From Bacteroidota bacterium (lineage in GTDB: Bacteria > Bacteroidota > Bacteroidia > B-17B0 > Aurantibacillaceae): DNA of 64,000 nt. A model generated the notes under the pieces. That model saw only the letters and a list, made by a program, of their open reading frames with translations. It ran no database searches and had not been told where the DNA came from. This document shows, in pieces, positions 1-64,000 of this stretch; positions within the stretch are counted from its first letter, which is position 1, and each line of letters opens with the position of its first letter. The position numbers and the translations under genes were made by a program. The DNA is taken from the NCBI GenBank assembly GCA_018267475.1, contig JAFDYI010000008.1, positions 42,911-106,910 on the forward strand, written 5' to 3'.

Positions 1-1
1 T

Positions 2-814
2 GTAAAATTAGCTGACCTAAAAAATGTAAACATTATTTTTAATGCGCACGAGTATTACCCTTTAGAGTTTGATGACTTAGATGAGTGGATAAAAAACACG
101 CAGCCAACTTATTTACATATTGCCAAAACATATTTAAATAAAGTAAATATTTGTTTTTGCGTGGGGCAAATAATAGCCGATAAGTATAAACAAGAATTTG
201 GTTTGCACTCCGTAGTAATACCTAATGCTAAGCCTTTTTATGATTTGCAGCCCACACTTTTAAAAGAAGGGGAAAAAATAAAAATAATCCATCACGGAGG
301 GGCTGCAAAATCTAGAAAAATAGAACTAACAATAGAGATGATGCAGTATTTGGGACAAGGATTCCAACTTGATTTAATTTTGGTTCCGGGATCGGAGGAA
401 TATATAGAAGAAATAAAAGAAAAAGCAAAACCTTATAGCAACATCCGTTTTTTAGAGCCGGTACCCTTGTATGATATACCTACTTTTTTAAATACTTATG
501 ATATAGGTTTGTTTTTACTGCCCCCTACTAACTATAATTATGCCAACGCCTTACCTAATAAGTTTTTTGAATTTGTACAGGCTCGTTTAGCTATAGCCAT
601 TGCCCCATCTCCTGAAATGGCTTTGCTAACCCAAAAGTATGATTTGGGTGTAGTAGCCCCTGATTTTACCCCGCAGGCGCTGGCAAACAAAATAAAAGAA
701 TTGACCGTAGAAAAAATAATGTACCACAAAAACCAATGCCACAAACACGCAAAAGAGTTAAACTCAGGCGTATATCAAGATTTAATAAAAAAAACAGTTG
801 ATGAGCTACTATAG
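2..814 (+). CDS. GT4-type glycosyltransferase, 5'-partial at window edge
   Basis: C-terminal part of a GT4-type glycosyltransferase, a cytoplasmic enzyme that moves a sugar from a nucleotide-sugar donor during surface-polysaccharide assembly. The frame is open from base 2 to the stop, so the true start lies left of the window. Visible landmarks are NAHEYYP near the left edge, a motif of the N-terminal Rossmann domain in many Bacteroidota GT4 enzymes, then IIHHGG at the start of the second domain and FEFVQARLAIAIAPSPEM near the usual donor-binding region. The GTG at 161 is internal, because recognisable family sequence continues upstream of it. The last 109 bases are repeated near 2287. The family is fairly sure; the sugar and linkage cannot be read from the sequence. 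Confidence 0.8.
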   Translation, partial: VKLADLKNVNIIFNAHEYYPLEFDDLDEWIKNTQPTYLHIAKTYLNKVNICFCVGQIIADKYKQEFGLHSVVIPNAKPFYDLQPTLLKEGEKIKIIHHGGAAKSRKIELTIEMMQYLGQGFQLDLILVPGSEEYIEEIKEKAKPYSNIRFLEPVPLYDIPTFLNTYDIGLFLLPPTNYNYANALPNKFFEFVQARLAIAIAPSPEMALLTQKYDLGVVAPDFTPQALANKIKELTVEKIMYHKNQCHKHAKELNSGVYQDLIKKTVDELL

Positions 815-829
815 GGATTGTGTGGTGTT
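721..829 (+). repeat. Direct repeat, copy 1 (3' end of the GT gene)
   Basis: These 109 bases cover the last codons, stop and first untranslated bases of the left-edge glycosyltransferase. They recur at 2287-2395 with 9 substitutions by hand alignment and no gaps. The encoded tail ends KKTVDELL here and KKTVDELI in the second copy. Confidence 0.9.
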
Positions 830-874
830 TAAAGAAACCTTATATTAAACTAAGCGCAAAGCATCGCAAATAAA

Positions 875-2281
875 ATGAAAGCTATAACGGTCATACAAGG
901 CGGTGAGTCTGAACGTGTAGAATTTAAAACATCTTTTCAGATAGAAGTAATTGAAAGCTTAGTAGCATTTGCCAATACCAAAGGGGGAACTGTTTTTGTG
1001 GGCGTAACTGATAAAGGTAATATACAAGGGGTTGCTTTAGGAAAAGAAACACTACAAAACTGGACCAACGAAATTAAAATAAAAACACAGCCCGCTATCA
1101 TTCCAACTATAGAAGTACACCATCAAAAAAACAAACAGTTTGTGCAAATAAGTGTTCAAGAGTTTCCGGTTAAACCTGTTTCATGTAGGGGACGTTATTA
1201 CAAGCGTATCCATAATGCCAACCATCAACTTACGGCTAACGAAATAACAGATATGAATTTGCAATCCTTACAACTCTCATGGGATTCTTATCCGGCTGTA
1301 AACACAACAATAAAAGATATTGATTTTAAAAAAGTTAAAAAATTTACTAATAAAGTAAATGCTATAGGCAGATTTCATTTGTCTGGAAGTACTGTAAGTA
1401 ATTTGAAAAAATTAAAGCTAATCAACAATAAAAAAGTTTCCAATGCAGCTCTATTGCTTTTTTCAAAAGAAGAGGTAATATACAATATCCATTTAGGGAG
1501 ATTCAAATCGCCCTCGCTAATTGTTGATGATAGGATGCTCCGTCTTCCTCTTTTTGAAGCCGTTGAAGAAACGATGAAATACATTGTTTCTCAAATTAAA
1601 TTTGCATTTGAAATAACCGGAAAAACCACGCAGCGCATTGAAATACCAGAATATCCGCTTGAAGCAATAAGAGAATTAGTATTAAACGCTATCATTCATC
1701 GCGATTATTTAAGTGTAGCTGATATTCAAATAAAAATTTTTGATAATAGCATTACATTTTTTAACCCGGGCAAATTACACCATAGTTTAACTATCAATGA
1801 TTTGAAAACTGATTTTTACGCTGCCTACGCACGAAACAAACTGATAGCCGAAGCATTTTACCTTACAGGCGATATAGAAAAATACGGCAGTGGTTTTGCA
1901 CGTATAAGAAAATCTATAAACGAGTACCCTACTATGAAAATAGAATACAAAGAAACCGGTAATGGATTTATGACCGTAATCTCGTACTCTATACAAAAAA
2001 CAACTGTATCGCAACATAAGGTCACCGATAAGGTCACCGATAAGGTCACCGATAAGGTCACCGATAAGGTTACCGATAAGGTTACCGATAAGGTTACCGA
2101 TAATCAACAAAAAATACTAACTGCATTTGAAAAAAATGGCAGTATTACTACTAACGAATTAGCTCAACTTATTGGCATTTCTCAAAGAAAAATAAAAGAA
2201 AACATAGCCAAGCTAAAAGAATTAAAAATGGTAGAACGTATTGGAGCCAGCAAAAACGGCTATTGGAAAATAACACTATAG
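875..2281 (+). CDS. AlbA_2 / RecG-like ATP-binding protein with VTDK repeat linker
   Basis: A 468-residue protein of the family often annotated as putative transcriptional regulator or RecG-like helicase. It is not a helicase by domain content. Residues about 10-130 form an AlbA_2 (Schlafen AlbA) domain with ERVEFKTSF and ANTKGGTVFVGV. Residues about 260-370 look like the HATPase_c_4 region (RELVLNAIIHRDYL and YGSGFARIRK). The last 50 residues look like a winged helix (TTNELAQLIGISQRKIKEN). Seven VTD(K/N) units link the last two parts. Such proteins are common in accessory regions and some sit near defence genes, but the function of this one is unknown. The flanking copies of a GT 3' end suggest it arrived by recombination into the polysaccharide island. 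Confidence 0.8.
   Translation: MKAITVIQGGESERVEFKTSFQIEVIESLVAFANTKGGTVFVGVTDKGNIQGVALGKETLQNWTNEIKIKTQPAIIPTIEVHHQKNKQFVQISVQEFPVKPVSCRGRYYKRIHNANHQLTANEITDMNLQSLQLSWDSYPAVNTTIKDIDFKKVKKFTNKVNAIGRFHLSGSTVSNLKKLKLINNKKVSNAALLLFSKEEVIYNIHLGRFKSPSLIVDDRMLRLPLFEAVEETMKYIVSQIKFAFEITGKTTQRIEIPEYPLEAIRELVLNAIIHRDYLSVADIQIKIFDNSITFFNPGKLHHSLTINDLKTDFYAAYARNKLIAEAFYLTGDIEKYGSGFARIRKSINEYPTMKIEYKETGNGFMTVISYSIQKTTVSQHKVTDKVTDKVTDKVTDKVTDKVTDKVTDNQQKILTAFEKNGSITTNELAQLIGISQRKIKENIAKLKELKMVERIGASKNGYWKITL
1907..1940 (+). repeat. 34-bp direct repeat, copy 1 (inside AlbA_2 gene)
   Basis: This stretch of the AlbA_2 gene recurs at 2421-2454 with one mismatch; 29 bases are identical without a break. The second copy is non-coding and appears to be a remnant of another copy of this gene. 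Confidence 0.9.
2021..2104 (+). repeat. 12-bp in-frame tandem repeat, 7 units (VTDK)
   Basis: Seven back-to-back 12-base units encode Val-Thr-Asp-Lys (Asn in the last). The first four units use GTCACC and the last three use GTTACC, so each contains a GGTNACC palindrome. Because the unit is a multiple of three, copy number can change without breaking the frame. Confidence 0.95.
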
Positions 2282-2286
2282 AAAAT

Positions 2287-2395
2287 GTACCACAAAAACC
2301 AATGCCACAAACACGCAAAAGAGTTAAGTTTAGATGTATATCAAGACTTAATAAAAAAAACAGTTGATGAGCTAATATAGGGCTTGTGTGGTATT
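2287..2395 (+). repeat. Direct repeat, copy 2 (orphan GT 3' end)
   Basis: Diverged copy of 721-829 immediately downstream of the AlbA_2 stop codon. It encodes only the tail of a glycosyltransferase, with the stop codon in the same place. Several differences change amino acids (N-S-G to S-L-D), so it looks like an allele or paralogue rather than a fresh duplication. Confidence 0.9.
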
Positions 2396-2420
2396 AAAAA
2401 ACATAGTAAAAACCTACATC

Positions 2421-2454
2421 AGAACATCTATAAACGAGTACCCTACTATGAAAA
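2421..2454 (+). repeat. 34-bp direct repeat, copy 2 (AlbA_2 gene remnant)
   Basis: Copy of 1907-1940 lying 26 bases after the orphan GT tail. Together the two fragments repeat the order GT tail then AlbA_2 sequence, as if a second such unit had been largely deleted. Confidence 0.85.
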
Positions 2455-2854
2455 ATGAAAAAATAAATTTTTATGGTGAAATACATTTATTTTTAGCATC
2501 CTCCCTTTTATCAAAGCACAAATACAACGAACTACACCCATAGCTGCAAAAAAGACATATAACATGAAGAAGCAAAGTATCAGCAAACAAGATTATAAAA
2601 CTTGGCTTTTCAATTTAAAACAAAGCATTGGTAACGCGCGTTTGCATACATCGTTTCAAGTAAATGCCAATATGTTGTTTGTATATTGGTTTATTGGCAA
2701 TCAAATTATACAAAAGGTAGAAAAAGAAAAATGGGGTAGCGGAGTTATTAAGCAGCTTGCCCATGATTTACAAAAAGCATTTCCTGATACTAAAGGTTTT
2801 TCTGAAAGAAATTTAAAATATATGCGGCAATTTGCAGGAATTTATTCTGATCTC

Positions 2855-2885
2855 CTAATTGGGCAAGAACCTCTTGCCCAATTAG
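2855..2885. repeat. Perfect palindrome A (14-bp arms, 3-base loop) inside the DUF1016 gene
   Basis: The left arm 2855-2868 (ctaattgggcaaga) is the exact reverse complement of 2872-2885, with loop ACC. It is in frame and encodes IGQEPLAQL. A near-identical element lies 76 bases downstream. Confidence 0.95.
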
Positions 2886-2933
2886 AAAATCGCACAAAAA
2901 AAAGAATACAACCATCGTCAAATAGTACAAGCC

Positions 2934-2962
2934 CAATTGGGCAAGAACCTCTTGCCCAATTG
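2934..2962. repeat. Perfect palindrome B (13-bp arms, 3-base loop) inside the DUF1016 gene
   Basis: The left arm 2934-2946 (caattgggcaaga) is the exact reverse complement of 2950-2962, with the same ACC loop as palindrome A. It again encodes IGQEPLAQL in the same frame. A degenerate third relative (QKPLSQIS) follows. Confidence 0.95.
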
Positions 2963-3097
2963 CAAAATAGCGAAAAATTATTTACACAAAAACCTCTTTC
3001 GCAAATTAGTTGGTCGCATCACGTGGCATTGATGGATAAAATAAAAAATAACGCTTAGCGCACGCAAACTTTTAATAAAAAATATTTAAAATTACAA

Positions 3098-3844
3098 ATG
3101 ATTAAGAAATTTACCTTTAATGGATACAAGAGTTTATTAGAAACCGCTTTAAAAAATGAGTACCAATTTATTAATTTCTCTGAGGCTAATACATCAACAT
3201 TTAATAGAAAGTGTATTCTACGACACGACGTCGATGTTAGCATCGATGCAGCGTGTGAAATGGCAAAGATAGAGCATTCATTATCTGTAAAGTCAACTTA
3301 TTTCTTAATGTTAAGATCTCCCGTTTACAACCTATTCAGTAGATCTAATCATAATTTGGTTAATAAAATTATTAATCTTGGGCATTCCATAGGGATTCAC
3401 TACGACGAAGCGTTTTATGCAAAGGAAAAAAATCTTAACGATCTTATTAGAGAAGAAATTGAAATCATTCAAAACATGTTTGAAATAGAAATAAAAACGC
3501 TTTCATTTCATCAACCTAGCAAAAAAATAATCAATAATGAGATAAAAATAAACAACCTCATTAATACTTATGACAAGGGCGACATGAATGGCTTCAATTA
3601 TATTTCTGATTCTAATAAGACTTGGAAAGAAAGTACACTTTGGGATATTTTCAAACAAAGGAAATATTCTAATTTACATTTACTAATTCACCCTTTATGG
3701 TGGATGACAAAAGAAGACTTACCAACTGAGGAACTTTGGTCAAAAAACATTATTAGCAACTTCAAAAGAGAAGAAAAGCAGATTATTTCTACGGAAAGAG
3801 CTTATGGAACAGAGAGAAACATGGCACTTACTTTTACGAATTAG
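3098..3844 (+). CDS. Polysaccharide-deacetylase-like protein
   Basis: A 248-residue protein resembling the NodB/polysaccharide deacetylase superfamily found in sugar-assembly clusters. The LRHDVDVSID segment (about residues 41-50) matches the metal-binding HDVD motif. HSIGIHYDE, SFHQPS and HPLWW provide further histidines in the order seen in such proteins. It has no signal peptide, so it would act in the cytoplasm, perhaps on a lipid- or nucleotide-linked sugar. The substrate is unknown. It begins 39 bases after the DUF1016 remnant and precedes the first AsnB-like gene, so it probably opens the functional + strand run. Confidence 0.7.
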   Translation: MIKKFTFNGYKSLLETALKNEYQFINFSEANTSTFNRKCILRHDVDVSIDAACEMAKIEHSLSVKSTYFLMLRSPVYNLFSRSNHNLVNKIINLGHSIGIHYDEAFYAKEKNLNDLIREEIEIIQNMFEIEIKTLSFHQPSKKIINNEIKINNLINTYDKGDMNGFNYISDSNKTWKESTLWDIFKQRKYSNLHLLIHPLWWMTKEDLPTEELWSKNIISNFKREEKQIISTERAYGTERNMALTFTN

Positions 3845-3887
3845 CTTAACGTAGTAATAACAACTAACAAATTAATTTAATTTTCCT

Positions 3888-5639
3888 ATGTGTGGTATAG
3901 CCGGTATATATCAATTCAAAAATAAGGTAGAGCTAAACGCTCTTAAAAAAATGACGGACACCATTGCCCATAGAGGACCTGATGGGGAGGGGCATTGGAT
4001 AAACCCCGAAGGCTCCTTAGGCTTTGGGCACAGAAGGCTATCTATCATAGACCTTAGCAACCATGCTAAACAGCCCATGCACTATGCCAACCAGCGATAC
4101 ACCATTACCTTTAATGGCGAAATATACAACTACATTGAAATAAAAAACGAGCTGATAAAAAAAGGGTATCTCTTTACCTCTCAGTCTGACACAGAAGTAC
4201 TTTTAGCTTTGTATGATTGCAAAAAAGAACAATGCCTGCAAGACCTAGACGGTATGTTTGCCTTTGCCATTTGGGACGAACAGGAAAAAACCCTTTTTTG
4301 TGCCCGCGACCGCTTTGGCGAAAAACCCTTCCATTATTATTACGACGAAAACGGCTTCGTGTTTTCTTCCGAAATAAAACAGTTTTGGCCTATAGGTATA
4401 ACGAAAGAACTGGATACAGAAAAATTTACTTCTTTTATAAAGTACGGACAGATTGACCGTTCGGAAGATATTACTGCTACTTTTTTTAAAAAAATAAAAC
4501 GCTTAGATGCTGCGCATTATTTAAAAATTAACGCCGAAAAAAAAATCAGTATAGAAAAGTACTGGAGTATTCCCGATACAAAAAAATATTTTGAAGGCTC
4601 GATAGAGCAGGCTGCCGAAACTTTTTTGGAATTGTTTACCCATTCCATTCGCCTTAGGCTGCGCTCTGATGTGCCTGTTGGCTCCAGCTTATCGGGTGGT
4701 TTAGATTCTTCTAGTATCGTAATGCTTATTGATGCGCTAAAAGGAAAAGAACTAAAACAAAACACCTTTTCGGCTCGTTTCAAAGATTTTGCTAAAGATG
4801 AGGGCAAGCATATAGAAGAAGTAGTAAAAGCCTGCAAAAACGTTGCGGTGCATTACACCTGGCCCGATAAAGATTATTTTGAACATGCTTTTGAAAAAGT
4901 TACCTATCACCAAGATGAGCCCTATGGTTCTGCCAGCATTGTGGCGCAATATGCCGTAATGGAATTGGCCAAACAACATGGAGTTACCGTATTGCTTGAT
5001 GGACAAGGGGCCGATGAACAGTTGGCCGGATACATACCCTACTACCATGAATACTTGAAACAGCTTTTCTACACACAGCCTTTTTTATACAAAAAAGAAC
5101 ACGCTGCATACCGACAATACCATCAAGAAGCCATTCCATTTATATCAGTAGAAAAACGAGAAACCCTTAGAATGAAATTAGGCCGCTATAAACGAATCGC
5201 TTTAAAGCAGGAATTGCCCTATCAACACGCGTTAAATGATCGTTTAAAAAACGACACAGCTACGGTTGGTCTAAAAGAATTGCTTCGCTACGCGGATAGA
5301 AACTCCATGGCTCATTCAAGAGAGGTGCGCCTGCCTTTTTTAAGCCATAAATTAGTAGAATTTGTTTTTTCTTTGCCCGACCACTACAAATTAAATGAAG
5401 GCTGGACTAAATTTGTATTGCGCAAAGCCATGAATAATATATTGCCTCACTCTATTTGCTGGCGTGTGGATAAAATAGGATATGAGCCTCCACAAAAAAG
5501 ATGGATAGAATCAGACAAATACGAAACCGAAATAAAAAAAGCAGCTTCTTTTTTTGATATAAAACGAGTACCAGACCCTGCAAACAAAACCGTTTTTACA
5601 GAAGACTGGCGTTTGCTAATGGCTTCTAAATTTATTTAA
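3888..5639 (+). CDS. asnB: Asparagine synthase-like glutamine amidotransferase (583 aa)
   Basis: Class II glutamine amidotransferase joined to an asparagine-synthetase ATP-pyrophosphatase domain. Cys2 of MCGIAGIYQF is the predicted glutaminase nucleophile, followed by AHRGPDGEG and FNGEIYNY. The SGGLDSSS loop near residue 269 binds ATP. The length fits the AsnB family. In polysaccharide clusters such enzymes are thought to amidate carboxylated sugars or their substituents rather than make free asparagine; that role is inferred from context. The stop is followed three bases later by the start of the aminotransferase gene, which implies co-translation. A second, longer AsnB-like gene lies 3.8 kb downstream and is not a close copy. 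Confidence 0.9.
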   Translation: MCGIAGIYQFKNKVELNALKKMTDTIAHRGPDGEGHWINPEGSLGFGHRRLSIIDLSNHAKQPMHYANQRYTITFNGEIYNYIEIKNELIKKGYLFTSQSDTEVLLALYDCKKEQCLQDLDGMFAFAIWDEQEKTLFCARDRFGEKPFHYYYDENGFVFSSEIKQFWPIGITKELDTEKFTSFIKYGQIDRSEDITATFFKKIKRLDAAHYLKINAEKKISIEKYWSIPDTKKYFEGSIEQAAETFLELFTHSIRLRLRSDVPVGSSLSGGLDSSSIVMLIDALKGKELKQNTFSARFKDFAKDEGKHIEEVVKACKNVAVHYTWPDKDYFEHAFEKVTYHQDEPYGSASIVAQYAVMELAKQHGVTVLLDGQGADEQLAGYIPYYHEYLKQLFYTQPFLYKKEHAAYRQYHQEAIPFISVEKRETLRMKLGRYKRIALKQELPYQHALNDRLKNDTATVGLKELLRYADRNSMAHSREVRLPFLSHKLVEFVFSLPDHYKLNEGWTKFVLRKAMNNILPHSICWRVDKIGYEPPQKRWIESDKYETEIKKAASFFDIKRVPDPANKTVFTEDWRLLMASKFI

Positions 5640-5642
5640 TAT

Positions 5643-6776
5643 ATGGCTAAAATTCCTTTTAATATCCCGTATTTTGTAGGTACCGAGCTTACTTATATGA
5701 GTCATACAATAGCCGGCACTAAAATTTCTGGAGATGGCGTGTTTACAAAAAAATGTCATGATTTTTTTGAGAAAAAATACGACTTTAAAAAAGTGTTGCT
5801 TACCACCTCCTGCACCGATGCTTTAGAGTTAGCGGCTATACTACTGGATATTAAAGAAGGCGACGAAATTATTGCTCCCTCCTATACCTTTGTGTCCACC
5901 GTAAACGCTTTTATTTTACGCGGAGCTAAAATTGTTTTTTGCGACAGCTTAGAACAAAACCCAAACATAGATGTCGCACAAATAGAAAAACAGATAACAC
6001 CAAAAACAAAAGCCATTGTACCCGTGCACTATGCCGGCATTGCCTGCGATATGGATAGCATCATGCTGTTGGCTGATAAATACAACCTGTTTGTGGTAGA
6101 AGATGCCGCGCAAGCCATTGATAGTTTTTACAAAAACAAGCCGCTGGGCAGCATCGGGCACTTAGCCGCGTTTTCTTTTCACGAAACAAAAAACATTATT
6201 GCCGGTGAGGGGGGTATGTTGGCTATAAACGACGATCGTTTTTTGCAACGCGCCGAAATTATTAGAGAGAAAGGGACCAACCGCTCGCAATTTTTTAGAG
6301 GCGAGGTGGATAAATACGGCTGGGTGGACATGGGTTCCTCTTTTTTGCCTTCGGATATGATAGCCGCTTTTTTATATGCCCAGTTAGAACAGATAGACGC
6401 CATACAAAACAAAAGAAAACAAATTTGGGATACGTATTACAACCGGTTACAAGTTTTGCAAAACAAAGGAGTGCAACTGCCTTATTTGCCACAAGGCACT
6501 ACTAATAATGCGCACATGTTTTATTTAGTATGCCGTTCTTTACAAGAGCGTAGCGAACTAATACATTTTTTGAAAGAAAAAAACATACAGGCCGTTTTTC
6601 ATTATTTAAGTTTACATAAAAGCGAATACTACAAGGAAAAACACGACGGAAGAGTGTTACCCCAAACAGATAGATATACCGACTGTTTGCTGCGCCTGCC
6701 TTTTTATCCTAATTTAACTACGGAACAAGTGCAATTGATAGCGCAAGCTATTTTAGAATTTTACGACCTTTTATAA
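5643..6776 (+). CDS. wecE: WecE/RffA-type dTDP-4-amino-4,6-dideoxygalactose transaminase
   Basis: PLP-dependent sugar aminotransferase of the DegT/DnrJ/EryC1/StrS family, 377 residues, the usual WecE length. Its start (IPFNIPYFVGTELTYM) and SGDGVFTKKCH closely match the WecE/RffA branch, which aminates a dTDP-4-keto-6-deoxyhexose using glutamate. TSCTDALELAAILL, VVEDAAQAID and the SFHETKNI segment with the Schiff-base lysine at about residue 183 are intact. It would supply a 4-amino-4,6-dideoxy sugar to the polysaccharide. The upstream RmlA/RmlB enzymes are not in the window. It follows the AsnB-like gene after 3 bases. Confidence 0.85.
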   Translation: MAKIPFNIPYFVGTELTYMSHTIAGTKISGDGVFTKKCHDFFEKKYDFKKVLLTTSCTDALELAAILLDIKEGDEIIAPSYTFVSTVNAFILRGAKIVFCDSLEQNPNIDVAQIEKQITPKTKAIVPVHYAGIACDMDSIMLLADKYNLFVVEDAAQAIDSFYKNKPLGSIGHLAAFSFHETKNIIAGEGGMLAINDDRFLQRAEIIREKGTNRSQFFRGEVDKYGWVDMGSSFLPSDMIAAFLYAQLEQIDAIQNKRKQIWDTYYNRLQVLQNKGVQLPYLPQGTTNNAHMFYLVCRSLQERSELIHFLKEKNIQAVFHYLSLHKSEYYKEKHDGRVLPQTDRYTDCLLRLPFYPNLTTEQVQLIAQAILEFYDLL

Positions 6777-6847
6777 TGAGGCTGAATACTATTGATGGTT
6801 TCTGCAATTCCAATAAAGGGTTGCTACTAATTTTAACACACTAAGGG

Positions 6848-8137
6848 GTGACACAAAAAAACATTTTAGTAATATGCTATTATTTCCCACCATCTTCAGA
6901 AGTTGGGGGAAGACGTTGGGCTAAACTCACCAAATACCTATATAGGTTGGGTTATAATATCTCTATAATAGCTGCAAATTCATTTACTTATGATGGGTTA
7001 TGGGATGAAGAAGTGTCAAAATTTCAAAAAAATATAAATTATATTAATCCTAAACCAACACCAAAATTCTATGTAAAAAAGAAAATTATTGAGCCACTCT
7101 CTTTTTTTAACAAAATACGTTTTAAGATTAGTTATTACTATTTTTCTATTTGGGCTTTATTTAAAAAAGGTTTTTTTTACGATCCCTCTATAGGAACTCA
7201 TCGCGCATTGAAAAACGCTATGTTAAAAGTTCAAAGAGAAAAAAACATAGATGCGATAATAGTTAGTGGCGGACCATTTAGATGGTGCTATTATAGTTCA
7301 AAAATTAAATCAAAATATTTTAAAGACACCCCTCTTGTTATAGATATAAGAGATTTTTGGGCTAATGGAATAAGCGGCCAATATTTCAAAAGTAATAAAG
7401 CTAAACAAGAAAGACGTTTTGAAAATTATACCCTATCAAAAGCATCTTTAATTTTCACGGTCAATCAACTGATTAGCGATTACATCTCTTATACATATCC
7501 TAAATTAACATCTAAAATCAAAGTACTTCCTCATGTGTACGACCAAGAAGATTTCCAAAATTTACCTCAAAGAACTAATAACTCAACAGATACAATTATT
7601 TTGGCCTATGCCGGCACGCTATACCCTAAAATGGAAGCTACTTTAAACTTATTAAAAGAGCTTGTTTTTAATCTTCAAAACAGGAAGTACAAAGTGAGAG
7701 TATATTTCTACACTTCCTCTATGGAATATTTTGATTTTTTTGATGACGAATTACAAAGTATAATAATCTATAAACCTTTACTTAAACCTAAAGAGTTGTT
7801 TAAAACATTTTCGGAAAACGTTGATGTCATTTTGCAATTAAGAGCTTCAGAAAAACTAGAAGAAAATTTTAAAAGTTCTAAATTTTATGAACAACTTGCA
7901 TTAAGAAAAACGATACTTTATATTGGAAAACGCAGTGAATTATCAGAATTTTATTTAAATAACAAACTTGGCTTTTCACTTACATTATCTTCTGAAATTG
8001 AGCATATTGCTGACACCATAATAAATAATTTACATAGTAAAAGTATTCCTGATTTATCTTTTGATATTTCCTCTTTTACCTTTGAAAACCAAGCTGAAAC
8101 TGTTTCAGAGATGCTTCAAAAATTAGCGTCTGAATAA
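6848..8137 (+). CDS. GT4-like glycosyltransferase (GTG start)
   Basis: A 429-residue protein with the two-Rossmann layout of GT4 enzymes of the WbuB type. The N-terminus NILVICYYFPPSSEVGG is the typical opening; VIDIRDFWANG and AYAGTLYPKMEATL mark the middle and the second domain; FYEQLALRKTILYIG lies near the donor site. The start is GTG, the first possible start after an in-frame TAA at 6842. The canonical E-x7-E motif is not obvious, so activity is less certain than for its neighbours. It is richer in A and T than adjacent genes, as often seen in transferred polysaccharide genes. Confidence 0.75.
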   Translation: MTQKNILVICYYFPPSSEVGGRRWAKLTKYLYRLGYNISIIAANSFTYDGLWDEEVSKFQKNINYINPKPTPKFYVKKKIIEPLSFFNKIRFKISYYYFSIWALFKKGFFYDPSIGTHRALKNAMLKVQREKNIDAIIVSGGPFRWCYYSSKIKSKYFKDTPLVIDIRDFWANGISGQYFKSNKAKQERRFENYTLSKASLIFTVNQLISDYISYTYPKLTSKIKVLPHVYDQEDFQNLPQRTNNSTDTIILAYAGTLYPKMEATLNLLKELVFNLQNRKYKVRVYFYTSSMEYFDFFDDELQSIIIYKPLLKPKELFKTFSENVDVILQLRASEKLEENFKSSKFYEQLALRKTILYIGKRSELSEFYLNNKLGFSLTLSSEIEHIADTIINNLHSKSIPDLSFDISSFTFENQAETVSEMLQKLASE

Positions 8138-8157
8138 TTGCAACTAAAACAGGAAAT

Positions 8158-8220
8158 ATGATTTCCGTACTTATACCATATCGTACAGCATCAAAAAATA
8201 CTTTTCTTAAAATAAAATAA
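8158..8220 (+). pseudogene. Possible remnant of a GT2 glycosyltransferase N-terminus
   Basis: A 20-codon frame begins ATG and reads MISVLIPYRTASKNTFLKIK. The MISVLIPYR opening is a hallmark of GT2-family starts, and an AGGAAAT sequence sits just upstream as a possible ribosome site. The frame stops at once. It is most simply a leftover of a GT2 gene lost by deletion, but 20 residues is weak evidence. Confidence 0.35.
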
Positions 8221-8239
8221 GGTGCCGTCGCATTAAAAA

Positions 8240-9466
8240 ATGAACAAAACCCTCCTCCTCTTTACTTATCAATTCCCCTACGGAGAGTCGGAAACTTTTT
8301 TGGAAAATGAAATTCCTGTTTTAGCATCTACTTTTCAAAAAATAGCTATTTGCCCTTTAGAAAAACCCACTCAGACGCACCGCTCCTTACCTAGTAATGT
8401 AGAAGTTTTAGATACTTTTTGCTTATTTACCAAAAAGTACAAAAAAAATCTATGGAAAAACACCGAGCTTATTTTTCGACTATTTTTATTTCAATTTATT
8501 TCTTCATCAAGAAGGTGGGTTTACATAAAACAGTTTCGTTATTACCTAAACTACCTTACGCACAAAATAGGTATAGCTGATGAACTTTATAATATCATAA
8601 CAAAAAAAGGGTACGAAAAAGCGCTTTGCTACTCCTATTGGTTCGATTATTTCATGTTACCTTTAAGTATTCTTAAAAGTCAAAATAAAACGCCCTATTT
8701 AATAAGTAGAGGACACGGTGGCGATGTGTACGAATACCAACATAATAAATTTGATTTTTTTTTTCCTTTTCGTTCTTTTCAAATAAAGAATATAAACAAA
8801 ATTTGCACCGTTTCATTAGATGGCTTAAATCATTTAAAACAACAGTATCCACTTAGTAAAAACAAATTATATGTTAGCCGTTTAGGCGTAAAAAATACCG
8901 AAGTATTAAATAACGAGTCGGCTGAATTACCTATTCTAGTTTCTTGTTCTACTTTTTTTTCATATAAAAGAGTACATTTAATTCCGGAAATACTAAAATA
9001 CATTTCTATTCCCATTAAATGGATACACATTGGAGATAGTGGAGATTTAAAACACAAAACTATCAACCTGATACCCGCCTTACCTAAAAACATTGAAGTA
9101 GTTTTAACAGGGCAAATGAGTAACGAGGAGGTGCATAATTTTTACAAAAAAACACCGGTGAGCTTGTTTTTAAATGTGAGTTCTAGTGAAGGTTTACCTG
9201 TTTCAATAATGGAAGCCATTAGTTTTGGTATTCCGGTTATTGCAACCGATGTGGGTGGTGTACGAGAAATTGTAAATAATAAAACCGGTAAATTAGTTTC
9301 TGTTGATTTTAAACCAAAAGAAATAGCAGAATACATTGAAAAGAATATTTCAACATTTTCTGATACTGAATTTAGGAAGGGAGTAAAACAATTTTGGAGA
9401 GACAATTTTGATGCCCAAAAAAATTATGAAGATTTTATTAATAAACACTTATTATGTGTGGAATAG
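8240..9466 (+). CDS. GT4 glycosyltransferase
   Basis: A 408-residue GT4 (Glycos_transf_1) enzyme. The opening LLFTYQFPYGESETFLENEI is typical of Bacteroidota members. RGHGGDVYE lies near the end of the N-terminal domain and VSCSTFFSYKRVHLIPE begins the C-terminal domain. SSSEGLPVSIMEAISFG near residue 317 carries the E-x7-E donor-binding motif. It would add one sugar to the growing repeat unit at the inner membrane. Its last 13 bases overlap the start of the second AsnB-like gene, so the two are probably translationally coupled. Confidence 0.85.
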   Translation: MNKTLLLFTYQFPYGESETFLENEIPVLASTFQKIAICPLEKPTQTHRSLPSNVEVLDTFCLFTKKYKKNLWKNTELIFRLFLFQFISSSRRWVYIKQFRYYLNYLTHKIGIADELYNIITKKGYEKALCYSYWFDYFMLPLSILKSQNKTPYLISRGHGGDVYEYQHNKFDFFFPFRSFQIKNINKICTVSLDGLNHLKQQYPLSKNKLYVSRLGVKNTEVLNNESAELPILVSCSTFFSYKRVHLIPEILKYISIPIKWIHIGDSGDLKHKTINLIPALPKNIEVVLTGQMSNEEVHNFYKKTPVSLFLNVSSSEGLPVSIMEAISFGIPVIATDVGGVREIVNNKTGKLVSVDFKPKEIAEYIEKNISTFSDTEFRKGVKQFWRDNFDAQKNYEDFINKHLLCVE

Positions 9467-11379
9467 CCGGTATATGGCATTTAAATAAGGAAGCCTTGCA
9501 TGCAACGAAATTGCAAAGCTTTACCAACTCGTTGGAGCACCGCGGGCCCGATGGCTTTGGTTTTTACATAGATGAAAAAAAACAGCTTGGTTTAGGGCAT
9601 CGCCGTTTATCTATTTTAGATTTATCAGAGGCAGGCAAACAACCTATGAGTTTTGCTGATGGGCGTTATTGGATTTCATACAATGGCGAAGTATTTAATT
9701 TTATTGAACTTCGAATTGAATTAAAAAATAAAGGCTATTCTTTTAAAACAGAAACCGATACTGAAATTATTTTGGCTGCTTATCATTGCTGGGGTATTGA
9801 TTGTCTGCATAAATTTAACGGTATGTTCGCCCTCGCTATTTGGGATAGTGCCGAGCAGAAACTTTTTTTAGCCCGAGATCGGTTTGGTATTAAACCGCTT
9901 TATTACGCGCACCTACCACATCTTTTATTTGCCTTCGCTTCTGAAACTATTGCTTTTAAAAAGTTAGAAAATTTTAAAAGAAACTTTAACGACACGAATG
10001 TTTTGTTACAATTAAAAAACAACAATATACTAGAAGGTCTGGGCTATACCATTTACGAACGTATTTTCCAACTGCTGCCCGGCCATTATATGATGGTTTA
10101 TAAAAACGAAACACCTAAACAAAAACGCTGGTGGAGTACTTTAAATAACATACAATCTGTGCCTAAAAAATATGAAGAACAAGTGGAGCAGCTCCAATCC
10201 TTATTGATTGATTCGCTCCGACTTCGTTTGCGCAGTGATGTAACGCTTGCTACTGCTTTGAGCGGAGGGGTAGATTCTTCTTCTGTATTTTGCACACTCA
10301 ACTACATGATGCAGCGTACCGAAAACAAAGAGCGCATGCCTGACAATTGGCAACAGGCTTTTGTCGCAACCTTTCCCGGAACCTTATCTGACGAAGAAGC
10401 TTACGCGAAACAAGTAATTGATAACACGGGCTTAAAAGGAACGTTTATCACACTGGATGAAAATGCTCTATACAATAAAATTATTGATACTACTCTAAAA
10501 TCAGATGCTATACTGGGTAGCCCTATCGTTTCGTCGTATATGGTGTACGAAGCCATGCGTAAAAACGACGTTACCGTTTCTATGGATGGGCATGGGGTTG
10601 ATGAAATGCTATACGGATACCCATACTTAGTACAAGCAGCCTACCGATATTATTATGACAAGCATGACGCTGAAAACAAAAAAGATATAGAGCAGACCTA
10701 TAAAAATTTGTTTTATAATGAGGTAAAAGAAAGTTATTTAGAAGAATTAAAAAATAAATTTCCTGCACCAACAAAAGCACAACAAGTAAAAAACAGCATT
10801 AAAAACTCTTCCTTAGGAGCTTTGTATCGCTCCTTAAAAAATAATGAAGCAGATATTGCTTTACCTCACCTTTCGGATAGGCCTTATAACACCGGAAAAA
10901 TGAATGTGGCAGAAAAAGTGTTGTTTGATAGTTTTCACACCGGCATGTTACCTACTTTGCTCCGTAATTTCGACAGAGCCTCTATGCTTAATGGCGTAGA
11001 AGTACGCATGCCTTTTATGGATTACCGTTTGGTGCAATACGTTTTTTCTCTTCCATTATTCAGCAAAATAGGAGGAGGATATACTAAACGTATCTTGCGC
11101 GATGCCATGAAAGGCATCGTTCCGGAAAATATTATACGCCGTAAACTAAAAATAGGCTTAATGGCCCCTATGTACGATTGGTATAACAACAAACTGAGTG
11201 AAGTTATTGTAGATGAAGTAAACTCTTCGGCCTTTTTAAATTCGCCGTATTGGAACGGAAAAGAAATTGCAGCTTATGCTACTGAAAAAACGAAAACCAA
11301 AACCTGGCAGAGTGGACAAGAAAGTATGATTTTTTGGAGTTATTTAAACACACATCTTTTACATAAAACAAACCTATGA
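9454..11379 (+). CDS. asnB: Asparagine synthase-like glutamine amidotransferase (641 aa)
   Basis: Second AsnB-family protein of the island. Cys2 (MCGIAGIWHL), HRGPDGFGF and YNGEVFNF form the glutaminase domain; SGGVDSSSV near residue 270 is the ATP-pyrophosphatase loop. Compared with the 583-residue homologue it has an extra insertion around DNWQQAFVATFPG and a longer C-terminal part, so the two are distinct subtypes rather than a recent duplication. Probable role: transfer of glutamine-derived ammonia to a carboxyl group on a polysaccharide component (inferred). It overlaps the preceding GT by 13 bases and the following gene by 4 (ATGA), placing it inside a tightly coupled operon. Confidence 0.9.
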   Translation: MCGIAGIWHLNKEALHATKLQSFTNSLEHRGPDGFGFYIDEKKQLGLGHRRLSILDLSEAGKQPMSFADGRYWISYNGEVFNFIELRIELKNKGYSFKTETDTEIILAAYHCWGIDCLHKFNGMFALAIWDSAEQKLFLARDRFGIKPLYYAHLPHLLFAFASETIAFKKLENFKRNFNDTNVLLQLKNNNILEGLGYTIYERIFQLLPGHYMMVYKNETPKQKRWWSTLNNIQSVPKKYEEQVEQLQSLLIDSLRLRLRSDVTLATALSGGVDSSSVFCTLNYMMQRTENKERMPDNWQQAFVATFPGTLSDEEAYAKQVIDNTGLKGTFITLDENALYNKIIDTTLKSDAILGSPIVSSYMVYEAMRKNDVTVSMDGHGVDEMLYGYPYLVQAAYRYYYDKHDAENKKDIEQTYKNLFYNEVKESYLEELKNKFPAPTKAQQVKNSIKNSSLGALYRSLKNNEADIALPHLSDRPYNTGKMNVAEKVLFDSFHTGMLPTLLRNFDRASMLNGVEVRMPFMDYRLVQYVFSLPLFSKIGGGYTKRILRDAMKGIVPENIIRRKLKIGLMAPMYDWYNNKLSEVIVDEVNSSAFLNSPYWNGKEIAAYATEKTKTKTWQSGQESMIFWSYLNTHLLHKTNL

Positions 11380-12542
11380 AGTTTGCTATACTTATAGAAG
11401 ATTACAATTTGTTCTATACCCGTGCCTTAGAGCAAAATGCCGATTTAAACGCGAAACCCTATAATGAAAAATTAAATATCCTATTAGCAAAAAAATATTA
11501 CCAAGCCGATAGTTTGGCTCAAGCATTAATAAAATTAGGACATCAGGCAGAGGTTATAATACCCGCATGCAACCCTTTACAGTTAAGCTGGGCAAAAGAA
11601 AACAACAAACGCCTTTTTTACAAATGGCATTTACAAAGCCCGATACGCAGTTTAAAAGCAAGGCTCTTTAATAAGTATAATACATTTGATAAAATAAGAG
11701 ATGAAGTTTTGTTAGCACAAATAGAAAAAGTAAAACCGGATATAGTATTTGTTTATGCTAGTATTTGGATTGAAAAAAGAACAATTGAAAAAATAAAAAA
11801 AACAGCAAAAAAAATCATATTACAATGGACATCTCCTATATTATATCAATGGGTTCATTTTCCTTTTAATAGCTTTGATTTTATTGTGACAGCATCGCCG
11901 TCTATCGTAGCGTACTTTATTAACAAAGGCTGCAATAGCTTTTACTTACAACAAGCTTTTGACACTGAGGTTTGTGATATTAAAGAAAACAAAGCACCTC
12001 AGAAAGGGGTTGTATTTATAGGGGCTTTTACAAAATATCATTTATATAGGCATGAAGTGATTTCATTTTTAATTGAAAATGGTATTGACATAGATGTATA
12101 TGGATTTATTAGCGAGGATGTTTTCCCTAATTCTATTATACAAACAAAAATAAAACCTCCTATATCAGGTAACGACATGTTGAATGTATATCAAAAATAC
12201 AAACTGTCCATTCATATATACGGGGGTAGCACAGAGGTAAGCGACGGTATTGATTGGGCTTCTTTTGCGGGGGCTAAACGAATTTTTGAAGTTACCGGAG
12301 TGGGAACGGCCTTGCTTACATCATATCAAGAAAACTTGAAAGATTTATTTTCTGAAGACGAAATTATTACGTTTAAAAACAAAGAAGAATGTTTGGAAAA
12401 AATAAAATACTATCTTGCTAAGCCTAATGAGTTAGAAACAATGGCTAAAAAAGCGCAACAAAAAACATTAAGTCAGCACACCTTTGTAAACAGAGCTCAA
12501 GAACTATTAAAATTAATAGATAGCCATGATACTTTACATTAA
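11376..12542 (+). CDS. CgeB-like glycosyltransferase family protein
   Basis: A 388-residue protein resembling the CgeB/DUF3880 plus Glyco_trans_1_2 group. The N-terminal half (MKFAILIEDYNLFYTRALEQ) is family-like but has no simple active-site signature. The C-terminal half contains IHIYGGSTEVSDGIDWASF and KRIFEVTGVGTALLTSYQENL, where CgeB-type proteins have their conserved E-V-x-G block. It is a cytoplasmic transferase by inference. It starts inside the stop of the AsnB-like gene (ATGA overlap). After its TAA, the same frame continues for 29 codons with sequence resembling a hexapeptide acetyltransferase, noted separately. Confidence 0.65.
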   Translation: MKFAILIEDYNLFYTRALEQNADLNAKPYNEKLNILLAKKYYQADSLAQALIKLGHQAEVIIPACNPLQLSWAKENNKRLFYKWHLQSPIRSLKARLFNKYNTFDKIRDEVLLAQIEKVKPDIVFVYASIWIEKRTIEKIKKTAKKIILQWTSPILYQWVHFPFNSFDFIVTASPSIVAYFINKGCNSFYLQQAFDTEVCDIKENKAPQKGVVFIGAFTKYHLYRHEVISFLIENGIDIDVYGFISEDVFPNSIIQTKIKPPISGNDMLNVYQKYKLSIHIYGGSTEVSDGIDWASFAGAKRIFEVTGVGTALLTSYQENLKDLFSEDEIITFKNKEECLEKIKYYLAKPNELETMAKKAQQKTLSQHTFVNRAQELLKLIDSHDTLH

Positions 12543-12632
12543 CAAAAAAAGGAACCATCTGGAATAGGTGCCAGTATAGTGAAACAGATAGATATTAGTG
12601 CTATAATAACCGGTAACTTTACTGAATTTTAA
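12543..12632 (+). pseudogene. Possible hexapeptide acetyltransferase remnant
   Basis: In the gap between the CgeB-like and methyltransferase genes, the frame after the TAA reads SGIGASIVKQIDIS before a stop at 12630. This resembles the GIGASI-type turns of NeuD/CysE-like left-handed beta-helix acyltransferases. There is no start codon and only one recognisable turn, so this is a tentative scar of a lost gene. Confidence 0.25.
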
Positions 12633-12651
12633 AAAATATTTATTTTTTTGT

Positions 12652-13386
12652 ATGAATTTTTTATATAAACTTTTTTTAGGCGATTACTCTCAAGTAGGCC
12701 TATCAAACAAAGAAACGCGCATTAAGTGGGTAAAAGAGGCGCTAAAAAAAGTACCCGCAGGATTCTCTATTTTAGATGCAGGAGCAGGCGAACAACAATA
12801 TAAGCCCGATTGCGCTCACTTAAAATACACAGCACAAGATTTTGCCCAATACGATGGAAAAGGAGATAATAAAGGCATACAATTAGGCGCATGGAATAAT
12901 ACCAATTTAGACATAATATGCGATATTACCAACATCCCGGTTAATACATCTTCGTTTGATGCCGTATTATGCTCTGAAGTATTACACCATCTTCCTAACC
13001 CGGTAGAGGCTGTACGAGAAATGGTGCGCGTATTAAAGCCTGGAGGCTCCATCATCATCACGGCACCATTTACTTCGCTCACACATTTTTCGCCATACCA
13101 CTTTAGCACAGGGCTTAATCGTTATTTTTACGACCATTGGTTCAAAGAGTTTAACTGCGAAATACAGGAGTTGAACTACAACGGAAATTATTTTGAATTT
13201 TTAGCACAAGAGGTACGCTATGCTAAAGATGTGGGTGAAAAGTATGCAGGTGTAAAAATGACTATAAAAGAAAAATTAGCGCAGCGAATTTATTTGTCTT
13301 TCTTAAAAAAAGCATCACAAAAAGGCAACAACTCCAATGAATTACTCGCTTTTAGTGTGTTTGTTGTAGCTACTAAAAAAAGATAA
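12652..13386 (+). CDS. Class I SAM-dependent methyltransferase
   Basis: A 244-residue Methyltransf_11-type enzyme. SILDAGAGEQQYKPD (about residues 39-53) is the SAM-binding glycine motif I; SFDAVLCSEVLHHLPNP and VRVLKPGGSIIITAPF are the following motifs. These proteins methylate hydroxyls or small groups on sugars and lipids; its place in the island suggests capping or decoration of the polysaccharide, but the acceptor is unknown. The start ATG follows a T-rich stretch with no clear ribosome site, as is common in Bacteroidota. The fucosyltransferase gene starts 2 bases after its stop. Confidence 0.85.
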   Translation: MNFLYKLFLGDYSQVGLSNKETRIKWVKEALKKVPAGFSILDAGAGEQQYKPDCAHLKYTAQDFAQYDGKGDNKGIQLGAWNNTNLDIICDITNIPVNTSSFDAVLCSEVLHHLPNPVEAVREMVRVLKPGGSIIITAPFTSLTHFSPYHFSTGLNRYFYDHWFKEFNCEIQELNYNGNYFEFLAQEVRYAKDVGEKYAGVKMTIKEKLAQRIYLSFLKKASQKGNNSNELLAFSVFVVATKKR

Positions 13387-13388
13387 AC

Positions 13389-14288
13389 ATGATACTCGTC
13401 CGTTTAATGGGAGGCTTAGGAAATCAAATGTTTCAATACGCGTTTGGCAGGAGAATGGCTTTTATTCATAATACAGAACTGGTATTAGACCAATCATTAT
13501 TATTAGATAAATCACAACCGCATGAGTTAGTTACGCATCGTGATTTTGATTTAGATATTTTTAATATACAAGACTACAGATGGGCAACAGAAGAAGAAAT
13601 TTTTTCTTTTAACGGAAACCCAAAAGCATCTGCGCTAAAAAAGGGGGTTAGAAAAATTAAAAATGCCATAATTCCTAAACAACTAATAATTCAACGGTTT
13701 AACGAGTACAACAAGCAATATCTTTCAATAAAAAATAATACTTGCTTTGTTGGGCGCTGGCAGAGTGAATTGTATTTTAAAGATGCCGAACAGCAAATAA
13801 GAAAAGAATTTACAATTACAACACTTTTAAATAATGAAATAAAAAAAACTGCAGAAAACATTAAAAACACTAACTCTATTTGTTTGCACATACGCCGTGG
13901 CGATTTAATTACAAGTTCCGTTTATAGCTCAAGTATCGGCGCACTATCCATGGAATATTATACTCAAGCTATACATTATATTAAGCAACAGATTGAAAAT
14001 CCAACTTTTTTTATTTTTTCTGATGATATTGAATGGTGCAAACAAAATATTATTTTGCCTGATCCTACTTTTTACATGAATAATACTACTGCCGGAGAAA
14101 AAGCAGAAGGGCATTTGCATTTGATGCAACAATGCAAACATTTTATTATTTCAAATAGCACCTATGCTTGGTGGGGAGCATGGCTTTCTGCCAATAAAAA
14201 CAAACGAGTGATATACCCAGAAAATTGGTATAAGGATAGTAAATACAATAACCCAAGCATGAGCCCCAAAAGCTGGGTGCCTTTATAA
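13389..14288 (+). CDS. GT11 alpha-1,2-fucosyltransferase homologue
   Basis: A 299-residue GT11-family transferase, normal length for bacterial WbsJ/FutC-type enzymes. LMGGLGNQMFQYAFGRRMA at the N-terminus, HIRRGD near residue 166 (GDP-fucose binding) and FIISNSTYAWWGAWL near the C-terminus are the family's conserved blocks. Known members add alpha-1,2-fucose (or occasionally galactose) from a GDP- or UDP-sugar to a terminal galactose in O-antigens. Fucose is therefore a plausible component of this polysaccharide, although GDP-fucose synthesis genes are not in the window. It lies between the methyltransferase (2-base gap) and the double GT4 gene (1-base gap). Confidence 0.9.
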   Translation: MILVRLMGGLGNQMFQYAFGRRMAFIHNTELVLDQSLLLDKSQPHELVTHRDFDLDIFNIQDYRWATEEEIFSFNGNPKASALKKGVRKIKNAIIPKQLIIQRFNEYNKQYLSIKNNTCFVGRWQSELYFKDAEQQIRKEFTITTLLNNEIKKTAENIKNTNSICLHIRRGDLITSSVYSSSIGALSMEYYTQAIHYIKQQIENPTFFIFSDDIEWCKQNIILPDPTFYMNNTTAGEKAEGHLHLMQQCKHFIISNSTYAWWGAWLSANKNKRVIYPENWYKDSKYNNPSMSPKSWVPL

Positions 14289-14289
14289 C

Positions 14290-16632
14290 ATGAAAATCCT
14301 TGTTTTTTCAGAAAAATTTATGACTCCCACGCTTACCTTTATTTACAATGAGGTAAGCGAAATGGCTAAACAGCACGAGGTAACGGTATTATGTACCGAA
14401 CACACGCCTGATGTTGCCTTTCCTTTTAGCAAAGTGGTAGAAATACCTTTTAAAGAAAACACACTACGCCGTAAATTTGTTTGGTATAGCGAAATAAAAA
14501 ATTTTTTTGTAACCAGAAAAAACAACCGCTTTAAAATTCAAATACAAAAATTTATAGACGAATACAAACCCGATGTAATTCATGCTCATTTTGGTTATGA
14601 AAGTATTAAACTATTAGATAATTTGGCAAGCCTTACGCAATACCCTATCTTTATTAGTTTCCATGGCTACGATGCCTCTCAAATGCTAAGCCGCAAAGCT
14701 TATGTAAACAAACTAAACGAATATTTTCAATATCCCAACATAATACCCATCTGCGTATCCGACTTTATTAAAAAAAACTTACTTAAAGCAGGCGTTCGTA
14801 TAGACAATGCTGAACTTTTGTATTGTGGTATCAACACCTCTTTTTTTACGCCGCCGCTTCATGCTCCCGCTCAAGATGTATTTACTTTTTTACAAATTAG
14901 TTCGTTTAACGAAAAAAAAGGACACCTCTATACCTTGCAAGCATTCAAAGTATTTTTAAATACGGTGCCTAACAAAAACAAATACAAGCTAGTGCTGGCG
15001 GGCGCCTGGGGCCTTTTTGAGCAAATAAAAAAAGAAACGCATAATTTAGGATTAACTCCTTATGTAGAATTCACCGGACAAGTAAACCACCAGCAAGCAA
15101 AAGAATTACTGAGTAAGGCTCACGCTTTTATACACCACAGCATTACGGCAAAAAATGGCGACACAGAGGGCTTGCCCAACGCTATTATAGAGGCTATGGC
15201 TATGGAATTACCTGTTTTATCCACCTATCATGCCGGTATTCCGGAGCTGGTAGAAGATGGCGTAAACGGCTATTTAGTGCCCGAAAAAGACGTCATTAGG
15301 TTTGCTAAACGCATGCACGACATCATTGAGTGGAAACGCCAACCTAAAAACAGAGAAAAAGCAACTCGTTTTTTTTCTAACCAAGCACATGCCGCTACTT
15401 TGAGTGCTTTATACGAAAAGCACTACACCATACACCAACAAAAAAACATAAACCTGCTTCACTTGTTTGGAGCCTACCCGGGCAGCAACACCACCAACTG
15501 GCTATACAACCTAATTACTGAAACACCTCAATGCAAGGTAACTATAGCTGCCGAAAATTACACCAAACATAATTTTTACAATACTACTTTTTCGTATATA
15601 GACAACCCATCGGCCAGCATCATTCAATACAAAAACACTCTAAAAACATGGAGTTTAAATTTTTCAAACAAACTGGTATGCTACCTTACTGAAAAGTGGT
15701 TGGGCACGTTCAATAAAAAATTAGAAGAACAAATAAATACACAAAACACCGATATTATACACGCTCATTTTGCTGATATAGCGTGCCAATACATTGATTT
15801 AGTAAAACAAAAACAAATTCCTTTTTTTGTTTCTTTTTATGGATATGATTACGAGTACCTGCCTCACATAAAACCGGAGTATAAACAGAAGTACAAAAAA
15901 TTATTTCAAACGGCTGATGTGTTTTTGTGCGAAGGGGTAAACGGTTCTAAAATTTTACAAAAAATGGGCTGCCCCACTCAAAAAATAAAAATAGCACACT
16001 TGGGCGTAGAAGTAGAGAAAATACCTTTTTGTACCAAAACAAAAAAAAGCAATACCCTGCATTTAATACAAATAGCTTCTTTGCGCCAAAAAAAAGGGCA
16101 TACCTATACCTTACAGGCTTTTCACGCGGCCCTAGATAGCTGCCCCGATATGACCTTAACTTTTGTAGGACAAGGAGAAAGTACTATTTATAACGAGTTA
16201 AAAGCATATATTTCCTACCATAATTTAGAACAAAAAGTAACCATACAGCACGAAATAAACTTTGACGCACTGCATGCTTATTTACAAAAATTTGATGTCT
16301 TCATTCACCCCAGTTGCTATTCCAACGATATGGATTGCGAAGGGGGTGCCCCTATTGTGTTGCTAGATGCACAAGCTTGCGGACTGCCCGTTATAGCTAC
16401 CACCCATTGCGATATACCGGATGAAGTGGTGCACGAAAAAACAGGACTGCTGTCGCCCGAAAAAGAGGTAGAGCTGCTTACTAAATCCATCGTTCGTTTT
16501 TATCAAATGGGCGAACCTGAATTTCAATCTTTTAGTCAGACTGCCAGGGCGCATGTAGAAGAACATTACGACATAAAAAAAAATGCAAAACAAGTAAGGC
16601 AATTGTATTCCGATTGTTTAAGCAAAAAATGA
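14290..16632 (+). CDS. Two GT4 glycosyltransferases fused in one 780-aa protein
   Basis: Two complete GT4 modules in tandem. Module 1 spans about residues 1-375, with HAHFGYES near 97, the SSFNEKKGHLYTLQAF segment and the E-x7-E region EGLPNAIIEAMA near 294. Module 2 runs from about 390 to 780, with HAHFADIACQY near 491, IASLRQKKGHTYTLQAF and EGGAPIVLLDAQACG near 684. The second motif has Asp in place of the second Glu. The similarity between KKGHLYTLQAF and KKGHTYTLQAF suggests internal gene duplication and fusion. The protein could add two sugars in succession. Most GT4 enzymes are about 350-400 residues, so this is twice the usual size. Confidence 0.85.
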   Translation: MKILVFSEKFMTPTLTFIYNEVSEMAKQHEVTVLCTEHTPDVAFPFSKVVEIPFKENTLRRKFVWYSEIKNFFVTRKNNRFKIQIQKFIDEYKPDVIHAHFGYESIKLLDNLASLTQYPIFISFHGYDASQMLSRKAYVNKLNEYFQYPNIIPICVSDFIKKNLLKAGVRIDNAELLYCGINTSFFTPPLHAPAQDVFTFLQISSFNEKKGHLYTLQAFKVFLNTVPNKNKYKLVLAGAWGLFEQIKKETHNLGLTPYVEFTGQVNHQQAKELLSKAHAFIHHSITAKNGDTEGLPNAIIEAMAMELPVLSTYHAGIPELVEDGVNGYLVPEKDVIRFAKRMHDIIEWKRQPKNREKATRFFSNQAHAATLSALYEKHYTIHQQKNINLLHLFGAYPGSNTTNWLYNLITETPQCKVTIAAENYTKHNFYNTTFSYIDNPSASIIQYKNTLKTWSLNFSNKLVCYLTEKWLGTFNKKLEEQINTQNTDIIHAHFADIACQYIDLVKQKQIPFFVSFYGYDYEYLPHIKPEYKQKYKKLFQTADVFLCEGVNGSKILQKMGCPTQKIKIAHLGVEVEKIPFCTKTKKSNTLHLIQIASLRQKKGHTYTLQAFHAALDSCPDMTLTFVGQGESTIYNELKAYISYHNLEQKVTIQHEINFDALHAYLQKFDVFIHPSCYSNDMDCEGGAPIVLLDAQACGLPVIATTHCDIPDEVVHEKTGLLSPEKEVELLTKSIVRFYQMGEPEFQSFSQTARAHVEEHYDIKKNAKQVRQLYSDCLSKK

Positions 16633-16695
16633 GTATGGTTTGGTTCTCCAATTAAGGAACAGCAAAATCATCTCATAAATTAAGTAAGAATAGCG

Positions 16696-17787
16696 ATGAA
16701 AATTTACATACTCATAGGCACCCGCCCCAATTTTATTAAGGTAACGCAGTTTAAAAAAATAGCAGCGCAAAAATTCCCATCATTTCAAATAAAAATAATT
16801 CACACCGGGCAACACTACGACGAGAAAATGGCGGATATCTTCTTTCGTCAATTTAATTTAATACCCGATTATTTTTTAAATATAGCTCCCTCTTCGGCAA
16901 ATAAACAAATTGCTGAAATCATGATAAAACTGGAAGATTTAACACACAATATAGGTAAGCCAGATTTAATGCTGGTTCCGGGCGACGTAAACTCTACCAT
17001 GGCAGGCGCCTTATTTGCTAATAAACACAATATAAAGCTAGGGCATATTGAAGCCGGCTTGCGTAGTTTTGACAGAACAATGCCCGAAGAATTTAATCGT
17101 ATTGTAGCCGATGAGCTAAGCGATTTGTTTTTTGTTACCGAACCAAGCGGATTAAAGCATTTACAACATGAAGGGAAGGATGCGAATAAAATACACTATG
17201 TAGGCAACACCATGATGGATACCATGCTGGCCTTTGAAAAGGAAATAGAAGCATCTCCTGTTTTAAGCGAATTAAAAATAAATCAAGAAAAATTTGTATT
17301 GATGACGATGCATCGCCCCGCAACGGTTGATAGCAAAACAGAATTAGAAAAGCTCTTCTCATTAATTGAATACATATCAAAAAAATACAAAATTATTTTT
17401 CCCATACACCCGCGTACTATTAAAAACACCAAAGAATTTGGCTTGTACGAACAAATAACCTCAAACCATCAACTTATTTGTACAGAACCTTTAGATTATT
17501 TTGCTTTTCAAAAATTAATTAAAAACAGTTCGTTTATTTTAACCGACAGCGGCGGCATCCAAGAAGAATCTACCTTCAGACAAAAACCTTGTTTAACACT
17601 TCGCCCCAACACCGAGCGGCCTGTAACCGTTGATGAGGGCTCTAATACTTTATTGCCCTTCGATTTAGAAATAGTTAAAAAACACATTTCCGAAATTGAA
17701 AATGGAGCCTATAAAAAAGGAGCCATACCCGCCTGGTGGGACGGAAAAGCTACCGAACGCATCCTTTCCGCTATTTCTTCTATATGA
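16696..17787 (+). CDS. wecB: UDP-N-acetylglucosamine 2-epimerase (non-hydrolysing)
   Basis: WecB/MnaA interconverts UDP-GlcNAc and UDP-ManNAc in the cytoplasm. The 363-residue length is normal. Recognisable motifs are IGTRPNFIKV at the start, HTGQHYDEKM (about 36-45), LMLVPGDVNSTMAG, HIEAGLRSFDRTMPEEFNR and DSGGIQEES (about 282), the last binding the UDP moiety. It supplies UDP-ManNAc, or a derivative, to the polysaccharide. The next glycosyltransferase starts within its stop (ATGA overlap at 17784-17787), and the PIG-L and LpxD-like genes follow, which suggests further processing of an N-acetyl sugar. Confidence 0.92.
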   Translation: MKIYILIGTRPNFIKVTQFKKIAAQKFPSFQIKIIHTGQHYDEKMADIFFRQFNLIPDYFLNIAPSSANKQIAEIMIKLEDLTHNIGKPDLMLVPGDVNSTMAGALFANKHNIKLGHIEAGLRSFDRTMPEEFNRIVADELSDLFFVTEPSGLKHLQHEGKDANKIHYVGNTMMDTMLAFEKEIEASPVLSELKINQEKFVLMTMHRPATVDSKTELEKLFSLIEYISKKYKIIFPIHPRTIKNTKEFGLYEQITSNHQLICTEPLDYFAFQKLIKNSSFILTDSGGIQEESTFRQKPCLTLRPNTERPVTVDEGSNTLLPFDLEIVKKHISEIENGAYKKGAIPAWWDGKATERILSAISSI

Positions 17788-18917
17788 TTTTTTTAACCTA
17801 CAACGATAGTTATAGCGGTATTTTTCAAAGTCAGGTAATTGATGTATGTGCTTTTTTAGAAAAAGAATTTCAACAAAAAACAACCTTGGTCGCTTTTGTT
17901 TCCATTAGAAATTATAACGCTCAAAAAAAAGCAATACAAAAAAAATACGCCCGCTCTGTGGTGTTGCCGATGTTTCCAAAAGTAAAATTTTGGAAATGGA
18001 ATGTGCCCATCTTATTTTTTACTTGCTTGCTTTTGGGTGAAAGAAAAATTTGGGCTCGCGGGGTGTTTGCAACTAATCTGGCTCTTTATGTAAAAAAAAC
18101 AGCTTGGGTACAGAAAGTGTTGTTTGATGCACGTGGGGCTTATCAAGCCGAGTTTACCGAGTACCAAGTAGTAGCCGATGCCTCGGTGGTTGCGGCTATA
18201 GAAAAAATAGAAAAAAAAGCTTTGCAAAAAAGCAATGCGCAAGCAGCCGTATCAAAGCAACTAATTAACTGGTGGGCGCGCAAATATCAATACACCCCTA
18301 AGCAACCCATTGTCATTCCTTGCACCCTTAGTCATTTTTTTTATGGTAATTTTATCACAGAAAGTCAATGGCTTGACAATCGCTCTGTACAGGGTTTTTC
18401 AAAAGATGACGTAGTAGTAATTTACTCTGGCTCGTCGGCAGGCTGGCAATCGTTTGATTTAGTGGATGCTTATTTACACCAACTTTTTTCTTATACCGAA
18501 AAAATGAAGCTTATTTTCCTTTCTAATAAAATACCTGAAAACTCCTTGACATTTAAAGATTTTTCTAATAAAATAATTACCAAATGGGTAAAGCCAAACG
18601 AAGTAAGAGATTTAATGCTTTTGGCCGATTATGGTATTTTAATTCGTGAGCAAAGTGTAACCAACCAGGTAGCATCACCTGTAAAATTTGCAGAGTATTT
18701 AGCTTGCGGCTTGCAGGTACTTATTTCAAAGGGTATTGGAGATTTTCCTGACTTCGTTAAAACGCATCAATGCGGGCATCTGTTTTCTGATGTAAAAAAA
18801 TTAAGCACAGTCCCCTACATTCAAAAAGAAAAAAACAATCAACTGGTTAAGCAATACTTTTTAAAAGAATCTACCGAAAATAAAAACAAGTATAAACAGA
18901 TTATTGAACTTATATAA
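17784..18917 (+). CDS. GT4-like glycosyltransferase
   Basis: A 377-residue glycosyltransferase with GT4 features: an N-terminal MIFLTYNDSYSGIFQSQVID, LFDARGAYQAEFTEY in the middle and SPVKFAEYLACGLQVLIS near residue 300, the segment that normally holds the donor-binding E. The start was set at 17784 rather than at an upstream in-frame ATG because the latter would overlap wecB by more than 50 bases, whereas 17784 gives a 4-base ATGA overlap and a family-like N-terminus. The sugar is unknown. The PIG-L gene begins 1 base after its stop. Confidence 0.75.
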   Translation: MIFLTYNDSYSGIFQSQVIDVCAFLEKEFQQKTTLVAFVSIRNYNAQKKAIQKKYARSVVLPMFPKVKFWKWNVPILFFTCLLLGERKIWARGVFATNLALYVKKTAWVQKVLFDARGAYQAEFTEYQVVADASVVAAIEKIEKKALQKSNAQAAVSKQLINWWARKYQYTPKQPIVIPCTLSHFFYGNFITESQWLDNRSVQGFSKDDVVVIYSGSSAGWQSFDLVDAYLHQLFSYTEKMKLIFLSNKIPENSLTFKDFSNKIITKWVKPNEVRDLMLLADYGILIREQSVTNQVASPVKFAEYLACGLQVLISKGIGDFPDFVKTHQCGHLFSDVKKLSTVPYIQKEKNNQLVKQYFLKESTENKNKYKQIIELI

Positions 18918-18918
18918 A

Positions 18919-19566
18919 ATGAATACGACTCCCTACATTAAAAACAAAAAAGTATTAGTACTTGCCCCGCATACCGACGATGCTGAATTTGGCTGCGGCG
19001 GTACTATGGCACGACTTTTAGAGGAAAACAACGAGGTCTACTGCGCTGCCTTTTCTGCGTGCGAACAATCGGTTTTAAAAGAATTTCCTTCCGATATTTT
19101 AATAACGGAAATAAAAGCAGCTACCAAAAAATTAGGTATTAAGCCAGAAAATTTAATTTTGTTCGACTACCAGGTTCGTACTTTTAATTTTAACCGTCAA
19201 CAAATTTTAGATAACCTGATCGAGCTTCGTAAAAAGATACAGCCCGATATTATTTTTATGCCCTCTTCCAATGATATTCATCAAGATCATCATACCATTT
19301 CGCAAGAAGGGTTGCGCGCCTTTAAATTTTGTACCATTTTCTGTTATGAAATGCCTTGGAATAACTTAACCTTTAACACTTCCAGTTTTTTTGTATTAGA
19401 TGAAAAACATATAACTAAAAAAATAGAAGCCCTAAGTGAGTACAAATCGCAGGCACACAGAACCTACGCTAACGCTGATTTTGTGCGCTCATTAGCGCGC
19501 GTGCGCGGCGAACAAATAGCTACCAAGTACGCAGAAACTTTTGACATTATTCGTTGGATTATTTAA
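18919..19566 (+). CDS. PIG-L/LmbE-family deacetylase
   Basis: A 215-residue PIG-L domain protein. APHTDDAEFGCGGTM near residues 16-30 and NDIHQDHHT near 120 match the two zinc-binding motifs of LmbE/PIG-L N-acetylglucosaminyl deacetylases. A TTG at 18904 would overlap the previous gene; ATG 18919 was preferred. Family members remove the N-acetyl group from GlcNAc-type substrates. Lying between WecB and an LpxD-like acyltransferase, it may deacetylate an amino sugar so that another acyl group can be attached. That sequence of steps is inference. Confidence 0.82.
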   Translation: MNTTPYIKNKKVLVLAPHTDDAEFGCGGTMARLLEENNEVYCAAFSACEQSVLKEFPSDILITEIKAATKKLGIKPENLILFDYQVRTFNFNRQQILDNLIELRKKIQPDIIFMPSSNDIHQDHHTISQEGLRAFKFCTIFCYEMPWNNLTFNTSSFFVLDEKHITKKIEALSEYKSQAHRTYANADFVRSLARVRGEQIATKYAETFDIIRWII

Positions 19567-19575
19567 AAACACAAC

Positions 19576-20469
19576 ATGATTGCTCTTACTGAAATTTTAA
19601 AAAAAACAAATCCGATTAAATTTATAGGAAATGATACCATTATGATTCGCGGTGTTATTTCATTAGATATAAAAAACGAACGTAGCGATGTGATTTATTG
19701 GTGCAACGATAAAAACATAAACACCCTTTCTGCTTGCAAAGCCGGAACAATTATTTGTTCTATTAAAGGGGAAGAGTACGTTAATAGCTTCTGTAATTAT
19801 ATTATTGTAGAAAACCCCCGCTTGGTATTTTCTCAGATATTGAAAGATTTTTTCATTCCAAAAGAAAAAGAATATACCATTTCGCCCAAGGCAAACATTC
19901 ATCCATCAGTAAAAATAGGGAAAGGTGTTTTTGTTGGGGATAATACGGTTATTGAGGAGGGTTGTATTGTTGGTGATAACACCTACATTGGACATAACAA
20001 TTCTATTCTTACCCAAACAAGCATCGGAAGTCATGTGAAAATAGGCCACAACAATACCATTGGGGGCGTGGGCTTTGGTTATGAAAAAAACGAACAAGGT
20101 AATTATGAGGTACTCCCTCATATTGGAAATGTGGTTATACATGATAAGGTTGAAATTGGTAATAACACCTGCATCGACCGCGCTGTTTTAGGTTCCACCG
20201 TATTGCATACCCATGCAAAGATTGATAATTTAGTACACATTGCGCATGGGGTTGTGATTGAAGAAAACACACTAATTATTGCACATGCTATGATAGGGGG
20301 CAGCACTACCATTGGCAAAAACGTATGGGTGGCGCCCGGGGCGCTTGTTATAAACAAAACAACTGTAGGCGATAATTCCTTAGTGGGAATGGGGGCTGTG
20401 GTGGTAAAAAAAGTAGATGCCAACACAATAGTAGCCGGTAACCCCGCTAAGTTTTTAAAGAATATATAA
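19576..20469 (+). CDS. LpxD-like hexapeptide-repeat N-acyltransferase
   Basis: A 297-residue protein of the LpxD (UDP-3-O-acylglucosamine N-acyltransferase) type. The N-terminal 90 residues resemble the uridine-binding cap. From ISPKANIHPSVKIGKG (about 100) to the end, repeated I-G-x-x turns form a left-handed beta-helix, with NTIGGVGFGYE, CIDRAVLGSTV and DNLVHIAHGVVI in the LpxD order; the His of HIAHGV fits the catalytic histidine. Genuine LpxD acts in lipid A synthesis, but this copy is the last gene of a polysaccharide island beside a PIG-L deacetylase and is more likely a sugar N-acyltransferase. True LpxD cannot be excluded. Confidence 0.8.
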   Translation: MIALTEILKKTNPIKFIGNDTIMIRGVISLDIKNERSDVIYWCNDKNINTLSACKAGTIICSIKGEEYVNSFCNYIIVENPRLVFSQILKDFFIPKEKEYTISPKANIHPSVKIGKGVFVGDNTVIEEGCIVGDNTYIGHNNSILTQTSIGSHVKIGHNNTIGGVGFGYEKNEQGNYEVLPHIGNVVIHDKVEIGNNTCIDRAVLGSTVLHTHAKIDNLVHIAHGVVIEENTLIIAHAMIGGSTTIGKNVWVAPGALVINKTTVGDNSLVGMGAVVVKKVDANTIVAGNPAKFLKNI

Positions 20470-20575
20470 CGATACCCGTTTATCCCGAATCTTTTTTTTC
20501 AGGCTACAGAGCCGTTTGATACCAGCAGCATCGAAGCATTCTTGCTTTAATCCTATTTTTATTTATTCTATAACA

Positions 20576-23311
20576 CTACTTTAGCGGCTGTTTAGCTTCT
20601 ATGGTAATGTTAATCGTAACGTTCTCTCCTATGCCGGCGGGTGTGTTAATGTCAAAATCTTTACGGTTAATGGTAGTGGTGGCTTCAAAGCCGGCTACGT
20701 TAAATTTACCGTGCTCGCCCATATCTTGCAAACTGGTACCTAAGTAGTCAAAATGCAACACTACTTCTTTGCTAATTCCTTTTAGGGTAAGCGTTCCTTT
20801 TGCTATGTAATCGTACTGAGCATTAGCCGTAGTATCTTCTACGATTTCGTTTGCTTCAAAACTTGCTTTTTTAAATTTAGCAACGTTAAAGAAGTTTTCT
20901 TTATTTTTTAAATGGTCGTCGCGCATGGTGTTTTGAGTGCTGATAGAACTCATATCTAATTGCACAAATACTTTTCCATGCTCCATGTCTAATAGGCCGC
21001 TATCAATGGTAATTGAGCCTTTGGTGCTGGATATAATATGTTTAATGCTAAAATTTAACGAGCTGTGTGCCCCATCTATTTCATACACACCTTTTAGTTC
21101 GCTGATACTGGGATTTTGTTCTTCAATTATTTCTACTACTTCGGTTGCTTCTTTTCCTGCATTTTTAGCGCTGTCTTGCACCGCAATATAAGGTGCAATT
21201 ACTAAAGATACGATAGACATTAGTTTAATCAAGATATTCATTGATGGGCCGGAAGTATCTTTAAAAGGATCTCCTACGGTATCGCCGGTTACAGAAGCTT
21301 TGTGTGGTTCTGATTTTTTGTAAAAAGTTTCGCCGTTAATAACCACGCCTTTTTCAAATGATTTTTTAGCATTATCCCAAGCGCCACCTGCGTTAGATTG
21401 AAAAATACCCATTAACACGCCCGACACAGTAACACCGGCTAGCAAACCGCCTAACATTTCGGCCGAGCTGGCATCGGCAAACATTCCTTTAAATCCAAAC
21501 CCAACAATAAGGGGGGTAAGCAGGGCTATAGCGCCCGGAAGAATCATCTCGCGGATAGAGGCTTTAGTAGAAATAGCCACGCATTTTTCGTATTCGGGCT
21601 TGGCTTTATATTCCATAATACCCGGAATTTCACGAAACTGGCGGCGAACTTCTTGCACCATATCCATCGCTGCTTTACCAACTGCCTGAATACACAAGGC
21701 CGAGAAAACAAATGGAATCATACCTCCAATAAACAAGGCCGCAAGAACCGGAGCTTTGTATATGTTAATAGCATCAATGCCGGCAACACCTACAAAGGCT
21801 GCAAATAGCGCTAACGATGTTAAAGCCGCAGAGGCAATAGCAAAGCCTTTTCCTGTTGCAGCAGTTGTATTACCAACAGCATCTAAATTATCTGTACGTT
21901 CACGCACTTCAGGCGGTAGTTGGCTCATCTCGGCAATACCACCTGCGTTATCGGCAATAGGGCCAAAAGCATCAATAGCTAATTGCATCGCTGTGGTTGC
22001 CATCATACCTGCTGCGGCAATAGCAACGCCATATAACCCGGCGCAAACATAAGACCCCATAATGCCGGCCGCTAATGTTAGGATAGGAATAACGGTTGAT
22101 TTCATACCAACCGATAAACCACCTATAATGTTTGTGGCATGGCCGGTAGAAGATTGTTGTATAATAGATAGTACCGGCTTTTTACCCATAGCGGTATAAT
22201 ATTCGGTTACAATACTCATAATAGCGCCAACCACCGTACCCACTAAAATAGCTCCAAAAACGCCCATTTTGGTAAATACAAAGCCTCTTAATTCAAGGTT
22301 TCCTTCTGGCAACATCCAGTTTACTACGAAATAAGAAGCAATAACGGTAAGAATCATAGAAGACCAATTACCCATATTTAATGCGTTTTGTACGTTTGAT
22401 TTTTCATCTTTAACGCGAACGAACCAAGTACCAACAATAGAAAATACAATACCCAAACCGCAAATTACCATGGGCAATAAAATGGGCGACATGCCTCCAA
22501 AATTATCTTTCAAAATAATTTCTTGCCCCAACACCATAGTAGCCAGGATAGTAGCTACGTAAGAGCCAAATAAATCGGCTCCCATGCCGGCCACGTCGCC
22601 TACGTTATCTCCTACGTTATCGGCAATAGTAGCGGGGTTGCGAACATCATCTTCCGGAATGCCCGCTTCTACTTTACCTACTAAATCGGCTCCAACATCG
22701 GCTGCTTTGGTATAAATACCGCCGCCCACCCGTGCAAATAAGGCAATAGATTCAGCCCCTAAAGAGAACCCGGTAAGAACTTCAATGGCTGTTTTAACCG
22801 TATTTTCTCCTAAGTTGGCAAATATGGAAAGAAAGGCGATAAACAAACCACCTAATCCAAGAACGGCAAGCCCCGCAACGCCTAAGCCCATAACCGTTCC
22901 ACCGGTAAAAGATACTTTTAGCGCTTGCGCCAAGCTGGTACGAGCCGCCTGTGTGGTGCGTACATTGGCTTTAGTAGCTACTTTCATCCCAATATACCCG
23001 GCAGTGGCCGAAAAAACGGCGCCAATTATAAAAGCAATAGCAATAATCCAGCTGGAATGAATTTCTTTGCCGTTTATTTCATGAATAGTGCCTGAATAAG
23101 CCAATAAAGCGGCTGCAAACACTACAAAAATGCTTAATATTCGCCATTCTGCTTTTAAAAAAGCCATAGCACCATCAGCAATATAACCTGCCAACTCTTT
23201 CATATTGGCTTCGCCGGCATCTTGCTTGCTTACCCAAGCCGATTTTATAGCCATTACTAACAATCCTACAATACCAAGCGCAGGAACTAAATAAATGATT
23301 GAACTATTCAT
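20576..23311 (-). CDS. hppA: Ion-translocating membrane pyrophosphatase fused to a C-terminal YceI domain
   Basis: Residues 1 to about 725 are a complete membrane pyrophosphatase that hydrolyses pyrophosphate and exports H+ and/or Na+. [24 protein letters not shown] and [20 protein letters not shown] (about 200-245) are the substrate-binding motifs. [10 protein letters not shown] near 480 has Ala rather than Lys at the potassium-switch position, indicating the K+-dependent class. The ion pumped cannot be decided by eye. Residues about 738-911 are a YceI-like domain ([53 protein letters not shown]), a lipid-binding lipocalin-like fold normally found alone in the periplasm. Known pyrophosphatase topology places the C-terminus outside, so the domain would be periplasmic. 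No frameshift or stop separates the parts. Confidence 0.93.
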
Positions 23312-23345
23312 ATCTGTTTCTCTTTTAATTTTTTAAATAAGGGCG

Positions 23346-23376
23346 CAAAACTATAAAATATCCCTTAAATAGCAAA
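23346..23376 (-). promoter_or_regulatory. Bacteroidota-type promoter of the pyrophosphatase-YceI gene
   Basis: On the - strand TTTG (23376-23373) is followed after 19 bases by TAGTTTTG (23353-23346), an exact match to the TTTG-N19-TAnnTTTG pattern. The -7 box ends 35 bases before the ATG. Confidence 0.65.
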
Positions 23377-23416
23377 TAGCTGCCCTTAAAATTTAAAAAA
23401 GGCTAAAAAATATGTG

Positions 23417-23424
23417 TACCTTTG
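23417..23424 (+). promoter_or_regulatory. -7 box of the fatty-acid hydroxylase promoter
   Basis: TACCTTTG matches TAnnTTTG exactly and lies 22 bases before the ATG. A TTTA at 23392, 21 bases upstream, is a one-mismatch -33 element. The divergent pyrophosphatase promoter is 40 bases away. Confidence 0.55.
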
Positions 23425-23446
23425 AGGCCTATTTTTTCGTTATCCT

Positions 23447-24079
23447 ATGAAACAACAAAAATTTGTATCCAACAGCCAAGAATCTACCCGTATGTTTAAA
23501 AGCGATTTTTTGGAAATTTTTTCTAAAATGCACCCGGCTACCCCCTTAATTATTTTTGTTCCGGTTATTTTGTTTTTTATGTACCAAACGCTTTTTATTT
23601 TAAAATTAAACTGGGGATATGCCCTTTTATTTATAATAGGCGGTCTTTTTGTATGGACTATAACCGAATATATTTTGCATCGTTTTTTGTTTCACTACAA
23701 GCCTAGTTCGAAGATAGGACAACGCATCCATTTTATTTTTCATGGGGTGCATCATGATTATCCTAATGATGCTAAGCGCTTGGTAATGGCTCCGGCAGTA
23801 AGTGTGCCCTTAGCTATTTTGTTTTATTATTTATTTAAAGCATTGGTAGGCGAGGCTTATGTAGCTCCTTTTTTTACCGGCTTTGTAATAGGCTATTTAA
23901 TATACGATATGACACACTACGCTATTCATCACTTTCAGTTTAAAAACGCCTTTTGGCAGCAAATAAAAAAACACCACATGGTGCACCATTATGTAGATGA
24001 TGATAATGGATATGGAGTAAGTTCTAAATTTTGGGATATTATTTTTAGAACTGATTTTAAACAACCAAACAACAAATGA
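23447..24079 (+). CDS. Fatty acid hydroxylase / sterol desaturase-family membrane protein
   Basis: A 210-residue integral membrane di-iron enzyme of the FA2H/Scs7-like branch. Histidine clusters HRFLFHY (about 78), HGVHHDYPND (about 99), HYAIHH (about 156) and KKHHMVHHY (about 178) match the pattern of fatty-acid 2-hydroxylases and sit between hydrophobic helices. Such proteins hydroxylate acyl chains; in sphingolipid-making Bacteroidota a role in ceramide or ornithine-lipid hydroxylation is plausible, but the substrate here is inferred. The fatty acid desaturase-like gene follows after about 10 bases, so the two probably form an operon that modifies membrane lipids. Confidence 0.85.
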   Translation: MKQQKFVSNSQESTRMFKSDFLEIFSKMHPATPLIIFVPVILFFMYQTLFILKLNWGYALLFIIGGLFVWTITEYILHRFLFHYKPSSKIGQRIHFIFHGVHHDYPNDAKRLVMAPAVSVPLAILFYYLFKALVGEAYVAPFFTGFVIGYLIYDMTHYAIHHFQFKNAFWQQIKKHHMVHHYVDDDNGYGVSSKFWDIIFRTDFKQPNNK

Positions 24080-24089
24080 TATAGTGCCG

Positions 24090-25172
24090 ATGAAAAACAT
24101 AAACAACACAACCCTAACCGACCCTACTTACAACCCCAACACTCAATATAACTTGATAGGGCGTTTTTTTTTAAATCTAATGAACGATAAACGCGACATG
24201 GCTTTTATTAAGCTGTGTGTCCTCATTACGTTTACCACCATACCCTTTGCAGCTTATTTATTCATACCCGGCAATCTTACTTGGTGGCTGGTATTGCTGT
24301 ATTATGCCTTTAACTTTATTTTTCTTACCAGTCCCTTTATTTTAATGCTGCATCTTACTTCACATCGCCCTTTATTTAAAAAAGAATATAATTACCTAAA
24401 CAATGTAATTCCTTGGATAATAGGGCCTTTTTTTGGTGAAACCCCCGAATCCTATTTTGCTCACCACTTAGGTATGCACCACGCCGAAGAAAACATGCCC
24501 AGCGACCTTAGCAGCACCATGAAATACCAACGGGATAGTTTTGGCGATTTCATGAAATACTACATGGATTTTATTATTCGCGGCATTTATGATTTAGCCC
24601 ACTATCTAAAAATAAAAAACAGAATGAAAATTCGTAAAAATTTTATTGTAGGCGAAATTTCTTTCTGGGTGGTGGCGCTTGCGTTGTTGTTTTTTAATCC
24701 ATTGGCTTCTTTGTTTGTGTTTATTATACCGGTATTTATAGTCCGTTTTTTAATGATGGCAGGTAATTGGGGGCAACATGCTTTTATCAATAAAATGACC
24801 CCGCGCAACAGCTACACAAATTCTATCAATTGTATTAACTGCCGCTACAACCACACCAGCTTTAACGACGGCTATCACATTGTACATCATATAAAACCCG
24901 CCATGCATTGGCTTGAACTACCCGAAGAATTTTTGAAAAATAAAGAACAATACATCGCCAACAAAGCCATTATTTTTGAAGGGATTGATTTTTTTATGGT
25001 ATGGTTTTTTTTAATGACCAAAAACTATAAAAAATTAGCTAAGCATTTTGTTGTAAGCCACCCTGATATTGCAAGCGAAGAAGATGTTATTGCGTTTCTT
25101 AAAGAACGGGTTGCGCGTATTACCGATTATGTAGCGCCTGTTCGTGGCGTTCCTGCGCCTGCTGCCGGCTAA
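24090..25172 (+). CDS. Fatty acid desaturase-family membrane protein
   Basis: A 360-residue membrane protein with the three histidine boxes of acyl-lipid desaturases: HLTSHR (about 89), HHLGMHHAEEN (about 125) and HIVHHIKPAMHW (about 262). Several hydrophobic helices lie between them. It would introduce a double bond (or hydroxyl) into a lipid-bound acyl chain using a di-iron centre. The ATG at 24090 was chosen over an in-frame GTG six bases upstream. Coupled to the preceding hydroxylase. Its stop is only one base from the 3' end of the convergent DUF5686 gene, leaving no room for a terminator between them. Confidence 0.85.
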   Translation: MKNINNTTLTDPTYNPNTQYNLIGRFFLNLMNDKRDMAFIKLCVLITFTTIPFAAYLFIPGNLTWWLVLLYYAFNFIFLTSPFILMLHLTSHRPLFKKEYNYLNNVIPWIIGPFFGETPESYFAHHLGMHHAEENMPSDLSSTMKYQRDSFGDFMKYYMDFIIRGIYDLAHYLKIKNRMKIRKNFIVGEISFWVVALALLFFNPLASLFVFIIPVFIVRFLMMAGNWGQHAFINKMTPRNSYTNSINCINCRYNHTSFNDGYHIVHHIKPAMHWLELPEEFLKNKEQYIANKAIIFEGIDFFMVWFFLMTKNYKKLAKHFVVSHPDIASEEDVIAFLKERVARITDYVAPVRGVPAPAAG

Positions 25173-25173
25173 T

Positions 25174-27621
25174 TTATATTTTAATGGCTAATACCATTTT
25201 TACCGTAATATCATCTAAAGCATGAGGCTTGGTATAAGCCCCATAACGGTAAAAGGCACCCACACCAAAAGTAGTTGCACTTATTTTAATAATATGTAAA
25301 ATGCGGAAACCGCTTTCAAAATAGCCTTTGTTTGGACTTTGTGTAGATACATTAAAGATATTTTCCGGGTTTGATAAAGTGCCCCATCCCATGTTGTGTA
25401 CCAATTCTATTTCAGGGTTAAATTTTTTTCGGGGTTTTAAAAAACGCCCTATATTATGATTAAAAAACAGAGCCGCGTATTGGTCGGCAGTAAACTCATT
25501 TACCCCCATGGTTTCAAAACTGTTGATAGCCGAAAGTTCAAAGCCTTTTATCCATGATCCCCGCATATTATACAGCATGGTATAAGGCAGGTTTCCTATA
25601 ATTTTTCCGGCTACTAACTGCACACGGCTGGTACCAATGGTGAGAAACGTTTTCTGAGCATCCATCTTAAAATCAAATTTCCAATAGTTAAAATCGCCTT
25701 TTTGATTAAAAAAAGGTTGGTTCATTCCTTTAGTAATGTTTACATAAAAAACAGGGTAATCGCTGCCTAAAGAAAGTTTGTTATTGATGGTTTCTATAAA
25801 TTTTTCTTTATATAAAAATTTCAGCTGTACCCCTACTTCATTATACTGAAAGGTATCTCTTACTGCGTTGTCTTGCGTTTTAAAAAGTGTTTTACCAAAA
25901 CGTTGCTGATGGTTTGCAAACACATTGGCGCGTATGTATTTCAACATTCTAAAACTGAGTGAGGCTTGATATTTTTCTATTTTATCGTACATAGAAACAA
26001 ACAAATCGCGATACAACTCGGAGGACATAAGATTTCGGTTGTTTTCAAAAAAATTCGTTCCGGCCGATTCTGTAATATCTTTTTGATACAACGCGTTTAA
26101 AGCCAATTCTTTTTTACGCCACAAAAATACAGAGCCATCTGCTCCGTACTTCCACGCTCTATCTTTAAACCCATAGCCAAAATAACCGCCTACCGTAAAC
26201 CACTTACTTAATCGTTTATTGGTATGCAAGCCTAAACCTAAACGAGCATATTCATAATTATTCATACGCAAAATACGGTCTAAATCCAAATCAAATACCC
26301 AAATAGGCAGCTTATTAGTCATTAAGGCCTCTAACGTTTTTAGTTTTCGTTCAAATTTATATTCTTTACCAATGCTATCAATAGTGTGATAGGTTTTTCG
26401 CTCTTTGCTGCTAAGGGTATCCGTGCGGTATTGATTCCAAAAACTTTCATCTTGCCGGTCCGAATGTTTATCCATTTCTACTTCTACTTCACTAAATATC
26501 TTTTTCTTTAATTCGGGGTTTAGCACAATATCTTTTATGTAGGTACGGCTTACCGATTTTAGCGGGGCAGACCGAGTACCCCCTTTAGATGTATCGCTGG
26601 TAGATACCGTTGTTCCGCTCCATATCCAATCGGTATTTAATTGCACCGGAAACCATTGTTTGCCCTCTATGTATTCATATTTTTGTTGTATTTTTATGCT
26701 AATACTTTTGTCTTTTCGTTCGGGCTCGGCTATTACGTTTTGTATGGCATAGGTATTTGTATTGATGTACAATACGCCTTTTAATGCAGAAAAATTTTTG
26801 TTTTTACGCGGCTTAAACGAAATAACGAAAACAGTATCCTTACCGCTGTACAAGGTGTCTTCCAACAGAAAAAAATACTTACGAGTACTCCCTTCGCTAA
26901 TGGGGTTTACATATTTTTCATCTAATACACTTACAAAATCGTCATAAAAACTAAACGATTGCAATTGAGTAGCCAGCAAGGCAAAAGGAGAATTTTTTAA
27001 CCCGGAAACCCTTGAAGCTAAAACCGTTTCATGACTTTTATTGGGCTTTAAAAACTCACGCCTTGTAACAGACTCTACTAAAAAAAGATGTTGGTTTTTA
27101 AAAAATTTTTCCATTCTATTAAGCAAGGTATCTTTGGTAGAAACACTATCTATATTGGCTTTTAAATCGGCTGTAACAAAAAATTTAGTATAACTGTCGT
27201 ACGTAAAAGAGTGCATCTTTTCCGGATTGTTTATCGCTCGGTTTTTAATGGTTTTTTTTATGATGCGATGGGCCGGGTTCTCACCTGCTTTCACCGTAAT
27301 TTCTTGTAAAGAAAAAGCTTGCGGCTGCAACTTAATCACGATGTTGTTTTTATCAGAAAAAGTACTTGTTGCAATGGTTTGCGGCTCGTAACCTAAATAC
27401 TGGATTTGTAACTGCACCCATGTTTGTGTGCTATCTGCCGCTTTTAATAAAAATTTTCCGTCAATATCAGTCAGTGCACCGTTTTGTGTACCTTTCTGCA
27501 GCACGCTTACAAAAGGTAGGCTTTGCCTGCTTTTTGCATCTATTACGCGTCCTCTAAAAATTTGCGCATGAGTAGAAAAAGCAATAGTAGCAAACAAAAG
27601 ATATAAAAAAACTTTATTCAT
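25174..27621 (-). CDS. DUF5686 / carboxypeptidase-regulatory-domain outer-membrane protein
   Basis: An 815-residue exported protein. Residues 1-19 are a signal peptide (MNKVFLYLLFATIAFSTHA). Residues about 22-110 form a CarboxypepD_reg-like beta-sandwich (GRVIDAKSRQSLPFVSVLQ, LTDIDGKFLL), as at the N-terminus of many Bacteroidota TonB receptors. The rest matches the DUF5686 family, whose last 350 residues alternate like an outer-membrane beta-barrel (for example LGLGLHTNKRLSKWFTVGG). There is no plug domain, so it is not a TonB receptor. Function in this family is not established. The gene stands alone on the - strand. Confidence 0.82.
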   Translation of the reverse strand: MNKVFLYLLFATIAFSTHAQIFRGRVIDAKSRQSLPFVSVLQKGTQNGALTDIDGKFLLKAADSTQTWVQLQIQYLGYEPQTIATSTFSDKNNIVIKLQPQAFSLQEITVKAGENPAHRIIKKTIKNRAINNPEKMHSFTYDSYTKFFVTADLKANIDSVSTKDTLLNRMEKFFKNQHLFLVESVTRREFLKPNKSHETVLASRVSGLKNSPFALLATQLQSFSFYDDFVSVLDEKYVNPISEGSTRKYFFLLEDTLYSGKDTVFVISFKPRKNKNFSALKGVLYINTNTYAIQNVIAEPERKDKSISIKIQQKYEYIEGKQWFPVQLNTDWIWSGTTVSTSDTSKGGTRSAPLKSVSRTYIKDIVLNPELKKKIFSEVEVEMDKHSDRQDESFWNQYRTDTLSSKERKTYHTIDSIGKEYKFERKLKTLEALMTNKLPIWVFDLDLDRILRMNNYEYARLGLGLHTNKRLSKWFTVGGYFGYGFKDRAWKYGADGSVFLWRKKELALNALYQKDITESAGTNFFENNRNLMSSELYRDLFVSMYDKIEKYQASLSFRMLKYIRANVFANHQQRFGKTLFKTQDNAVRDTFQYNEVGVQLKFLYKEKFIETINNKLSLGSDYPVFYVNITKGMNQPFFNQKGDFNYWKFDFKMDAQKTFLTIGTSRVQLVAGKIIGNLPYTMLYNMRGSWIKGFELSAINSFETMGVNEFTADQYAALFFNHNIGRFLKPRKKFNPEIELVHNMGWGTLSNPENIFNVSTQSPNKGYFESGFRILHIIKISATTFGVGAFYRYGAYTKPHALDDITVKMVLAIKI

Positions 27622-27713
27622 AAAAGAGCGAATATATTACAAAATTGACAAAAGGCTTTTATTTTTTTAGTTTAACAAAAAAAGTATCTTTATGCTTTCT
27701 TAAGTTGCACAAT

Positions 27714-28595
27714 ATGGAACGTATAGAAGTATTAAAAACATATAAGATATTTATAGGAGGCCAATTTCCTAGAACCGAAAGCGGCCGATATTACCCATTA
27801 TTAAATAAAAACAAAAAGCATCAAGCTAATATCTGCTTATCCTCACGAAAAGATTTTAGAAATGCTGTAGTGGCAGCCCGTGGTGCTTTTGCGGGGTGGA
27901 GCAGCAAAACCGCTTTTAATCGCTCGCAAATTTTGTATCGCTTAGCAGAAATAGTTGAGGGGCGAAAAATGCAATTTATAGAAGAATTGATGCAGCAAGG
28001 CGCTACGCGCGCCCAAGCCCAAAAAGAACTTGTTTTAAGTATAGACCGTATTATTTATTACGCAGGCTGGTGCGATAAATATACGCAGGTGTTGAGCACG
28101 GTAAACCCGGTAGCCTCTTCGCATTTTAATTTTTCGATACCGGAACCTATGGGAATAGTGGCTCTCATTGCCGACGAAAAAAGTTCGCTTATAGGCTTAA
28201 TTTCAGCACTGATACCAATTGTGGCAGGCGGCAATGTGTGCGTAGTTTTAGCTTCGGAAAGCAAGCCTTTGTGCGCCATCAGTTTGGCAGAATGTATTGC
28301 TACCAGCGATTTTTCAGCAGGTGTTGTAAACATACTTACCGGAACTGCCGTAGAGTTACACCCTCATTTTTCATCACACATGGATGTAAACGCGGTGATA
28401 TACTGCCGAAACAATGCAGAAGAACGCAAAACAATAGAACAAAATGCTGCTCTTAACGTAAAACGTTCTTTTTATTGGAATAAAGATTGGCTACAAGAGC
28501 AGGAACAAAACCCTTATTACATTACCGACCTTCAAGAAATTAAAACCACTTGGCACCCCATAGAAAACATAGGTGCAGGAGGCGCCAAATATTAA
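27714..28595 (+). CDS. Aldehyde dehydrogenase-like protein, half length (no catalytic domain)
   Basis: A 293-residue protein with the NAD-binding half of the aldehyde dehydrogenase fold: YKIFIGGQFPRTESGRYYPL at the start, RGAFAGWSSKTAFNRSQIL, NFSIPEPMGIVALIADEKS and GGNVCVVLASESKPLC. The C-terminal part carrying the catalytic cysteine of ordinary 480-residue enzymes is absent, and HMDVNAVIYCRNN is followed by only 65 residues. I recall a conserved short family with this layout in Bacteroidota and Actinobacteria, so it is probably not a recent truncation. ATG 27714 was chosen because a TATCTTTA -7-like box at 27685 lies between it and the earlier TTG. The role is unknown. Confidence 0.75.
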   Translation: MERIEVLKTYKIFIGGQFPRTESGRYYPLLNKNKKHQANICLSSRKDFRNAVVAARGAFAGWSSKTAFNRSQILYRLAEIVEGRKMQFIEELMQQGATRAQAQKELVLSIDRIIYYAGWCDKYTQVLSTVNPVASSHFNFSIPEPMGIVALIADEKSSLIGLISALIPIVAGGNVCVVLASESKPLCAISLAECIATSDFSAGVVNILTGTAVELHPHFSSHMDVNAVIYCRNNAEERKTIEQNAALNVKRSFYWNKDWLQEQEQNPYYITDLQEIKTTWHPIENIGAGGAKY

Positions 28596-28729
28596 CCGAT
28601 ACCAAGCGCAGATACTTTATATAGCATCGTAGCGCGATTTTTTTTGGTAAACGCTTTTCTTTTTTTTAAAAAGCATACAAACAAGTCGTTTTTAAGTTTC
28701 CTTATGTTATGCCGAACCGCTCTATTTTT

Positions 28730-29134
28730 TTAATACAAAATTACTTTATACTTAGAAGCCATTTTTTGTATTTGTTCGTCGCTTATTTGGTGCGTATTTT
28801 TCCCGCCGTGCCGATTTTCTACGGTAAGTACAAATATTTGATATTGATATTGTGCTGCCATTTTAAAATACGGCTCTAACTCCCACTCTAAAGTAAAGGT
28901 GTTGTGTACTATAATTTTTTCTTCTTTTTTTAGCATGCTTTCTTTCGTTTGCTCCTCGCATTGCTTGTAAGCCAAATGATTTTTATCAAAAAAAAAGGTA
29001 TAAACGCCGCTTTCTTTTTCTGTAAAAAAATCGTCTATAGAGTAACAAGGATAGGTTCCTTGTTCGCTCAAAATTTTAGACAAAGTTGTTTTCCCCGAAC
29101 CGGGTAAGCCGCGCAATAAAATGAGTGAAGGCAT
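28730..29134 (-). CDS. Small P-loop kinase-like ATPase (AAA_33 type)
   Basis: A 134-residue nucleotide-binding protein. LLRGLPGSGKTTLSKIL at the N-terminus is a clear Walker A motif; CYSIDDFFTE and IIVHNTFTLEWELEPYF match the AAA_33/N4BP2-like P-loop kinases, which often phosphorylate small molecules or nucleic acid ends. The C-terminus includes ENRHGGKNTHQIS, with the HG element seen in that group. The start was set at the MPSLILLRG methionine rather than 13 codons upstream, because a TATCTTTA -7-like box (29154-29147) would lie inside the longer version. No antitoxin partner is adjacent, so it is not called a zeta toxin. Confidence 0.7.
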   Translation of the reverse strand: MPSLILLRGLPGSGKTTLSKILSEQGTYPCYSIDDFFTEKESGVYTFFFDKNHLAYKQCEEQTKESMLKKEEKIIVHNTFTLEWELEPYFKMAAQYQYQIFVLTVENRHGGKNTHQISDEQIQKMASKYKVILY

Positions 29135-29203
29135 ATTTGTTTTTGGTAAAGATAGTAGAAGTAACGAAAGCAAAAAAACAATCGTTAAAGGTTGCTGTTT
29201 CCT

Positions 29204-30568
29204 CTAATGCACCAACATACCTTGTGTTTTTAGGTAGTTAAGTTCGGTAATTTTAGTACTGTATGCTGCCTGTGCAAGTCGGTACATCGCGTTTTCATAA
29301 CTTTGCTCTACCGTTCTATACTCAATATACGTAGAAATTCCTTGTTTAAAGCGTTGCGCTGCAATCAATAAGTTTTGCTGGGCCAACTGCACACTTTGCT
29401 TTTCAATGTCAATAACGGTAAGATTGTTTTTAAAATTTAAAAAAGCTTTATATAAAATGGATTTTTCTTGCAGCTTGGCAGACTCTAATCGTAAATTATC
29501 ATTATTTATTTGCACTAATTGGTTTTTAATAGCCGTATGCGTAGTAAGATTGTTTAAAAGAGTCCAGGAAAAAATAAATCCGGCATTAAAACCATAGTTT
29601 TGCATCACGCGCTGCAAGCCTACATCGTTGGTATTGCGCTGAAAAGTATAATTACCGGTAACACCAATTTTTGGGAAACGATTCGCTCTAAATTCTTTTA
29701 AACTCAACTCGGATATTTCTATATTTTTTTGCCCTATTAAAACAGCGCTGTTATTTTTATCTATATTTTCTAACGAGTTTTTATAGTCGGGTTGGGTTTT
29801 TACAACAATCGTATCGGGTACGCTAAAGTCAAGGTCGGGCGCTCGTTTCAAAAGGGCGTTCAGGGTGATGCGTTGCTCGTTCAACAAATTTTGTTGTTGA
29901 ATGATTTGAACCTGTATGTTGTTATAATCAATTTTTGCTTGCAGCACATCCACATTAGAGCCCGAACCGCTGTTTAGTTTTTGCTCAGCTAATTTTTTTT
30001 GTTCCTCAGATAAAACTAAAGAAAACTGCAACGATTTCATATACTGCTTAATACTAATCATTTGATAATATGCGGTAAGCGAAGCCAACAAGGCGTTTTC
30101 AAGGGTTTGCCTGTATTGTAAGTTGCTTAATTCTTCGGTTCTATTTAATTTCTTTTTAGTGGCAAACATTTTTAGTCCGTCAAAAAAATACCAAGTAACT
30201 ACTAATGATGGAGCGTAGCTGGTTGAATGATTGGTTTGTTGATTGATATTGAAAGCGGGGTTGGAGTATTTTAAAGTAGAGGTGTTTTGTCCTATACCCA
30301 ATGGGCTTTGAGGGCTTCCTGCCGAAATAGAAATTTGAGGAAGCATACCCGTATTTCCTCCTACCACCGTGCCACCTGTTGATTGAGAGCCGCCAACCAA
30401 GCCTATATTATTACTATTTTTTGCAACCTGTATGTTGTTCTTAGCTATTGAAACATCGAAATTGTTTTCTAAGGTAAGTTTAATAACATCATCTAACTGC
30501 AAGATTTCTTGTGCCGATGCCGATATAACAAAGCAAAAAAACAAAAAGCTATATAATACTGTCCTCAT
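29204..30568 (-). CDS. TolC-family outer-membrane efflux protein
   Basis: A 454-residue outer-membrane channel subunit. The signal peptide is MRTVLYSFLFFCFVISASAQ, which sets the start at 30568 rather than 20 codons upstream inside the RND gene. EILQLDDVIKLTLENNFDVSI and a matching second repeat with ALLKRAPDLDF, together with long coiled-coil helices (KLAEQKLNSGSGSNVDVLQAK), match the OEP/TolC fold. Ser/Gly-rich insertion near residues 50-100. It would form the exit duct for the adjacent RND pump; its start is 4 bases after the RND stop, so the three transport genes form one operon. Confidence 0.88.
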   Translation of the reverse strand: MRTVLYSFLFFCFVISASAQEILQLDDVIKLTLENNFDVSIAKNNIQVAKNSNNIGLVGGSQSTGGTVVGGNTGMLPQISISAGSPQSPLGIGQNTSTLKYSNPAFNINQQTNHSTSYAPSLVVTWYFFDGLKMFATKKKLNRTEELSNLQYRQTLENALLASLTAYYQMISIKQYMKSLQFSLVLSEEQKKLAEQKLNSGSGSNVDVLQAKIDYNNIQVQIIQQQNLLNEQRITLNALLKRAPDLDFSVPDTIVVKTQPDYKNSLENIDKNNSAVLIGQKNIEISELSLKEFRANRFPKIGVTGNYTFQRNTNDVGLQRVMQNYGFNAGFIFSWTLLNNLTTHTAIKNQLVQINNDNLRLESAKLQEKSILYKAFLNFKNNLTVIDIEKQSVQLAQQNLLIAAQRFKQGISTYIEYRTVEQSYENAMYRLAQAAYSTKITELNYLKTQGMLVH

Positions 30569-30572
30569 GGGG

Positions 30573-33500
30573 TTAAATTGTTTGTTTTTTGTTTCTGGAT
30601 AAATACGAATACATAGCCGGTATAACAAACAAAGTTAATACCAACGAAAACAAAATACCACCTACCACTACAATACCCATACCCATACGGCTTTTAGCCG
30701 CAGCTCCTAACGACATAGCGATGGGTAAAGCTCCTAAAGCCGTAGCTATGCTCGTCATTAAAATAGGGCGTAAGCGCGCAGCCGCACCTTGTTTAATAGC
30801 ATCTATTTTTGACAAACCGCGTTCGCGCAATTGGTTAGCAAACTCTACAATTAAAATTCCGTTTTTAGTTACTAAGCCAATAAGCATAATAATACCTATT
30901 TCTGAAAATATGTTGAGTGTTTGATTGAAGTACCAAAGAGATAATAAAGCGCCGGCTAAAGCTAAAGGCACTGTAAACATTACAATAAAAGGATCTACAA
31001 AACTTTCGAACTGGGCAGCTAAAATCAAATATACCAAAAGCAAAGCCAAGCCAAAAGCAAAACCGATATTAGAACCACTTTCGGCATAATCGCGCGAGGA
31101 ACCGGTAAGCGCAGTAGAGAAGGTTTCATCTAATGTTTTCTTAGCTATTTTATCCATAGCGTTAATGCCATCAGCAATGGTTTTACCGGGGGCTAAACCG
31201 GCTGAAACGGTAGCCGATTCGTAACGATTAAATTTATATAGTTGGGGCGGGCGGCTTAGTTCTTGTATTTTCACTACATTATCTAATTGAATTAAATCGC
31301 CTTTATTGTTACGCACATATAGTGATTTCACGTCGTTTGGTGTACCCCTATAATCAATATCCAGTTGCCCCATTACTTGATATTGTTTATCGTTCATAAT
31401 AAAATAGCTGAATCTATTGCCGCTTAAAGCAAGTTGCAAGGTTTGAGAAATATCTTGAACAGAAACGCCTAATGATTTAGCTTTATCGCGTAAAATGGTA
31501 ATATCCAATTCGGGTTTATTAAATTTCAAATTACAATCTACTTGTCCGCCAAAGGTAGGATCTTTGTAGGCTTCTTCTAAAAATTTTGGCAAGTGTTTTT
31601 TTAGTCGTTCAAAATCACCGGCTTGTAATACATATTGTACCGGCAAGCCTCCTCGTGGCCCTCCTCCGGCTGATATGGTTTGCTCTTGCGACACAAAAAT
31701 TCTTCCTTCGGTAAATCCCTTTGTAAGCTTTGTTACATAATCTGCCCAGTATTGTTGCGATTTTTTTCGATCGCCAATATCCGTCAATGTTACACGCCCC
31801 ATGCCCGAGTTTACAGAACCTACCATAAAGCCCGGCGAGGTAACCATTAAAGCTACACGGCTATCGGTAACACTGTCGTATATGGTTCTTCCTAACTTAT
31901 CCATATAGCGGCTCATATATTCATACGAAACTCCTTCAGGGGCCGTAGTGCTAAGGCGCAGCCAACTTCTATCGTCAAGAGGAGCTAATTCAGAAGGAAT
32001 AAATTTCATCATAAAAATAATAAACACTAACGATACACCTGTAATGGCTAAAGAAATCCATCGGCGTTGCAAAAATTTTCCTAAAGACTGTTGGTAGCTT
32101 TCTTCCATGCGCTGAAAAAACGGCTCGGTAACTTCATAGAAACGGCTTTTTTTATGATTTTTCTTTACCATGTATGCATTTAGCATAGGAGTAAGTGTAA
32201 GCGATACAAAAGCCGATATTAGTACAGCGCCCGCTATAACCACGCCGAACTCTCTAAACAGTTGCCCTACAAAACCCTGTAAAAAAATAACGGGTAAAAA
32301 CACAGCAGTAAGCGTGATAGAAGTAGAGATTACCGCAAAGAAAATTTCATTAGAACCTTTGTGTGCGGCCTCCACAGGGTTCATACCTTCTTCTATTTTT
32401 TTAAATATATTTTCTGTTACCACAATACCATCGTCCACCACCAAACCGGTAGCCAATACAATAGCTAAAAGGGTAAGTACGTTGATAGAATATCCCATAA
32501 TATACATAATAAAAAAGGCACCTATAAGGGCAACCGGCATGTCTATCAATGGACGGAAGGCAACTATCCAATCGCGAAAAAATAAAAATATAATTAAAAT
32601 AACTAAGACGACGGCAATTACTAAGGTTTCTTCTACTTCGGAAATAGCGCGTTTTACAAACTTGGTGTTATCCAAAGCAATATCCAATTTATAATCTTTC
32701 GGAATTTCTTTTTTCAGTTTATCCATTCGTTTGTAAAACTCATTGGCTATATCAATATAGTTAGCCCCCGGCTGAGGCACTAAGGCTAAACCAATCATCG
32801 ATATTCCATTTGTTTTTAAATCGGTTTCTACATTTTCTGCGCCTAATTCTACGCGCCCAACATCTTTAAAACGAACTGCTTCTATACCGTTGTTTTTTAA
32901 AATAAGATTTTCGTATTCTTCAACCGAATTAAGACGTCCTTTCGTTTGTATGGTAAGCTCGTTTCCGGGTCCTACTACTTTCCCCGAAGGAGATTCAATG
33001 TTTTCCGTATTTACAGCGTTTTGTACATCAACGGCTGTAAGGCCATAAGCCGCTAACTTTTTAGGATTCATCCATAAACGCATGGCGTATTTTTTTTGCC
33101 CCCATATTTGTATTGTACTTACACCCGGAATGGTTTGCAGGCGCTCTACCAATACGTTTTCTGCATAATCGTTTACTTCTAAAATAGAACGTGTATCACT
33201 TTGTACCGTCATGCTGATGATAGCATCGCTATTGGCGTCGGCTTTGGTTACGGTAGGTACGGCATCAATATCTTTAGGCAGTTGGCGCACAGCCTGTGCT
33301 ACTTTATCACGCACATCATTAGCAGCGCTTTCCAAGTCGGCGCTTAAATTAAATTCTACCGTGATAGAGCTAACGCCCTGCGCGCTGGTAGAGGATATAG
33401 TACGAATACCATCAATACCATTTATAGCTTTTTCTAAGGGCTCTGTAATTTGAGATTCTATTACCTCGGCACTGGCTCCGGTGTAATTAGTTCGTACGGT

Positions 33501-33635
33501 AATAACAGGTGGATCTATAGCCGGAAACTCGCGTATGCCTAAAAATTTATAGCCTATTATTCCAAAAAGCAGAATAATGAGATTCATTACAATGGCTAAT
33601 ACGGGGCGATTGATGCTGGTTGATGAGATATTCAT
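30573..33635 (-). CDS. RND efflux pump, AcrB/HAE1-type inner-membrane subunit
   Basis: A 1020-residue resistance-nodulation-division transporter driven by the proton gradient. SINRPVLAIVMNLIILLFGII is the first transmembrane helix. The GLVVDDGIVVTENIFKK segment carries the two adjacent aspartates of helix 4 needed for proton relay. TNYTGASAEVIESQITEPLE, FIPSELAPLDDRSWLRL and the duplicated second half are complete, ending in FVIPAMYSYLSRNKKQ. The pump extrudes drugs, dyes or lipids; specificity is unknown. It lies between its periplasmic adaptor (1-base gap upstream) and TolC (downstream). Confidence 0.93.
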   Translation of the reverse strand: MNISSTSINRPVLAIVMNLIILLFGIIGYKFLGIREFPAIDPPVITVRTNYTGASAEVIESQITEPLEKAINGIDGIRTISSTSAQGVSSITVEFNLSADLESAANDVRDKVAQAVRQLPKDIDAVPTVTKADANSDAIISMTVQSDTRSILEVNDYAENVLVERLQTIPGVSTIQIWGQKKYAMRLWMNPKKLAAYGLTAVDVQNAVNTENIESPSGKVVGPGNELTIQTKGRLNSVEEYENLILKNNGIEAVRFKDVGRVELGAENVETDLKTNGISMIGLALVPQPGANYIDIANEFYKRMDKLKKEIPKDYKLDIALDNTKFVKRAISEVEETLVIAVVLVILIIFLFFRDWIVAFRPLIDMPVALIGAFFIMYIMGYSINVLTLLAIVLATGLVVDDGIVVTENIFKKIEEGMNPVEAAHKGSNEIFFAVISTSITLTAVFLPVIFLQGFVGQLFREFGVVIAGAVLISAFVSLTLTPMLNAYMVKKNHKKSRFYEVTEPFFQRMEESYQQSLGKFLQRRWISLAITGVSLVFIIFMMKFIPSELAPLDDRSWLRLSTTAPEGVSYEYMSRYMDKLGRTIYDSVTDSRVALMVTSPGFMVGSVNSGMGRVTLTDIGDRKKSQQYWADYVTKLTKGFTEGRIFVSQEQTISAGGGPRGGLPVQYVLQAGDFERLKKHLPKFLEEAYKDPTFGGQVDCNLKFNKPELDITILRDKAKSLGVSVQDISQTLQLALSGNRFSYFIMNDKQYQVMGQLDIDYRGTPNDVKSLYVRNNKGDLIQLDNVVKIQELSRPPQLYKFNRYESATVSAGLAPGKTIADGINAMDKIAKKTLDETFSTALTGSSRDYAESGSNIGFAFGLALLLVYLILAAQFESFVDPFIVMFTVPLALAGALLSLWYFNQTLNIFSEIGIIMLIGLVTKNGILIVEFANQLRERGLSKIDAIKQGAAARLRPILMTSIATALGALPIAMSLGAAAKSRMGMGIVVVGGILFSLVLTLFVIPAMYSYLSRNKKQTI

Positions 33636-33636
33636 T

Positions 33637-34695
33637 TTAATTCAAATTTTTTAAATTTTGAATTTTTACCTCTGCCCCCGGTTTTAAAGCCATGATACCT
33701 GAAGTAACTAAGGTATCTCCTGCTTGTACTCCCGATAAAATTTCTACACTTGAGTCGGTACGAATACCAATAGTAATCGTATTTAATTCGGCCTTACCAT
33801 TTTTTATAATATAGGTAGTTTGCCCTCTCAAAGAAGAAATAACAGCCACCGAAGGAACTACTAAGGCATTTTCAGAATGAAGTACTATCGATACTTCTGC
33901 GTACGACCCGGCAAAAAGTTCTTGTTTTTTATTTTCTATAAGGGCGCGCACGCGCAAAGAGCGTGTTAGGTCATCAATCTTAGGATCTATCGCATATATC
34001 TGCGCTTGGTACAGTTTACCTATTCCTGCCGTTTTTATACGAACCGAATCGTTAAGATGTATTTGCGAGGCATAGCGTTCCGGAATGCTAAAATCAATTT
34101 TCATTGGGTTTATTTGCTGTATAGAGGCCAGCACATCTGCCGAGGAAACGTAGTCGCCTACGCTTACATTTTTCAGTCCAATGATGCCATCGAAAGGGGC
34201 GCGTACTTCTGTTTTTTGTATCTGTGCTTGCGTTAAAGCTACATCGGCTTTGCTTTGTTGCACTAATGATAACGCCACGTCATACTCTTCTTGGCTCACA
34301 CCTTTTATGGATAGCAGTGCTTTGAGGTTTTGTTCTTTTATTTCGTTTATTTTTTGAATGGCTATTTGTTTAGATAGGTTGGCCTGCAAATCAGCGTCGT
34401 TTATTTTCACCAACAGTTGTCCTTGTTGCACGGGTTGCCCTTCTTTAAAATTTATGGAAATAATTTTTCCGGAAGATTCTGATTTTAACGTAGCTTCTTC
34501 GTTCGCTAACAAACTTCCTGAGGAAAAAACAACATTATCCATCGCTTGTTTTTTGGCTATAACAGCGCGCACTAAAGCTGTTTTTGGCTTGTTTTTTTCA
34601 TTTGGTTTTTCATTTTTTGAGGACAAAAAAAATATTTTTATACCCGCTAAAACGACCAATGTAAAAATGAGTATAAAAAGGGTTTTTGGTTTCAT
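33637..34695 (-). CDS. RND efflux periplasmic adaptor (membrane fusion protein)
   Basis: A 352-residue adaptor linking the RND pump to TolC. It has an N-terminal membrane anchor (TLFILIFTLVVLAGIKIFFL), the lipoyl half-motif SGKIISINFKEGQPVQQGQ, a short hairpin (SKQIAIQKINEIKEQNL), the second lipoyl half APFDGIIGLKNVSVGDYV and a beta-barrel domain (KIDFSIPERYASQI). There is no lipobox, so it is anchored by the helix. The ATG overlaps the TGA that ends the shifted reading frame of the upstream MarR gene, evidence that regulator and pump were once translationally coupled. Confidence 0.9.
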   Translation of the reverse strand: MKPKTLFILIFTLVVLAGIKIFFLSSKNEKPNEKNKPKTALVRAVIAKKQAMDNVVFSSGSLLANEEATLKSESSGKIISINFKEGQPVQQGQLLVKINDADLQANLSKQIAIQKINEIKEQNLKALLSIKGVSQEEYDVALSLVQQSKADVALTQAQIQKTEVRAPFDGIIGLKNVSVGDYVSSADVLASIQQINPMKIDFSIPERYASQIHLNDSVRIKTAGIGKLYQAQIYAIDPKIDDLTRSLRVRALIENKKQELFAGSYAEVSIVLHSENALVVPSVAVISSLRGQTTYIIKNGKAELNTITIGIRTDSSVEILSGVQAGDTLVTSGIMALKPGAEVKIQNLKNLN

Positions 34696-35176
34696 GTTGT
34701 TTTTCTCTTTTTAGTTTTATATATAACAATGTGCGACGAAGGCAGGTGTTTTACATTTTCGCCTACCATCATCAAGGTTTTATAAAAATCCATGCGCGCT
34801 CTCTCATAAAGCCCTTTAAGGGCTACATCGTTTAATGTATTGAGGCGGCATGAATTTTAGGTAATATCTTTTTTCCTTTTGGAGTTAGTTCTATAAAATA
34901 TTCGCGGCGGTCTTTTAGGTTTTGAATTCTTTTTACTATTTGTTTTTTTACAAAACCGTCTATTATTTTCACCATCGATACTTTATCTATCTGTAGCGTA
35001 TCGGATATAAATTGCTGAGTGCAATCTGTTTTTTGTTCTATCAGTATCAGTACCGAAAAATTTTTATCAATACCAATAGGCTCTAACTTTAAAACTAAAG
35101 AACCCCAATAAGGCTTGGTAACCATAGAACACAATTTGCCTAATGGCAGGTCTTTATATATTTTTTTAGTTAGCAA
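34692..35176 (-). pseudogene. MarR-family regulator with a -1 frameshift near its 3' end
   Basis: The first frame (35176-34832) encodes a MarR-type winged helix: CTQQFISDTLQIDKVSMVKI is the recognition region and RRIQ/LKDRREYFIELTPKGKK the wing (the local sequence reads KRIQNLKDRREYFIE). It stops after KIHAASIH. In the -1 frame from about 34847, translation continues LNTLNDVALKGLYERARMDF and YKTLMMVGENVKHLP, which is the missing MarR dimerisation helix, and ends at a TGA overlapping the adaptor ATG. Restoring one base gives about 161 residues, a normal length. It is either a real one-base deletion, which may derepress the pump, or a sequencing error. The start is TTG 35176; an earlier ATG is not available. 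Confidence 0.8.
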
Positions 35177-35225
35177 AACGGTTGCAAAGATAAGTTAATT
35201 TTAGAAACAGTTAGTAAAACTAACT
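35168..35225. promoter_or_regulatory. Probable MarR operator and promoter of the efflux operon
   Basis: AGTTAGT-aaa-ACTAACT (35209-35225) is a perfect 7-bp inverted repeat of MarR-operator size. A related AGTTAGCAAAAC at 35168-35179 matches AGTTAGTAAAAC at 35209-35220 in 11 of 12 positions, 41 bases apart. Between them on the - strand is TATCTTTG (35192-35185), an exact Bacteroidota -7 box, only 8 bases before the TTG start. The repeats therefore flank the promoter, as expected for autorepression. Confidence 0.55.
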
Positions 35226-35240
35226 AATTTTATTTTTGAA

Positions 35241-35275
35241 AAAAAACCGTTCTTTAATTACAAGAACGGTTTTTT
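35241..35275 (-). terminator. Rho-independent terminator after pnp
   Basis: 14-bp perfect arms at 35241-35254 and 35262-35275 with a 7-base loop, ending in a T-run on the - strand. It lies just downstream of the pnp stop and upstream of the efflux promoter. Confidence 0.85.
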
Positions 35276-35296
35276 CAATTAAGGTATCAGAAAAAG

Positions 35297-37438
35297 TTAT
35301 TTTCCTTCGCCGGCGGGTGCGCTTTCGGGTTTGGGTAACAATACTTTTCTTGATAGTTTGTATTTTTTTGTCTTTGGATCGTCGCCTATATATTTTACTT
35401 GAATCATATCTCCTTCTTTCAACACACCTTCCAGGCTGTCTAAGCGGCGCCATTCTACTTCGGATATATGCAGCAAGCCATCTTTGCCGGGCAAGAACTC
35501 AACAAAAGCTCCGTAAGGCATAATGGTTTTTACTTTTGCATCGTACACTTCGCCAATTTCCGGAACGGCTACAATGCCTTTCACTCGTGCTAAAGCAGCG
35601 GATGCATCTTCATCGTTTTCTCCAAAAATTTCTACCAATCCTTTATTATCAATTTCGGTGATGGTAATGGTTGTATTGGTTTCTTTTTGCATGGCTTGAA
35701 TTACTTTACCGCCGGGGCCGATTATTGCACCTATAAATTCTTGAGGCACTTCTATTTGCAACAAGCGCGGCGCGTGTGGTTTGTAATCGGTGTTTGGTGT
35801 AGCCTGTGTTTTGCTTATTTCTTTTAAAATGTGCAAGCGCCCGTCTTTAGCTTGATTTAAAGCTTCTTCCATTACTTTGTAAGGAAGTCCGTTCACTTTT
35901 AAATCCATTTGTACAGCGGTGATGCCATCTTCAGTACCGCATACTTTAAAGTCCATATCGCCCAAGTGGTCTTCATCGCCTAATATGTCTGATAAAATAG
36001 CGTAGTTGTTTTTTTCATCGGTAATTAAGCCCATAGCAATACCGGTTACCGGTTTTTTAATTTGTACACCGGCATCCATTAAAGCAAGCGTACCGGCACA
36101 AACTGTAGCCATTGAAGAGGATCCGTTGCTTTCTAAAATATCAGATACTACGCGAATGGTGTAAGGGCAATTGTTTGGTAATACTTTTTTCAAAGCACGA
36201 AGAGCTAAGTTGCCATGCCCTACTTCGCGACGTGAAGTACCGCGGTTTGGTTTAACCTCACCGGTTGAAAAGCCGGGGAAATTGTAGTGCAACAAAAATT
36301 TATTTTCACCTTCAATAAAGGCGCCGTCAATTAGTTGTTGGTCTAATTTAGTGCCTAAGGTAACGGTGGTTAATGATTGTGTTTCGCCACGCGTAAATAC
36401 CGCCGAGCCGTGTGCAGCAGGTAAATATCCTACTTCGCTCCATATAGGACGAATATCGGTTGTTTTGCGGCCATCTAAACGAATTTTAGTATCTAATGCC
36501 ACGCGGCGAACGGCATCGTATTCTACGCCGTGGTAATACTTATTGATAAGCCCTTGTTTTTCTTTTAATTCTTCTTCTGGAAAAGTAGCTTTAAACTCAT
36601 CTAAAATAGCTTTGAAAGCGGCTTTACGTTCGTTTTTATTAGGATTGCCCATCTTAGCTGTATCATATACTTTTTGATAGGTTGCTTTCGTAACTTTTTC
36701 TTTTAGTTCCGCATCGTTTGTTTCGTGGCAGTATTCGCGTTTGGTTTTATTTCCCGCTTTAATAGCAAAAGCCTTAATAGCTTCTATATGCCCTTTAATC
36801 GTTTCGTGTGCAAACTTGATGGCTTCCAGCATTTCGGCTTCGCTAATCTCGCTCATTTCACCTTCCACCATTAAAATATCGGTAGCCGATGCGGCGATAA
36901 TCATATCAATGGTTGATTTTTCAAGGTCTTGCAGACTGGGGTTAATAACTAATTGGCCATCAATTTTTCCTACACGCACTTCCGATATAGGGCCGTTAAA
37001 CGGAATATCAGAAACGGCAACGGCTGCAGAGGCCGCTAAACCTACTAGAGCATCGGGCGGTGTTTTTTTATCGGAAGAAATTAAATTAACCATTAACTGA
37101 ATGTCGGCATGATAATCTTCCGGAAATAAAGGGCGCATAGCGCGATCGATAATACGGCAAATTAAAACTTCATAATCAGATAGTCTCGCTTCGCGGCGAA
37201 AAAAGCCACCGGGAATGCGGCCTGTAGAAGCGTATTTTTCTTGATAATCAACGGTAAGGGGTAAAAAATCTACTCCTTCTTTCGCTTCTTTGGAGCTAAC
37301 TATGGTGGCTAACAACATGGTGTCGCCTACTTTTAATACTACCGAACCATCGGCTTGCTTGGCTAATTTCCCTGTTTCTAGGGTGGCAGTCCGCCCATCG
37401 CCAAGGTTGAATGAATGTGTGATTCCTGTTTGACTCAT
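35297..37438 (-). CDS. pnp: Polyribonucleotide nucleotidyltransferase (PNPase)
   Basis: A 713-residue 3'-5' phosphorolytic exoribonuclease of mRNA decay. Two RNase PH domains are present ([20 protein letters not shown] at the start, [15 protein letters not shown] near 315). Active-site aspartates lie in [14 protein letters not shown] near residue 480. A KH domain ([18 protein letters not shown]) and an S1 domain ([20 protein letters not shown]) follow. The length is normal. It lies 127 bases downstream of rpsO on the same strand, the classical rpsO-pnp arrangement, and ends at a strong terminator. Confidence 0.97.
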
Positions 37439-37512
37439 TTTGTTTTGTTTTGTGTTCCAACGTTTTTGGAACGGGTTTATATTTATTTATACTTATTTCT
37501 TTACAAAAAATC

Positions 37513-37544
37513 AAAAGGCATCCGAGCTTCCCCGAATGCCTTTT
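37513..37544 (-). terminator. Stem-loop between rpsO and pnp
   Basis: Arms AAAAGGCAT (37513-37521) and ATGCCTTTT (37536-37544) pair perfectly around a 14-base loop just after rpsO. It may terminate part of the rpsO transcripts or act as a processing site, as rpsO-pnp hairpins do in other bacteria. Confidence 0.55.
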
Positions 37545-37565
37545 AAAAAATAATGCGCGTACATG

Positions 37566-37835
37566 TTACTTACGCAAATCAAGCGTTTTTAACAACGCTC
37601 GGTATTCTTCTAAATTATGGCGTTTTAGGTAGTCTAACAAAGCGCGGCGTTTTCCTACTAAGTTTAGCAAGGCGCGCTGGGTACCAAAATCTTTTTTATT
37701 TTTTTGCAAATGACCGCTTAAATGATCAATGCGGTGCGTGAATAAAGCTATTTGACTTTCAGTAGCTCCGGTATTTTTTTCTGAACCACCGTGTTTTTTA
37801 AAAATGCTTTTTTTTACTTCTGCTGTTAAATACAT
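37566..37835 (-). CDS. rpsO: 30S ribosomal protein S15
   Basis: Complete 89-residue S15, which binds 16S rRNA helices early in 30S assembly. TGATESQIALFTHRIDHLSGHL, KKDFGTQRALLNLVGKRRALLDYL and the terminal RYRALLKTLDLRK-like end (here EYRALLKTLDLRK) are diagnostic. It starts 25 bases downstream of an exact TAnnTTTG box and precedes pnp. Confidence 0.97.
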   Translation of the reverse strand: MYLTAEVKKSIFKKHGGSEKNTGATESQIALFTHRIDHLSGHLQKNKKDFGTQRALLNLVGKRRALLDYLKRHNLEEYRALLKTLDLRK

Positions 37836-37859
37836 CTTGTTTCTTTATTTTAAGGACGG

Positions 37860-37889
37860 CAAATGTACATCTTTTTTTGAATATACAAG
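37860..37889 (-). promoter_or_regulatory. rpsO-pnp promoter
   Basis: TACATTTG on the - strand (37867-37860) matches TAnnTTTG exactly. CTTG (37889-37886), 18 bases upstream, is a one-mismatch -33 element. The -7 box ends 25 bases before the rpsO ATG. Confidence 0.55.
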
Positions 37890-37981
37890 TATTTTTAAGG
37901 ATATTTATTTTGTTAAAAAGTGAGCATTTTTGCCTCTGTTGATTTAAACGTAGGTCAAACAATAGTTTATTGCGCTGATTA

Positions 37982-38791
37982 TCAAATAGTTTTGATTAAC
38001 TCGTTAAAATAATCAAAGGCGTGCAGCATACGCGATCCGTACCAACTAAACATTTCGCCATCTACCAATACAATGCGGGTATGAGGCAGATGGGCTTGCA
38101 ATTCGGCAGCGTGCTTTTCTTGAAAAGGGTAAGGCTCTGATGAAAGAAAAAGATAATCCGGTTTATTTTGTTGCAAATCGCTCACATCAATTTTGGGGTA
38201 ACGGTGTATATGCTGTGCAAACACATTTATGAAACCGATATGATGCAGCACATCACTAATAAAGTTGCGGGCACCTACTGCCATGTAAGGTTTTTTCCAA
38301 ATAAGATAGGCCACTCGTTTTTTTTCTTTCAACCAATACGGCTGCTGCATTTTTTCTTCTATTTTTTTTACCAGCGTTTGGGCTTGTTGTACTTTATTGG
38401 TAATGGCGCCCACCTGCCGTATCATGTGCAAGGCTTCGGATATATTATTAATATCGCTTACATATATAGGTACATGCTGCGCCAAATTTTCTATTTGACT
38501 TTGTTCGTTTTCTTCTTTATTGGCCAAAACCAAACATGGGTTTAGTTTTTTTATTTCGTCTATCTGTATGTTTTTGGTGCCTCCTATTTTTTTTATGTTA
38601 TCGAACATCGTTTTTGGGTGAATACAAAATTTGGTAATCCCTACTAATTCTTTTTGCAAACCCAAATCCCATAGCAATTCGCTTTGCGAAGGAACTAAAG
38701 ATACGATTCTTTTTAGAGGGGAGCGAAACCCCAAGGTCTTTTCTAACGGGTCGGTTATTTTTATTTCACTTTGATTCATTTTCATACACAT
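37982..38791 (-). CDS. Helical-backbone metal receptor (BtuF/FepB-like), no signal peptide
   Basis: A 269-residue periplasmic-binding-protein-like receptor of the PF01497 (ABC-type cobalamin/iron-siderophore) family. RIVSLVPSQSELLWDLGLQ, LVGITKFCIHPK, IGGTKNIQIDEIKKLNPCLVL and PDYLFLSSEPYPFQEKH are typical of the compact BtuF-like group. It has neither a signal peptide nor a lipobox at any of its three candidate starts (38791, 38785, 38779), so it appears cytoplasmic; no ABC permease or ATPase is adjacent. Similar solitary members are known in Bacteroidota, where the role is unclear. Confidence 0.75.
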   Translation of the reverse strand: MCMKMNQSEIKITDPLEKTLGFRSPLKRIVSLVPSQSELLWDLGLQKELVGITKFCIHPKTMFDNIKKIGGTKNIQIDEIKKLNPCLVLANKEENEQSQIENLAQHVPIYVSDINNISEALHMIRQVGAITNKVQQAQTLVKKIEEKMQQPYWLKEKKRVAYLIWKKPYMAVGARNFISDVLHHIGFINVFAQHIHRYPKIDVSDLQQNKPDYLFLSSEPYPFQEKHAAELQAHLPHTRIVLVDGEMFSWYGSRMLHAFDYFNELIKTI

Positions 38792-38972
38792 CGTTGATGG
38801 TGCTAATATAGCTCGCTACATTTTTTTATTTATATGTGCAAATAAAACAAACTCTTTACACAAAAATAAATTCTGACAAAATTTTTTTCAGAAAAAAACG
38901 CCTCACAAAAAATAAATTAAAAAAAAGTGAAAATAATTTTTTTTTACCCGATTTTTACTATTTATTTGTAAC

Positions 38973-39006
38973 CTTGTTTGACCTGAATTTATTTTTTTCA
39001 AACAAG
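38973..39006. promoter_or_regulatory. Inverted repeat in the dnaA upstream region
   Basis: CTTGTTTGA (38973-38981) and TCAAACAAG (38998-39006) are perfect 9-base arms separated by 16 bases, 67 bases before the dnaA ATG. It could be an operator or an mRNA hairpin; no protein can be assigned. Confidence 0.4.
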
Positions 39007-39072
39007 CCACTGTGAATAGAAGATAAACATTTTTAATATATATATACTTACAAGATAACAACATTAACACGT

Positions 39073-40506
39073 ATGGACAAAAAAAACGTAGAAACGGTAT
39101 GGAACAACTGCCTCAGTATTATCAAGGACAACATTGCCGAAGAAAACTTTAAAACATGGTTTGCGCCTATTAAGCCTATTAAACTTCAAGAAAAAGTATT
39201 AACGATACAAGTACCCTCTCAGTTTTTTTGCGATTGGTTAGAAGAATATTATCTTAAACTAATAAAAAAAGTAATTCGAAAAGAATTAGGTGAAGAAGGG
39301 CGTATTGAGTATAACGTTATTTTAGAAAATCCGCATCGTGGTGAAAGACCGCTTACTATAAAAATACCTTCACAAAGAACCGAATCGCCGCGCAACTTCC
39401 CGGTGTCTATGCCTTTGGATATTGGCAACAACCCCATTAAAAATCCATTTATTATTCCGGGATTAAAAAAAGTAGTAGTAGAGTCGCAGTTAAACCCTAA
39501 ATACTCTTTCGATAATTTTATAGAAGGAGATTGCAACCGCTTGGCTCGCTCGGCTGCCTTTGCCGTAGCACAAAAACCGGGCGGCACCGCCTTCAACCCC
39601 TTGCTTATATATGGCGCAAGCGGTACCGGAAAATCGCACTTGGCGCAAGCCGTAGGTATTGAATGTAAAAACAACTTTCCTGGTAAAACCGTTTTATACA
39701 TACAGTCAGAAATTTTTTCGCGCCAGTATGTAGATGCCGTAAAAAACAACGCTATCAATGATTTTGTAAATTTTTATCAGATGATTGATACACTCATCAT
39801 TGATGATATTCAGTTTTTAGCCAACAAAGAAAAAACACAAGATGTATTTTTTCATGTATTTAACCACCTGCACCAAAACGGCAAACAAGTAATTCTTACT
39901 TCCGATCGCCCTCCGGTTGATTTGCAAGGAATAGAGCAACGCCTTTTATCGCGTTTTAAATGGGGCCTTTCAGCCGATTTGCAGCCACCTGCCTTAGAAA
40001 CTCGTATTGCTATTCTTGAAAGAAAAGTTTATACCGAAGGCATTGACTTACCCAAAGAGGTAATTGAATACTTAGCTTACAGCATTACCAGCAACGTGCG
40101 CGAGTTGGAAGGGGCGCTAACTTCTTTATTAGCACAATCTACGCTAAATAAAAAACTCATCACCATTGATCTTGCGAAACAAATGGTTGATAAATTTGTG
40201 AAAACCACGGCACGCGAAGTTTCTATTGATTATATACAAAAAGTAGTATGCGATTATTTTGATTTGCCTATTGATACCATGAAGTCAAAAACACGCAAAC
40301 GCGAAGTAGTACAAGCACGTCAAATAGCTATGTATTTTTCTAAAAGCATGACTAAATCTTCTTTAGCTACTATTGGTATGCACTGTGGTGGTAAAGACCA
40401 CGCTACCGTACTGCACGCCTGCCGCACCGTAAATAACCTTATGGATACCGATAAACGATTCCGTTTATATATTGATGAGCTAGAGAAAAAAATCAGCCTG
40501 CCCTAA
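39073..40506 (+). CDS. dnaA: Chromosomal replication initiator DnaA
   Basis: A 477-residue initiator ATPase. Domain I begins NVETVWNNCLSIIKDNIAEENFKTWF. The AAA+ domain contains Walker A GASGTGKSHLAQAVG (about 178), Walker B TLIIDDIQFLANKEKT and the arginine-finger region ILTSDRPPVDLQGIEQRLLS. Domain IV ends with VVQARQIAMYFSKSMTKSSL and GGKDHATVLHACRTV, the DnaA-box-binding signature. The length is typical of Bacteroidota. The 281 bases upstream are very A/T-rich but contain no cluster of DnaA boxes, so an origin is not called. Correction on wording: no single motif quoted here is longer than the local landmark it marks. Confidence 0.97.
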   Translation: MDKKNVETVWNNCLSIIKDNIAEENFKTWFAPIKPIKLQEKVLTIQVPSQFFCDWLEEYYLKLIKKVIRKELGEEGRIEYNVILENPHRGERPLTIKIPSQRTESPRNFPVSMPLDIGNNPIKNPFIIPGLKKVVVESQLNPKYSFDNFIEGDCNRLARSAAFAVAQKPGGTAFNPLLIYGASGTGKSHLAQAVGIECKNNFPGKTVLYIQSEIFSRQYVDAVKNNAINDFVNFYQMIDTLIIDDIQFLANKEKTQDVFFHVFNHLHQNGKQVILTSDRPPVDLQGIEQRLLSRFKWGLSADLQPPALETRIAILERKVYTEGIDLPKEVIEYLAYSITSNVRELEGALTSLLAQSTLNKKLITIDLAKQMVDKFVKTTAREVSIDYIQKVVCDYFDLPIDTMKSKTRKREVVQARQIAMYFSKSMTKSSLATIGMHCGGKDHATVLHACRTVNNLMDTDKRFRLYIDELEKKISLP

Positions 40507-40636
40507 TTTGTAGCTATTAGCGATTAAACCGACAAAAACTTTTTTTACGTGTAATAACACGCTGATTTGTTGTTTCTTACCCTAAGGTACGCACCTCAGT
40601 AAAATCCGTCTCTTAAAAAGATTTAAAAAAATAATT

Positions 40637-40659
40637 AGTGCTTGTATTGAACAAGCACT
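40637..40659 (-). terminator. Terminator between convergent dnaA and the lptD operon
   Basis: AGTGCTTGT / ACAAGCACT form a perfect 9-bp stem with a 5-base loop. On the - strand it is followed by AATTATTTTTTT, a good U-run, so it mainly serves the - strand gene ending at 40677; it may also stop dnaA transcripts. Confidence 0.75.
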
Positions 40660-40676
40660 TTCTACAAACTAAAAAG

Positions 40677-40967
40677 CTAAAATTTAATTTTCACCACCCG
40701 GTGCACCGGTATGGTAATACCTTGTTTTAAAATAACGCGCTTATCTGTAAGTCCCCACACCGTAGTATCTACCACTTTTGAAGAAGCATCGTCTTCAAAA
40801 TAAATTTTTATTTTATGATGTTCTAAATTTCCTAAAGAAAGACAGCGCTCCAAATCAGCCGTTCGTTGTTTTATAATCTCTTTTTCTTTTAATACATCTG
40901 CTTCCGGAAAATGCAAGCCGGCAATGGCTTCCTTTTCGATGGGTTGGTATTTTACGTCTGTATTCAT
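40677..40967 (-). CDS. Conserved-looking hypothetical protein (96 aa)
   Basis: I do not recognise a function. The 96 residues have no signal peptide or membrane helix. An acidic, charged N-terminal half with a helix (DVLKEKEIIKQRTADLERCL) is followed by a beta-rich half (HHKIKIYFEDDASSKVVDTT, GLTDKRVILKQGITIPVHRV). The end pattern, a protein stating how a value is used by default (W-G-L-T-D-K-R-V-I-L-K), resembles small Bacteroidota proteins of unknown function. It is the last gene after lptD and the 179-residue membrane protein, 70 bases downstream of the latter, and is followed by a terminator. Confidence 0.65.
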   Translation of the reverse strand: MNTDVKYQPIEKEAIAGLHFPEADVLKEKEIIKQRTADLERCLSLGNLEHHKIKIYFEDDASSKVVDTTVWGLTDKRVILKQGITIPVHRVVKIKF

Positions 40968-41037
40968 AAGGCCTCATTTTGTACAAGAGAGGTTTCATAA
41001 AGGTATATCTTTTTTTTGAAATAAAAAAGCAAAAAAA

Positions 41038-41577
41038 TCACAATTTATTAACCTGCTGGTTGATGATACTAAATAACTCGTGAGGGAATTGGGTACCAAT
41101 GCGGTAAGTAAAGCCGTCTTTATCCTTTAGTTCTACAAAATTATCGCCCGAAGTATAAAATTTTACCACCTCTTTAATGCATAAATTATACATAGGGCGT
41201 CTCAATATATTTTTTTTATACCTCAGCTTTTTTATTGTATGAATGGTTCTAAAATCTATTTTTACCTTACGAGCGCCCCAAAAACCACTAATAAGCACGT
41301 AGGTAGGATACACTTGTGTTTGTATGTGCAAAATATACATCAGTACTACCGAAAGCAGCATAATTAAAACGCCTAATACAAAAAAAATATGGCCGGAGCC
41401 GGGTATTTCTTCCGCCGGATACGAGCCTATACGTATGCCCGATACATTAACGGGCTTTGGGTTTTCACTCCAATAATATCCTACAAAGCAAAGCAAGGCC
41501 AACACGGTGCGCACCATGCTATACGCACGGTTGCGGCCCAAATATTGTTTTTCATTATATAAAAGTGCGTCTTGCAT
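41038..41577 (-). CDS. Hypothetical membrane protein with PH-like C-terminal half (179 aa)
   Basis: Function unknown. Two hydrophobic helices are visible (MVRTVLALLCFVGYYW at about 21-36 and IFFVLGVLIMLLSVVLMYIL at about 65-84). The C-terminal 95 residues form a strand-rich cytoplasmic region (VLISGFWGARKVKIDF, NFVELKDKDGFTYRIGTQ) like bacterial PH-domain membrane proteins. Its ATG directly follows the lptD stop codon with no gap, so translation is probably coupled to LptD. That linkage hints at an envelope role but does not prove one. Confidence 0.7.
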   Translation of the reverse strand: MQDALLYNEKQYLGRNRAYSMVRTVLALLCFVGYYWSENPKPVNVSGIRIGSYPAEEIPGSGHIFFVLGVLIMLLSVVLMYILHIQTQVYPTYVLISGFWGARKVKIDFRTIHTIKKLRYKKNILRRPMYNLCIKEVVKFYTSGDNFVELKDKDGFTYRIGTQFPHELFSIINQQVNKL

Positions 41578-44133
41578 TTATAAATTATCTTGCCATAATT
41601 TTTGCTTAGGTATCTTCATGGTATTTAAGGCCGAGGTTTTTAAGTTAAAAGTAATGGTATATTGTTTAGAGTAGCCAAAGGGCACCCAGGTAAGGCGCGC
41701 CTCCCAACAACGCAAATCTCGGTAAATAGTAAAATTGGTGTAACTCAAGTTTTTATTTTTAAAATCGTAACCGGTGGTAATGTTTATTTTCCACATGGGA
41801 GTTGGCATCAGGCTAAAACTGGCTGTTAAATTTTGACTATACGCATTAGGGGTAGCGCTAAGGTTGGGCGAGGCAAGGGCGCTGAGCGACGGGTTTTTGT
41901 TATATACCAAATTATATCCCATGCTTACCGTAAAAGGTTGCTTGCTGTCTTTAAAAGCTTTGAAGTGCGAGTTATTTAAATTTCCATTAACCGAAAAATT
42001 ATAATTTGTTAGGCGCGGCGCTCCTAAAGTATCGCTGCGTTGGTTGTTGATATTGAGTTTGTATGGATCAAAGGCAGCGGTGTACATAACGGTAATAATA
42101 TTTTTTATAAAAGAGGTACGTGCCGATAGATTTAACAGACTCCACTTGTTTGTTTTTGCCGCCACGTTGTAACTCCCAAAAATACTCAACATTTGTAATA
42201 AAGGTATTTTTTTGTAGGATACGCTGGTATCGGTTTTTTGCCTCACCTTGGCATCAAAGGTATTGTTTATATTAAAGTTGATAGAGCCGCTTTGCGGCCC
42301 TGCCGGTCCGCCAAACATGCTGTTTTGAAAGCGAGAGTAATAGGTGTAAACCGGCATATTATTAGCATCAATACCGGTTTGTATTTTTTGAAAAAACGAA
42401 TGAGAGTCTTGCATATCAGGGTGGTAAGCAAAGCCCACCGTAGGAATAATTTGATGCCGTATTTGCTTTAACCATTTTGATTTGAATACGTAATCGCCAT
42501 ATACTTTGGAGCTTAAATTAGCTTGGTAGTTTTGGTCGTAAGCAAACGCATACATAGGATCTTTTCTAATAAACGAACTAACGGTATTGCTGCTGGCATC
42601 GTAATGTGTTTCGGTAGTTTGAAAAGAAGTGTATTGCTGAAACGAAGCCGAAGGCGTAAGAATAAAATACTTTAAAAAACTAATGTTGGTAGCAATGGGC
42701 ACGCTCTGTTGCCAACCGTATTGTATTTGGTTAATACCTTGTGGCTTAAACAAAATAGAATCGTAAGTGTTGGCGCTTACTTTGGTTTGCAAGGTATAAT
42801 CTACATGCAATTGGTCTAACCATTTGTTTTTATTGCGCGGCACCGATTTTTTAAATGGATATAAGCGGTTAATAGCAAAGGTAAGCTGGGGTGCATCTAT
42901 TTGAATGGCGTGTGTACTTAGGTTCTGACTGCTTCTTAAACCAAAATTAAGCATAGCAAAACGATAGGTTTTAGCATACATAACCGAAGATAGTAAGGTA
43001 CTGGCGGTGTACATAGCAGCCGATTGGTTGTTGTACTTGCTAAAATTAGGTGAACCCGCATTTACGCTAGCCGAAAAACGCACGGTGGGATTGTTTTTAT
43101 TATCCTGCGTGTGCGTCCAGTTAATTCTAAAATTATTGTTGGTGTAATAATAATTGGGGGTGCCGGGCAAATGGTTTTCCGGTATGCCTGATACAAAGTG
43201 AGAAAAGCCTATGTTAAGCGAGCCGCTATATTTGTAATTTACTTTATAGCGCAGCATGGGTTCGCTTATTCCGGTAGAGGCATTAAGCGCCCAGTTGCCG
43301 CTTGAGTAGTAATTGGCAAAAAGCGTTACATGCACCTTATCGTTTATGGGCATAAAAAAACCTAAGTTTTGCATAAAAAAACCCTGCGAAGCCGAATATC
43401 CAAAAGTAGGAATGATGATGCCTCGCTTTGATTTTTCTTTTTTTACATTGGGAAAAAAACCAAAAGGCAGACCTGCCGGCAACGGAATGTTGGATACCTC
43501 TACAAAAACAGGGCCGGTAATAATTTTATCGTTAGGTATGATTTTGGCTTTGCTGGCACGAAAATAAATCATACCGTCTTCAAACTGACAGGGAATGCAT
43601 TTCATGCGTTTTAAATACATTATATTGTTGCTGTCTTTTTTTACTTGCTCGCCATACACATACATTTCTTGTTGTTTTGTTAGCAGCCCATAAATTTTTC
43701 CTTTTTTAGTTTGAAAATTATATACCATTTTCTGACTTCTCATTTGGTCGGCTCCTTGTTTAAACTCGGGTGTGCCTTGCATCACCCCTGCACTGTCGGG
43801 CATACCGGTAGCTGTAATAAGGTGGCTGTTGTTATCAATTTCTATGTAATCTGCTTTTAGGTCAAAATCTTGATAATGCACGGTAGCTTTTCCAAAAAGG
43901 TATATTTTTTTGTTTTCAGCTTCCATGCGAATAGAATCTTCTGCCGTATAATCTACCTTGCTATCAAGAGCTGTCTCTTCATCGTTAGCACTAAGAGTAT
44001 CTATGGACTTTCTCAGCGTATCGGCGCTGCGTTTTAAGCTATCGGGCGGAAGAGAAAAAAAAGAATGTGCTTGAGCTCCGTTTATTAACAAAACATAATG
44101 AAAAACTATTAGTATGACGTATTTTTTACTCAA
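41578..44133 (-). CDS. lptD: LPS-assembly outer-membrane protein LptD (Bacteroidota form)
   Basis: An 851-residue protein of the OstA/LptD family, which inserts lipopolysaccharide into the outer leaflet of the outer membrane. It has an N-terminal signal peptide (KKYVILIVFHYVLLINGAQA), then the OstA-like jellyroll (VHYQDFDLKADYIEIDNN, GKATVHYQ, IYGLLTKQQEMYVYG) to about residue 200, then a long beta-barrel (for example GFFMPINDKVHVTLFANYYS). Four-cysteine pattern of proteobacterial LptD is absent. It shares its intergenic region with the divergent amidase and is followed without a gap by a membrane protein gene. Confidence 0.85.
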   Translation of the reverse strand: MSKKYVILIVFHYVLLINGAQAHSFFSLPPDSLKRSADTLRKSIDTLSANDEETALDSKVDYTAEDSIRMEAENKKIYLFGKATVHYQDFDLKADYIEIDNNSHLITATGMPDSAGVMQGTPEFKQGADQMRSQKMVYNFQTKKGKIYGLLTKQQEMYVYGEQVKKDSNNIMYLKRMKCIPCQFEDGMIYFRASKAKIIPNDKIITGPVFVEVSNIPLPAGLPFGFFPNVKKEKSKRGIIIPTFGYSASQGFFMQNLGFFMPINDKVHVTLFANYYSSGNWALNASTGISEPMLRYKVNYKYSGSLNIGFSHFVSGIPENHLPGTPNYYYTNNNFRINWTHTQDNKNNPTVRFSASVNAGSPNFSKYNNQSAAMYTASTLLSSVMYAKTYRFAMLNFGLRSSQNLSTHAIQIDAPQLTFAINRLYPFKKSVPRNKNKWLDQLHVDYTLQTKVSANTYDSILFKPQGINQIQYGWQQSVPIATNISFLKYFILTPSASFQQYTSFQTTETHYDASSNTVSSFIRKDPMYAFAYDQNYQANLSSKVYGDYVFKSKWLKQIRHQIIPTVGFAYHPDMQDSHSFFQKIQTGIDANNMPVYTYYSRFQNSMFGGPAGPQSGSINFNINNTFDAKVRQKTDTSVSYKKIPLLQMLSIFGSYNVAAKTNKWSLLNLSARTSFIKNIITVMYTAAFDPYKLNINNQRSDTLGAPRLTNYNFSVNGNLNNSHFKAFKDSKQPFTVSMGYNLVYNKNPSLSALASPNLSATPNAYSQNLTASFSLMPTPMWKINITTGYDFKNKNLSYTNFTIYRDLRCWEARLTWVPFGYSKQYTITFNLKTSALNTMKIPKQKLWQDNL

Positions 44134-44144
44134 AATCTATAAAA

Positions 44145-44152
44145 TATCTTTG
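44145..44152 (+). promoter_or_regulatory. -7 box of the amidase promoter
   Basis: TATCTTTG is an exact TAnnTTTG match 38 bases before ATG 44191. It would start transcription near 44159, which argues against the GTG at 44161 as the translation start. Confidence 0.55.
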
Positions 44153-44163
44153 TAAATCACGTG

Positions 44164-44171
44164 CAAAGCTA
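44164..44171 (-). promoter_or_regulatory. -7 box of the lptD promoter
   Basis: TAGCTTTG on the - strand is an exact TAnnTTTG match, 30 bases before the lptD ATG. It lies 11 bases from the divergent amidase -7 box, so the two promoters face each other and overlap. No good -33 TTTG was found. Confidence 0.45.
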
Positions 44172-44190
44172 TAAAAATTGCCCTAAGCCT

Positions 44191-46023
44191 ATGATATGGC
44201 AACCTAAACATATACATTTTATATCAGCAATACTGCTTTTTTTCTTATTGTGCAGTGCCGATGTACCAAAAACCACGCCAAAAGGAGTAAAAACGATTGT
44301 AATAGATGCTGGACATGGAGGAAAAGACCCCGGCTGCAACGGCAGCAGTCAGCTAGAAAAAAATGTGGCACTGGGTATTGCCTTAAAATTGGGTGAACTA
44401 ATAGAGAAAAAAATGCCGGAAGTAAAAGTAATTTACACCCGCAAAACCGACGAGTTTGTAGAGCTGGAAGAGCGCGCCCAAATTGCTAACCGAAACGAAG
44501 CCGATTTGTTTATTTCTATACACTGCAACGCCGCCTCCAAATACGATTTTTACAAAGATAAACACGGAAAAATACACTACAAAACCTACAAAGATAAGCG
44601 CGGAAAAATTCGTAAGATAGAGGTACACAACCCCAAACCCTTTGGCAGCGCCACCTACGTAATGGGTATATCCAACGAAAAAGGAAAACTAAATACCGCC
44701 AAGCGCGAAAACGCCTCTATGCTACTGGAAGATAATTACCAAAAAACATACAACGGCTTTGACCCCCAAAGCGATGAAGCTTATATCATTATGAGTTTGT
44801 GGACGGGCGCCTTTGTGGAACAAAGTGCCGACTTAGCCTCCAAAATTCAAAAAGAATATGTGCGCAAAGCCGGCCGAATAGATAAAGGCGTGCAGCGACA
44901 AAGCATTTGGGTATTGTGGCGCACCGCCATGCCCAGCGTACTTACCGAAGTAGGTTTTTTAACCAACCCCGAAGAAGAGAAATTTTTAGGCTCGGATAAA
45001 GGGCAGCAATACATGGCCTCAGCTCTATTCAGAGCTATCAGAACCTATAAAGATACGCAAGAAGGATTGAACAAAAAATACGACGATGAGATAGAAAAAC
45101 AAGAGCCACTAACAAACGAAAACCTATCTAAAGGAAATAAAAGCGACGAAAACAACGGCGATACAACCCAAATAGCCGATGATGCTAACGAGGAATTGTA
45201 CAACGGTTTTATAAAAGAGGCCGATGAACATTTTAAAACAAAAAAATACGAAGATGCCTTAATGAAATACCAAAAATGCAACGATTTAAAACCCGAAGAA
45301 CGATACCCTTTGGCAAAAATAGAAGAATGTAACAAAAAAATATCCGAACAAAAAAACGGCCAAAACCAACAAGAACAACAACAAAAAGAAACACAAAACA
45401 AATACCAATCACTCCTCAATTCAGCCGATAAATTAGCGGCACAAAAAAACTGGAACGCCGCAATAGCACAATACCAACAAGCCTCCGATTTGTTTCCGGA
45501 AAACCCATATCCTAAAGAAAAAATAAAAGAAATGGATAAAAACAACGCCGATGAAAAGCAGCGTTTAAAAGAAAAAGAAGAAAAATATTATCAAGACCTT
45601 ATTAAAAAAAGACAAGAAAAAGCCCGCGCCGACTCTTTAGCATCGTTAAAAAAAATAAAAACCGACAGCACCAAGATAAGCGCAGCCGATATGGCCAATA
45701 GCTACAAAGGCAAAACGCCTAAAAAAGAAAACACAAACACCGAAGGAGGAACTGTTATTTTTTGTGTACAATTTGCGATGAGCGAAACCGAGCCAAACTT
45801 AAAAGCCGATAAATACAAAAACATAGAAAACAGCAACTATTACAAAGCAGGCTCTATCTTTAAAATAACAGCCGGCTCGTTCTCTAAACCCAATGATGCT
45901 ATTGCCCTGCAAAATAAAATGAGGCAAGAGGGGTATAAAGATTGTTTTGTAATTGCTTTAAAAAACGGGAAACGTATAGACTTTAAAGAGGCTGCCAAAC
46001 AAGTAGAAACAAACGAAAATTAA
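44191..46023 (+). CDS. N-acetylmuramoyl-L-alanine amidase with TPR-like and SPOR-like C-terminus
   Basis: A 610-residue peptidoglycan amidase. The signal sequence IHFISAILLFFLLCSADVP precedes the Amidase_3 domain: VIDAGHGGKDPG (zinc His), VELEERAQIAN, LFISIHCNAAS (second His) and VLTEVGFLTN (catalytic Glu). A lysine-rich insertion (KYDFYKDKHGKIHYKTYKDK) follows HCNAAS. Beyond residue 310 comes a charged TPR-like region with two related units (KYEDALMKYQKCNDL and NWNAAIAQYQQASDL, both preceding a P-E/E-P turn) and a SPOR-like end (FKITAGSFSKPNDAIALQNK) that could bind denuded glycan at the septum. ATG 44191 was chosen over GTG 44161. Confidence 0.88.
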   Translation: MIWQPKHIHFISAILLFFLLCSADVPKTTPKGVKTIVIDAGHGGKDPGCNGSSQLEKNVALGIALKLGELIEKKMPEVKVIYTRKTDEFVELEERAQIANRNEADLFISIHCNAASKYDFYKDKHGKIHYKTYKDKRGKIRKIEVHNPKPFGSATYVMGISNEKGKLNTAKRENASMLLEDNYQKTYNGFDPQSDEAYIIMSLWTGAFVEQSADLASKIQKEYVRKAGRIDKGVQRQSIWVLWRTAMPSVLTEVGFLTNPEEEKFLGSDKGQQYMASALFRAIRTYKDTQEGLNKKYDDEIEKQEPLTNENLSKGNKSDENNGDTTQIADDANEELYNGFIKEADEHFKTKKYEDALMKYQKCNDLKPEERYPLAKIEECNKKISEQKNGQNQQEQQQKETQNKYQSLLNSADKLAAQKNWNAAIAQYQQASDLFPENPYPKEKIKEMDKNNADEKQRLKEKEEKYYQDLIKKRQEKARADSLASLKKIKTDSTKISAADMANSYKGKTPKKENTNTEGGTVIFCVQFAMSETEPNLKADKYKNIENSNYYKAGSIFKITAGSFSKPNDAIALQNKMRQEGYKDCFVIALKNGKRIDFKEAAKQVETNEN

Positions 46024-46031
46024 ACAAAAAA

Positions 46032-46050
46032 CCCCACCTTGCTGGTGAGG
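46032..46050 (-). terminator. Terminator after the 142-aa gene
   Basis: CCCCACC / GGTGAGG form a 7-bp stem with one mismatch around TTGCT. On the - strand it is followed by GGGGTTTTTTGTTT, a strong U-run. It lies between the convergent amidase and 46109 genes. Confidence 0.55.
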
Positions 46051-46108
46051 CTCTTTGAGAAAAGCAGTCTTAAAGTTTAACCCTTATAAAAAACAATAAA
46101 CCACTTTA

Positions 46109-46537
46109 TTAGTTAAGCGAAAGAGGCGGTATTTTCCCTTCTTTCAACAACTCGCTGCATTTCTTTTTATGTGCTTCAAAATTACCAAAAGCAAGCGCGT
46201 CTAACATTTCTTGACGTGTCATTTTTGGGTTTTTTAATTTCTTACGAATCTCATCTCCGCAACGATCTACAAAGTGTTCAAAACGTTGAGGCGCCCATCG
46301 GTACTCCTGGCGTGCATCCACGATAAACTCAAGCGGAAGCTCCCCTTCAATTTTTGCTTTTACCTCTAAACCATCGTAAACCTTAGGCAACTTACGATTA
46401 TCAAACACAAAGGGTTTGGATATCATAATAACATGCTTTTTGCGCTTAGGGTCTATCAACGAAAGCCCTTGAAAACGCAAGCCTTCCTTGGTTAGCGTTT
46501 GAAATTTTTTTTGAAAATGATTTAAAACCTCGAACAT
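46109..46537 (-). CDS. Conserved-looking hypothetical protein (142 aa)
   Basis: I do not recognise this protein. It is soluble and basic, without signal peptide or membrane helix. Landmarks are LSLIDPKRKKHVIMISKPFV, DGLEVKAKIEGELPLEFIVD and a helical C-terminal half (RRWAPQRF-like EYRWAPQRFEHFVDRCGDEI, then KMTRQEMLDALAFGNFEAHK). It is monocistronic: its own exact -7 box lies 37 bases upstream and a terminator follows. Codon use resembles neighbouring core genes, so it is probably a resident rather than a recent arrival. Confidence 0.65.
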   Translation of the reverse strand: MFEVLNHFQKKFQTLTKEGLRFQGLSLIDPKRKKHVIMISKPFVFDNRKLPKVYDGLEVKAKIEGELPLEFIVDARQEYRWAPQRFEHFVDRCGDEIRKKLKNPKMTRQEMLDALAFGNFEAHKKKCSELLKEGKIPPLSLN

Positions 46538-46883
46538 GACTTTGTTTTTATAAAAATGTTTTTTTTACCGTAACAAAGGTATTAACTTTTTATCAACAAA
46601 AAGAGCAATTAAACCGTAAAAAAAGCGCTTTAGTCTAATTTAAGACTCCTTATTTGTTTTTCATAAACTGTTTAAATGCTGTTAAAAAAAGGTTTATTTC
46701 TTGTTAAAAAAATTGTTAAAAATTTTTTCTTAAAATCATAGTAAACTGATAATCATATTATTATACTAAAATACGTTTTTAACAAAAAGGTTCGTAAACA
46801 ACAAAAAAAACTGTCCTTGTTGAAAAGTATTTTCTTCTTGCTTTTTCAAGCAACAAGAAAAACCTGTTTTTTTAGGATGCCGA
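46538..46883. other. 346-bp A/T-rich intergenic region
   Basis: No gene was found. It contains an exact - strand -7 box TACCTTTG (46581-46574), 37 bases before the start of the 142-aa gene. A small hairpin TTGCTT-tttc-AAGCAA (46838-46853) followed on the - strand by T-rich sequence may terminate the J-domain gene. Three TGTTAAAAA units near 46679-46720 have no assigned role. Confidence 0.5.
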
Positions 46884-47390
46884 TTAGGGTGTGTTTTTTT
46901 CTTGGGCAGCCTCCCTTGGCGCTTTGTGGTGATGCAAAGCGGGCTTTTCATACAAATGCAAAAGAAGTAACAGTAATGCAATGGATATAGGAATGCTGAT
47001 GAGTAAGTACATCAGCTCTCTGTTATTAGTTTTAGGGGCTGCAGGGGCTGCGGCATACACCGGTTCTTTTTTAGGATAATGCTCTTGATAGTAATTTCTA
47101 TACTTTAAATCCGGCTCGTGAAAAGTATATGTTTTTTGTTTTTTTGCAGAAGGGGCACGCGAGGTTGCAACAGACGTATGGGTTTGATAGTTTTTTTTGT
47201 AATCGTATTTTTTGCGTTTGGCTGGGTCTATCAGCGTTTCGTAAGCTTCTTTTATTTGCTTAAATTTTTCTTCGGCAAGTGGATTTTTATCGGGGTGGTA
47301 CAGCTTGGCTAAGCGCCTGTAGGCTGCTTTTATATCGGCCTGTGTAGCTGTTGCGGATATTTGCAAAATATGATAAAAATCAGTCGTCAT
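46884..47390 (-). CDS. J-domain protein with C-terminal membrane anchor
   Basis: A 168-residue DnaJ-like co-chaperone. Residues 4-65 are a J domain ([20 protein letters not shown], then [10 protein letters not shown] with the HPD tripeptide that stimulates DnaK, and [20 protein letters not shown]). There is no G/F-rich or zinc-finger region, so it is not DnaJ itself. After a polar, alanine/proline-rich linker comes a transmembrane helix ([20 protein letters not shown], about 124-143) and a His-rich tail. It probably recruits DnaK to the membrane; the client is unknown. Confidence 0.85.
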
Positions 47391-47400
47391 GACTAAGAAA

Positions 47401-47425
47401 AAACCCTCACATTTTGTGAGGGTTT
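47401..47425 (-). terminator. Terminator after the peptide-binding lipoprotein gene
   Basis: AAACCCTCACA / TGTGAGGGTTT form a perfect 11-bp stem with a 3-base loop, followed by a T-run on the - strand. It lies immediately downstream of the stop at 47430. Confidence 0.9.
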
Positions 47426-47429
47426 GCGT

Positions 47430-49160
47430 TTATTTGGTTTTGCTTGTATCGGCTTTTGCTTTTATATACACATCGGCCAGATTGCGATACAGCAACTGAT
47501 TGCTGTGTGCGTTTTGCACATCGGCTTGCACAATGCGGTAGTTGCCATCGTACCAAAGGGGCATAATAGGCGCGTCGTTCATTAACTGCTGCTCGGCTTT
47601 CATAAAGTGGGCGTAGCTGCTGTCTTTATTTACGGCATCTCTTCCCATTTCAAAATACGTATCAAAAGTTTTGTTTTTATATCGAATGGTATTGATGTAT
47701 GATTTTTGCGCGGTATCTTTAGGTACGTTAGCCCCATAAAACACATTTAAAAACGATTCGGGACTTGGGTAATCGGCTACCCACGAGTCGCGTACTATAT
47801 CGGCACGCCCACTTTGGGCTAATTCTACTTTTTTAGCAAAAGGCATTACTTCAAAATCCACGTTTACGTTTAAGTTTTCTAATAATTCTTTTTGAATTTC
47901 TACTACTACGTTGGTATGGCGGGCGCCTCCGCTGTTTAAAATAATTTTAGCAGTAGGAAAAGCCCTGCCGTTAGGGTATCCCGCTTGGGCTAATAGTTTT
48001 TTAGCTTCCACTACGCTGTAATCGTACCCATGTATTTTAGTAATATCGTAGCCCGGAAAAGTAGAGGGGGTAATACCGTGTATAGCCGGTCCGTAGGCCT
48101 GCCCGTGCAGCACATCATCTACAATTTTTTTACGGTTAATAGCTAAGTTAAAAGCCTTGCGCACCATGGGATTGTCAAAGGGTGGGCGGCTGATATTGAA
48201 TGAGTAATACTGGGTAATCATTTCGGGCATATTTTCTAATACATATTTGGGTGGGCGGTTTTGAAAATCTTGTATGCCATTTTCTACCATATCTTTTACC
48301 GATTGTGAAGGAAGCGAATATACAATATCCAATTTCCCTGCTTTAAACATGCTGAGTTCTTCGTCTTTGGAAGGAACAATATATACCATTACCGAATCTA
48401 AAAAAGGTAATTGATTTCCTAATGAATCGAATAGGTAGTAATGAGGGTTTCGGGTAAGTACGGTTTGGGTTTTGTCCGAACTTTTTTCGTTAAACACAAA
48501 AGCACCGGCTCCTACTTTTACCTCTTTGCCGTATTTTTCTACGGCTTCTTTGGGTACTACGCCGCACACGGGCGAGGCCAATATATTTAAGAATACCGAG
48601 CTGGGGTGCACCAAAGTTATTTCCAGTGTATAGTCGTCAAGGTCTTTTACGCCTTCCAAATTGCCTGTGCCTTCGTTGTAGCTGTTGGCTCCTTTTACCC
48701 TATCTTTAAAGGTACTTAAAAAAGCACTGTTTTTGCATACTTGTTCAAACGAGTATTTAAAATCGCTGGCTTTTACCTCTCTTCCTTTTCCATTGGCAAA
48801 ACAACTATTGTCGTGAAACAGAACGCCTTTACGCAAATGAAAGGTGTATTTGGTGCCGCTGGGGTCTATTTCCCATTTTTCGGCAATGGCGGGTGCAACC
48901 TGAAGGGTTCTATTATTTAAACGCACCAAGCCATCGTACAGCTGGGTAGCAATAAAAGCAGAAGATACATCAATAATAGAGGCCGGGTTTAAGCCTGAGT
49001 AGGTTTCGCCCTCGGCTACACGCAGGCAGCCTCCATATACGCGCCCTCCCTTAGCCTCGGCGTGGGTTGTACTTTCTGTATTATTCGATTGTTTTTTATC
49101 TCCGCCACAAGAGCTTAAAATAAGGGCAGAAAACAAAGTTGCTAAAGATATTTTCTTCAT
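47430..49160 (-). CDS. ABC-type oligopeptide-binding lipoprotein (SBP_bac_5)
   Basis: A 576-residue extracytoplasmic solute-binding protein of the OppA/DppA family. The signal peptide MKKISLATLFSALILSSCGG ends in a lipobox (LSSC), which sets the start at 49160. GLNPASIIDVSSAFIATQLY, YDGLVRLN, APAIAEKWEIDPSGTKYTF and FHLRKGVLFHD are the family's N-terminal block; FNLAINRKKIVDDVLHGQA and ADYPSPESFLNVFYG lie in the C-terminal lobe. It would capture peptides at the membrane surface. No permease or ATPase genes are adjacent, so its partners must be encoded elsewhere. Confidence 0.88.
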   Translation of the reverse strand: MKKISLATLFSALILSSCGGDKKQSNNTESTTHAEAKGGRVYGGCLRVAEGETYSGLNPASIIDVSSAFIATQLYDGLVRLNNRTLQVAPAIAEKWEIDPSGTKYTFHLRKGVLFHDNSCFANGKGREVKASDFKYSFEQVCKNSAFLSTFKDRVKGANSYNEGTGNLEGVKDLDDYTLEITLVHPSSVFLNILASPVCGVVPKEAVEKYGKEVKVGAGAFVFNEKSSDKTQTVLTRNPHYYLFDSLGNQLPFLDSVMVYIVPSKDEELSMFKAGKLDIVYSLPSQSVKDMVENGIQDFQNRPPKYVLENMPEMITQYYSFNISRPPFDNPMVRKAFNLAINRKKIVDDVLHGQAYGPAIHGITPSTFPGYDITKIHGYDYSVVEAKKLLAQAGYPNGRAFPTAKIILNSGGARHTNVVVEIQKELLENLNVNVDFEVMPFAKKVELAQSGRADIVRDSWVADYPSPESFLNVFYGANVPKDTAQKSYINTIRYKNKTFDTYFEMGRDAVNKDSSYAHFMKAEQQLMNDAPIMPLWYDGNYRIVQADVQNAHSNQLLYRNLADVYIKAKADTSKTK

Positions 49161-49292
49161 ATAAACACGCATTAAATGCACCTACAATAATACGGCTTTA
49201 TTTAAGAATAAACAAATTTTTTAGACAGAGTACGTTTCTTTATCGCTCGTTTTTAAGGCATACTATTCTTTATCCAAAAAAGCAACCCTATT

Positions 49293-50225
49293 TTAGTTTT
49301 TCCAACTACTTACAAAGTGGCAATGGCTTTTAGCTATCTCCTCAAGCGGATAAGGGGTAAAAATATGGGAAAGCCGTATTGATTTTAATTCCTCTATATT
49401 CCCTGCTCTATACGATTCTTCTATAATGGGAATTTTTAAATCTTGGTATATTTTTTTGTAATCGTATATCCTTATTCTACTTTGAGGCTGAATAGAGTTA
49501 TCTATCCATTTCCATGCGGTATTCGAAAATTGCAAAAAATGGTATATATTGATGGATTTGTCAAAATGAGCAAAATGGTCAGACATATCAATAAAGTGCG
49601 ACATTACCCCACCCTCTTTCTTTACCACCCTGGCAAATTCTTTTAATATCGGTATTAAAATATCAGGATAGATATGCTCAAATGTATTATTTGAATTTAC
49701 CAAATCAATAGAATTATCTGGCAATGAGAGCGTTCTCGCATCTTCTACAAGATATACAATATGTAACTTTTGCAATATTTCTTGCAAGGAAAGAACGTTG
49801 TAGTTTTCGATAATGTGATTAATAGTCTCAAATCTTTCTGGTATTACAGATATATAGTGAGCTAATCGTCCTGTTTTTTGGGCTTCAATAAATTTCAACA
49901 AAGTAGTCTGCAAACGCTCTTTTGAAGTAAGGAAGGATATATCAACCGAATATGTTTTTCCTGCTCCTATCAAGAAAAAACTGATAGGTACAATAGGATA
50001 CCAACCCGTTCCAATTTCTAAACAAACATTTGGTATCTTATTTTCGGTGTATTTTTGAAAGCTTTTTATATGCACTTGGGCGTGCTCCAATCTATCATAA
50101 AAGTATTCATCAGAAAGATACACTCCTTTTGTTATATATTTTTGAAAAATGTAATTAATCTTATGATTAAAGGGTAAGTACGATATTGTTTTTTGAACTA
50201 CCGCTTTTAAAAGCCATTTTTTCAT
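49293..50225 (-). CDS. Class I SAM-dependent methyltransferase (310 aa)
   Basis: A methyltransferase with an N-terminal extension of about 65 residues. VCLEIGTGWYPIVPISFFL is motif I, YSVDISFL follows as motif II, and EDARTLSLPDNSIDLVNSNN plus FEHIYPDILIPILKEFARVV form the later motifs. The acceptor is unknown. The gene is conspicuously A/T-rich and uses codons unlike the PBP1A gene beside it, similar to genes of the polysaccharide island, so horizontal acquisition is likely. It is flanked by the peptide-binding lipoprotein and PBP1A on the same strand. Confidence 0.8.
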   Translation of the reverse strand: MKKWLLKAVVQKTISYLPFNHKINYIFQKYITKGVYLSDEYFYDRLEHAQVHIKSFQKYTENKIPNVCLEIGTGWYPIVPISFFLIGAGKTYSVDISFLTSKERLQTTLLKFIEAQKTGRLAHYISVIPERFETINHIIENYNVLSLQEILQKLHIVYLVEDARTLSLPDNSIDLVNSNNTFEHIYPDILIPILKEFARVVKKEGGVMSHFIDMSDHFAHFDKSINIYHFLQFSNTAWKWIDNSIQPQSRIRIYDYKKIYQDLKIPIIEESYRAGNIEELKSIRLSHIFTPYPLEEIAKSHCHFVSSWKN

Positions 50226-50267
50226 ATCACTGTGCTATTAGTTGCATTTTTAAAATTATTTTTTTTA

Positions 50268-52532
50268 CTACGGCATATCAAAAACATCTCCTTTTCCGGA
50301 TGCGTTTTCTTGCATGCTGTTTTCGTCGTCGTACTTACTGCAATCCAACTCTATTTCGGTCATTTTTTTAGGGCGCTCAAAATCGGCAGTACTCACTTTT
50401 AGTTTTTTATCGGCATATACCTTTTGAAAAAACTTACCCCAAATAGGCAGTGCCATACTGGCTCCTTGTCCTTGGTCGGTGGTATTAAAGTGCACCGCTC
50501 TATCCTCGCCTCCTACCCAGCAGCCGGCGGCCAAATCGGGGGTATATCCTATAAACCAGCCATCGCTGTTATTTTGTGTGGTTCCTGTTTTTCCGGCAAT
50601 GGGGTTCATCAGTTTAAAACGATAGCGCAGGCGCGAGCCGGTGCCGTACTGCACCACGCCTTTCATTAGTTCGCACATCACATAGGCTTTTTCTTCATTA
50701 AATACTTCTTCGGTATTGGGTACTAATTCTTCTAATACTTTTCCGTTTTTATCTTCTATACGGGTAACAAAAATAGGTTGCACATAAGTACCCTTGTTGG
50801 CAAAGGTGGAGTTGGCTCCCACCATTTCGTACAAAGAAATATCGGCTACCCCCAAACACAAAGCCGGTACCGCTTCTAAAGGCGAGGTAACACCCATGCG
50901 GCGGGCTAAATTAACCACGGCATTAGGGCCAAACTTTTTCATCAACGCGGCGCTTACGTAGTTGATGGAGTTGGCTAAGGCCATTTTTAGAGTGATGAGT
51001 TTGCCTTCTAGTTTTTCATCGCCGGCCGAGTTGCTGGGGCACCACTCTTCGCCTGTTTCGGTGGTGATGCAGGTGCGCACATTGGGCATGCGGTAGCAAG
51101 GCGAGTAGCCTTCTTGAATGGCCAAAGCATATACAAAAGGCTTGAAGGTAGAGCCTACCTGGCGTTTCCCTATTTTTACGTGGTCGTATTGAAAGTGTGT
51201 GTGGTTAATGCCCCCTACCCAGGCTTTGATGTAGCCCGTTTGTGGCTGCATAGCCATAAAACCCGATTGCAAAAAACTTTTGTAATAGCGAATGGAGTCG
51301 TAAGGGCTCATCAAGGTATCTATCTCTCCGCGCCAGCTAAAAACAACCATTTTTACCGGTGTTTTAAACTCTTTCATAATTTCTTCTTCTGTTTTTCCGA
51401 CTGCTTTTAGGTTTTTGTATCTGTCACTTCTATGCACGGCGCTTTGCATGATGTTGTGAATTTCGTCTTTGCTTACGTTCCAGGCAAAAGGCGCGTTTTT
51501 TTTAGTTTTACATTCTTTATCAAATACTTGTTGCAGGGCGCTCATGTGTTCGCTTACTGCTTCTTCGGCGTATTTTTGCATGCGCGAATCAATGGTGGTG
51601 TATATTTTTAATCCGTCGCGGTATATATCGTACATGCTTCCGTCTTCTTTTTTATGAGAAGCGCACCAATCTTTCAAAAAATTATCGCGCAGATATTCTC
51701 TAAAATAGGTAGCCAAGCCTTCGTTATGGCTTTCGGGGCGAAACACCAAATTAAGCGGTTGCGTTTTTAGAGAATCAAATTTTTCTTGGGATAAATACCG
51801 GTATTTTAGCATTTGCCCCAGCACTACGTTACGGCGTTGTTGGGTGCGCTGGGCATGCCGTACCGGGTTGAACAAAGAGGGGTTTTTGGCCATACCCACC
51901 AGCATGGCGGCTTGAGGTACGGTCAGTTTATCGGGGGTGGTATTAAAATAAATTTGCGAAGCCGATTTAATACCTACTGCTAAATTTAAAAAATCAAACT
52001 TATTGAGGTACATGGCCATAATTTCTTGCTTGGTATATAGTTTTTCTAAGCGGGTAGCAATAATCCACTCTTTTATTTTGCGAAACACTAATTGAAATTT
52101 ACTTAGGTTTTCTCTGGGAAATTGCATTTTTGCCAACTGTTGGGTAATGGTGCTGCCTCCTCCCGATGAAGAGCTTCCGGTCAGTACACCCGTAGCCGAA
52201 CGAAAAAGAGCTTTTAAATCTACTCCGCTGTGTTCCATAAAACGAGCGTCTTCGGTAGCTATGAGAGCGTTGCTAAGGTTGGGACTTAACTCGCTGTACT
52301 TTACGTTAATGCGGTTTTCTTTGTAAAACTTTCCTAAGATGGCGCCATCAGTACTATACACTACCGAAGCTAAATTACTTTTGGGGTTTTGCAACTCTTC
52401 TACCTTAGGTAATTCGCCAAACACATTGCAAGCAGCTAAAACAATAAGGGTAAAAAAAAGCAATACCGGACTTAGTATCAAAAGCCAAATGGCTAGTACG
52501 TATTTTATTGCATTTTTTTTCGAATCGGCCAT
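50268..52532 (-). CDS. mrcA: Bifunctional penicillin-binding protein 1A
   Basis: A 754-residue class A PBP that polymerises and cross-links peptidoglycan in the periplasm. A membrane anchor (YVLAIWLLILSPVLLFFTLI) is followed by the GT51 glycosyltransferase domain with catalytic Glu in ALIATEDARFMEHSGVD and GGSTITQQLAKM. The transpeptidase domain has the SxxK serine in QVGSTFKPFVYALAIQEG, SxN in NSINYVSAAL, and KTG in IAGKTGTTQNNSDGW. The C-terminus is a short acidic tail. The start was set at MADSKKN (52532); a TAnnTTTG box just upstream argues against the earlier MHF. Confidence 0.93.
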   Translation of the reverse strand: MADSKKNAIKYVLAIWLLILSPVLLFFTLIVLAACNVFGELPKVEELQNPKSNLASVVYSTDGAILGKFYKENRINVKYSELSPNLSNALIATEDARFMEHSGVDLKALFRSATGVLTGSSSSGGGSTITQQLAKMQFPRENLSKFQLVFRKIKEWIIATRLEKLYTKQEIMAMYLNKFDFLNLAVGIKSASQIYFNTTPDKLTVPQAAMLVGMAKNPSLFNPVRHAQRTQQRRNVVLGQMLKYRYLSQEKFDSLKTQPLNLVFRPESHNEGLATYFREYLRDNFLKDWCASHKKEDGSMYDIYRDGLKIYTTIDSRMQKYAEEAVSEHMSALQQVFDKECKTKKNAPFAWNVSKDEIHNIMQSAVHRSDRYKNLKAVGKTEEEIMKEFKTPVKMVVFSWRGEIDTLMSPYDSIRYYKSFLQSGFMAMQPQTGYIKAWVGGINHTHFQYDHVKIGKRQVGSTFKPFVYALAIQEGYSPCYRMPNVRTCITTETGEEWCPSNSAGDEKLEGKLITLKMALANSINYVSAALMKKFGPNAVVNLARRMGVTSPLEAVPALCLGVADISLYEMVGANSTFANKGTYVQPIFVTRIEDKNGKVLEELVPNTEEVFNEEKAYVMCELMKGVVQYGTGSRLRYRFKLMNPIAGKTGTTQNNSDGWFIGYTPDLAAGCWVGGEDRAVHFNTTDQGQGASMALPIWGKFFQKVYADKKLKVSTADFERPKKMTEIELDCSKYDDENSMQENASGKGDVFDMP

Positions 52533-52538
52533 AAAGTG

Positions 52539-52567
52539 CAAAAGTACTGTTAATTTACGAACTCAAA
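52539..52567 (-). promoter_or_regulatory. Promoter of the PBP1A gene
   Basis: TTTG (52567-52564), 17 bases, then TACTTTTG (52546-52539) on the - strand. The -7 box ends only 6 bases before the ATG, so the mRNA would have almost no leader if this is the promoter. Confidence 0.45.
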
Positions 52568-52584
52568 AAAGAAGGATGTTTCTG

Positions 52585-52977
52585 CTAAAAAGCAGCCGCT
52601 ATTTTTTGGGCTATTTCTGTATATTCTTCTTTAGAAAGTGTTATTTTTTTATTCGAAAAATGAGCGTCGCGCTCGTGGTTAGCCGGTATTAAGTGGATGT
52701 GGGCATGAGGCACCTCAAAGCCTAGCACCACAGAGGCTACACGCTGACACGGAATGCTTTTTTTTATGGCTTGCGCTACCCGCTTCGTAAAACGCATCAA
52801 CTCTTGGTAGCTCGCCTCGTCCAAATCGTATAAATAGTCTATTTCTTTTTTAGGCACCACTAGGCTATGCCCTTTAGTAAGTGGATGGATATCTAAAAAA
52901 GCAAAACAATGCTCGTTTTCAGCTATCTTGTAGCAAGGAATCTCTCCTGCCACAATTTTTGAAAAAATACTGGGCAT
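52585..52977 (-). CDS. HIT-family nucleotide hydrolase
   Basis: A 130-residue histidine-triad protein of the HINT/YcfF branch. CYKIAENEHCFAFLDIHPLT, KGHSLVVPKKEIDYLYDLD and the catalytic VPHAHIHLIPAN (His-x-His-x-His) are intact. Members hydrolyse phosphoramidates or AMP-linked compounds in the cytoplasm. Its ATG overlaps the last base of the greA stop codon, so greA and this gene form a coupled pair, a common Bacteroidota arrangement. Confidence 0.92.
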   Translation of the reverse strand: MPSIFSKIVAGEIPCYKIAENEHCFAFLDIHPLTKGHSLVVPKKEIDYLYDLDEASYQELMRFTKRVAQAIKKSIPCQRVASVVLGFEVPHAHIHLIPANHERDAHFSNKKITLSKEEYTEIAQKIAAAF

Positions 52978-53459
52978 TAAATACTGATGGATATAATTTC
53001 AAACAACATGGTACCGGCGGGCACGTTTACTTCTACCTTGTCGCCTACTTTTTTTCCCATCAGAGCCTTTCCTATCGGCGAATCAACCGATATTTTCCCT
53101 TCTTTTAGGTTGGCTTCGCTTTGTGTAACAAGGGTGTAGGTAACCTCTTGCTGGGTTTTGGCGTTTTTTACTTTTACTTTAGTAAGTATAGATGCTTTTG
53201 AAGTATCCAAAGTGCTGGCATCTAAAAGGCGGGCGTTAGCCAACATATCTTCCATCTTCGCTATGCGTGCTTCTAAAAGGCCTTGGGCTTCGCGTGCGGC
53301 ATCGTATTCGGCATTTTCACTTAAATCGCCTTTATCGCGTGCTTCCGCCACTTGGCGCGTAAGGTTAGCGCGTTCTTTCGTTTTTAAAAAAAGAAGTTCG
53401 TCCTGCAATTTTTTCAAGCCGTCTTCGGTAAAATACGATACGTTTTGTGTTTGTGCCAT
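52977..53459 (-). CDS. greA: Transcription elongation factor GreA
   Basis: A 160-residue Gre factor that rescues backtracked RNA polymerase by stimulating transcript cleavage. The N-terminal coiled coil contains TEDGLKKLQDELLFLKTKER and the acidic tip EARDKGDLSENAEYDAAREA with the two carboxylates needed for cleavage. The C-terminal FKBP-like domain ends SPIGKALMGKKVGDKVEVNV. MAQTQNV at 53459 was chosen over an earlier in-frame ATG because only this gives the usual N-terminus and clears the upstream hairpin. The HIT gene overlaps its stop. Confidence 0.95.
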   Translation of the reverse strand: MAQTQNVSYFTEDGLKKLQDELLFLKTKERANLTRQVAEARDKGDLSENAEYDAAREAQGLLEARIAKMEDMLANARLLDASTLDTSKASILTKVKVKNAKTQQEVTYTLVTQSEANLKEGKISVDSPIGKALMGKKVGDKVEVNVPAGTMLFEIISISI

Positions 53460-53481
53460 AGTTTCTGATATTAAAAAAATT

Positions 53482-53509
53482 ATGAAACCCCGCAAAAGCG
53501 AGGTTTCAT
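53482..53509 (-). terminator. Terminator-like hairpin after the PorV-like gene, inside the greA leader
   Basis: ATGAAACCCCGC and GCGAGGTTTCAT (12-bp arms, one G-U pair, AAAA loop on +), followed by a T-run on the - strand. It can terminate the upstream operon. It also lies at the very start of any transcript from the -7 box at 53523-53516. Confidence 0.75.
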
Positions 53510-53515
53510 TTGATA

Positions 53516-53523
53516 CAAAGATA
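53516..53523 (-). promoter_or_regulatory. -7 box of a greA promoter
   Basis: TATCTTTG on the - strand matches TAnnTTTG exactly. GTTG 18 bases upstream is a one-mismatch -33 element lying in the 3' end of the PorV-like gene. Confidence 0.5.
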
Positions 53524-53538
53524 CGAATTTATTTTTAC

Positions 53539-54657
53539 TTACAACGTTACGCGAATACCGAATGTGTTTACGCCGGCAAAAGCCGTGTTGGTAAAGCGAT
53601 ACGAATAATCTAAGCCTACATTTGATTTCTTTTCTTTACCAAAAGGTATTTGTACCGTAGCTCCAAAGCTTGGTCCGGTAAGAGTACCGGTGGTTGGAGG
53701 AGGTGAATAGGATAGCGAGGCGTTGTTGGTAGATTGTCTTTCTATGGCATAGCCGCCGCGCACCATCAAAAAGCGTCTGATGGCAATTTCGGTTCCAATG
53801 CTAAAAATATCGTTTGTAAAGGAGTTAGAAGTAAAGTTAGCTGCTACCGTAATACGGTAATCTTTTTTAAAACCCGATGAATCTTTGGTAAGGTAAAAAT
53901 CGTAAGCACCGCCTATGTTTAGCATAGAAGGCAGGTTGAAGCTAGATGATTTGTTATCAAAAGAGGCGGAATAACCGGCTAACGTTCCGTTGTTTAGGTT
54001 GGTGGTAAACGACAAACCATCACCGGCGTAAGTCATTTTAGGGCCTACGTTTCTTAAAGCAATGCCTATGTGAATTTGGTCGTATTTACCGGTCATGTAT
54101 TGAATACCTGCATCTAAAGCCACCCCGGTAGATTTTACATTACTCAGGGCTTCTTGAATAACGCGTATAGAAGCGCCTCCATAGATGTTATCAGAAAACC
54201 CTTTAGCGTAAGACAAAGCCACGTTAATTAGCGAAGGACTAAAAGTAGAGCCCGTACCTTCGGGTTGGTCGGTAGTGGTAATGGGTATTTGCCCGGCGCT
54301 CATAGAGAACACGTTGATACCAATAGCTCCGGTAGAGCCTACGTGCTGTGTTAAACCAAAATTATTGATGCTTACCCCCGAGCCGCCTAACCACAAAGTG
54401 TGGGTAAACAATACTTCGGTTTTGCGAGTAAGAGCCGTACCGGCAATGTTAGAGAACATAGCCTCCAAGCCTCTTACGCAAGATGTGTTGGCATTGGCCC
54501 AACCGCTAGAACCGGCATAAGGGTTTATCAACAACTCCGAAGCCCCTGCCGATCCTGCCCTGTCGGGGTTACCCGCATAGGAAGCTACAGGCAATGCGGC
54601 CATGGCTGTTATCAAGGCGCTTGCAATTATTTTTTTAGTTGTATCTTTCATTTCCAT
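53539..54657 (-). CDS. PorV/PorQ-family outer-membrane barrel protein
   Basis: A 372-residue exported barrel of the FadL-like PorV/PorQ (DUF3308) family. The signal peptide is IIASALITAMAALPVASYAG. RAGSAGASELLINPYAGSSG is the conserved N-terminal segment just after it, where PorV-type proteins carry a D-R-x-G-x-A-G block. ALDAGIQYMTGKYDQIHIGI, ALRNVGPKMTY and IRRFLMVRGGYAIE are strand pairs typical of the barrel. In type IX secretion PorV shuttles cargo by its C-terminal domain. This copy sits directly after a giant exported protein and a TonB receptor, suggesting a dedicated partner. Its exact PorV versus PorQ subtype is not resolved. Confidence 0.85.
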   Translation of the reverse strand: MEMKDTTKKIIASALITAMAALPVASYAGNPDRAGSAGASELLINPYAGSSGWANANTSCVRGLEAMFSNIAGTALTRKTEVLFTHTLWLGGSGVSINNFGLTQHVGSTGAIGINVFSMSAGQIPITTTDQPEGTGSTFSPSLINVALSYAKGFSDNIYGGASIRVIQEALSNVKSTGVALDAGIQYMTGKYDQIHIGIALRNVGPKMTYAGDGLSFTTNLNNGTLAGYSASFDNKSSSFNLPSMLNIGGAYDFYLTKDSSGFKKDYRITVAANFTSNSFTNDIFSIGTEIAIRRFLMVRGGYAIERQSTNNASLSYSPPPTTGTLTGPSFGATVQIPFGKEKKSNVGLDYSYRFTNTAFAGVNTFGIRVTL

Positions 54658-54683
54658 ATCTAAACTATTTATTTTTTGTATTT

Positions 54684-54740
54684 CTTATGATATAGCCTTG
54701 TTCCTTTTTTAGTTTGGGCAGCAAGGCTATATTTCATAAG
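54684..54740. other. Imperfect 17-bp hairpin between giant protein and PorV-like genes
   Basis: CTTATGATATAGCCTTG (54684-54700) pairs with CAAGGCTATATTTCATAAG (54722-54740), allowing a 2-base bulge, across a 21-base loop. It sits downstream of the upstream gene's start region boundary, that is between the giant-protein stop and the PorV-like start reading leftwards from 54763 to 54658. No good T-run follows, so it may stabilise or attenuate the operon mRNA rather than end it. Confidence 0.6.
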
Positions 54741-54763
54741 CATATTTTATTTATGTTCCTATA

Positions 54764-57700
54764 TTAGTATGATTGCAAATCGTAAGGGCGCATCACGCCA
54801 AACCATTTTAATGTTCTAGTACCTATGCCCGGTGCGTCCACATGCAGGATATACAAACCACTGGCTATTTGTATGTTGGCCGAGTTATGCAAATCCCAAT
54901 CTAAATAGGTATCGCTGTTGTCTTTTTGCAATACGCGTATCAAGGTGCCCGAAAGGGTATAGATGCTAATGGTGCAATTTACCGGTAGGTTAATAATTTT
55001 CACACGCAAATCAATACGAGTGGTTTCGTACACATCGTGCGAGTAGTACGGGTTGGGCACTATGTTGATCATAGCCAAAGCTGCCTTAGCCGTACCTGCT
55101 TGATAGATGCTGGCCACCGCCGATGCGGTACTAAATGAGTACATCGGGAAGTTGCCGTTTTGTGGAGTAGTAGCCACATCAGAAGGCAAGCCTGCTACGG
55201 TAGTATAGCTTAGAGGTGTCATTGTAAATGTGCTTAAATTAGCCGTATTCGAAGAGCTGGGGATATTAACACTAGTTACAGCAGGAGAGGCTACTGTTGA
55301 TAAACCGTATCTAAAAGGTTTAGGCACACGTATCTGAACTTTAGCATCGCTGGGTATATTTGTACACCCTCCGGCTGCTTTACTTAAATCCACCGAAGAC
55401 AAGGGCATGGACACCCACATAACATCTTTGAAAAACTCGGCCAGTAAGCCCCATTTATTTTTTCGTTGAGCAACTGATAAAGAATTATATTGAGGCCAAG
55501 ATGTGTTAGGTGAAATGCTTGCCGGCATGCCTCTAAGCATTTGGTAAGAGCTTGCCCCCGCATCATAGCGTCGTACATCGCTAGGCACTACATCGGAACC
55601 AAAAGTGAAATTACCGTCCGCGTTATGGCCTAGTACGTAGATGTAGTGCATACCTCCATTTACAACTGTCCCTGCCGAATTGGTGTAGGTAGCCGTAGGG
55701 TTCCATAGCATATCCCTACCGTTGTTAATACTATCCATAGAATTTTCACCAAAAACGATGTTCAATCGCTCGCCGGTTTCCACATTGATGGCATAACCAG
55801 GGAACCAACTCATGCTGCTGTCGTTAGTAAGCAATCCATCGGCGCTGTTAAAGCCTGCATCACCATTTTTACGACCAAATTTATCTACTGAAGCCGCATG
55901 ACGCAATTGCCATTTATAAGAGATGCCGGTAGCCGGATCTATATTAGCCGTTACTCCTGAATTGGGGGCCATATCTACCACAGGGCAACGAGTCCATTTG
56001 GTTTGATCGGCCGTAAGAACTACATCCACACTACTTAACAAACGTGTATCAAGGTTGTTACTAGAACCCAACTCTGACGATGCAAAAGAAGATGCAATCC
56101 CTACCGGAAGGAAGCCGGGATAACTAGCGTTCGGGTTTACAAACCTAAAGGGAGCCCAAGTGCCTCCACACACGCCGCTCCACACCCTACCAGGATCACC
56201 AAAAATAGTAGTGGTTTTTCCTCCTCCCCCAACAATAGGGAAGGTTTCATTAATATCAAAAGGCGATACCAATTTGTTTGTTCCTGACAGTATCCAGTTT
56301 TGCGGCGTACCATCTACATCTTGAACCCCGCTTAGCCAAGTACTGTTCAAAGAAGAAGCCAACAAATCGCCCGGCAGCGTTTGTCCGTATGCATAGGCAG
56401 GTGATGACCATAAAAAATATCTTGCTGTAACCTGCGGATCGGTAACTTGTTTTAGCGACACCGAGAAACCTAAAGACTCGTTATTTAAGCCGGTAATAAT
56501 TTTTTCCTGCGATGTTCTCAAACCCTCGTCTGATAGCCAGGTTTTGGTTACTTGATTGCCTGACAAATCGGTATAACTGCCCGTCATATACCATTTAATG
56601 GTATCGCTGTTTTTCACTTTTCCGGTATCTATCAAAGCGGTAGAAGCCACCGGAGGATTTCCGTTGTAGTACCACGAAACAACTCCGGTATTAGATGTAT
56701 TGGCAGTAGCCGTTACCATACGTATGGTAAAATTACCTTTTACTATACGCAAGGGATCAACTACTTTTACATATACCGGCGCTCCATTTCCTTGATAGGT
56801 AATGTTTTGCGCTCTTCCGTTAGGAGCATTTAATATATCTTGCACACTTTGGTCGGTTAGATACAGCGCATTACCTCCATTACCTTGCCCTTCTATACGG
56901 GTTACCGGCATGCCGGCTCCATAAGAAGAGTTCATAATAGTACCGTTGTTTTCTACACTGGGGTTATGTGGTATGGCTGAGTATAATTTTACGTTGTTTC
57001 TACCTTGCAAGTAGGGTTTTTTCTGCCCGTTCATATCCCCTGAGCTGGGATCGTTGTAAACAACTACCGTAGTAGCTGTACCGCCTATAACAGTAGGGGT
57101 AGCCACCCCTGTGGGGGATACAGTAGGTTTGTATGGTAAAAAGTTATTGTAGGCATAAGCCACCGCCATAAAGTAATAGGTTTTAAAGTTTACCAAAGTT
57201 TTGTTAGATACAGCAAACAAATCGGTATTTAAGCTAAAGGAGTTTTGAATGCCGGCATCCGCTCCACTTACCATCAATTGAGGCACCGTACCCAAGGTAG
57301 GATCGGAATTGTAATTGATAAGCTGGCTTACTCCGTCTTTAATATCGCACTGAAACACCAAGCGAGCGCGGTCGGTATTATATAAATCCGATACGGAAAC
57401 GGTTTGGTCAACCAACTGGTATATTTTATAGCCTTGAAAGCGATATACTTTATCCAACACACCGGTAAAGGTAGAGGGGGCTGTTATATTGGGATCTATA
57501 TCGGCATAACGATTGGCCTCGTAGTTATTGCTGGTATAAGGGTTGTTGGTAAGCGTAATTAATAGTTGTTGGTTCAGTTCCTGTATGGTTAAATCGGGTG
57601 CATCGGGTCCATCTAATACTTTAAAACAATTATCAAACAAAGCCTGTGCTTTATCATCGGCAGCCAACATCATGGGTATGGGAGCTAAAAAGCTGGCGGT

Positions 57701-59461
57701 GTTAGAGCGCGCCCAAGGCAAGCCAAAAGTTACGTAGTTAACGGCACCGGGCTGTAAGGTAAAAGGCCCTGCCGATTGTAAAAATCGTCTATCTCCAAAG
57801 GCATCTCCAGGGGTGTTATACTCCGTCCAATTAGGGTAAGCCGCCGGGGGTGCTATAGGTGTACCGGGCGCACTGGTAGCTCGGTAACCGGAAGGTTTAT
57901 AGCCAAACGTCCAACCTTGAGGATCGCTGGTGCCTGGAAATAAAAACTTACAAGCCGGATTGGCGGCAGATACCGCATTTAAACCCAAGTTTCCGTAGGT
58001 CATAGGAACAGCTCCTATTTCCCACACTCCATTCATTAGATTATAGTAGGCTTGGGCACCTGAAGGATTTCCATTAATAGTACCATTTTGATTATTATAA
58101 TAAGTAAAGCGCGACATAACGCATTGCTCCGGAAAGCCGTGTGGATCGTTATCAGCAATAGCAGGAGGGCAGGCAAAAGTACCGTTTGGGCATTGAGACC
58201 AAGAGCAGTCCACACAACCATCGCGGTCGTTATCAATGCTGTCGCCTATATCGGCATAAGGGCCTTGAAAAAAGTCGCAACCTATAGCAGGCAGTTTATC
58301 GTGATAACCTATTTGCCCGTTTGCATCTGGGTCATAGTTTTCACCGTTGTATTGATAACCCAAACCGCGCGACACATCGCAACCTACATAGTCATCTAAA
58401 TAATAACCCAAATCGCAATCATTCCATACCGAAAAATAGGTTTTAGTAAGTATGTTTGAACTCCAGTTAATAATTTCATAGTTATAAAAACTCATATCGT
58501 TCAACTCGTCGCTGGTAGCAAACTCAAAGGCCTGTCCTCTAATCTCTACGCCTATGTTGTGTACGCTTCCTGTTTCGGTATGTTTGTTTCCGTTATCGTT
58601 AAACACAAAAAAGTTGGTTACATCGCCAAATAAAAAGCGCACGCAGTGCCCGCGCGGTACCGGCTTAGCGTTAGGGTTGATGTTGTATGCCGGGTAATCA
58701 CCGGTAGCATAATTATAAGTACCATCGCCATTCATATCGTAGTAAGGAGCCAAATAATTCATAGGCGATATGGCATTAGCTAAAGTAGAATTATACAGGG
58801 TGGTAGCTAAGGGATCGGTACCGTTTAAGGTGCTGGCAGGTATGTTTACATTCACTCCTGCTCCCATATAATCGCTATTACCGGGGTAATCTTTTATCCA
58901 AGTAGGGGTGCTGGGGTCGGCCGTATGGTATTGATTCCAGTAAGCATAAAAGTTTACTACATCTTGGCGGTTGAACTGCCACACTTTATCATAAGCCTGG
59001 CAAATAGTTTGATTGGTACTTAAATCAACCGGATTAAGAGGCCCCGGCCAAAAGTCAAAGCCATTTTGGCGATAGGTCATAGCCCCTACGCGCAAGTCGG
59101 TACCTACATAGCCACCAAACCAAAGCGAGCCGGCAAACATAGAGTAGGAGTTACTTCCTTTGGGTATCTCGTACTTAGCTATACTGGCGGCGTAATCCCA
59201 CCACATATCCCCATCGGTAAGAATGAGAGTACGCACGTTATTTAGCGAAATTTCTTGCTTGGTTTTTCCTGGTTGGCAGTTGTTTGCCATTACCGAATTA
59301 TTGCCCCAATTGGCGTTTTTATGCCCTTCGCCATTGCCTCCCGTTCCGGGTAGGTTTTCGCGCGCTTGCAAACTGCCCATTGTTAATCCAAAAGAAAGCA
59401 CTACAAAGCCTGCTTTCAAGGCGTAACCAGTAGTTGTTTTTGCTTTTGTTTTCATGATCAT
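54764..59461 (-). CDS. Giant exported surface protein with type IX secretion-like C-terminus (1565 aa)
   Basis: A 1565-residue exported protein with a signal peptide ending near ...LTMGSLQA. Calcium-site-like loops occur at about 244 (DMNGDGTYN) and 407 (DIGDSIDNDRDGCVD), the latter in a Cys-rich patch (DCSWSQCPNGTFACPP) like thrombospondin type 3 repeats. YRFQGYKIYQLVD near 674 begins a fibronectin-III-like stretch. The last 95 residues (NIVPNPYYS, then NLPVNCTISIYTLSGTLIRV, DWDLHNS, IASGLYILHVDAPGIGTR) resemble a type A type IX sorting domain but end with an extra KWFGVMRPYDLQSY. I recall this ending from other Bacteroidota proteins. No catalytic motif was seen, so an adhesin or surface-layer role is most likely. 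Confidence 0.75.
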   Translation of the reverse strand: MIMKTKAKTTTGYALKAGFVVLSFGLTMGSLQARENLPGTGGNGEGHKNANWGNNSVMANNCQPGKTKQEISLNNVRTLILTDGDMWWDYAASIAKYEIPKGSNSYSMFAGSLWFGGYVGTDLRVGAMTYRQNGFDFWPGPLNPVDLSTNQTICQAYDKVWQFNRQDVVNFYAYWNQYHTADPSTPTWIKDYPGNSDYMGAGVNVNIPASTLNGTDPLATTLYNSTLANAISPMNYLAPYYDMNGDGTYNYATGDYPAYNINPNAKPVPRGHCVRFLFGDVTNFFVFNDNGNKHTETGSVHNIGVEIRGQAFEFATSDELNDMSFYNYEIINWSSNILTKTYFSVWNDCDLGYYLDDYVGCDVSRGLGYQYNGENYDPDANGQIGYHDKLPAIGCDFFQGPYADIGDSIDNDRDGCVDCSWSQCPNGTFACPPAIADNDPHGFPEQCVMSRFTYYNNQNGTINGNPSGAQAYYNLMNGVWEIGAVPMTYGNLGLNAVSAANPACKFLFPGTSDPQGWTFGYKPSGYRATSAPGTPIAPPAAYPNWTEYNTPGDAFGDRRFLQSAGPFTLQPGAVNYVTFGLPWARSNTASFLAPIPMMLAADDKAQALFDNCFKVLDGPDAPDLTIQELNQQLLITLTNNPYTSNNYEANRYADIDPNITAPSTFTGVLDKVYRFQGYKIYQLVDQTVSVSDLYNTDRARLVFQCDIKDGVSQLINYNSDPTLGTVPQLMVSGADAGIQNSFSLNTDLFAVSNKTLVNFKTYYFMAVAYAYNNFLPYKPTVSPTGVATPTVIGGTATTVVVYNDPSSGDMNGQKKPYLQGRNNVKLYSAIPHNPSVENNGTIMNSSYGAGMPVTRIEGQGNGGNALYLTDQSVQDILNAPNGRAQNITYQGNGAPVYVKVVDPLRIVKGNFTIRMVTATANTSNTGVVSWYYNGNPPVASTALIDTGKVKNSDTIKWYMTGSYTDLSGNQVTKTWLSDEGLRTSQEKIITGLNNESLGFSVSLKQVTDPQVTARYFLWSSPAYAYGQTLPGDLLASSLNSTWLSGVQDVDGTPQNWILSGTNKLVSPFDINETFPIVGGGGKTTTIFGDPGRVWSGVCGGTWAPFRFVNPNASYPGFLPVGIASSFASSELGSSNNLDTRLLSSVDVVLTADQTKWTRCPVVDMAPNSGVTANIDPATGISYKWQLRHAASVDKFGRKNGDAGFNSADGLLTNDSSMSWFPGYAINVETGERLNIVFGENSMDSINNGRDMLWNPTATYTNSAGTVVNGGMHYIYVLGHNADGNFTFGSDVVPSDVRRYDAGASSYQMLRGMPASISPNTSWPQYNSLSVAQRKNKWGLLAEFFKDVMWVSMPLSSVDLSKAAGGCTNIPSDAKVQIRVPKPFRYGLSTVASPAVTSVNIPSSSNTANLSTFTMTPLSYTTVAGLPSDVATTPQNGNFPMYSFSTASAVASIYQAGTAKAALAMINIVPNPYYSHDVYETTRIDLRVKIINLPVNCTISIYTLSGTLIRVLQKDNSDTYLDWDLHNSANIQIASGLYILHVDAPGIGTRTLKWFGVMRPYDLQSY

Positions 59462-59485
59462 ACTTTTTATGTTAATACTTTTATC

Positions 59486-62400
59486 TTAAAAATCAAATTG
59501 AACTCCTATGCGTATCATGCGAGGGGCGCTGTAGTAGCGGCCGTCCATCAATTTCGCATTGTATAAAGTTTGGAAACCATAACCGTATCCATACGATTGT
59601 GCGTATTTTCCGTTTAACTCTTGCATACCGTATTGAGAACTTAGATAGCCATCGTCTTTAGGGCTGCCGGTATAGCTGTGCACCTGCACAATGTTCATGG
59701 TGTTAAACAAATTCATTACCTGCAAATAAAAGTTTAAGTTACCAAAGCGGGCTTTGTCATCTCCTTTTTCTTTGCTGCTAAGGCGTACGCTAAAGTTGCG
59801 GTCTATACGCATATCTACACGAAACTGCCAAGGCAAGCGCGATCCGTTTAAGCTACCGGAAAGGTATTGGTTATTATTATTCCCTACCTCTACATCAGCA
59901 ATAGCAGGATATCTTTGTGAGTACGGCAAGCCCGAACCCAAACGGCCTACCAGGTTGATACCGAAGTTTTTAAGCCATTGTACGGTTTGCGATTTATCTC
60001 CTTTTTTAAAGTCGGATTGAGGGCCGCGATAATCTTTGCCTTGTCCAAAGCGGTAATCTAAAGTAAGTACAAAGTTGTGGCGTTGGTCGTAATCAAGCGG
60101 TGTGATCACACGCATATTGGGCTGACTGCTGTTAGCTAAGTTATAGCCTCCGTTGGCGTTAGAACCGGAACCTTCGGCAAACTGCAACGTATAATTGGCG
60201 TTTAAACTAAAACCACCGGTACGGCGCATTTGATATTCCAGCGATAAACCTTGTACGGTACCAAAGTCCATATTTCCATAAGTCATGTACGATACCGGGT
60301 AGGCTTGGTTTACACGGGTAATTTGCACCTGGTTACGCATTTCACGGTAAAAAGCCGATATTTTAAGAGCCGCACTTTTGCTTTCGTTTAGTATTTGGCT
60401 AAAGCCCAACTCATAATCAATGGTTTTTTCCGGTTTTAAGTTTCCGTTTCCTACTACAGCCCCTTGGTTGCTGGCTATGAAGTAATAATCTTGGGGGTTG
60501 GTACGGTTGTACGAAGTGTAAGGCGCTCCGTTGGCTCCATCGCTAAAAGAAGCCGGCGGACGTTGTACTAATATATCATAGTGGGCAAAGAAGTTCGCCA
60601 CATCGGATATAGGGAAAGAGAAAGCCACACGAGGCATCACGTTAATTTGTGGTTTGTAGGCTTGAAAGGCGGTATTAGAGTACGGGTTTTGGTCGTTTGG
60701 GCTTTTTAACCAAGGTTGCACGGCGCCCCCGCTGGCGTGCGCTATGATAGTAGGATCGGATATAGCCGCACCGTTAGCGTCGTACCACACCATTCCGGAA
60801 CGATAGCCCACAATTTGCATAGCCCCCCCGGCGCTTTGGGCAGCCGCGTTTTGCGCTACGTAAACCACCGCATTTTGAGGAAGGCTGGAAGGAATGGTTC
60901 CTTCATACTGGCCTTTTAATGAACTAAGGTCGGCAATGGTATAAGCGTCTTTTAATAAGAACGGATCTTTTAATACTTGTTGGTTGGCATCGTATCTATC
61001 TACACGCAAACCCACGTTAAATTTAATATCTTTAAAGTCAAATTTATCTTGTATGTAGCCGGCCATATACACGGGGGTAAAGGCGCCGCTGTTGCGGTCG
61101 TACACTTTATCGCCAAATTTATCGTAATGAAATTTGGTTAAGAAATCGTCAAAATTAGTTTTACCACTTAGGGGTTTTCCTGTAAAGTCATAACCCCAAG
61201 AGCTAACTACCTGTTGGCCGGAGTTAAGTAACTCATCAGGGGCAAACATACCTAAGTTTAATTGAGAAGGATTTACCGCATCTACATTTATATATTGAGT
61301 AGAGTTGGGATTATGGTCGCCGTTTACGCCAATTTGGTCGTAAAAGTTTTTAGAAAAAACCGATTGAGAAGCGGTGTTATCTTGTGTATTGTGTACCAAT
61401 ACTCCATAAGTAGAAGTAACCGGAGCACCTAATGTTTGGGTGGTGCTAATACCGTTATTTCCTGTAAGAGCAGGGTTTAGCACGTTAGGGGCGCTTTGGG
61501 TATATTGAGAATAAGTATAATATTGTTGGTTGGCCAAGTTAGCGGCGTTAGAAGCCGACGTATCGGTAGCAGCGGTATAAAGGTTTTGGTTGTGCATATT
61601 GGCCAACTGACGGGCGATAGCCCACAGGTATTTAGTGCTCACATCAAAACCACGCTCTACACGTTGGTCGTATTCTATACCAATCATCAAGTTGTGGTTT
61701 TTAATATCCGCTTGAAAGTTAGAGGTAATACGAAACATGGTATTGTTACGTAAAGAGTAGTTGTTTGTGGTATTGCCGGAGCTGCTGTATAAACCTTGTA
61801 CGTTATTAGGGGAGTCGCCGTTACGTAAACCTTGGTAGTTTTGCAACATGTACATATTGCTTATTTGCCCGTTAAACTGGTTATATACTTCGCTGGTATA
61901 ATTGGCCGCCAATGGGTTTAAGGTACCCGGTGTAAAATTAACGATAGAATCGGTGTATCCTTTTAAGTCATAAGCATTAACCTTTGAATAATGCCCGTTA
62001 GGCTGTTTCACCCATACTCCCGTATCTAATTGATAAATGGGAACTCGTTTTTCGTCAAATTTACCTACATAGCCGTAATTAAAGTAATTGTCTTTAAAGT
62101 GCTCGTCTTGCATCACAAATTTATAGGCATTGTAACTGGCCTGAAAGTTAAACGAAGCACGTTTGATAACCGATTGTGATTTTTCTTGCTCAGAAGCATT
62201 TTCAGAGCCGAACTGCTGTTGGAAACGCACATAAGCCCTTTTGGTATTTTCTATTACCTGTGGGTTGCTGGCGCTGTTAAACATTACGTTGTAAATAGAA
62301 AACTGGTGGTATTTGCTGTAATCCCAAGAACCACCTACGGTAATGGTTGTTTTGGGGGTAATAGCAAAGGTAATTTTAGGCGATAGGCGTATTTGCGTGA

Positions 62401-63463
62401 TGCCCACGTTAGGGCGTACTTTATTATTTACTAAATTATTAGGAGTTACAAAAGAGCCGGCTGTATAGTAGGCGCTGTTAGCCGAATTCCATAATAATGG
62501 ATTTTGTTGTATTTGAGCCATGGTGGTAGGATTTATTTGCTCTACGCCGGTAGCCCAAGGGCGGGGGTCTTTTTGATAAATAATCTCGCCCCCCATAAAG
62601 AAGCCTATGATGGGTTTTTTGGTTCCGGAAGAATCTTTTTTACTCCAAATAGGTCCGCCTATGCTAAAACCGCCAAAATTGTAACCATAGGGGTCGGTTC
62701 CTACATATTTATTATTACCATTAGCGCCATTACCGGAAGTAATACCCTCTACCCCGCCAAACCATTTAGGTTGTACCCCTCTGGTAGTGATAGATACCAC
62801 CCCACCGGTAGCATCGCCGTACTGTGCGGGTAAACCACCTAATATAACACTCATTTGCTCTACCGCGCTTTGAGGTAGGTTGTTGGTACCAATAGAGCGC
62901 TCGCCATCTACAAACACCGCTGTGTTATTGGCACGTGCTCCGCGCACGCGAATACTGGTTCCTGAACCGTTATCCATTAAGGTAACCCCCGCTTGAGTAG
63001 AGATGATTGAGTTTAATGTTTTGTCTGATTGATGTTGAAAACTTTCTCTATCTACCGTACCGCCTGATTTGGTATCTTTATCAATCAAATCCACCGCATA
63101 CTCGGTAACCACCACCTGGTCTAGGTTTACGCCCTCTTCGTTTGAAAGGGATATAGGTAGGTACACCGTTTTATTATCCAGTACTTCTACGCCTTTTATT
63201 TCTTGCTTTTGATAGCCTACATAAACAGCCTTTACCGTGTATTTACCGGCTACTAAGGGTTTAATCATAACGTTACCGTCCATGTCGGTAGTACCTACCG
63301 CTACTTGTATGTTATCTAACAATACAACTACGTTGGCAAAAGGTATGCCTTCTTTGGTTTTTTTATCGTTAAGAGTTACTTTTATGGCACCTCCGTTGCT
63401 CTGCGCTAAGGCGCTTACACTCATAAATACAAAGGCGGTAAGAAATAAATAAATTTTTTTCAT
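59486..63463 (-). CDS. TonB-dependent receptor with carboxypeptidase-regulatory N-terminus (1325 aa)
   Basis: Outer-membrane receptor with signal peptide MKKIYLFLTAFVFMSVSALA. Residues about 25-110 are a CarboxypepD_reg domain (LNDKKTKEGIPFANVVVLLD, GTTDMDGNVMIKPL). The plug domain follows (LNSIISTQAGVTLMDNGSGT, SIRVRGARANNTAVFVDGE, ILGGLPAQYGDATGGVVSI). The barrel fills the remainder, with YKPQINVMPRVAFSFPISDV and a C-terminal RIGVQFDF ending in the aromatic residue recognised by the BAM complex. No SusD homologue is adjacent, so it is not a standard Sus polysaccharide-uptake pair. The giant-protein gene begins 24 bases downstream, indicating one operon. Confidence 0.9.
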   Translation of the reverse strand: MKKIYLFLTAFVFMSVSALAQSNGGAIKVTLNDKKTKEGIPFANVVVLLDNIQVAVGTTDMDGNVMIKPLVAGKYTVKAVYVGYQKQEIKGVEVLDNKTVYLPISLSNEEGVNLDQVVVTEYAVDLIDKDTKSGGTVDRESFQHQSDKTLNSIISTQAGVTLMDNGSGTSIRVRGARANNTAVFVDGERSIGTNNLPQSAVEQMSVILGGLPAQYGDATGGVVSITTRGVQPKWFGGVEGITSGNGANGNNKYVGTDPYGYNFGGFSIGGPIWSKKDSSGTKKPIIGFFMGGEIIYQKDPRPWATGVEQINPTTMAQIQQNPLLWNSANSAYYTAGSFVTPNNLVNNKVRPNVGITQIRLSPKITFAITPKTTITVGGSWDYSKYHQFSIYNVMFNSASNPQVIENTKRAYVRFQQQFGSENASEQEKSQSVIKRASFNFQASYNAYKFVMQDEHFKDNYFNYGYVGKFDEKRVPIYQLDTGVWVKQPNGHYSKVNAYDLKGYTDSIVNFTPGTLNPLAANYTSEVYNQFNGQISNMYMLQNYQGLRNGDSPNNVQGLYSSSGNTTNNYSLRNNTMFRITSNFQADIKNHNLMIGIEYDQRVERGFDVSTKYLWAIARQLANMHNQNLYTAATDTSASNAANLANQQYYTYSQYTQSAPNVLNPALTGNNGISTTQTLGAPVTSTYGVLVHNTQDNTASQSVFSKNFYDQIGVNGDHNPNSTQYINVDAVNPSQLNLGMFAPDELLNSGQQVVSSWGYDFTGKPLSGKTNFDDFLTKFHYDKFGDKVYDRNSGAFTPVYMAGYIQDKFDFKDIKFNVGLRVDRYDANQQVLKDPFLLKDAYTIADLSSLKGQYEGTIPSSLPQNAVVYVAQNAAAQSAGGAMQIVGYRSGMVWYDANGAAISDPTIIAHASGGAVQPWLKSPNDQNPYSNTAFQAYKPQINVMPRVAFSFPISDVANFFAHYDILVQRPPASFSDGANGAPYTSYNRTNPQDYYFIASNQGAVVGNGNLKPEKTIDYELGFSQILNESKSAALKISAFYREMRNQVQITRVNQAYPVSYMTYGNMDFGTVQGLSLEYQMRRTGGFSLNANYTLQFAEGSGSNANGGYNLANSSQPNMRVITPLDYDQRHNFVLTLDYRFGQGKDYRGPQSDFKKGDKSQTVQWLKNFGINLVGRLGSGLPYSQRYPAIADVEVGNNNNQYLSGSLNGSRLPWQFRVDMRIDRNFSVRLSSKEKGDDKARFGNLNFYLQVMNLFNTMNIVQVHSYTGSPKDDGYLSSQYGMQELNGKYAQSYGYGYGFQTLYNAKLMDGRYYSAPRMIRIGVQFDF

Positions 63464-63509
63464 ATTATTTTATTTGAGTTTGATGCTTCTTTTTTTTCAA
63501 TTGAGGGGG

Positions 63510-63540
63510 CTAAAGTAATACCTTGTTAAATTATTACAAA
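63510..63540 (-). promoter_or_regulatory. Promoter of the TonB receptor / giant protein / PorV-like operon
   Basis: TTTG (63540-63537), 19 bases, then TACTTTAG (63517-63510) on the - strand; one mismatch from TAnnTTTG. The -7 box ends 46 bases before the receptor ATG, in an A/T-rich 279-base gap with no gene. Confidence 0.5.
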
Positions 63541-63742
63541 ATTTTTTTTAAAAAAAATAATCACTTTTTAACATTTTGCGTTTTTTTCTTTAATCCCTAT
63601 GCAATAATACAACACAAAATCCGAAAAAAAATTTTGTTTTACTATTTGGCGGTACTTTTTTAATATCTGGTCGTTTTTAACAAAAAATCGGCAAGCCTTC
63701 ATAACGACTTTTAAGCAAAAAAGGGGGGGCTTGCTTTTTCTA

Positions 63743-64000
63743 TTAAAGGGTTTTGGTATTGCTGCGCTTATCGCGTTTTTTATTTTTTTTCATGCGCTTT
63801 AGCACTTCTTTGCTCTGTATGCGCTTATGATGCTCCCGAATGGCTTTTTCTTCGGCTTTTTTTTGCTTGCGGGCTTCTTTGGCTTCTATACGGTCTTTTT
63901 TTCGTTGTGCTCTTTTAGAAAGCATTTGTTGTTTGCTGCCCTCTTTGGTGGCTTCTTGAGCTTGTACACGGTGTGTAAACCCTAAAGAAACAAGCAATCC
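63743..64000 (-). CDS. Lysine-rich exported protein, 5'-partial at window edge
   Basis: The frame is open from the right edge to the stop at 63743. The first visible residues (LLVSLGFTHRVQAQE) look like the end of a signal peptide with an A-x-A-type cleavage site, so the start lies beyond the window. The mature part is about 70 residues, nearly half of them Lys or Arg (LSKRAQRKKDRIEAKEARKQ, KRMKKNKKRDKRS), predicted as one charged helix. Such small basic exported proteins are frequent in Bacteroidota and have no assigned function. It may bind nucleic acid or anionic glycans. Confidence 0.6.
   Translation of the reverse strand, partial: GLLVSLGFTHRVQAQEATKEGSKQQMLSKRAQRKKDRIEAKEARKQKKAEEKAIREHHKRIQSKEVLKRMKKNKKRDKRSNTKTL

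Follow-up and report, generated by a model that had tools for sequence, protein, structure and literature searches.

A large TonB-dependent receptor, a giant surface cargo and a dedicated PorV/PorQ-family β-barrel are encoded as a three-gene unit in receptor–cargo–barrel order that recurs across the phylum, and with a confidence slightly above even we read this triad as a TonB uptake complex that does without SusD; its surface subunit would reach the outside by way of the type IX secretion system (T9SS) and be kept on its own barrel. The window (the whole 64,000-nucleotide stretch that was analysed) contains one such triad, the features of which are collected in Table 1.

Table 1. Positions of the triad and associated features in the window
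Feature	Position	Strand	Basis or remark
Terminator-like hairpin on the 3′ side of the barrel gene, before greA	53482..53509	-	12 pairs (6 of them G-C) followed by a T run; consensus match only
PorV/PorQ-family β-barrel, dedicated, 372 aa	53539..54657	-	NF033709
Giant surface cargo, 1565 aa	54764..59461	-	relatives and structure model
Extra tail past the last CTD strand of the cargo	54764..54796	-	pattern KWFGVMRPxDLxS[FY], conserved in the family
Cargo C-terminal sorting domain (CTD), residues ~1458–1565	54764..55087	-	predicted CTD fold; invariant Lys1552
Cargo fibronectin-III-like (FN3) domain, residues ~615–834 with insertions	56960..57619	-	VIA-align to FN3
Cargo N-terminal region, residues ~63–615	57617..59275	-	homologue of the modelled supersandwich domain of the L196 cargo (sister class)
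TonB-dependent receptor, 1325 aa	59486..63463	-	signal peptide, CarboxypepD_reg domain, plug, β-barrel

Conservation and co-diversification of the triad

The three open reading frames (ORFs) run head to tail, exactly where the first-pass annotation had placed three adjacent genes, with gaps of 24 bp between receptor and cargo and 106 bp between cargo and barrel. The single promoter also proposed there is unproven: a sigma-70 scan returned 20 sites against 25.1 by chance, with nothing convincing upstream of the receptor, and a scan for the Bacteroidota-type pattern TTTG-N17-23-TAnnTTTG returned 8 against 6.1 by chance, none of them upstream of the receptor. Matches of the receptor to PF13620, PF13715, PF07715 and PF00593 (CarboxypepD_reg, Plug and TonB barrel) all exceed the Pfam cut-offs, bearing out its earlier identification; its signal peptide was judged by eye.

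In the window's class 108 of 133 cargo loci show receptor–cargo–barrel order, as do 52 of 76 cargo ORFs in sister classes. Median gaps are 23 and 26 bp in the former set, where greA comes next in 97 cases, and 36.5 and 30 bp in the latter, where greA adjoins none of the 52. Because sister-class triads keep their order without greA, the conserved unit is the triad itself. A lack of conserved linkage in relatives had been set beforehand as the result that would count against the module; linkage was instead found across the phylum. In the window the triad adjoins greA and HIT genes, with no nutrient gene in its own operon, and the terminator-like hairpin lies between barrel and greA (the count of such sites overall is not above chance). 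GreA and HIT were dropped as functional partners, given this hairpin and the absence of greA beside any of the sister-class triads.

The three proteins have also diversified together. Their distance matrices, computed over the 52 sister-class triads, correlate at r = 0.91–0.92, a value that none of 2000 permutations reached, and paralogous triads within one genome mostly retain matched partners (in each of the five paralogous triads of genomes G161 and G330, receptor, cargo and barrel agree on their nearest relative). Cargo genes lacking a receptor or barrel occur at 17 loci of the window's class (none at a locus end, two being repeats) and at several in sister classes. We take the linkage to be genuine and of long standing.

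The cargo body, neighbouring genes and SusD

Relatives of the cargo are present in 92 of 100 relatives' genomes (E ≤ 0.001), and a Pfam search of the cargo gave no match, to SusD or to any other family. Residues 366–1565 were modelled with a mean pLDDT of 80.8 and a pTM of 0.76. Window and sister-class cargo profiles align end to end (hhalign A1 vs A4, probability 100, 1018 columns), and residues 31–493, in the N-terminal half of the sister-class cargo at locus L196, are modelled as a supersandwich of the glycan-phosphorylase/GH116 kind (best Z 19.7, 3.4 Å over 255 residues). It is by homology to this model that the N-terminal region of the window cargo is assigned as a supersandwich homologue, a fold likeness that is no proof of sugar binding by itself. 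The FN3 assignment has Z 8.0–8.5 (2.4–2.7 Å over ~90–98 residues); FN3 and supersandwich domains dominate the structure matches of both window and L196 cargos, which are uninformative on the cargo middle. The calcium-type loops of the first-pass annotation are visible as putative metal sites, DMNGDGTY (residues ~242–249) and DNDRDG (~411–416), at positions that follow the family consensus.

Three sister-class triads (L196, L209 and L256) are followed directly by a GH16 protein with malectin and then by GH3; L196 additionally has an SSF transporter and L256 an MFS transporter, both with a CBM9 T9SS protein upstream, and at L197 and L218 CBM4_9 proteins lie directly upstream of the triad. Most sister-class triads are not adjacent to glycan enzymes: the 38 proteins immediately downstream, a near-complete count that leaves out two of under 200 aa, comprise 12 GWxTD, 5 cytochrome/TPR and 3 GH16 proteins among others (upstream and second-downstream proteins, 42 in all, were picked by hand). 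In a control of 80 of 100 random non-operonic genes from the same loci, no GH or CBM family had two or more members among the matches listed.

SusD (PF07980) is absent from the whole genome of the window, and no such gene stands beside the receptor as it would in a SusCD pair; the earlier statement that SusD is missing therefore holds at both scales. Across 158 sprA-positive sister-class genomes, cargo-domain and SusD counts are inversely related (rho −0.46, with kinship ignored and 7 standing for 7 or more cargo matches), and SusD is lacking in 46 of the 65 genomes with at least seven cargo matches against none of the 16 with zero. Some genomes of the window's class carry both cargo domain and SusD. 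Neither the glucan-degrading loci nor the inverse SusD relation figured in the first-pass annotation.

These surroundings bear on whether the triad takes part in uptake or in display only, with cargo and barrel forming an anchored adhesin, an S-layer-like or an envelope-sensing protein while the receptor imports something unrelated or signals. Display would suit the FN3-containing, β-rich architecture of the cargo, the greA and HIT neighbours of the window's class, which offer no nutrient link, and the solitary cargo paralogues, two of which, with canonical-looking CTDs, occur in the window genome. We nevertheless judge it unlikely, as no complete triad is without the receptor, whose diversification tracks that of cargo and barrel (r ~0.91), and as three triads sit in glucanase loci.

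Type IX export and the dedicated barrel

The first-pass annotation described an exported protein with a type IX sorting-like end, and the predicted fold is indeed that of a type IX CTD, although the type A sorting model TIGR04183 scores only 17.3 bits on the whole cargo and 19.6 bits on its C-terminal part (cut-off 23). The model has the C-terminal seven-stranded Ig-like fold of T9SS type A cargo and lies nearest to the PorZ CTD (Z 11.0, 2.3 Å over 90 residues), followed by those of PorU (Z 9.7), mirolase (Z 8.3) and NucA, the last caught inside the T9SS translocon (Z 7.8, 2.2 Å over 71 residues). Within the cargo family, all 26 members match the PorZ model and 24 of them the type A model (E ≤ 0.1). 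The K..R..D pattern of the tail falls inside the last 14 residues of 126 of the 133 cargo ORFs, 120 of which end in F or Y; PUL-type cargos are without the conserved tail. Type B cargo with a PorP/SprF barrel was considered and dropped, neither cargo nor barrel having a TIGR04131 or PorP/SprF match in NCBIfam at E ≤ 1 (TIGR04131 being the type B CTD accession in excerpts of PMC12618676).

The cargo domain occurs in 182 of 296 genomes of the phylum, namely in 182 of the 228 that carry sprA and in none of the 68 that do not, and the window genome has the translocon itself (SprA 2291 bits, PorV 473 bits). Since the domain is found only alongside sprA, export by the general type IX translocon (SprA) via the CTD is well supported. 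The idea of a self-contained secretion-and-display unit thus survives in part: the three-gene unit is conserved on the counts given above, and self-contained secretion gives way to use of the general translocon.

The same evidence weighs on a role for the receptor in export, in which a TonB-energised barrel would help to assemble or pass the cargo, much as the TonB receptor Oar is required for PopC secretion in Myxococcus according to excerpts of PMC6434023. The N-terminal CarboxypepD domain of the receptor and its place as first gene in each triad are consistent with this, but the CTD fold and the restriction to sprA-positive genomes indicate that an exporter is already present, and the glucanase-linked triads suggest import; we give such a role little credence.

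As previously proposed, the barrel belongs to the PorV/PorQ family (121.8 bits against NF033709, the NCBIfam PorV/PorQ subfamily, cut-off 90). It falls below the equivalog cut-offs for PorQ (60.1 vs 220 bits) and PorV (45 vs 250), gives no hit in Pfam at E ≤ 1, and is accompanied elsewhere in the window genome by separate PorV, PorQ and PorV2 proteins. In the barrel tree, barrels of the window's class cluster (support 0.89), and sister-class barrels are not separated from the PorQ and PorV2 of the window genome (support 0.54). Covariation between cargo CTD and barrel was no stronger than in re-paired controls, peaking at 0.719 against a mean null top of 0.726 (40 shuffles); with only 93 effective sequences, the alignment is too shallow for this to be informative. 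PDB sequence searches with the cargo, barrel, receptor and CTD profile gave no useful match, the receptor finding no chain at E 0.001.

Excerpts of PMC5562754 describe PorZ as held on PorQ, and PorU on PorV, in the T9SS attachment complex. By analogy with these precedents, and given the fit of the modelled CTD to that of PorZ, the cargo is likely kept on its own barrel. That the triad might itself be a PorZ/PorQ-like attachment accessory, with a cargo that binds LPS or surface glycan and helps to anchor other cargos and a receptor that is secondary, would accord with the CTD resemblance and with the higher PorQ than PorV score of the barrel, but is very improbable: the genome already has PorV, PorQ and PorV2, the C-terminal part of the cargo scores 18.7 bits against a PorZ equivalog cut-off of 260 and matches only the end of that model (the whole cargo gives no match at E ≤ 1), and the receptor and the at least seven copies in sister classes would be left unexplained.

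A proposed uptake complex and its relation to known systems

In the uptake complex that we favour, the three genes would give rise to one outer-membrane assembly. The cargo would reach the periplasm via Sec and then, directed by its CTD, use the SprA translocon to pass the outer membrane, a step that is well supported. By analogy with PorZ–PorQ and PorU–PorV it would remain uncleaved and unreleased, with the PorV/PorQ-type barrel gripping both the CTD and the conserved tail, so that the ectodomain (supersandwich and FN3) may be positioned over the adjoining receptor as a ligand-binding lid or funnel, in the role that SusD or BtuG has elsewhere; TonB would drive import of the captured ligand. 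For one sister-class subfamily at least, that ligand is probably a β-glucan. For the window's class, with greA and HIT as neighbours of the triad, it may be some widespread nutrient or cofactor.

PorZ–PorQ and PorU–PorV of Porphyromonas gingivalis share with the triad a type IX surface protein, with the nearest CTD folds, on a PorV/PorQ-family barrel (excerpts of PMC5562754), but involve no TonB receptor; outside the CTD, PorZ is unmatched by the cargo, and the P. gingivalis barrels reach the equivalog cut-offs, unlike that of the window. In the type B pairs SprB–SprF and PG1035–PorP, a cargo gene is likewise followed by its own anchoring FadL-type barrel (excerpts of PMC12618676 and PMC9143113), whereas the window CTD is type A-like and the triad adds a TonB receptor. 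SusCD/RagAB and BtuBG, the last a pedal-bin-like complex in excerpts of PMC10404256, also encode a TonB-dependent receptor with one large surface partner; theirs, however, is a surface lipoprotein in a two-gene arrangement, and that of the triad a type IX cargo accompanied by a barrel of its own as third gene, with no SusD. The Bacteroidota BAM complex similarly has a FadL-type barrel (BamG) with a surface partner (BamH), but BamG is FadL-family, BamH is a surface lipoprotein, and no TonB receptor is named among the BAM subunits in excerpts of PMC12611786 and PMC12578637. Identity with BAM was dropped, the window barrel having no Pfam match (E ≤ 1) and BamG being of FadL family PF03349.

A search of open-access papers found no description of the triad, which may be in print elsewhere; the combination of receptor, T9SS-delivered lid and barrel seems undescribed so far. 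SusCD-type complexes are the textbook route of glycan capture in Bacteroidota, as type IX secretion is for their surface proteins. The triad would join TonB uptake to type IX secretion, in a gene order fixed across the phylum and often where SusD is absent. More tentatively, it is possible that it represents a separate, ancestral class of TonB-driven import machine in the phylum, with a T9SS-installed lid on a private PorV/PorQ-type barrel, which would be the SusCD equivalent of many sister-class bacteria and would have been overlooked because the well-studied families are largely without it. The triad would be a third kind of cargo–barrel partnership in the type IX system, would serve as a marker for glycan loci that SusD-based searches miss, and could account for the feeding of many uncultured Bacteroidota.

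The triad in its own genome

The first-pass annotation had placed a receptor, a cargo and a barrel gene on the minus strand of the window, and the ORF positions reproduce its coordinates exactly. The three genes are closely spaced (24 bp between receptor and cargo, 106 bp between cargo and barrel), and a 12-pair hairpin followed by a T run separates them from the downstream greA and HIT genes. Promoter scans of the window did not locate a promoter for the triad; the TATCTTTG box upstream of greA, which we take to resemble the −7 element of Bacteroidota promoters, suggests that greA has a promoter of its own.

Features of the window (window positions) and of two further loci of the same genome (locus positions)
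Feature	Position	Strand	Length	Assignment
TonB-dependent receptor	59486-63463	-	1325 aa	CarboxypepD_reg, plug and barrel domains
Exported cargo	54764-59461	-	1565 aa	No Pfam family
Barrel	53539-54657	-	372 aa	Above NCBIfam PorV/PorQ subfamily cut-off, below both PorV and PorQ equivalogs
TATCTTTG box	53516-53523	-		
Cargo relative, L037 (G000:C5:17420-18325)	8989-11868	-	~950 aa	
Cargo relative, L038 (G000:C1:4955-5980)	4652-7453	-	~950 aa	

The genome (G000; 2.76 Mb in 37 contigs) contains the type IX translocon SprA and encodes its PorV, PorQ and PorV2 elsewhere, apart from the triad; a whole-genome search found no SusD. Its two further cargo relatives share approximately residues 234–611, end in canonical-looking type IX sorting domains (CTDs; ..QKFVKE, ..QKFIKE) and stand without an adjoining receptor or barrel.

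Conserved gene order and co-diversification

Cargo relatives occur in 92 of the 100 relatives' genomes. Class loci, taken from these genomes and from 80 titled contigs (Bacteroidales, Flavobacteriales, Cryomorphaceae, Crocinitomicaceae, Schleiferiaceae and others), yielded 133 cargo ORFs ≥1150 aa long (126 of them distinct over the final 300 residues, with some loci repeating one genome), and 108 of the 133 lie in receptor–cargo–barrel order on one strand, with median gaps of 23 and 26 bp. The next gene is greA in 97 of the 108 triads; in 88 it is in turn followed by HIT, and in a further five the locus edge cuts the sequence off. In eight of the 25 loci lacking the full triad, the cargo adjoins the locus end. 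The remaining 17, two repeats among them, are exceptions: in most the cargo gene stands alone, and in a few it is accompanied by just a receptor or just a barrel. Three solitary cargo genes (L161, L164 and L165, from Crocinitomicaceae, Fluviicola and one unplaced Bacteroidetes MAG) have in common a different upstream gene pair, encoding proteins of ~276–293 and 424–463 aa, possibly a second partnership.

A profile built from the last 345 cargo residues matches 182 of 296 phylum genomes. Sister-class matches are mostly limited to the CTD, in proteins of ~1030–1300 aa, often at least seven per genome. The 74 sister-class loci, chosen mostly by score order and hence biased to strong matches, hold 76 cargo ORFs, 52 of them in complete triads ordered as in the class, none followed by greA (0/52). 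A profile alignment of sister with class cargos extends over their whole length (probability 100, 1018 columns).

Across these 52 triads the pairwise distances of the three proteins (receptor, cargo, barrel) show correlations of 0.91–0.92, a value reached in 0 of 2000 permutations, and in 39 triads the nearest relatives of cargo and barrel coincide. Five paralogous triads (L251, L255 and L257 of genome G161; L213 and L214 of G330) each have one nearest other-genome relative for all three proteins. The two triads of G173 (L193, L240) are nearest to each other. Of the G131 triads, L225 is consistent (nearest, L226) while the three proteins of L215 each lead to a different member of a single subfamily. 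By the distance correlation and the shared nearest relatives, the triad proteins are inherited largely as matched sets.

Three sister-class triads (L196, L209 and L256, of genomes G219, G243 and G319) are directly followed by GH16+malectin and then GH3; at L196 and L256 there is also a transporter, and a CBM9 type IX protein is encoded upstream. At L197 and L218 the gene directly upstream encodes a CBM4_9 type IX protein, and a PPIase gene lies downstream. The 38 immediately downstream proteins include 12 with GWxTD domains, five cytochrome/TPR proteins and three GH16, and no glycan-enzyme family among 80 non-operonic genes had two members among the matches listed. By these neighbor counts, one subfamily has a clear glycan context and most lack it. 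One or two proteins of ~430–460 aa directly follow the barrel at L190, L192, L194, L217, L236, L241, L242, L247, L250, L255 and others; TPR proteins with multihaem cytochrome-like matches lie directly 3′ of it in 5/38 triads (e.g., L180 5146–7335, minus strand), and several triads (among them L192, L193 and L213) have a DUF4397 protein encoded immediately before the receptor.

Cargo CTD fold and co-occurrence with sprA

The predicted model of cargo residues 366–1565 (mean pLDDT 80.8, pTM 0.76) ends in a type A CTD fold, with a sequence score below the type A cut-off. This end superimposes on the CTDs of PorZ (Z 11.0, 2.3 Å, 90 residues), PorU (Z 9.7), mirolase (Z 8.3) and NucA caught in the translocon (Z 7.8, 2.2 Å, 71/75); at E 0.1, the PorZ model matches 26/26 family members, the type A model 24/26 and the PorU model 19/26. 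Lys1552 is invariant across 41 sequences, and one conserved Lys of type A CTDs is described as contacting PorV (PMC10994853). CTD–barrel covariation gave no signal at 93 effective sequences, a depth at which this counts neither for nor against contact. Beyond the last CTD strand, class cargos continue into an additional conserved tail, with a K..R..D pattern in 126/133 and a C-terminal F or Y in 120/133; the tail is absent from the glucanase-linked sister cargos.

Model fold comparison finds residues 615–834 FN3-like. In the full model of the L196 cargo (pLDDT 73.0, pTM 0.66), residues 31–493 form a supersandwich domain like that of glycan phosphorylases, GH116 and cyclic glucan synthase (best Z 19.7, 3.4 Å, 255 residues); judged by profile alignment, window cargo residues ~63–615 would correspond to this region.

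All 182 cargo-matching genomes fall among the 228 sprA+ genomes, and the cargo profile matches 0 of the 68 sprA− genomes of the same 296 (Fisher p 2e-36, kinship ignored, many of the listed sprA− genomes being of one family, f52). sprA was present in 96 of 100 genomes of the first sample. Among 158 sprA+ sister-class genomes, cargo-domain and SusD match counts (both scored up to 7 per genome, some cargo matches lying outside triads) correlate negatively (rho −0.46, kinship ignored): SusD is absent from 46/65 genomes at the top score of seven cargo matches, 8/32 with 4–6, 19/45 with 1–3 and 0/16 with none. Genomes of class family f43 have the triad plus several to many SusD.

Proposed mechanism and classification

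By the precedents of PorZ–PorQ, PorU–PorV and type B–PorP/SprF, the cargo is likely exported by SprA and then retained on its own barrel: PorQ is described as anchoring PorZ and PorV as anchoring PorU (PMC5562754), and PorP/SprF barrels as anchoring type B cargos (PMC9143113, PMC12618676). The retained ectodomain would rest as a lid or funnel on the receptor, the seat that BtuG is described as taking on BtuB (PMC10404256), and the receptor would take in the ligand.

The triad differs from SusCD in missing SusD, and from type B/SprF pairs in that its cargo has no type B CTD; the barrel belongs to the PorV/PorQ family, and the triad falls within none of PorV proper, PorQ proper, PorZ proper or BAM. 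It appears to resemble PorZ–PorQ and PorU–PorV in joining a type IX cargo to a PorV/PorQ-family barrel, but adds a TonB receptor, and is best regarded as a composite of a new kind, combining a type IX cargo–barrel pair with a TonB receptor. Cargo matches are weak or none in several large class families (f36, f41, f42, f15 and f22); these include many well-assembled genomes, which may explain why the triad was overlooked.
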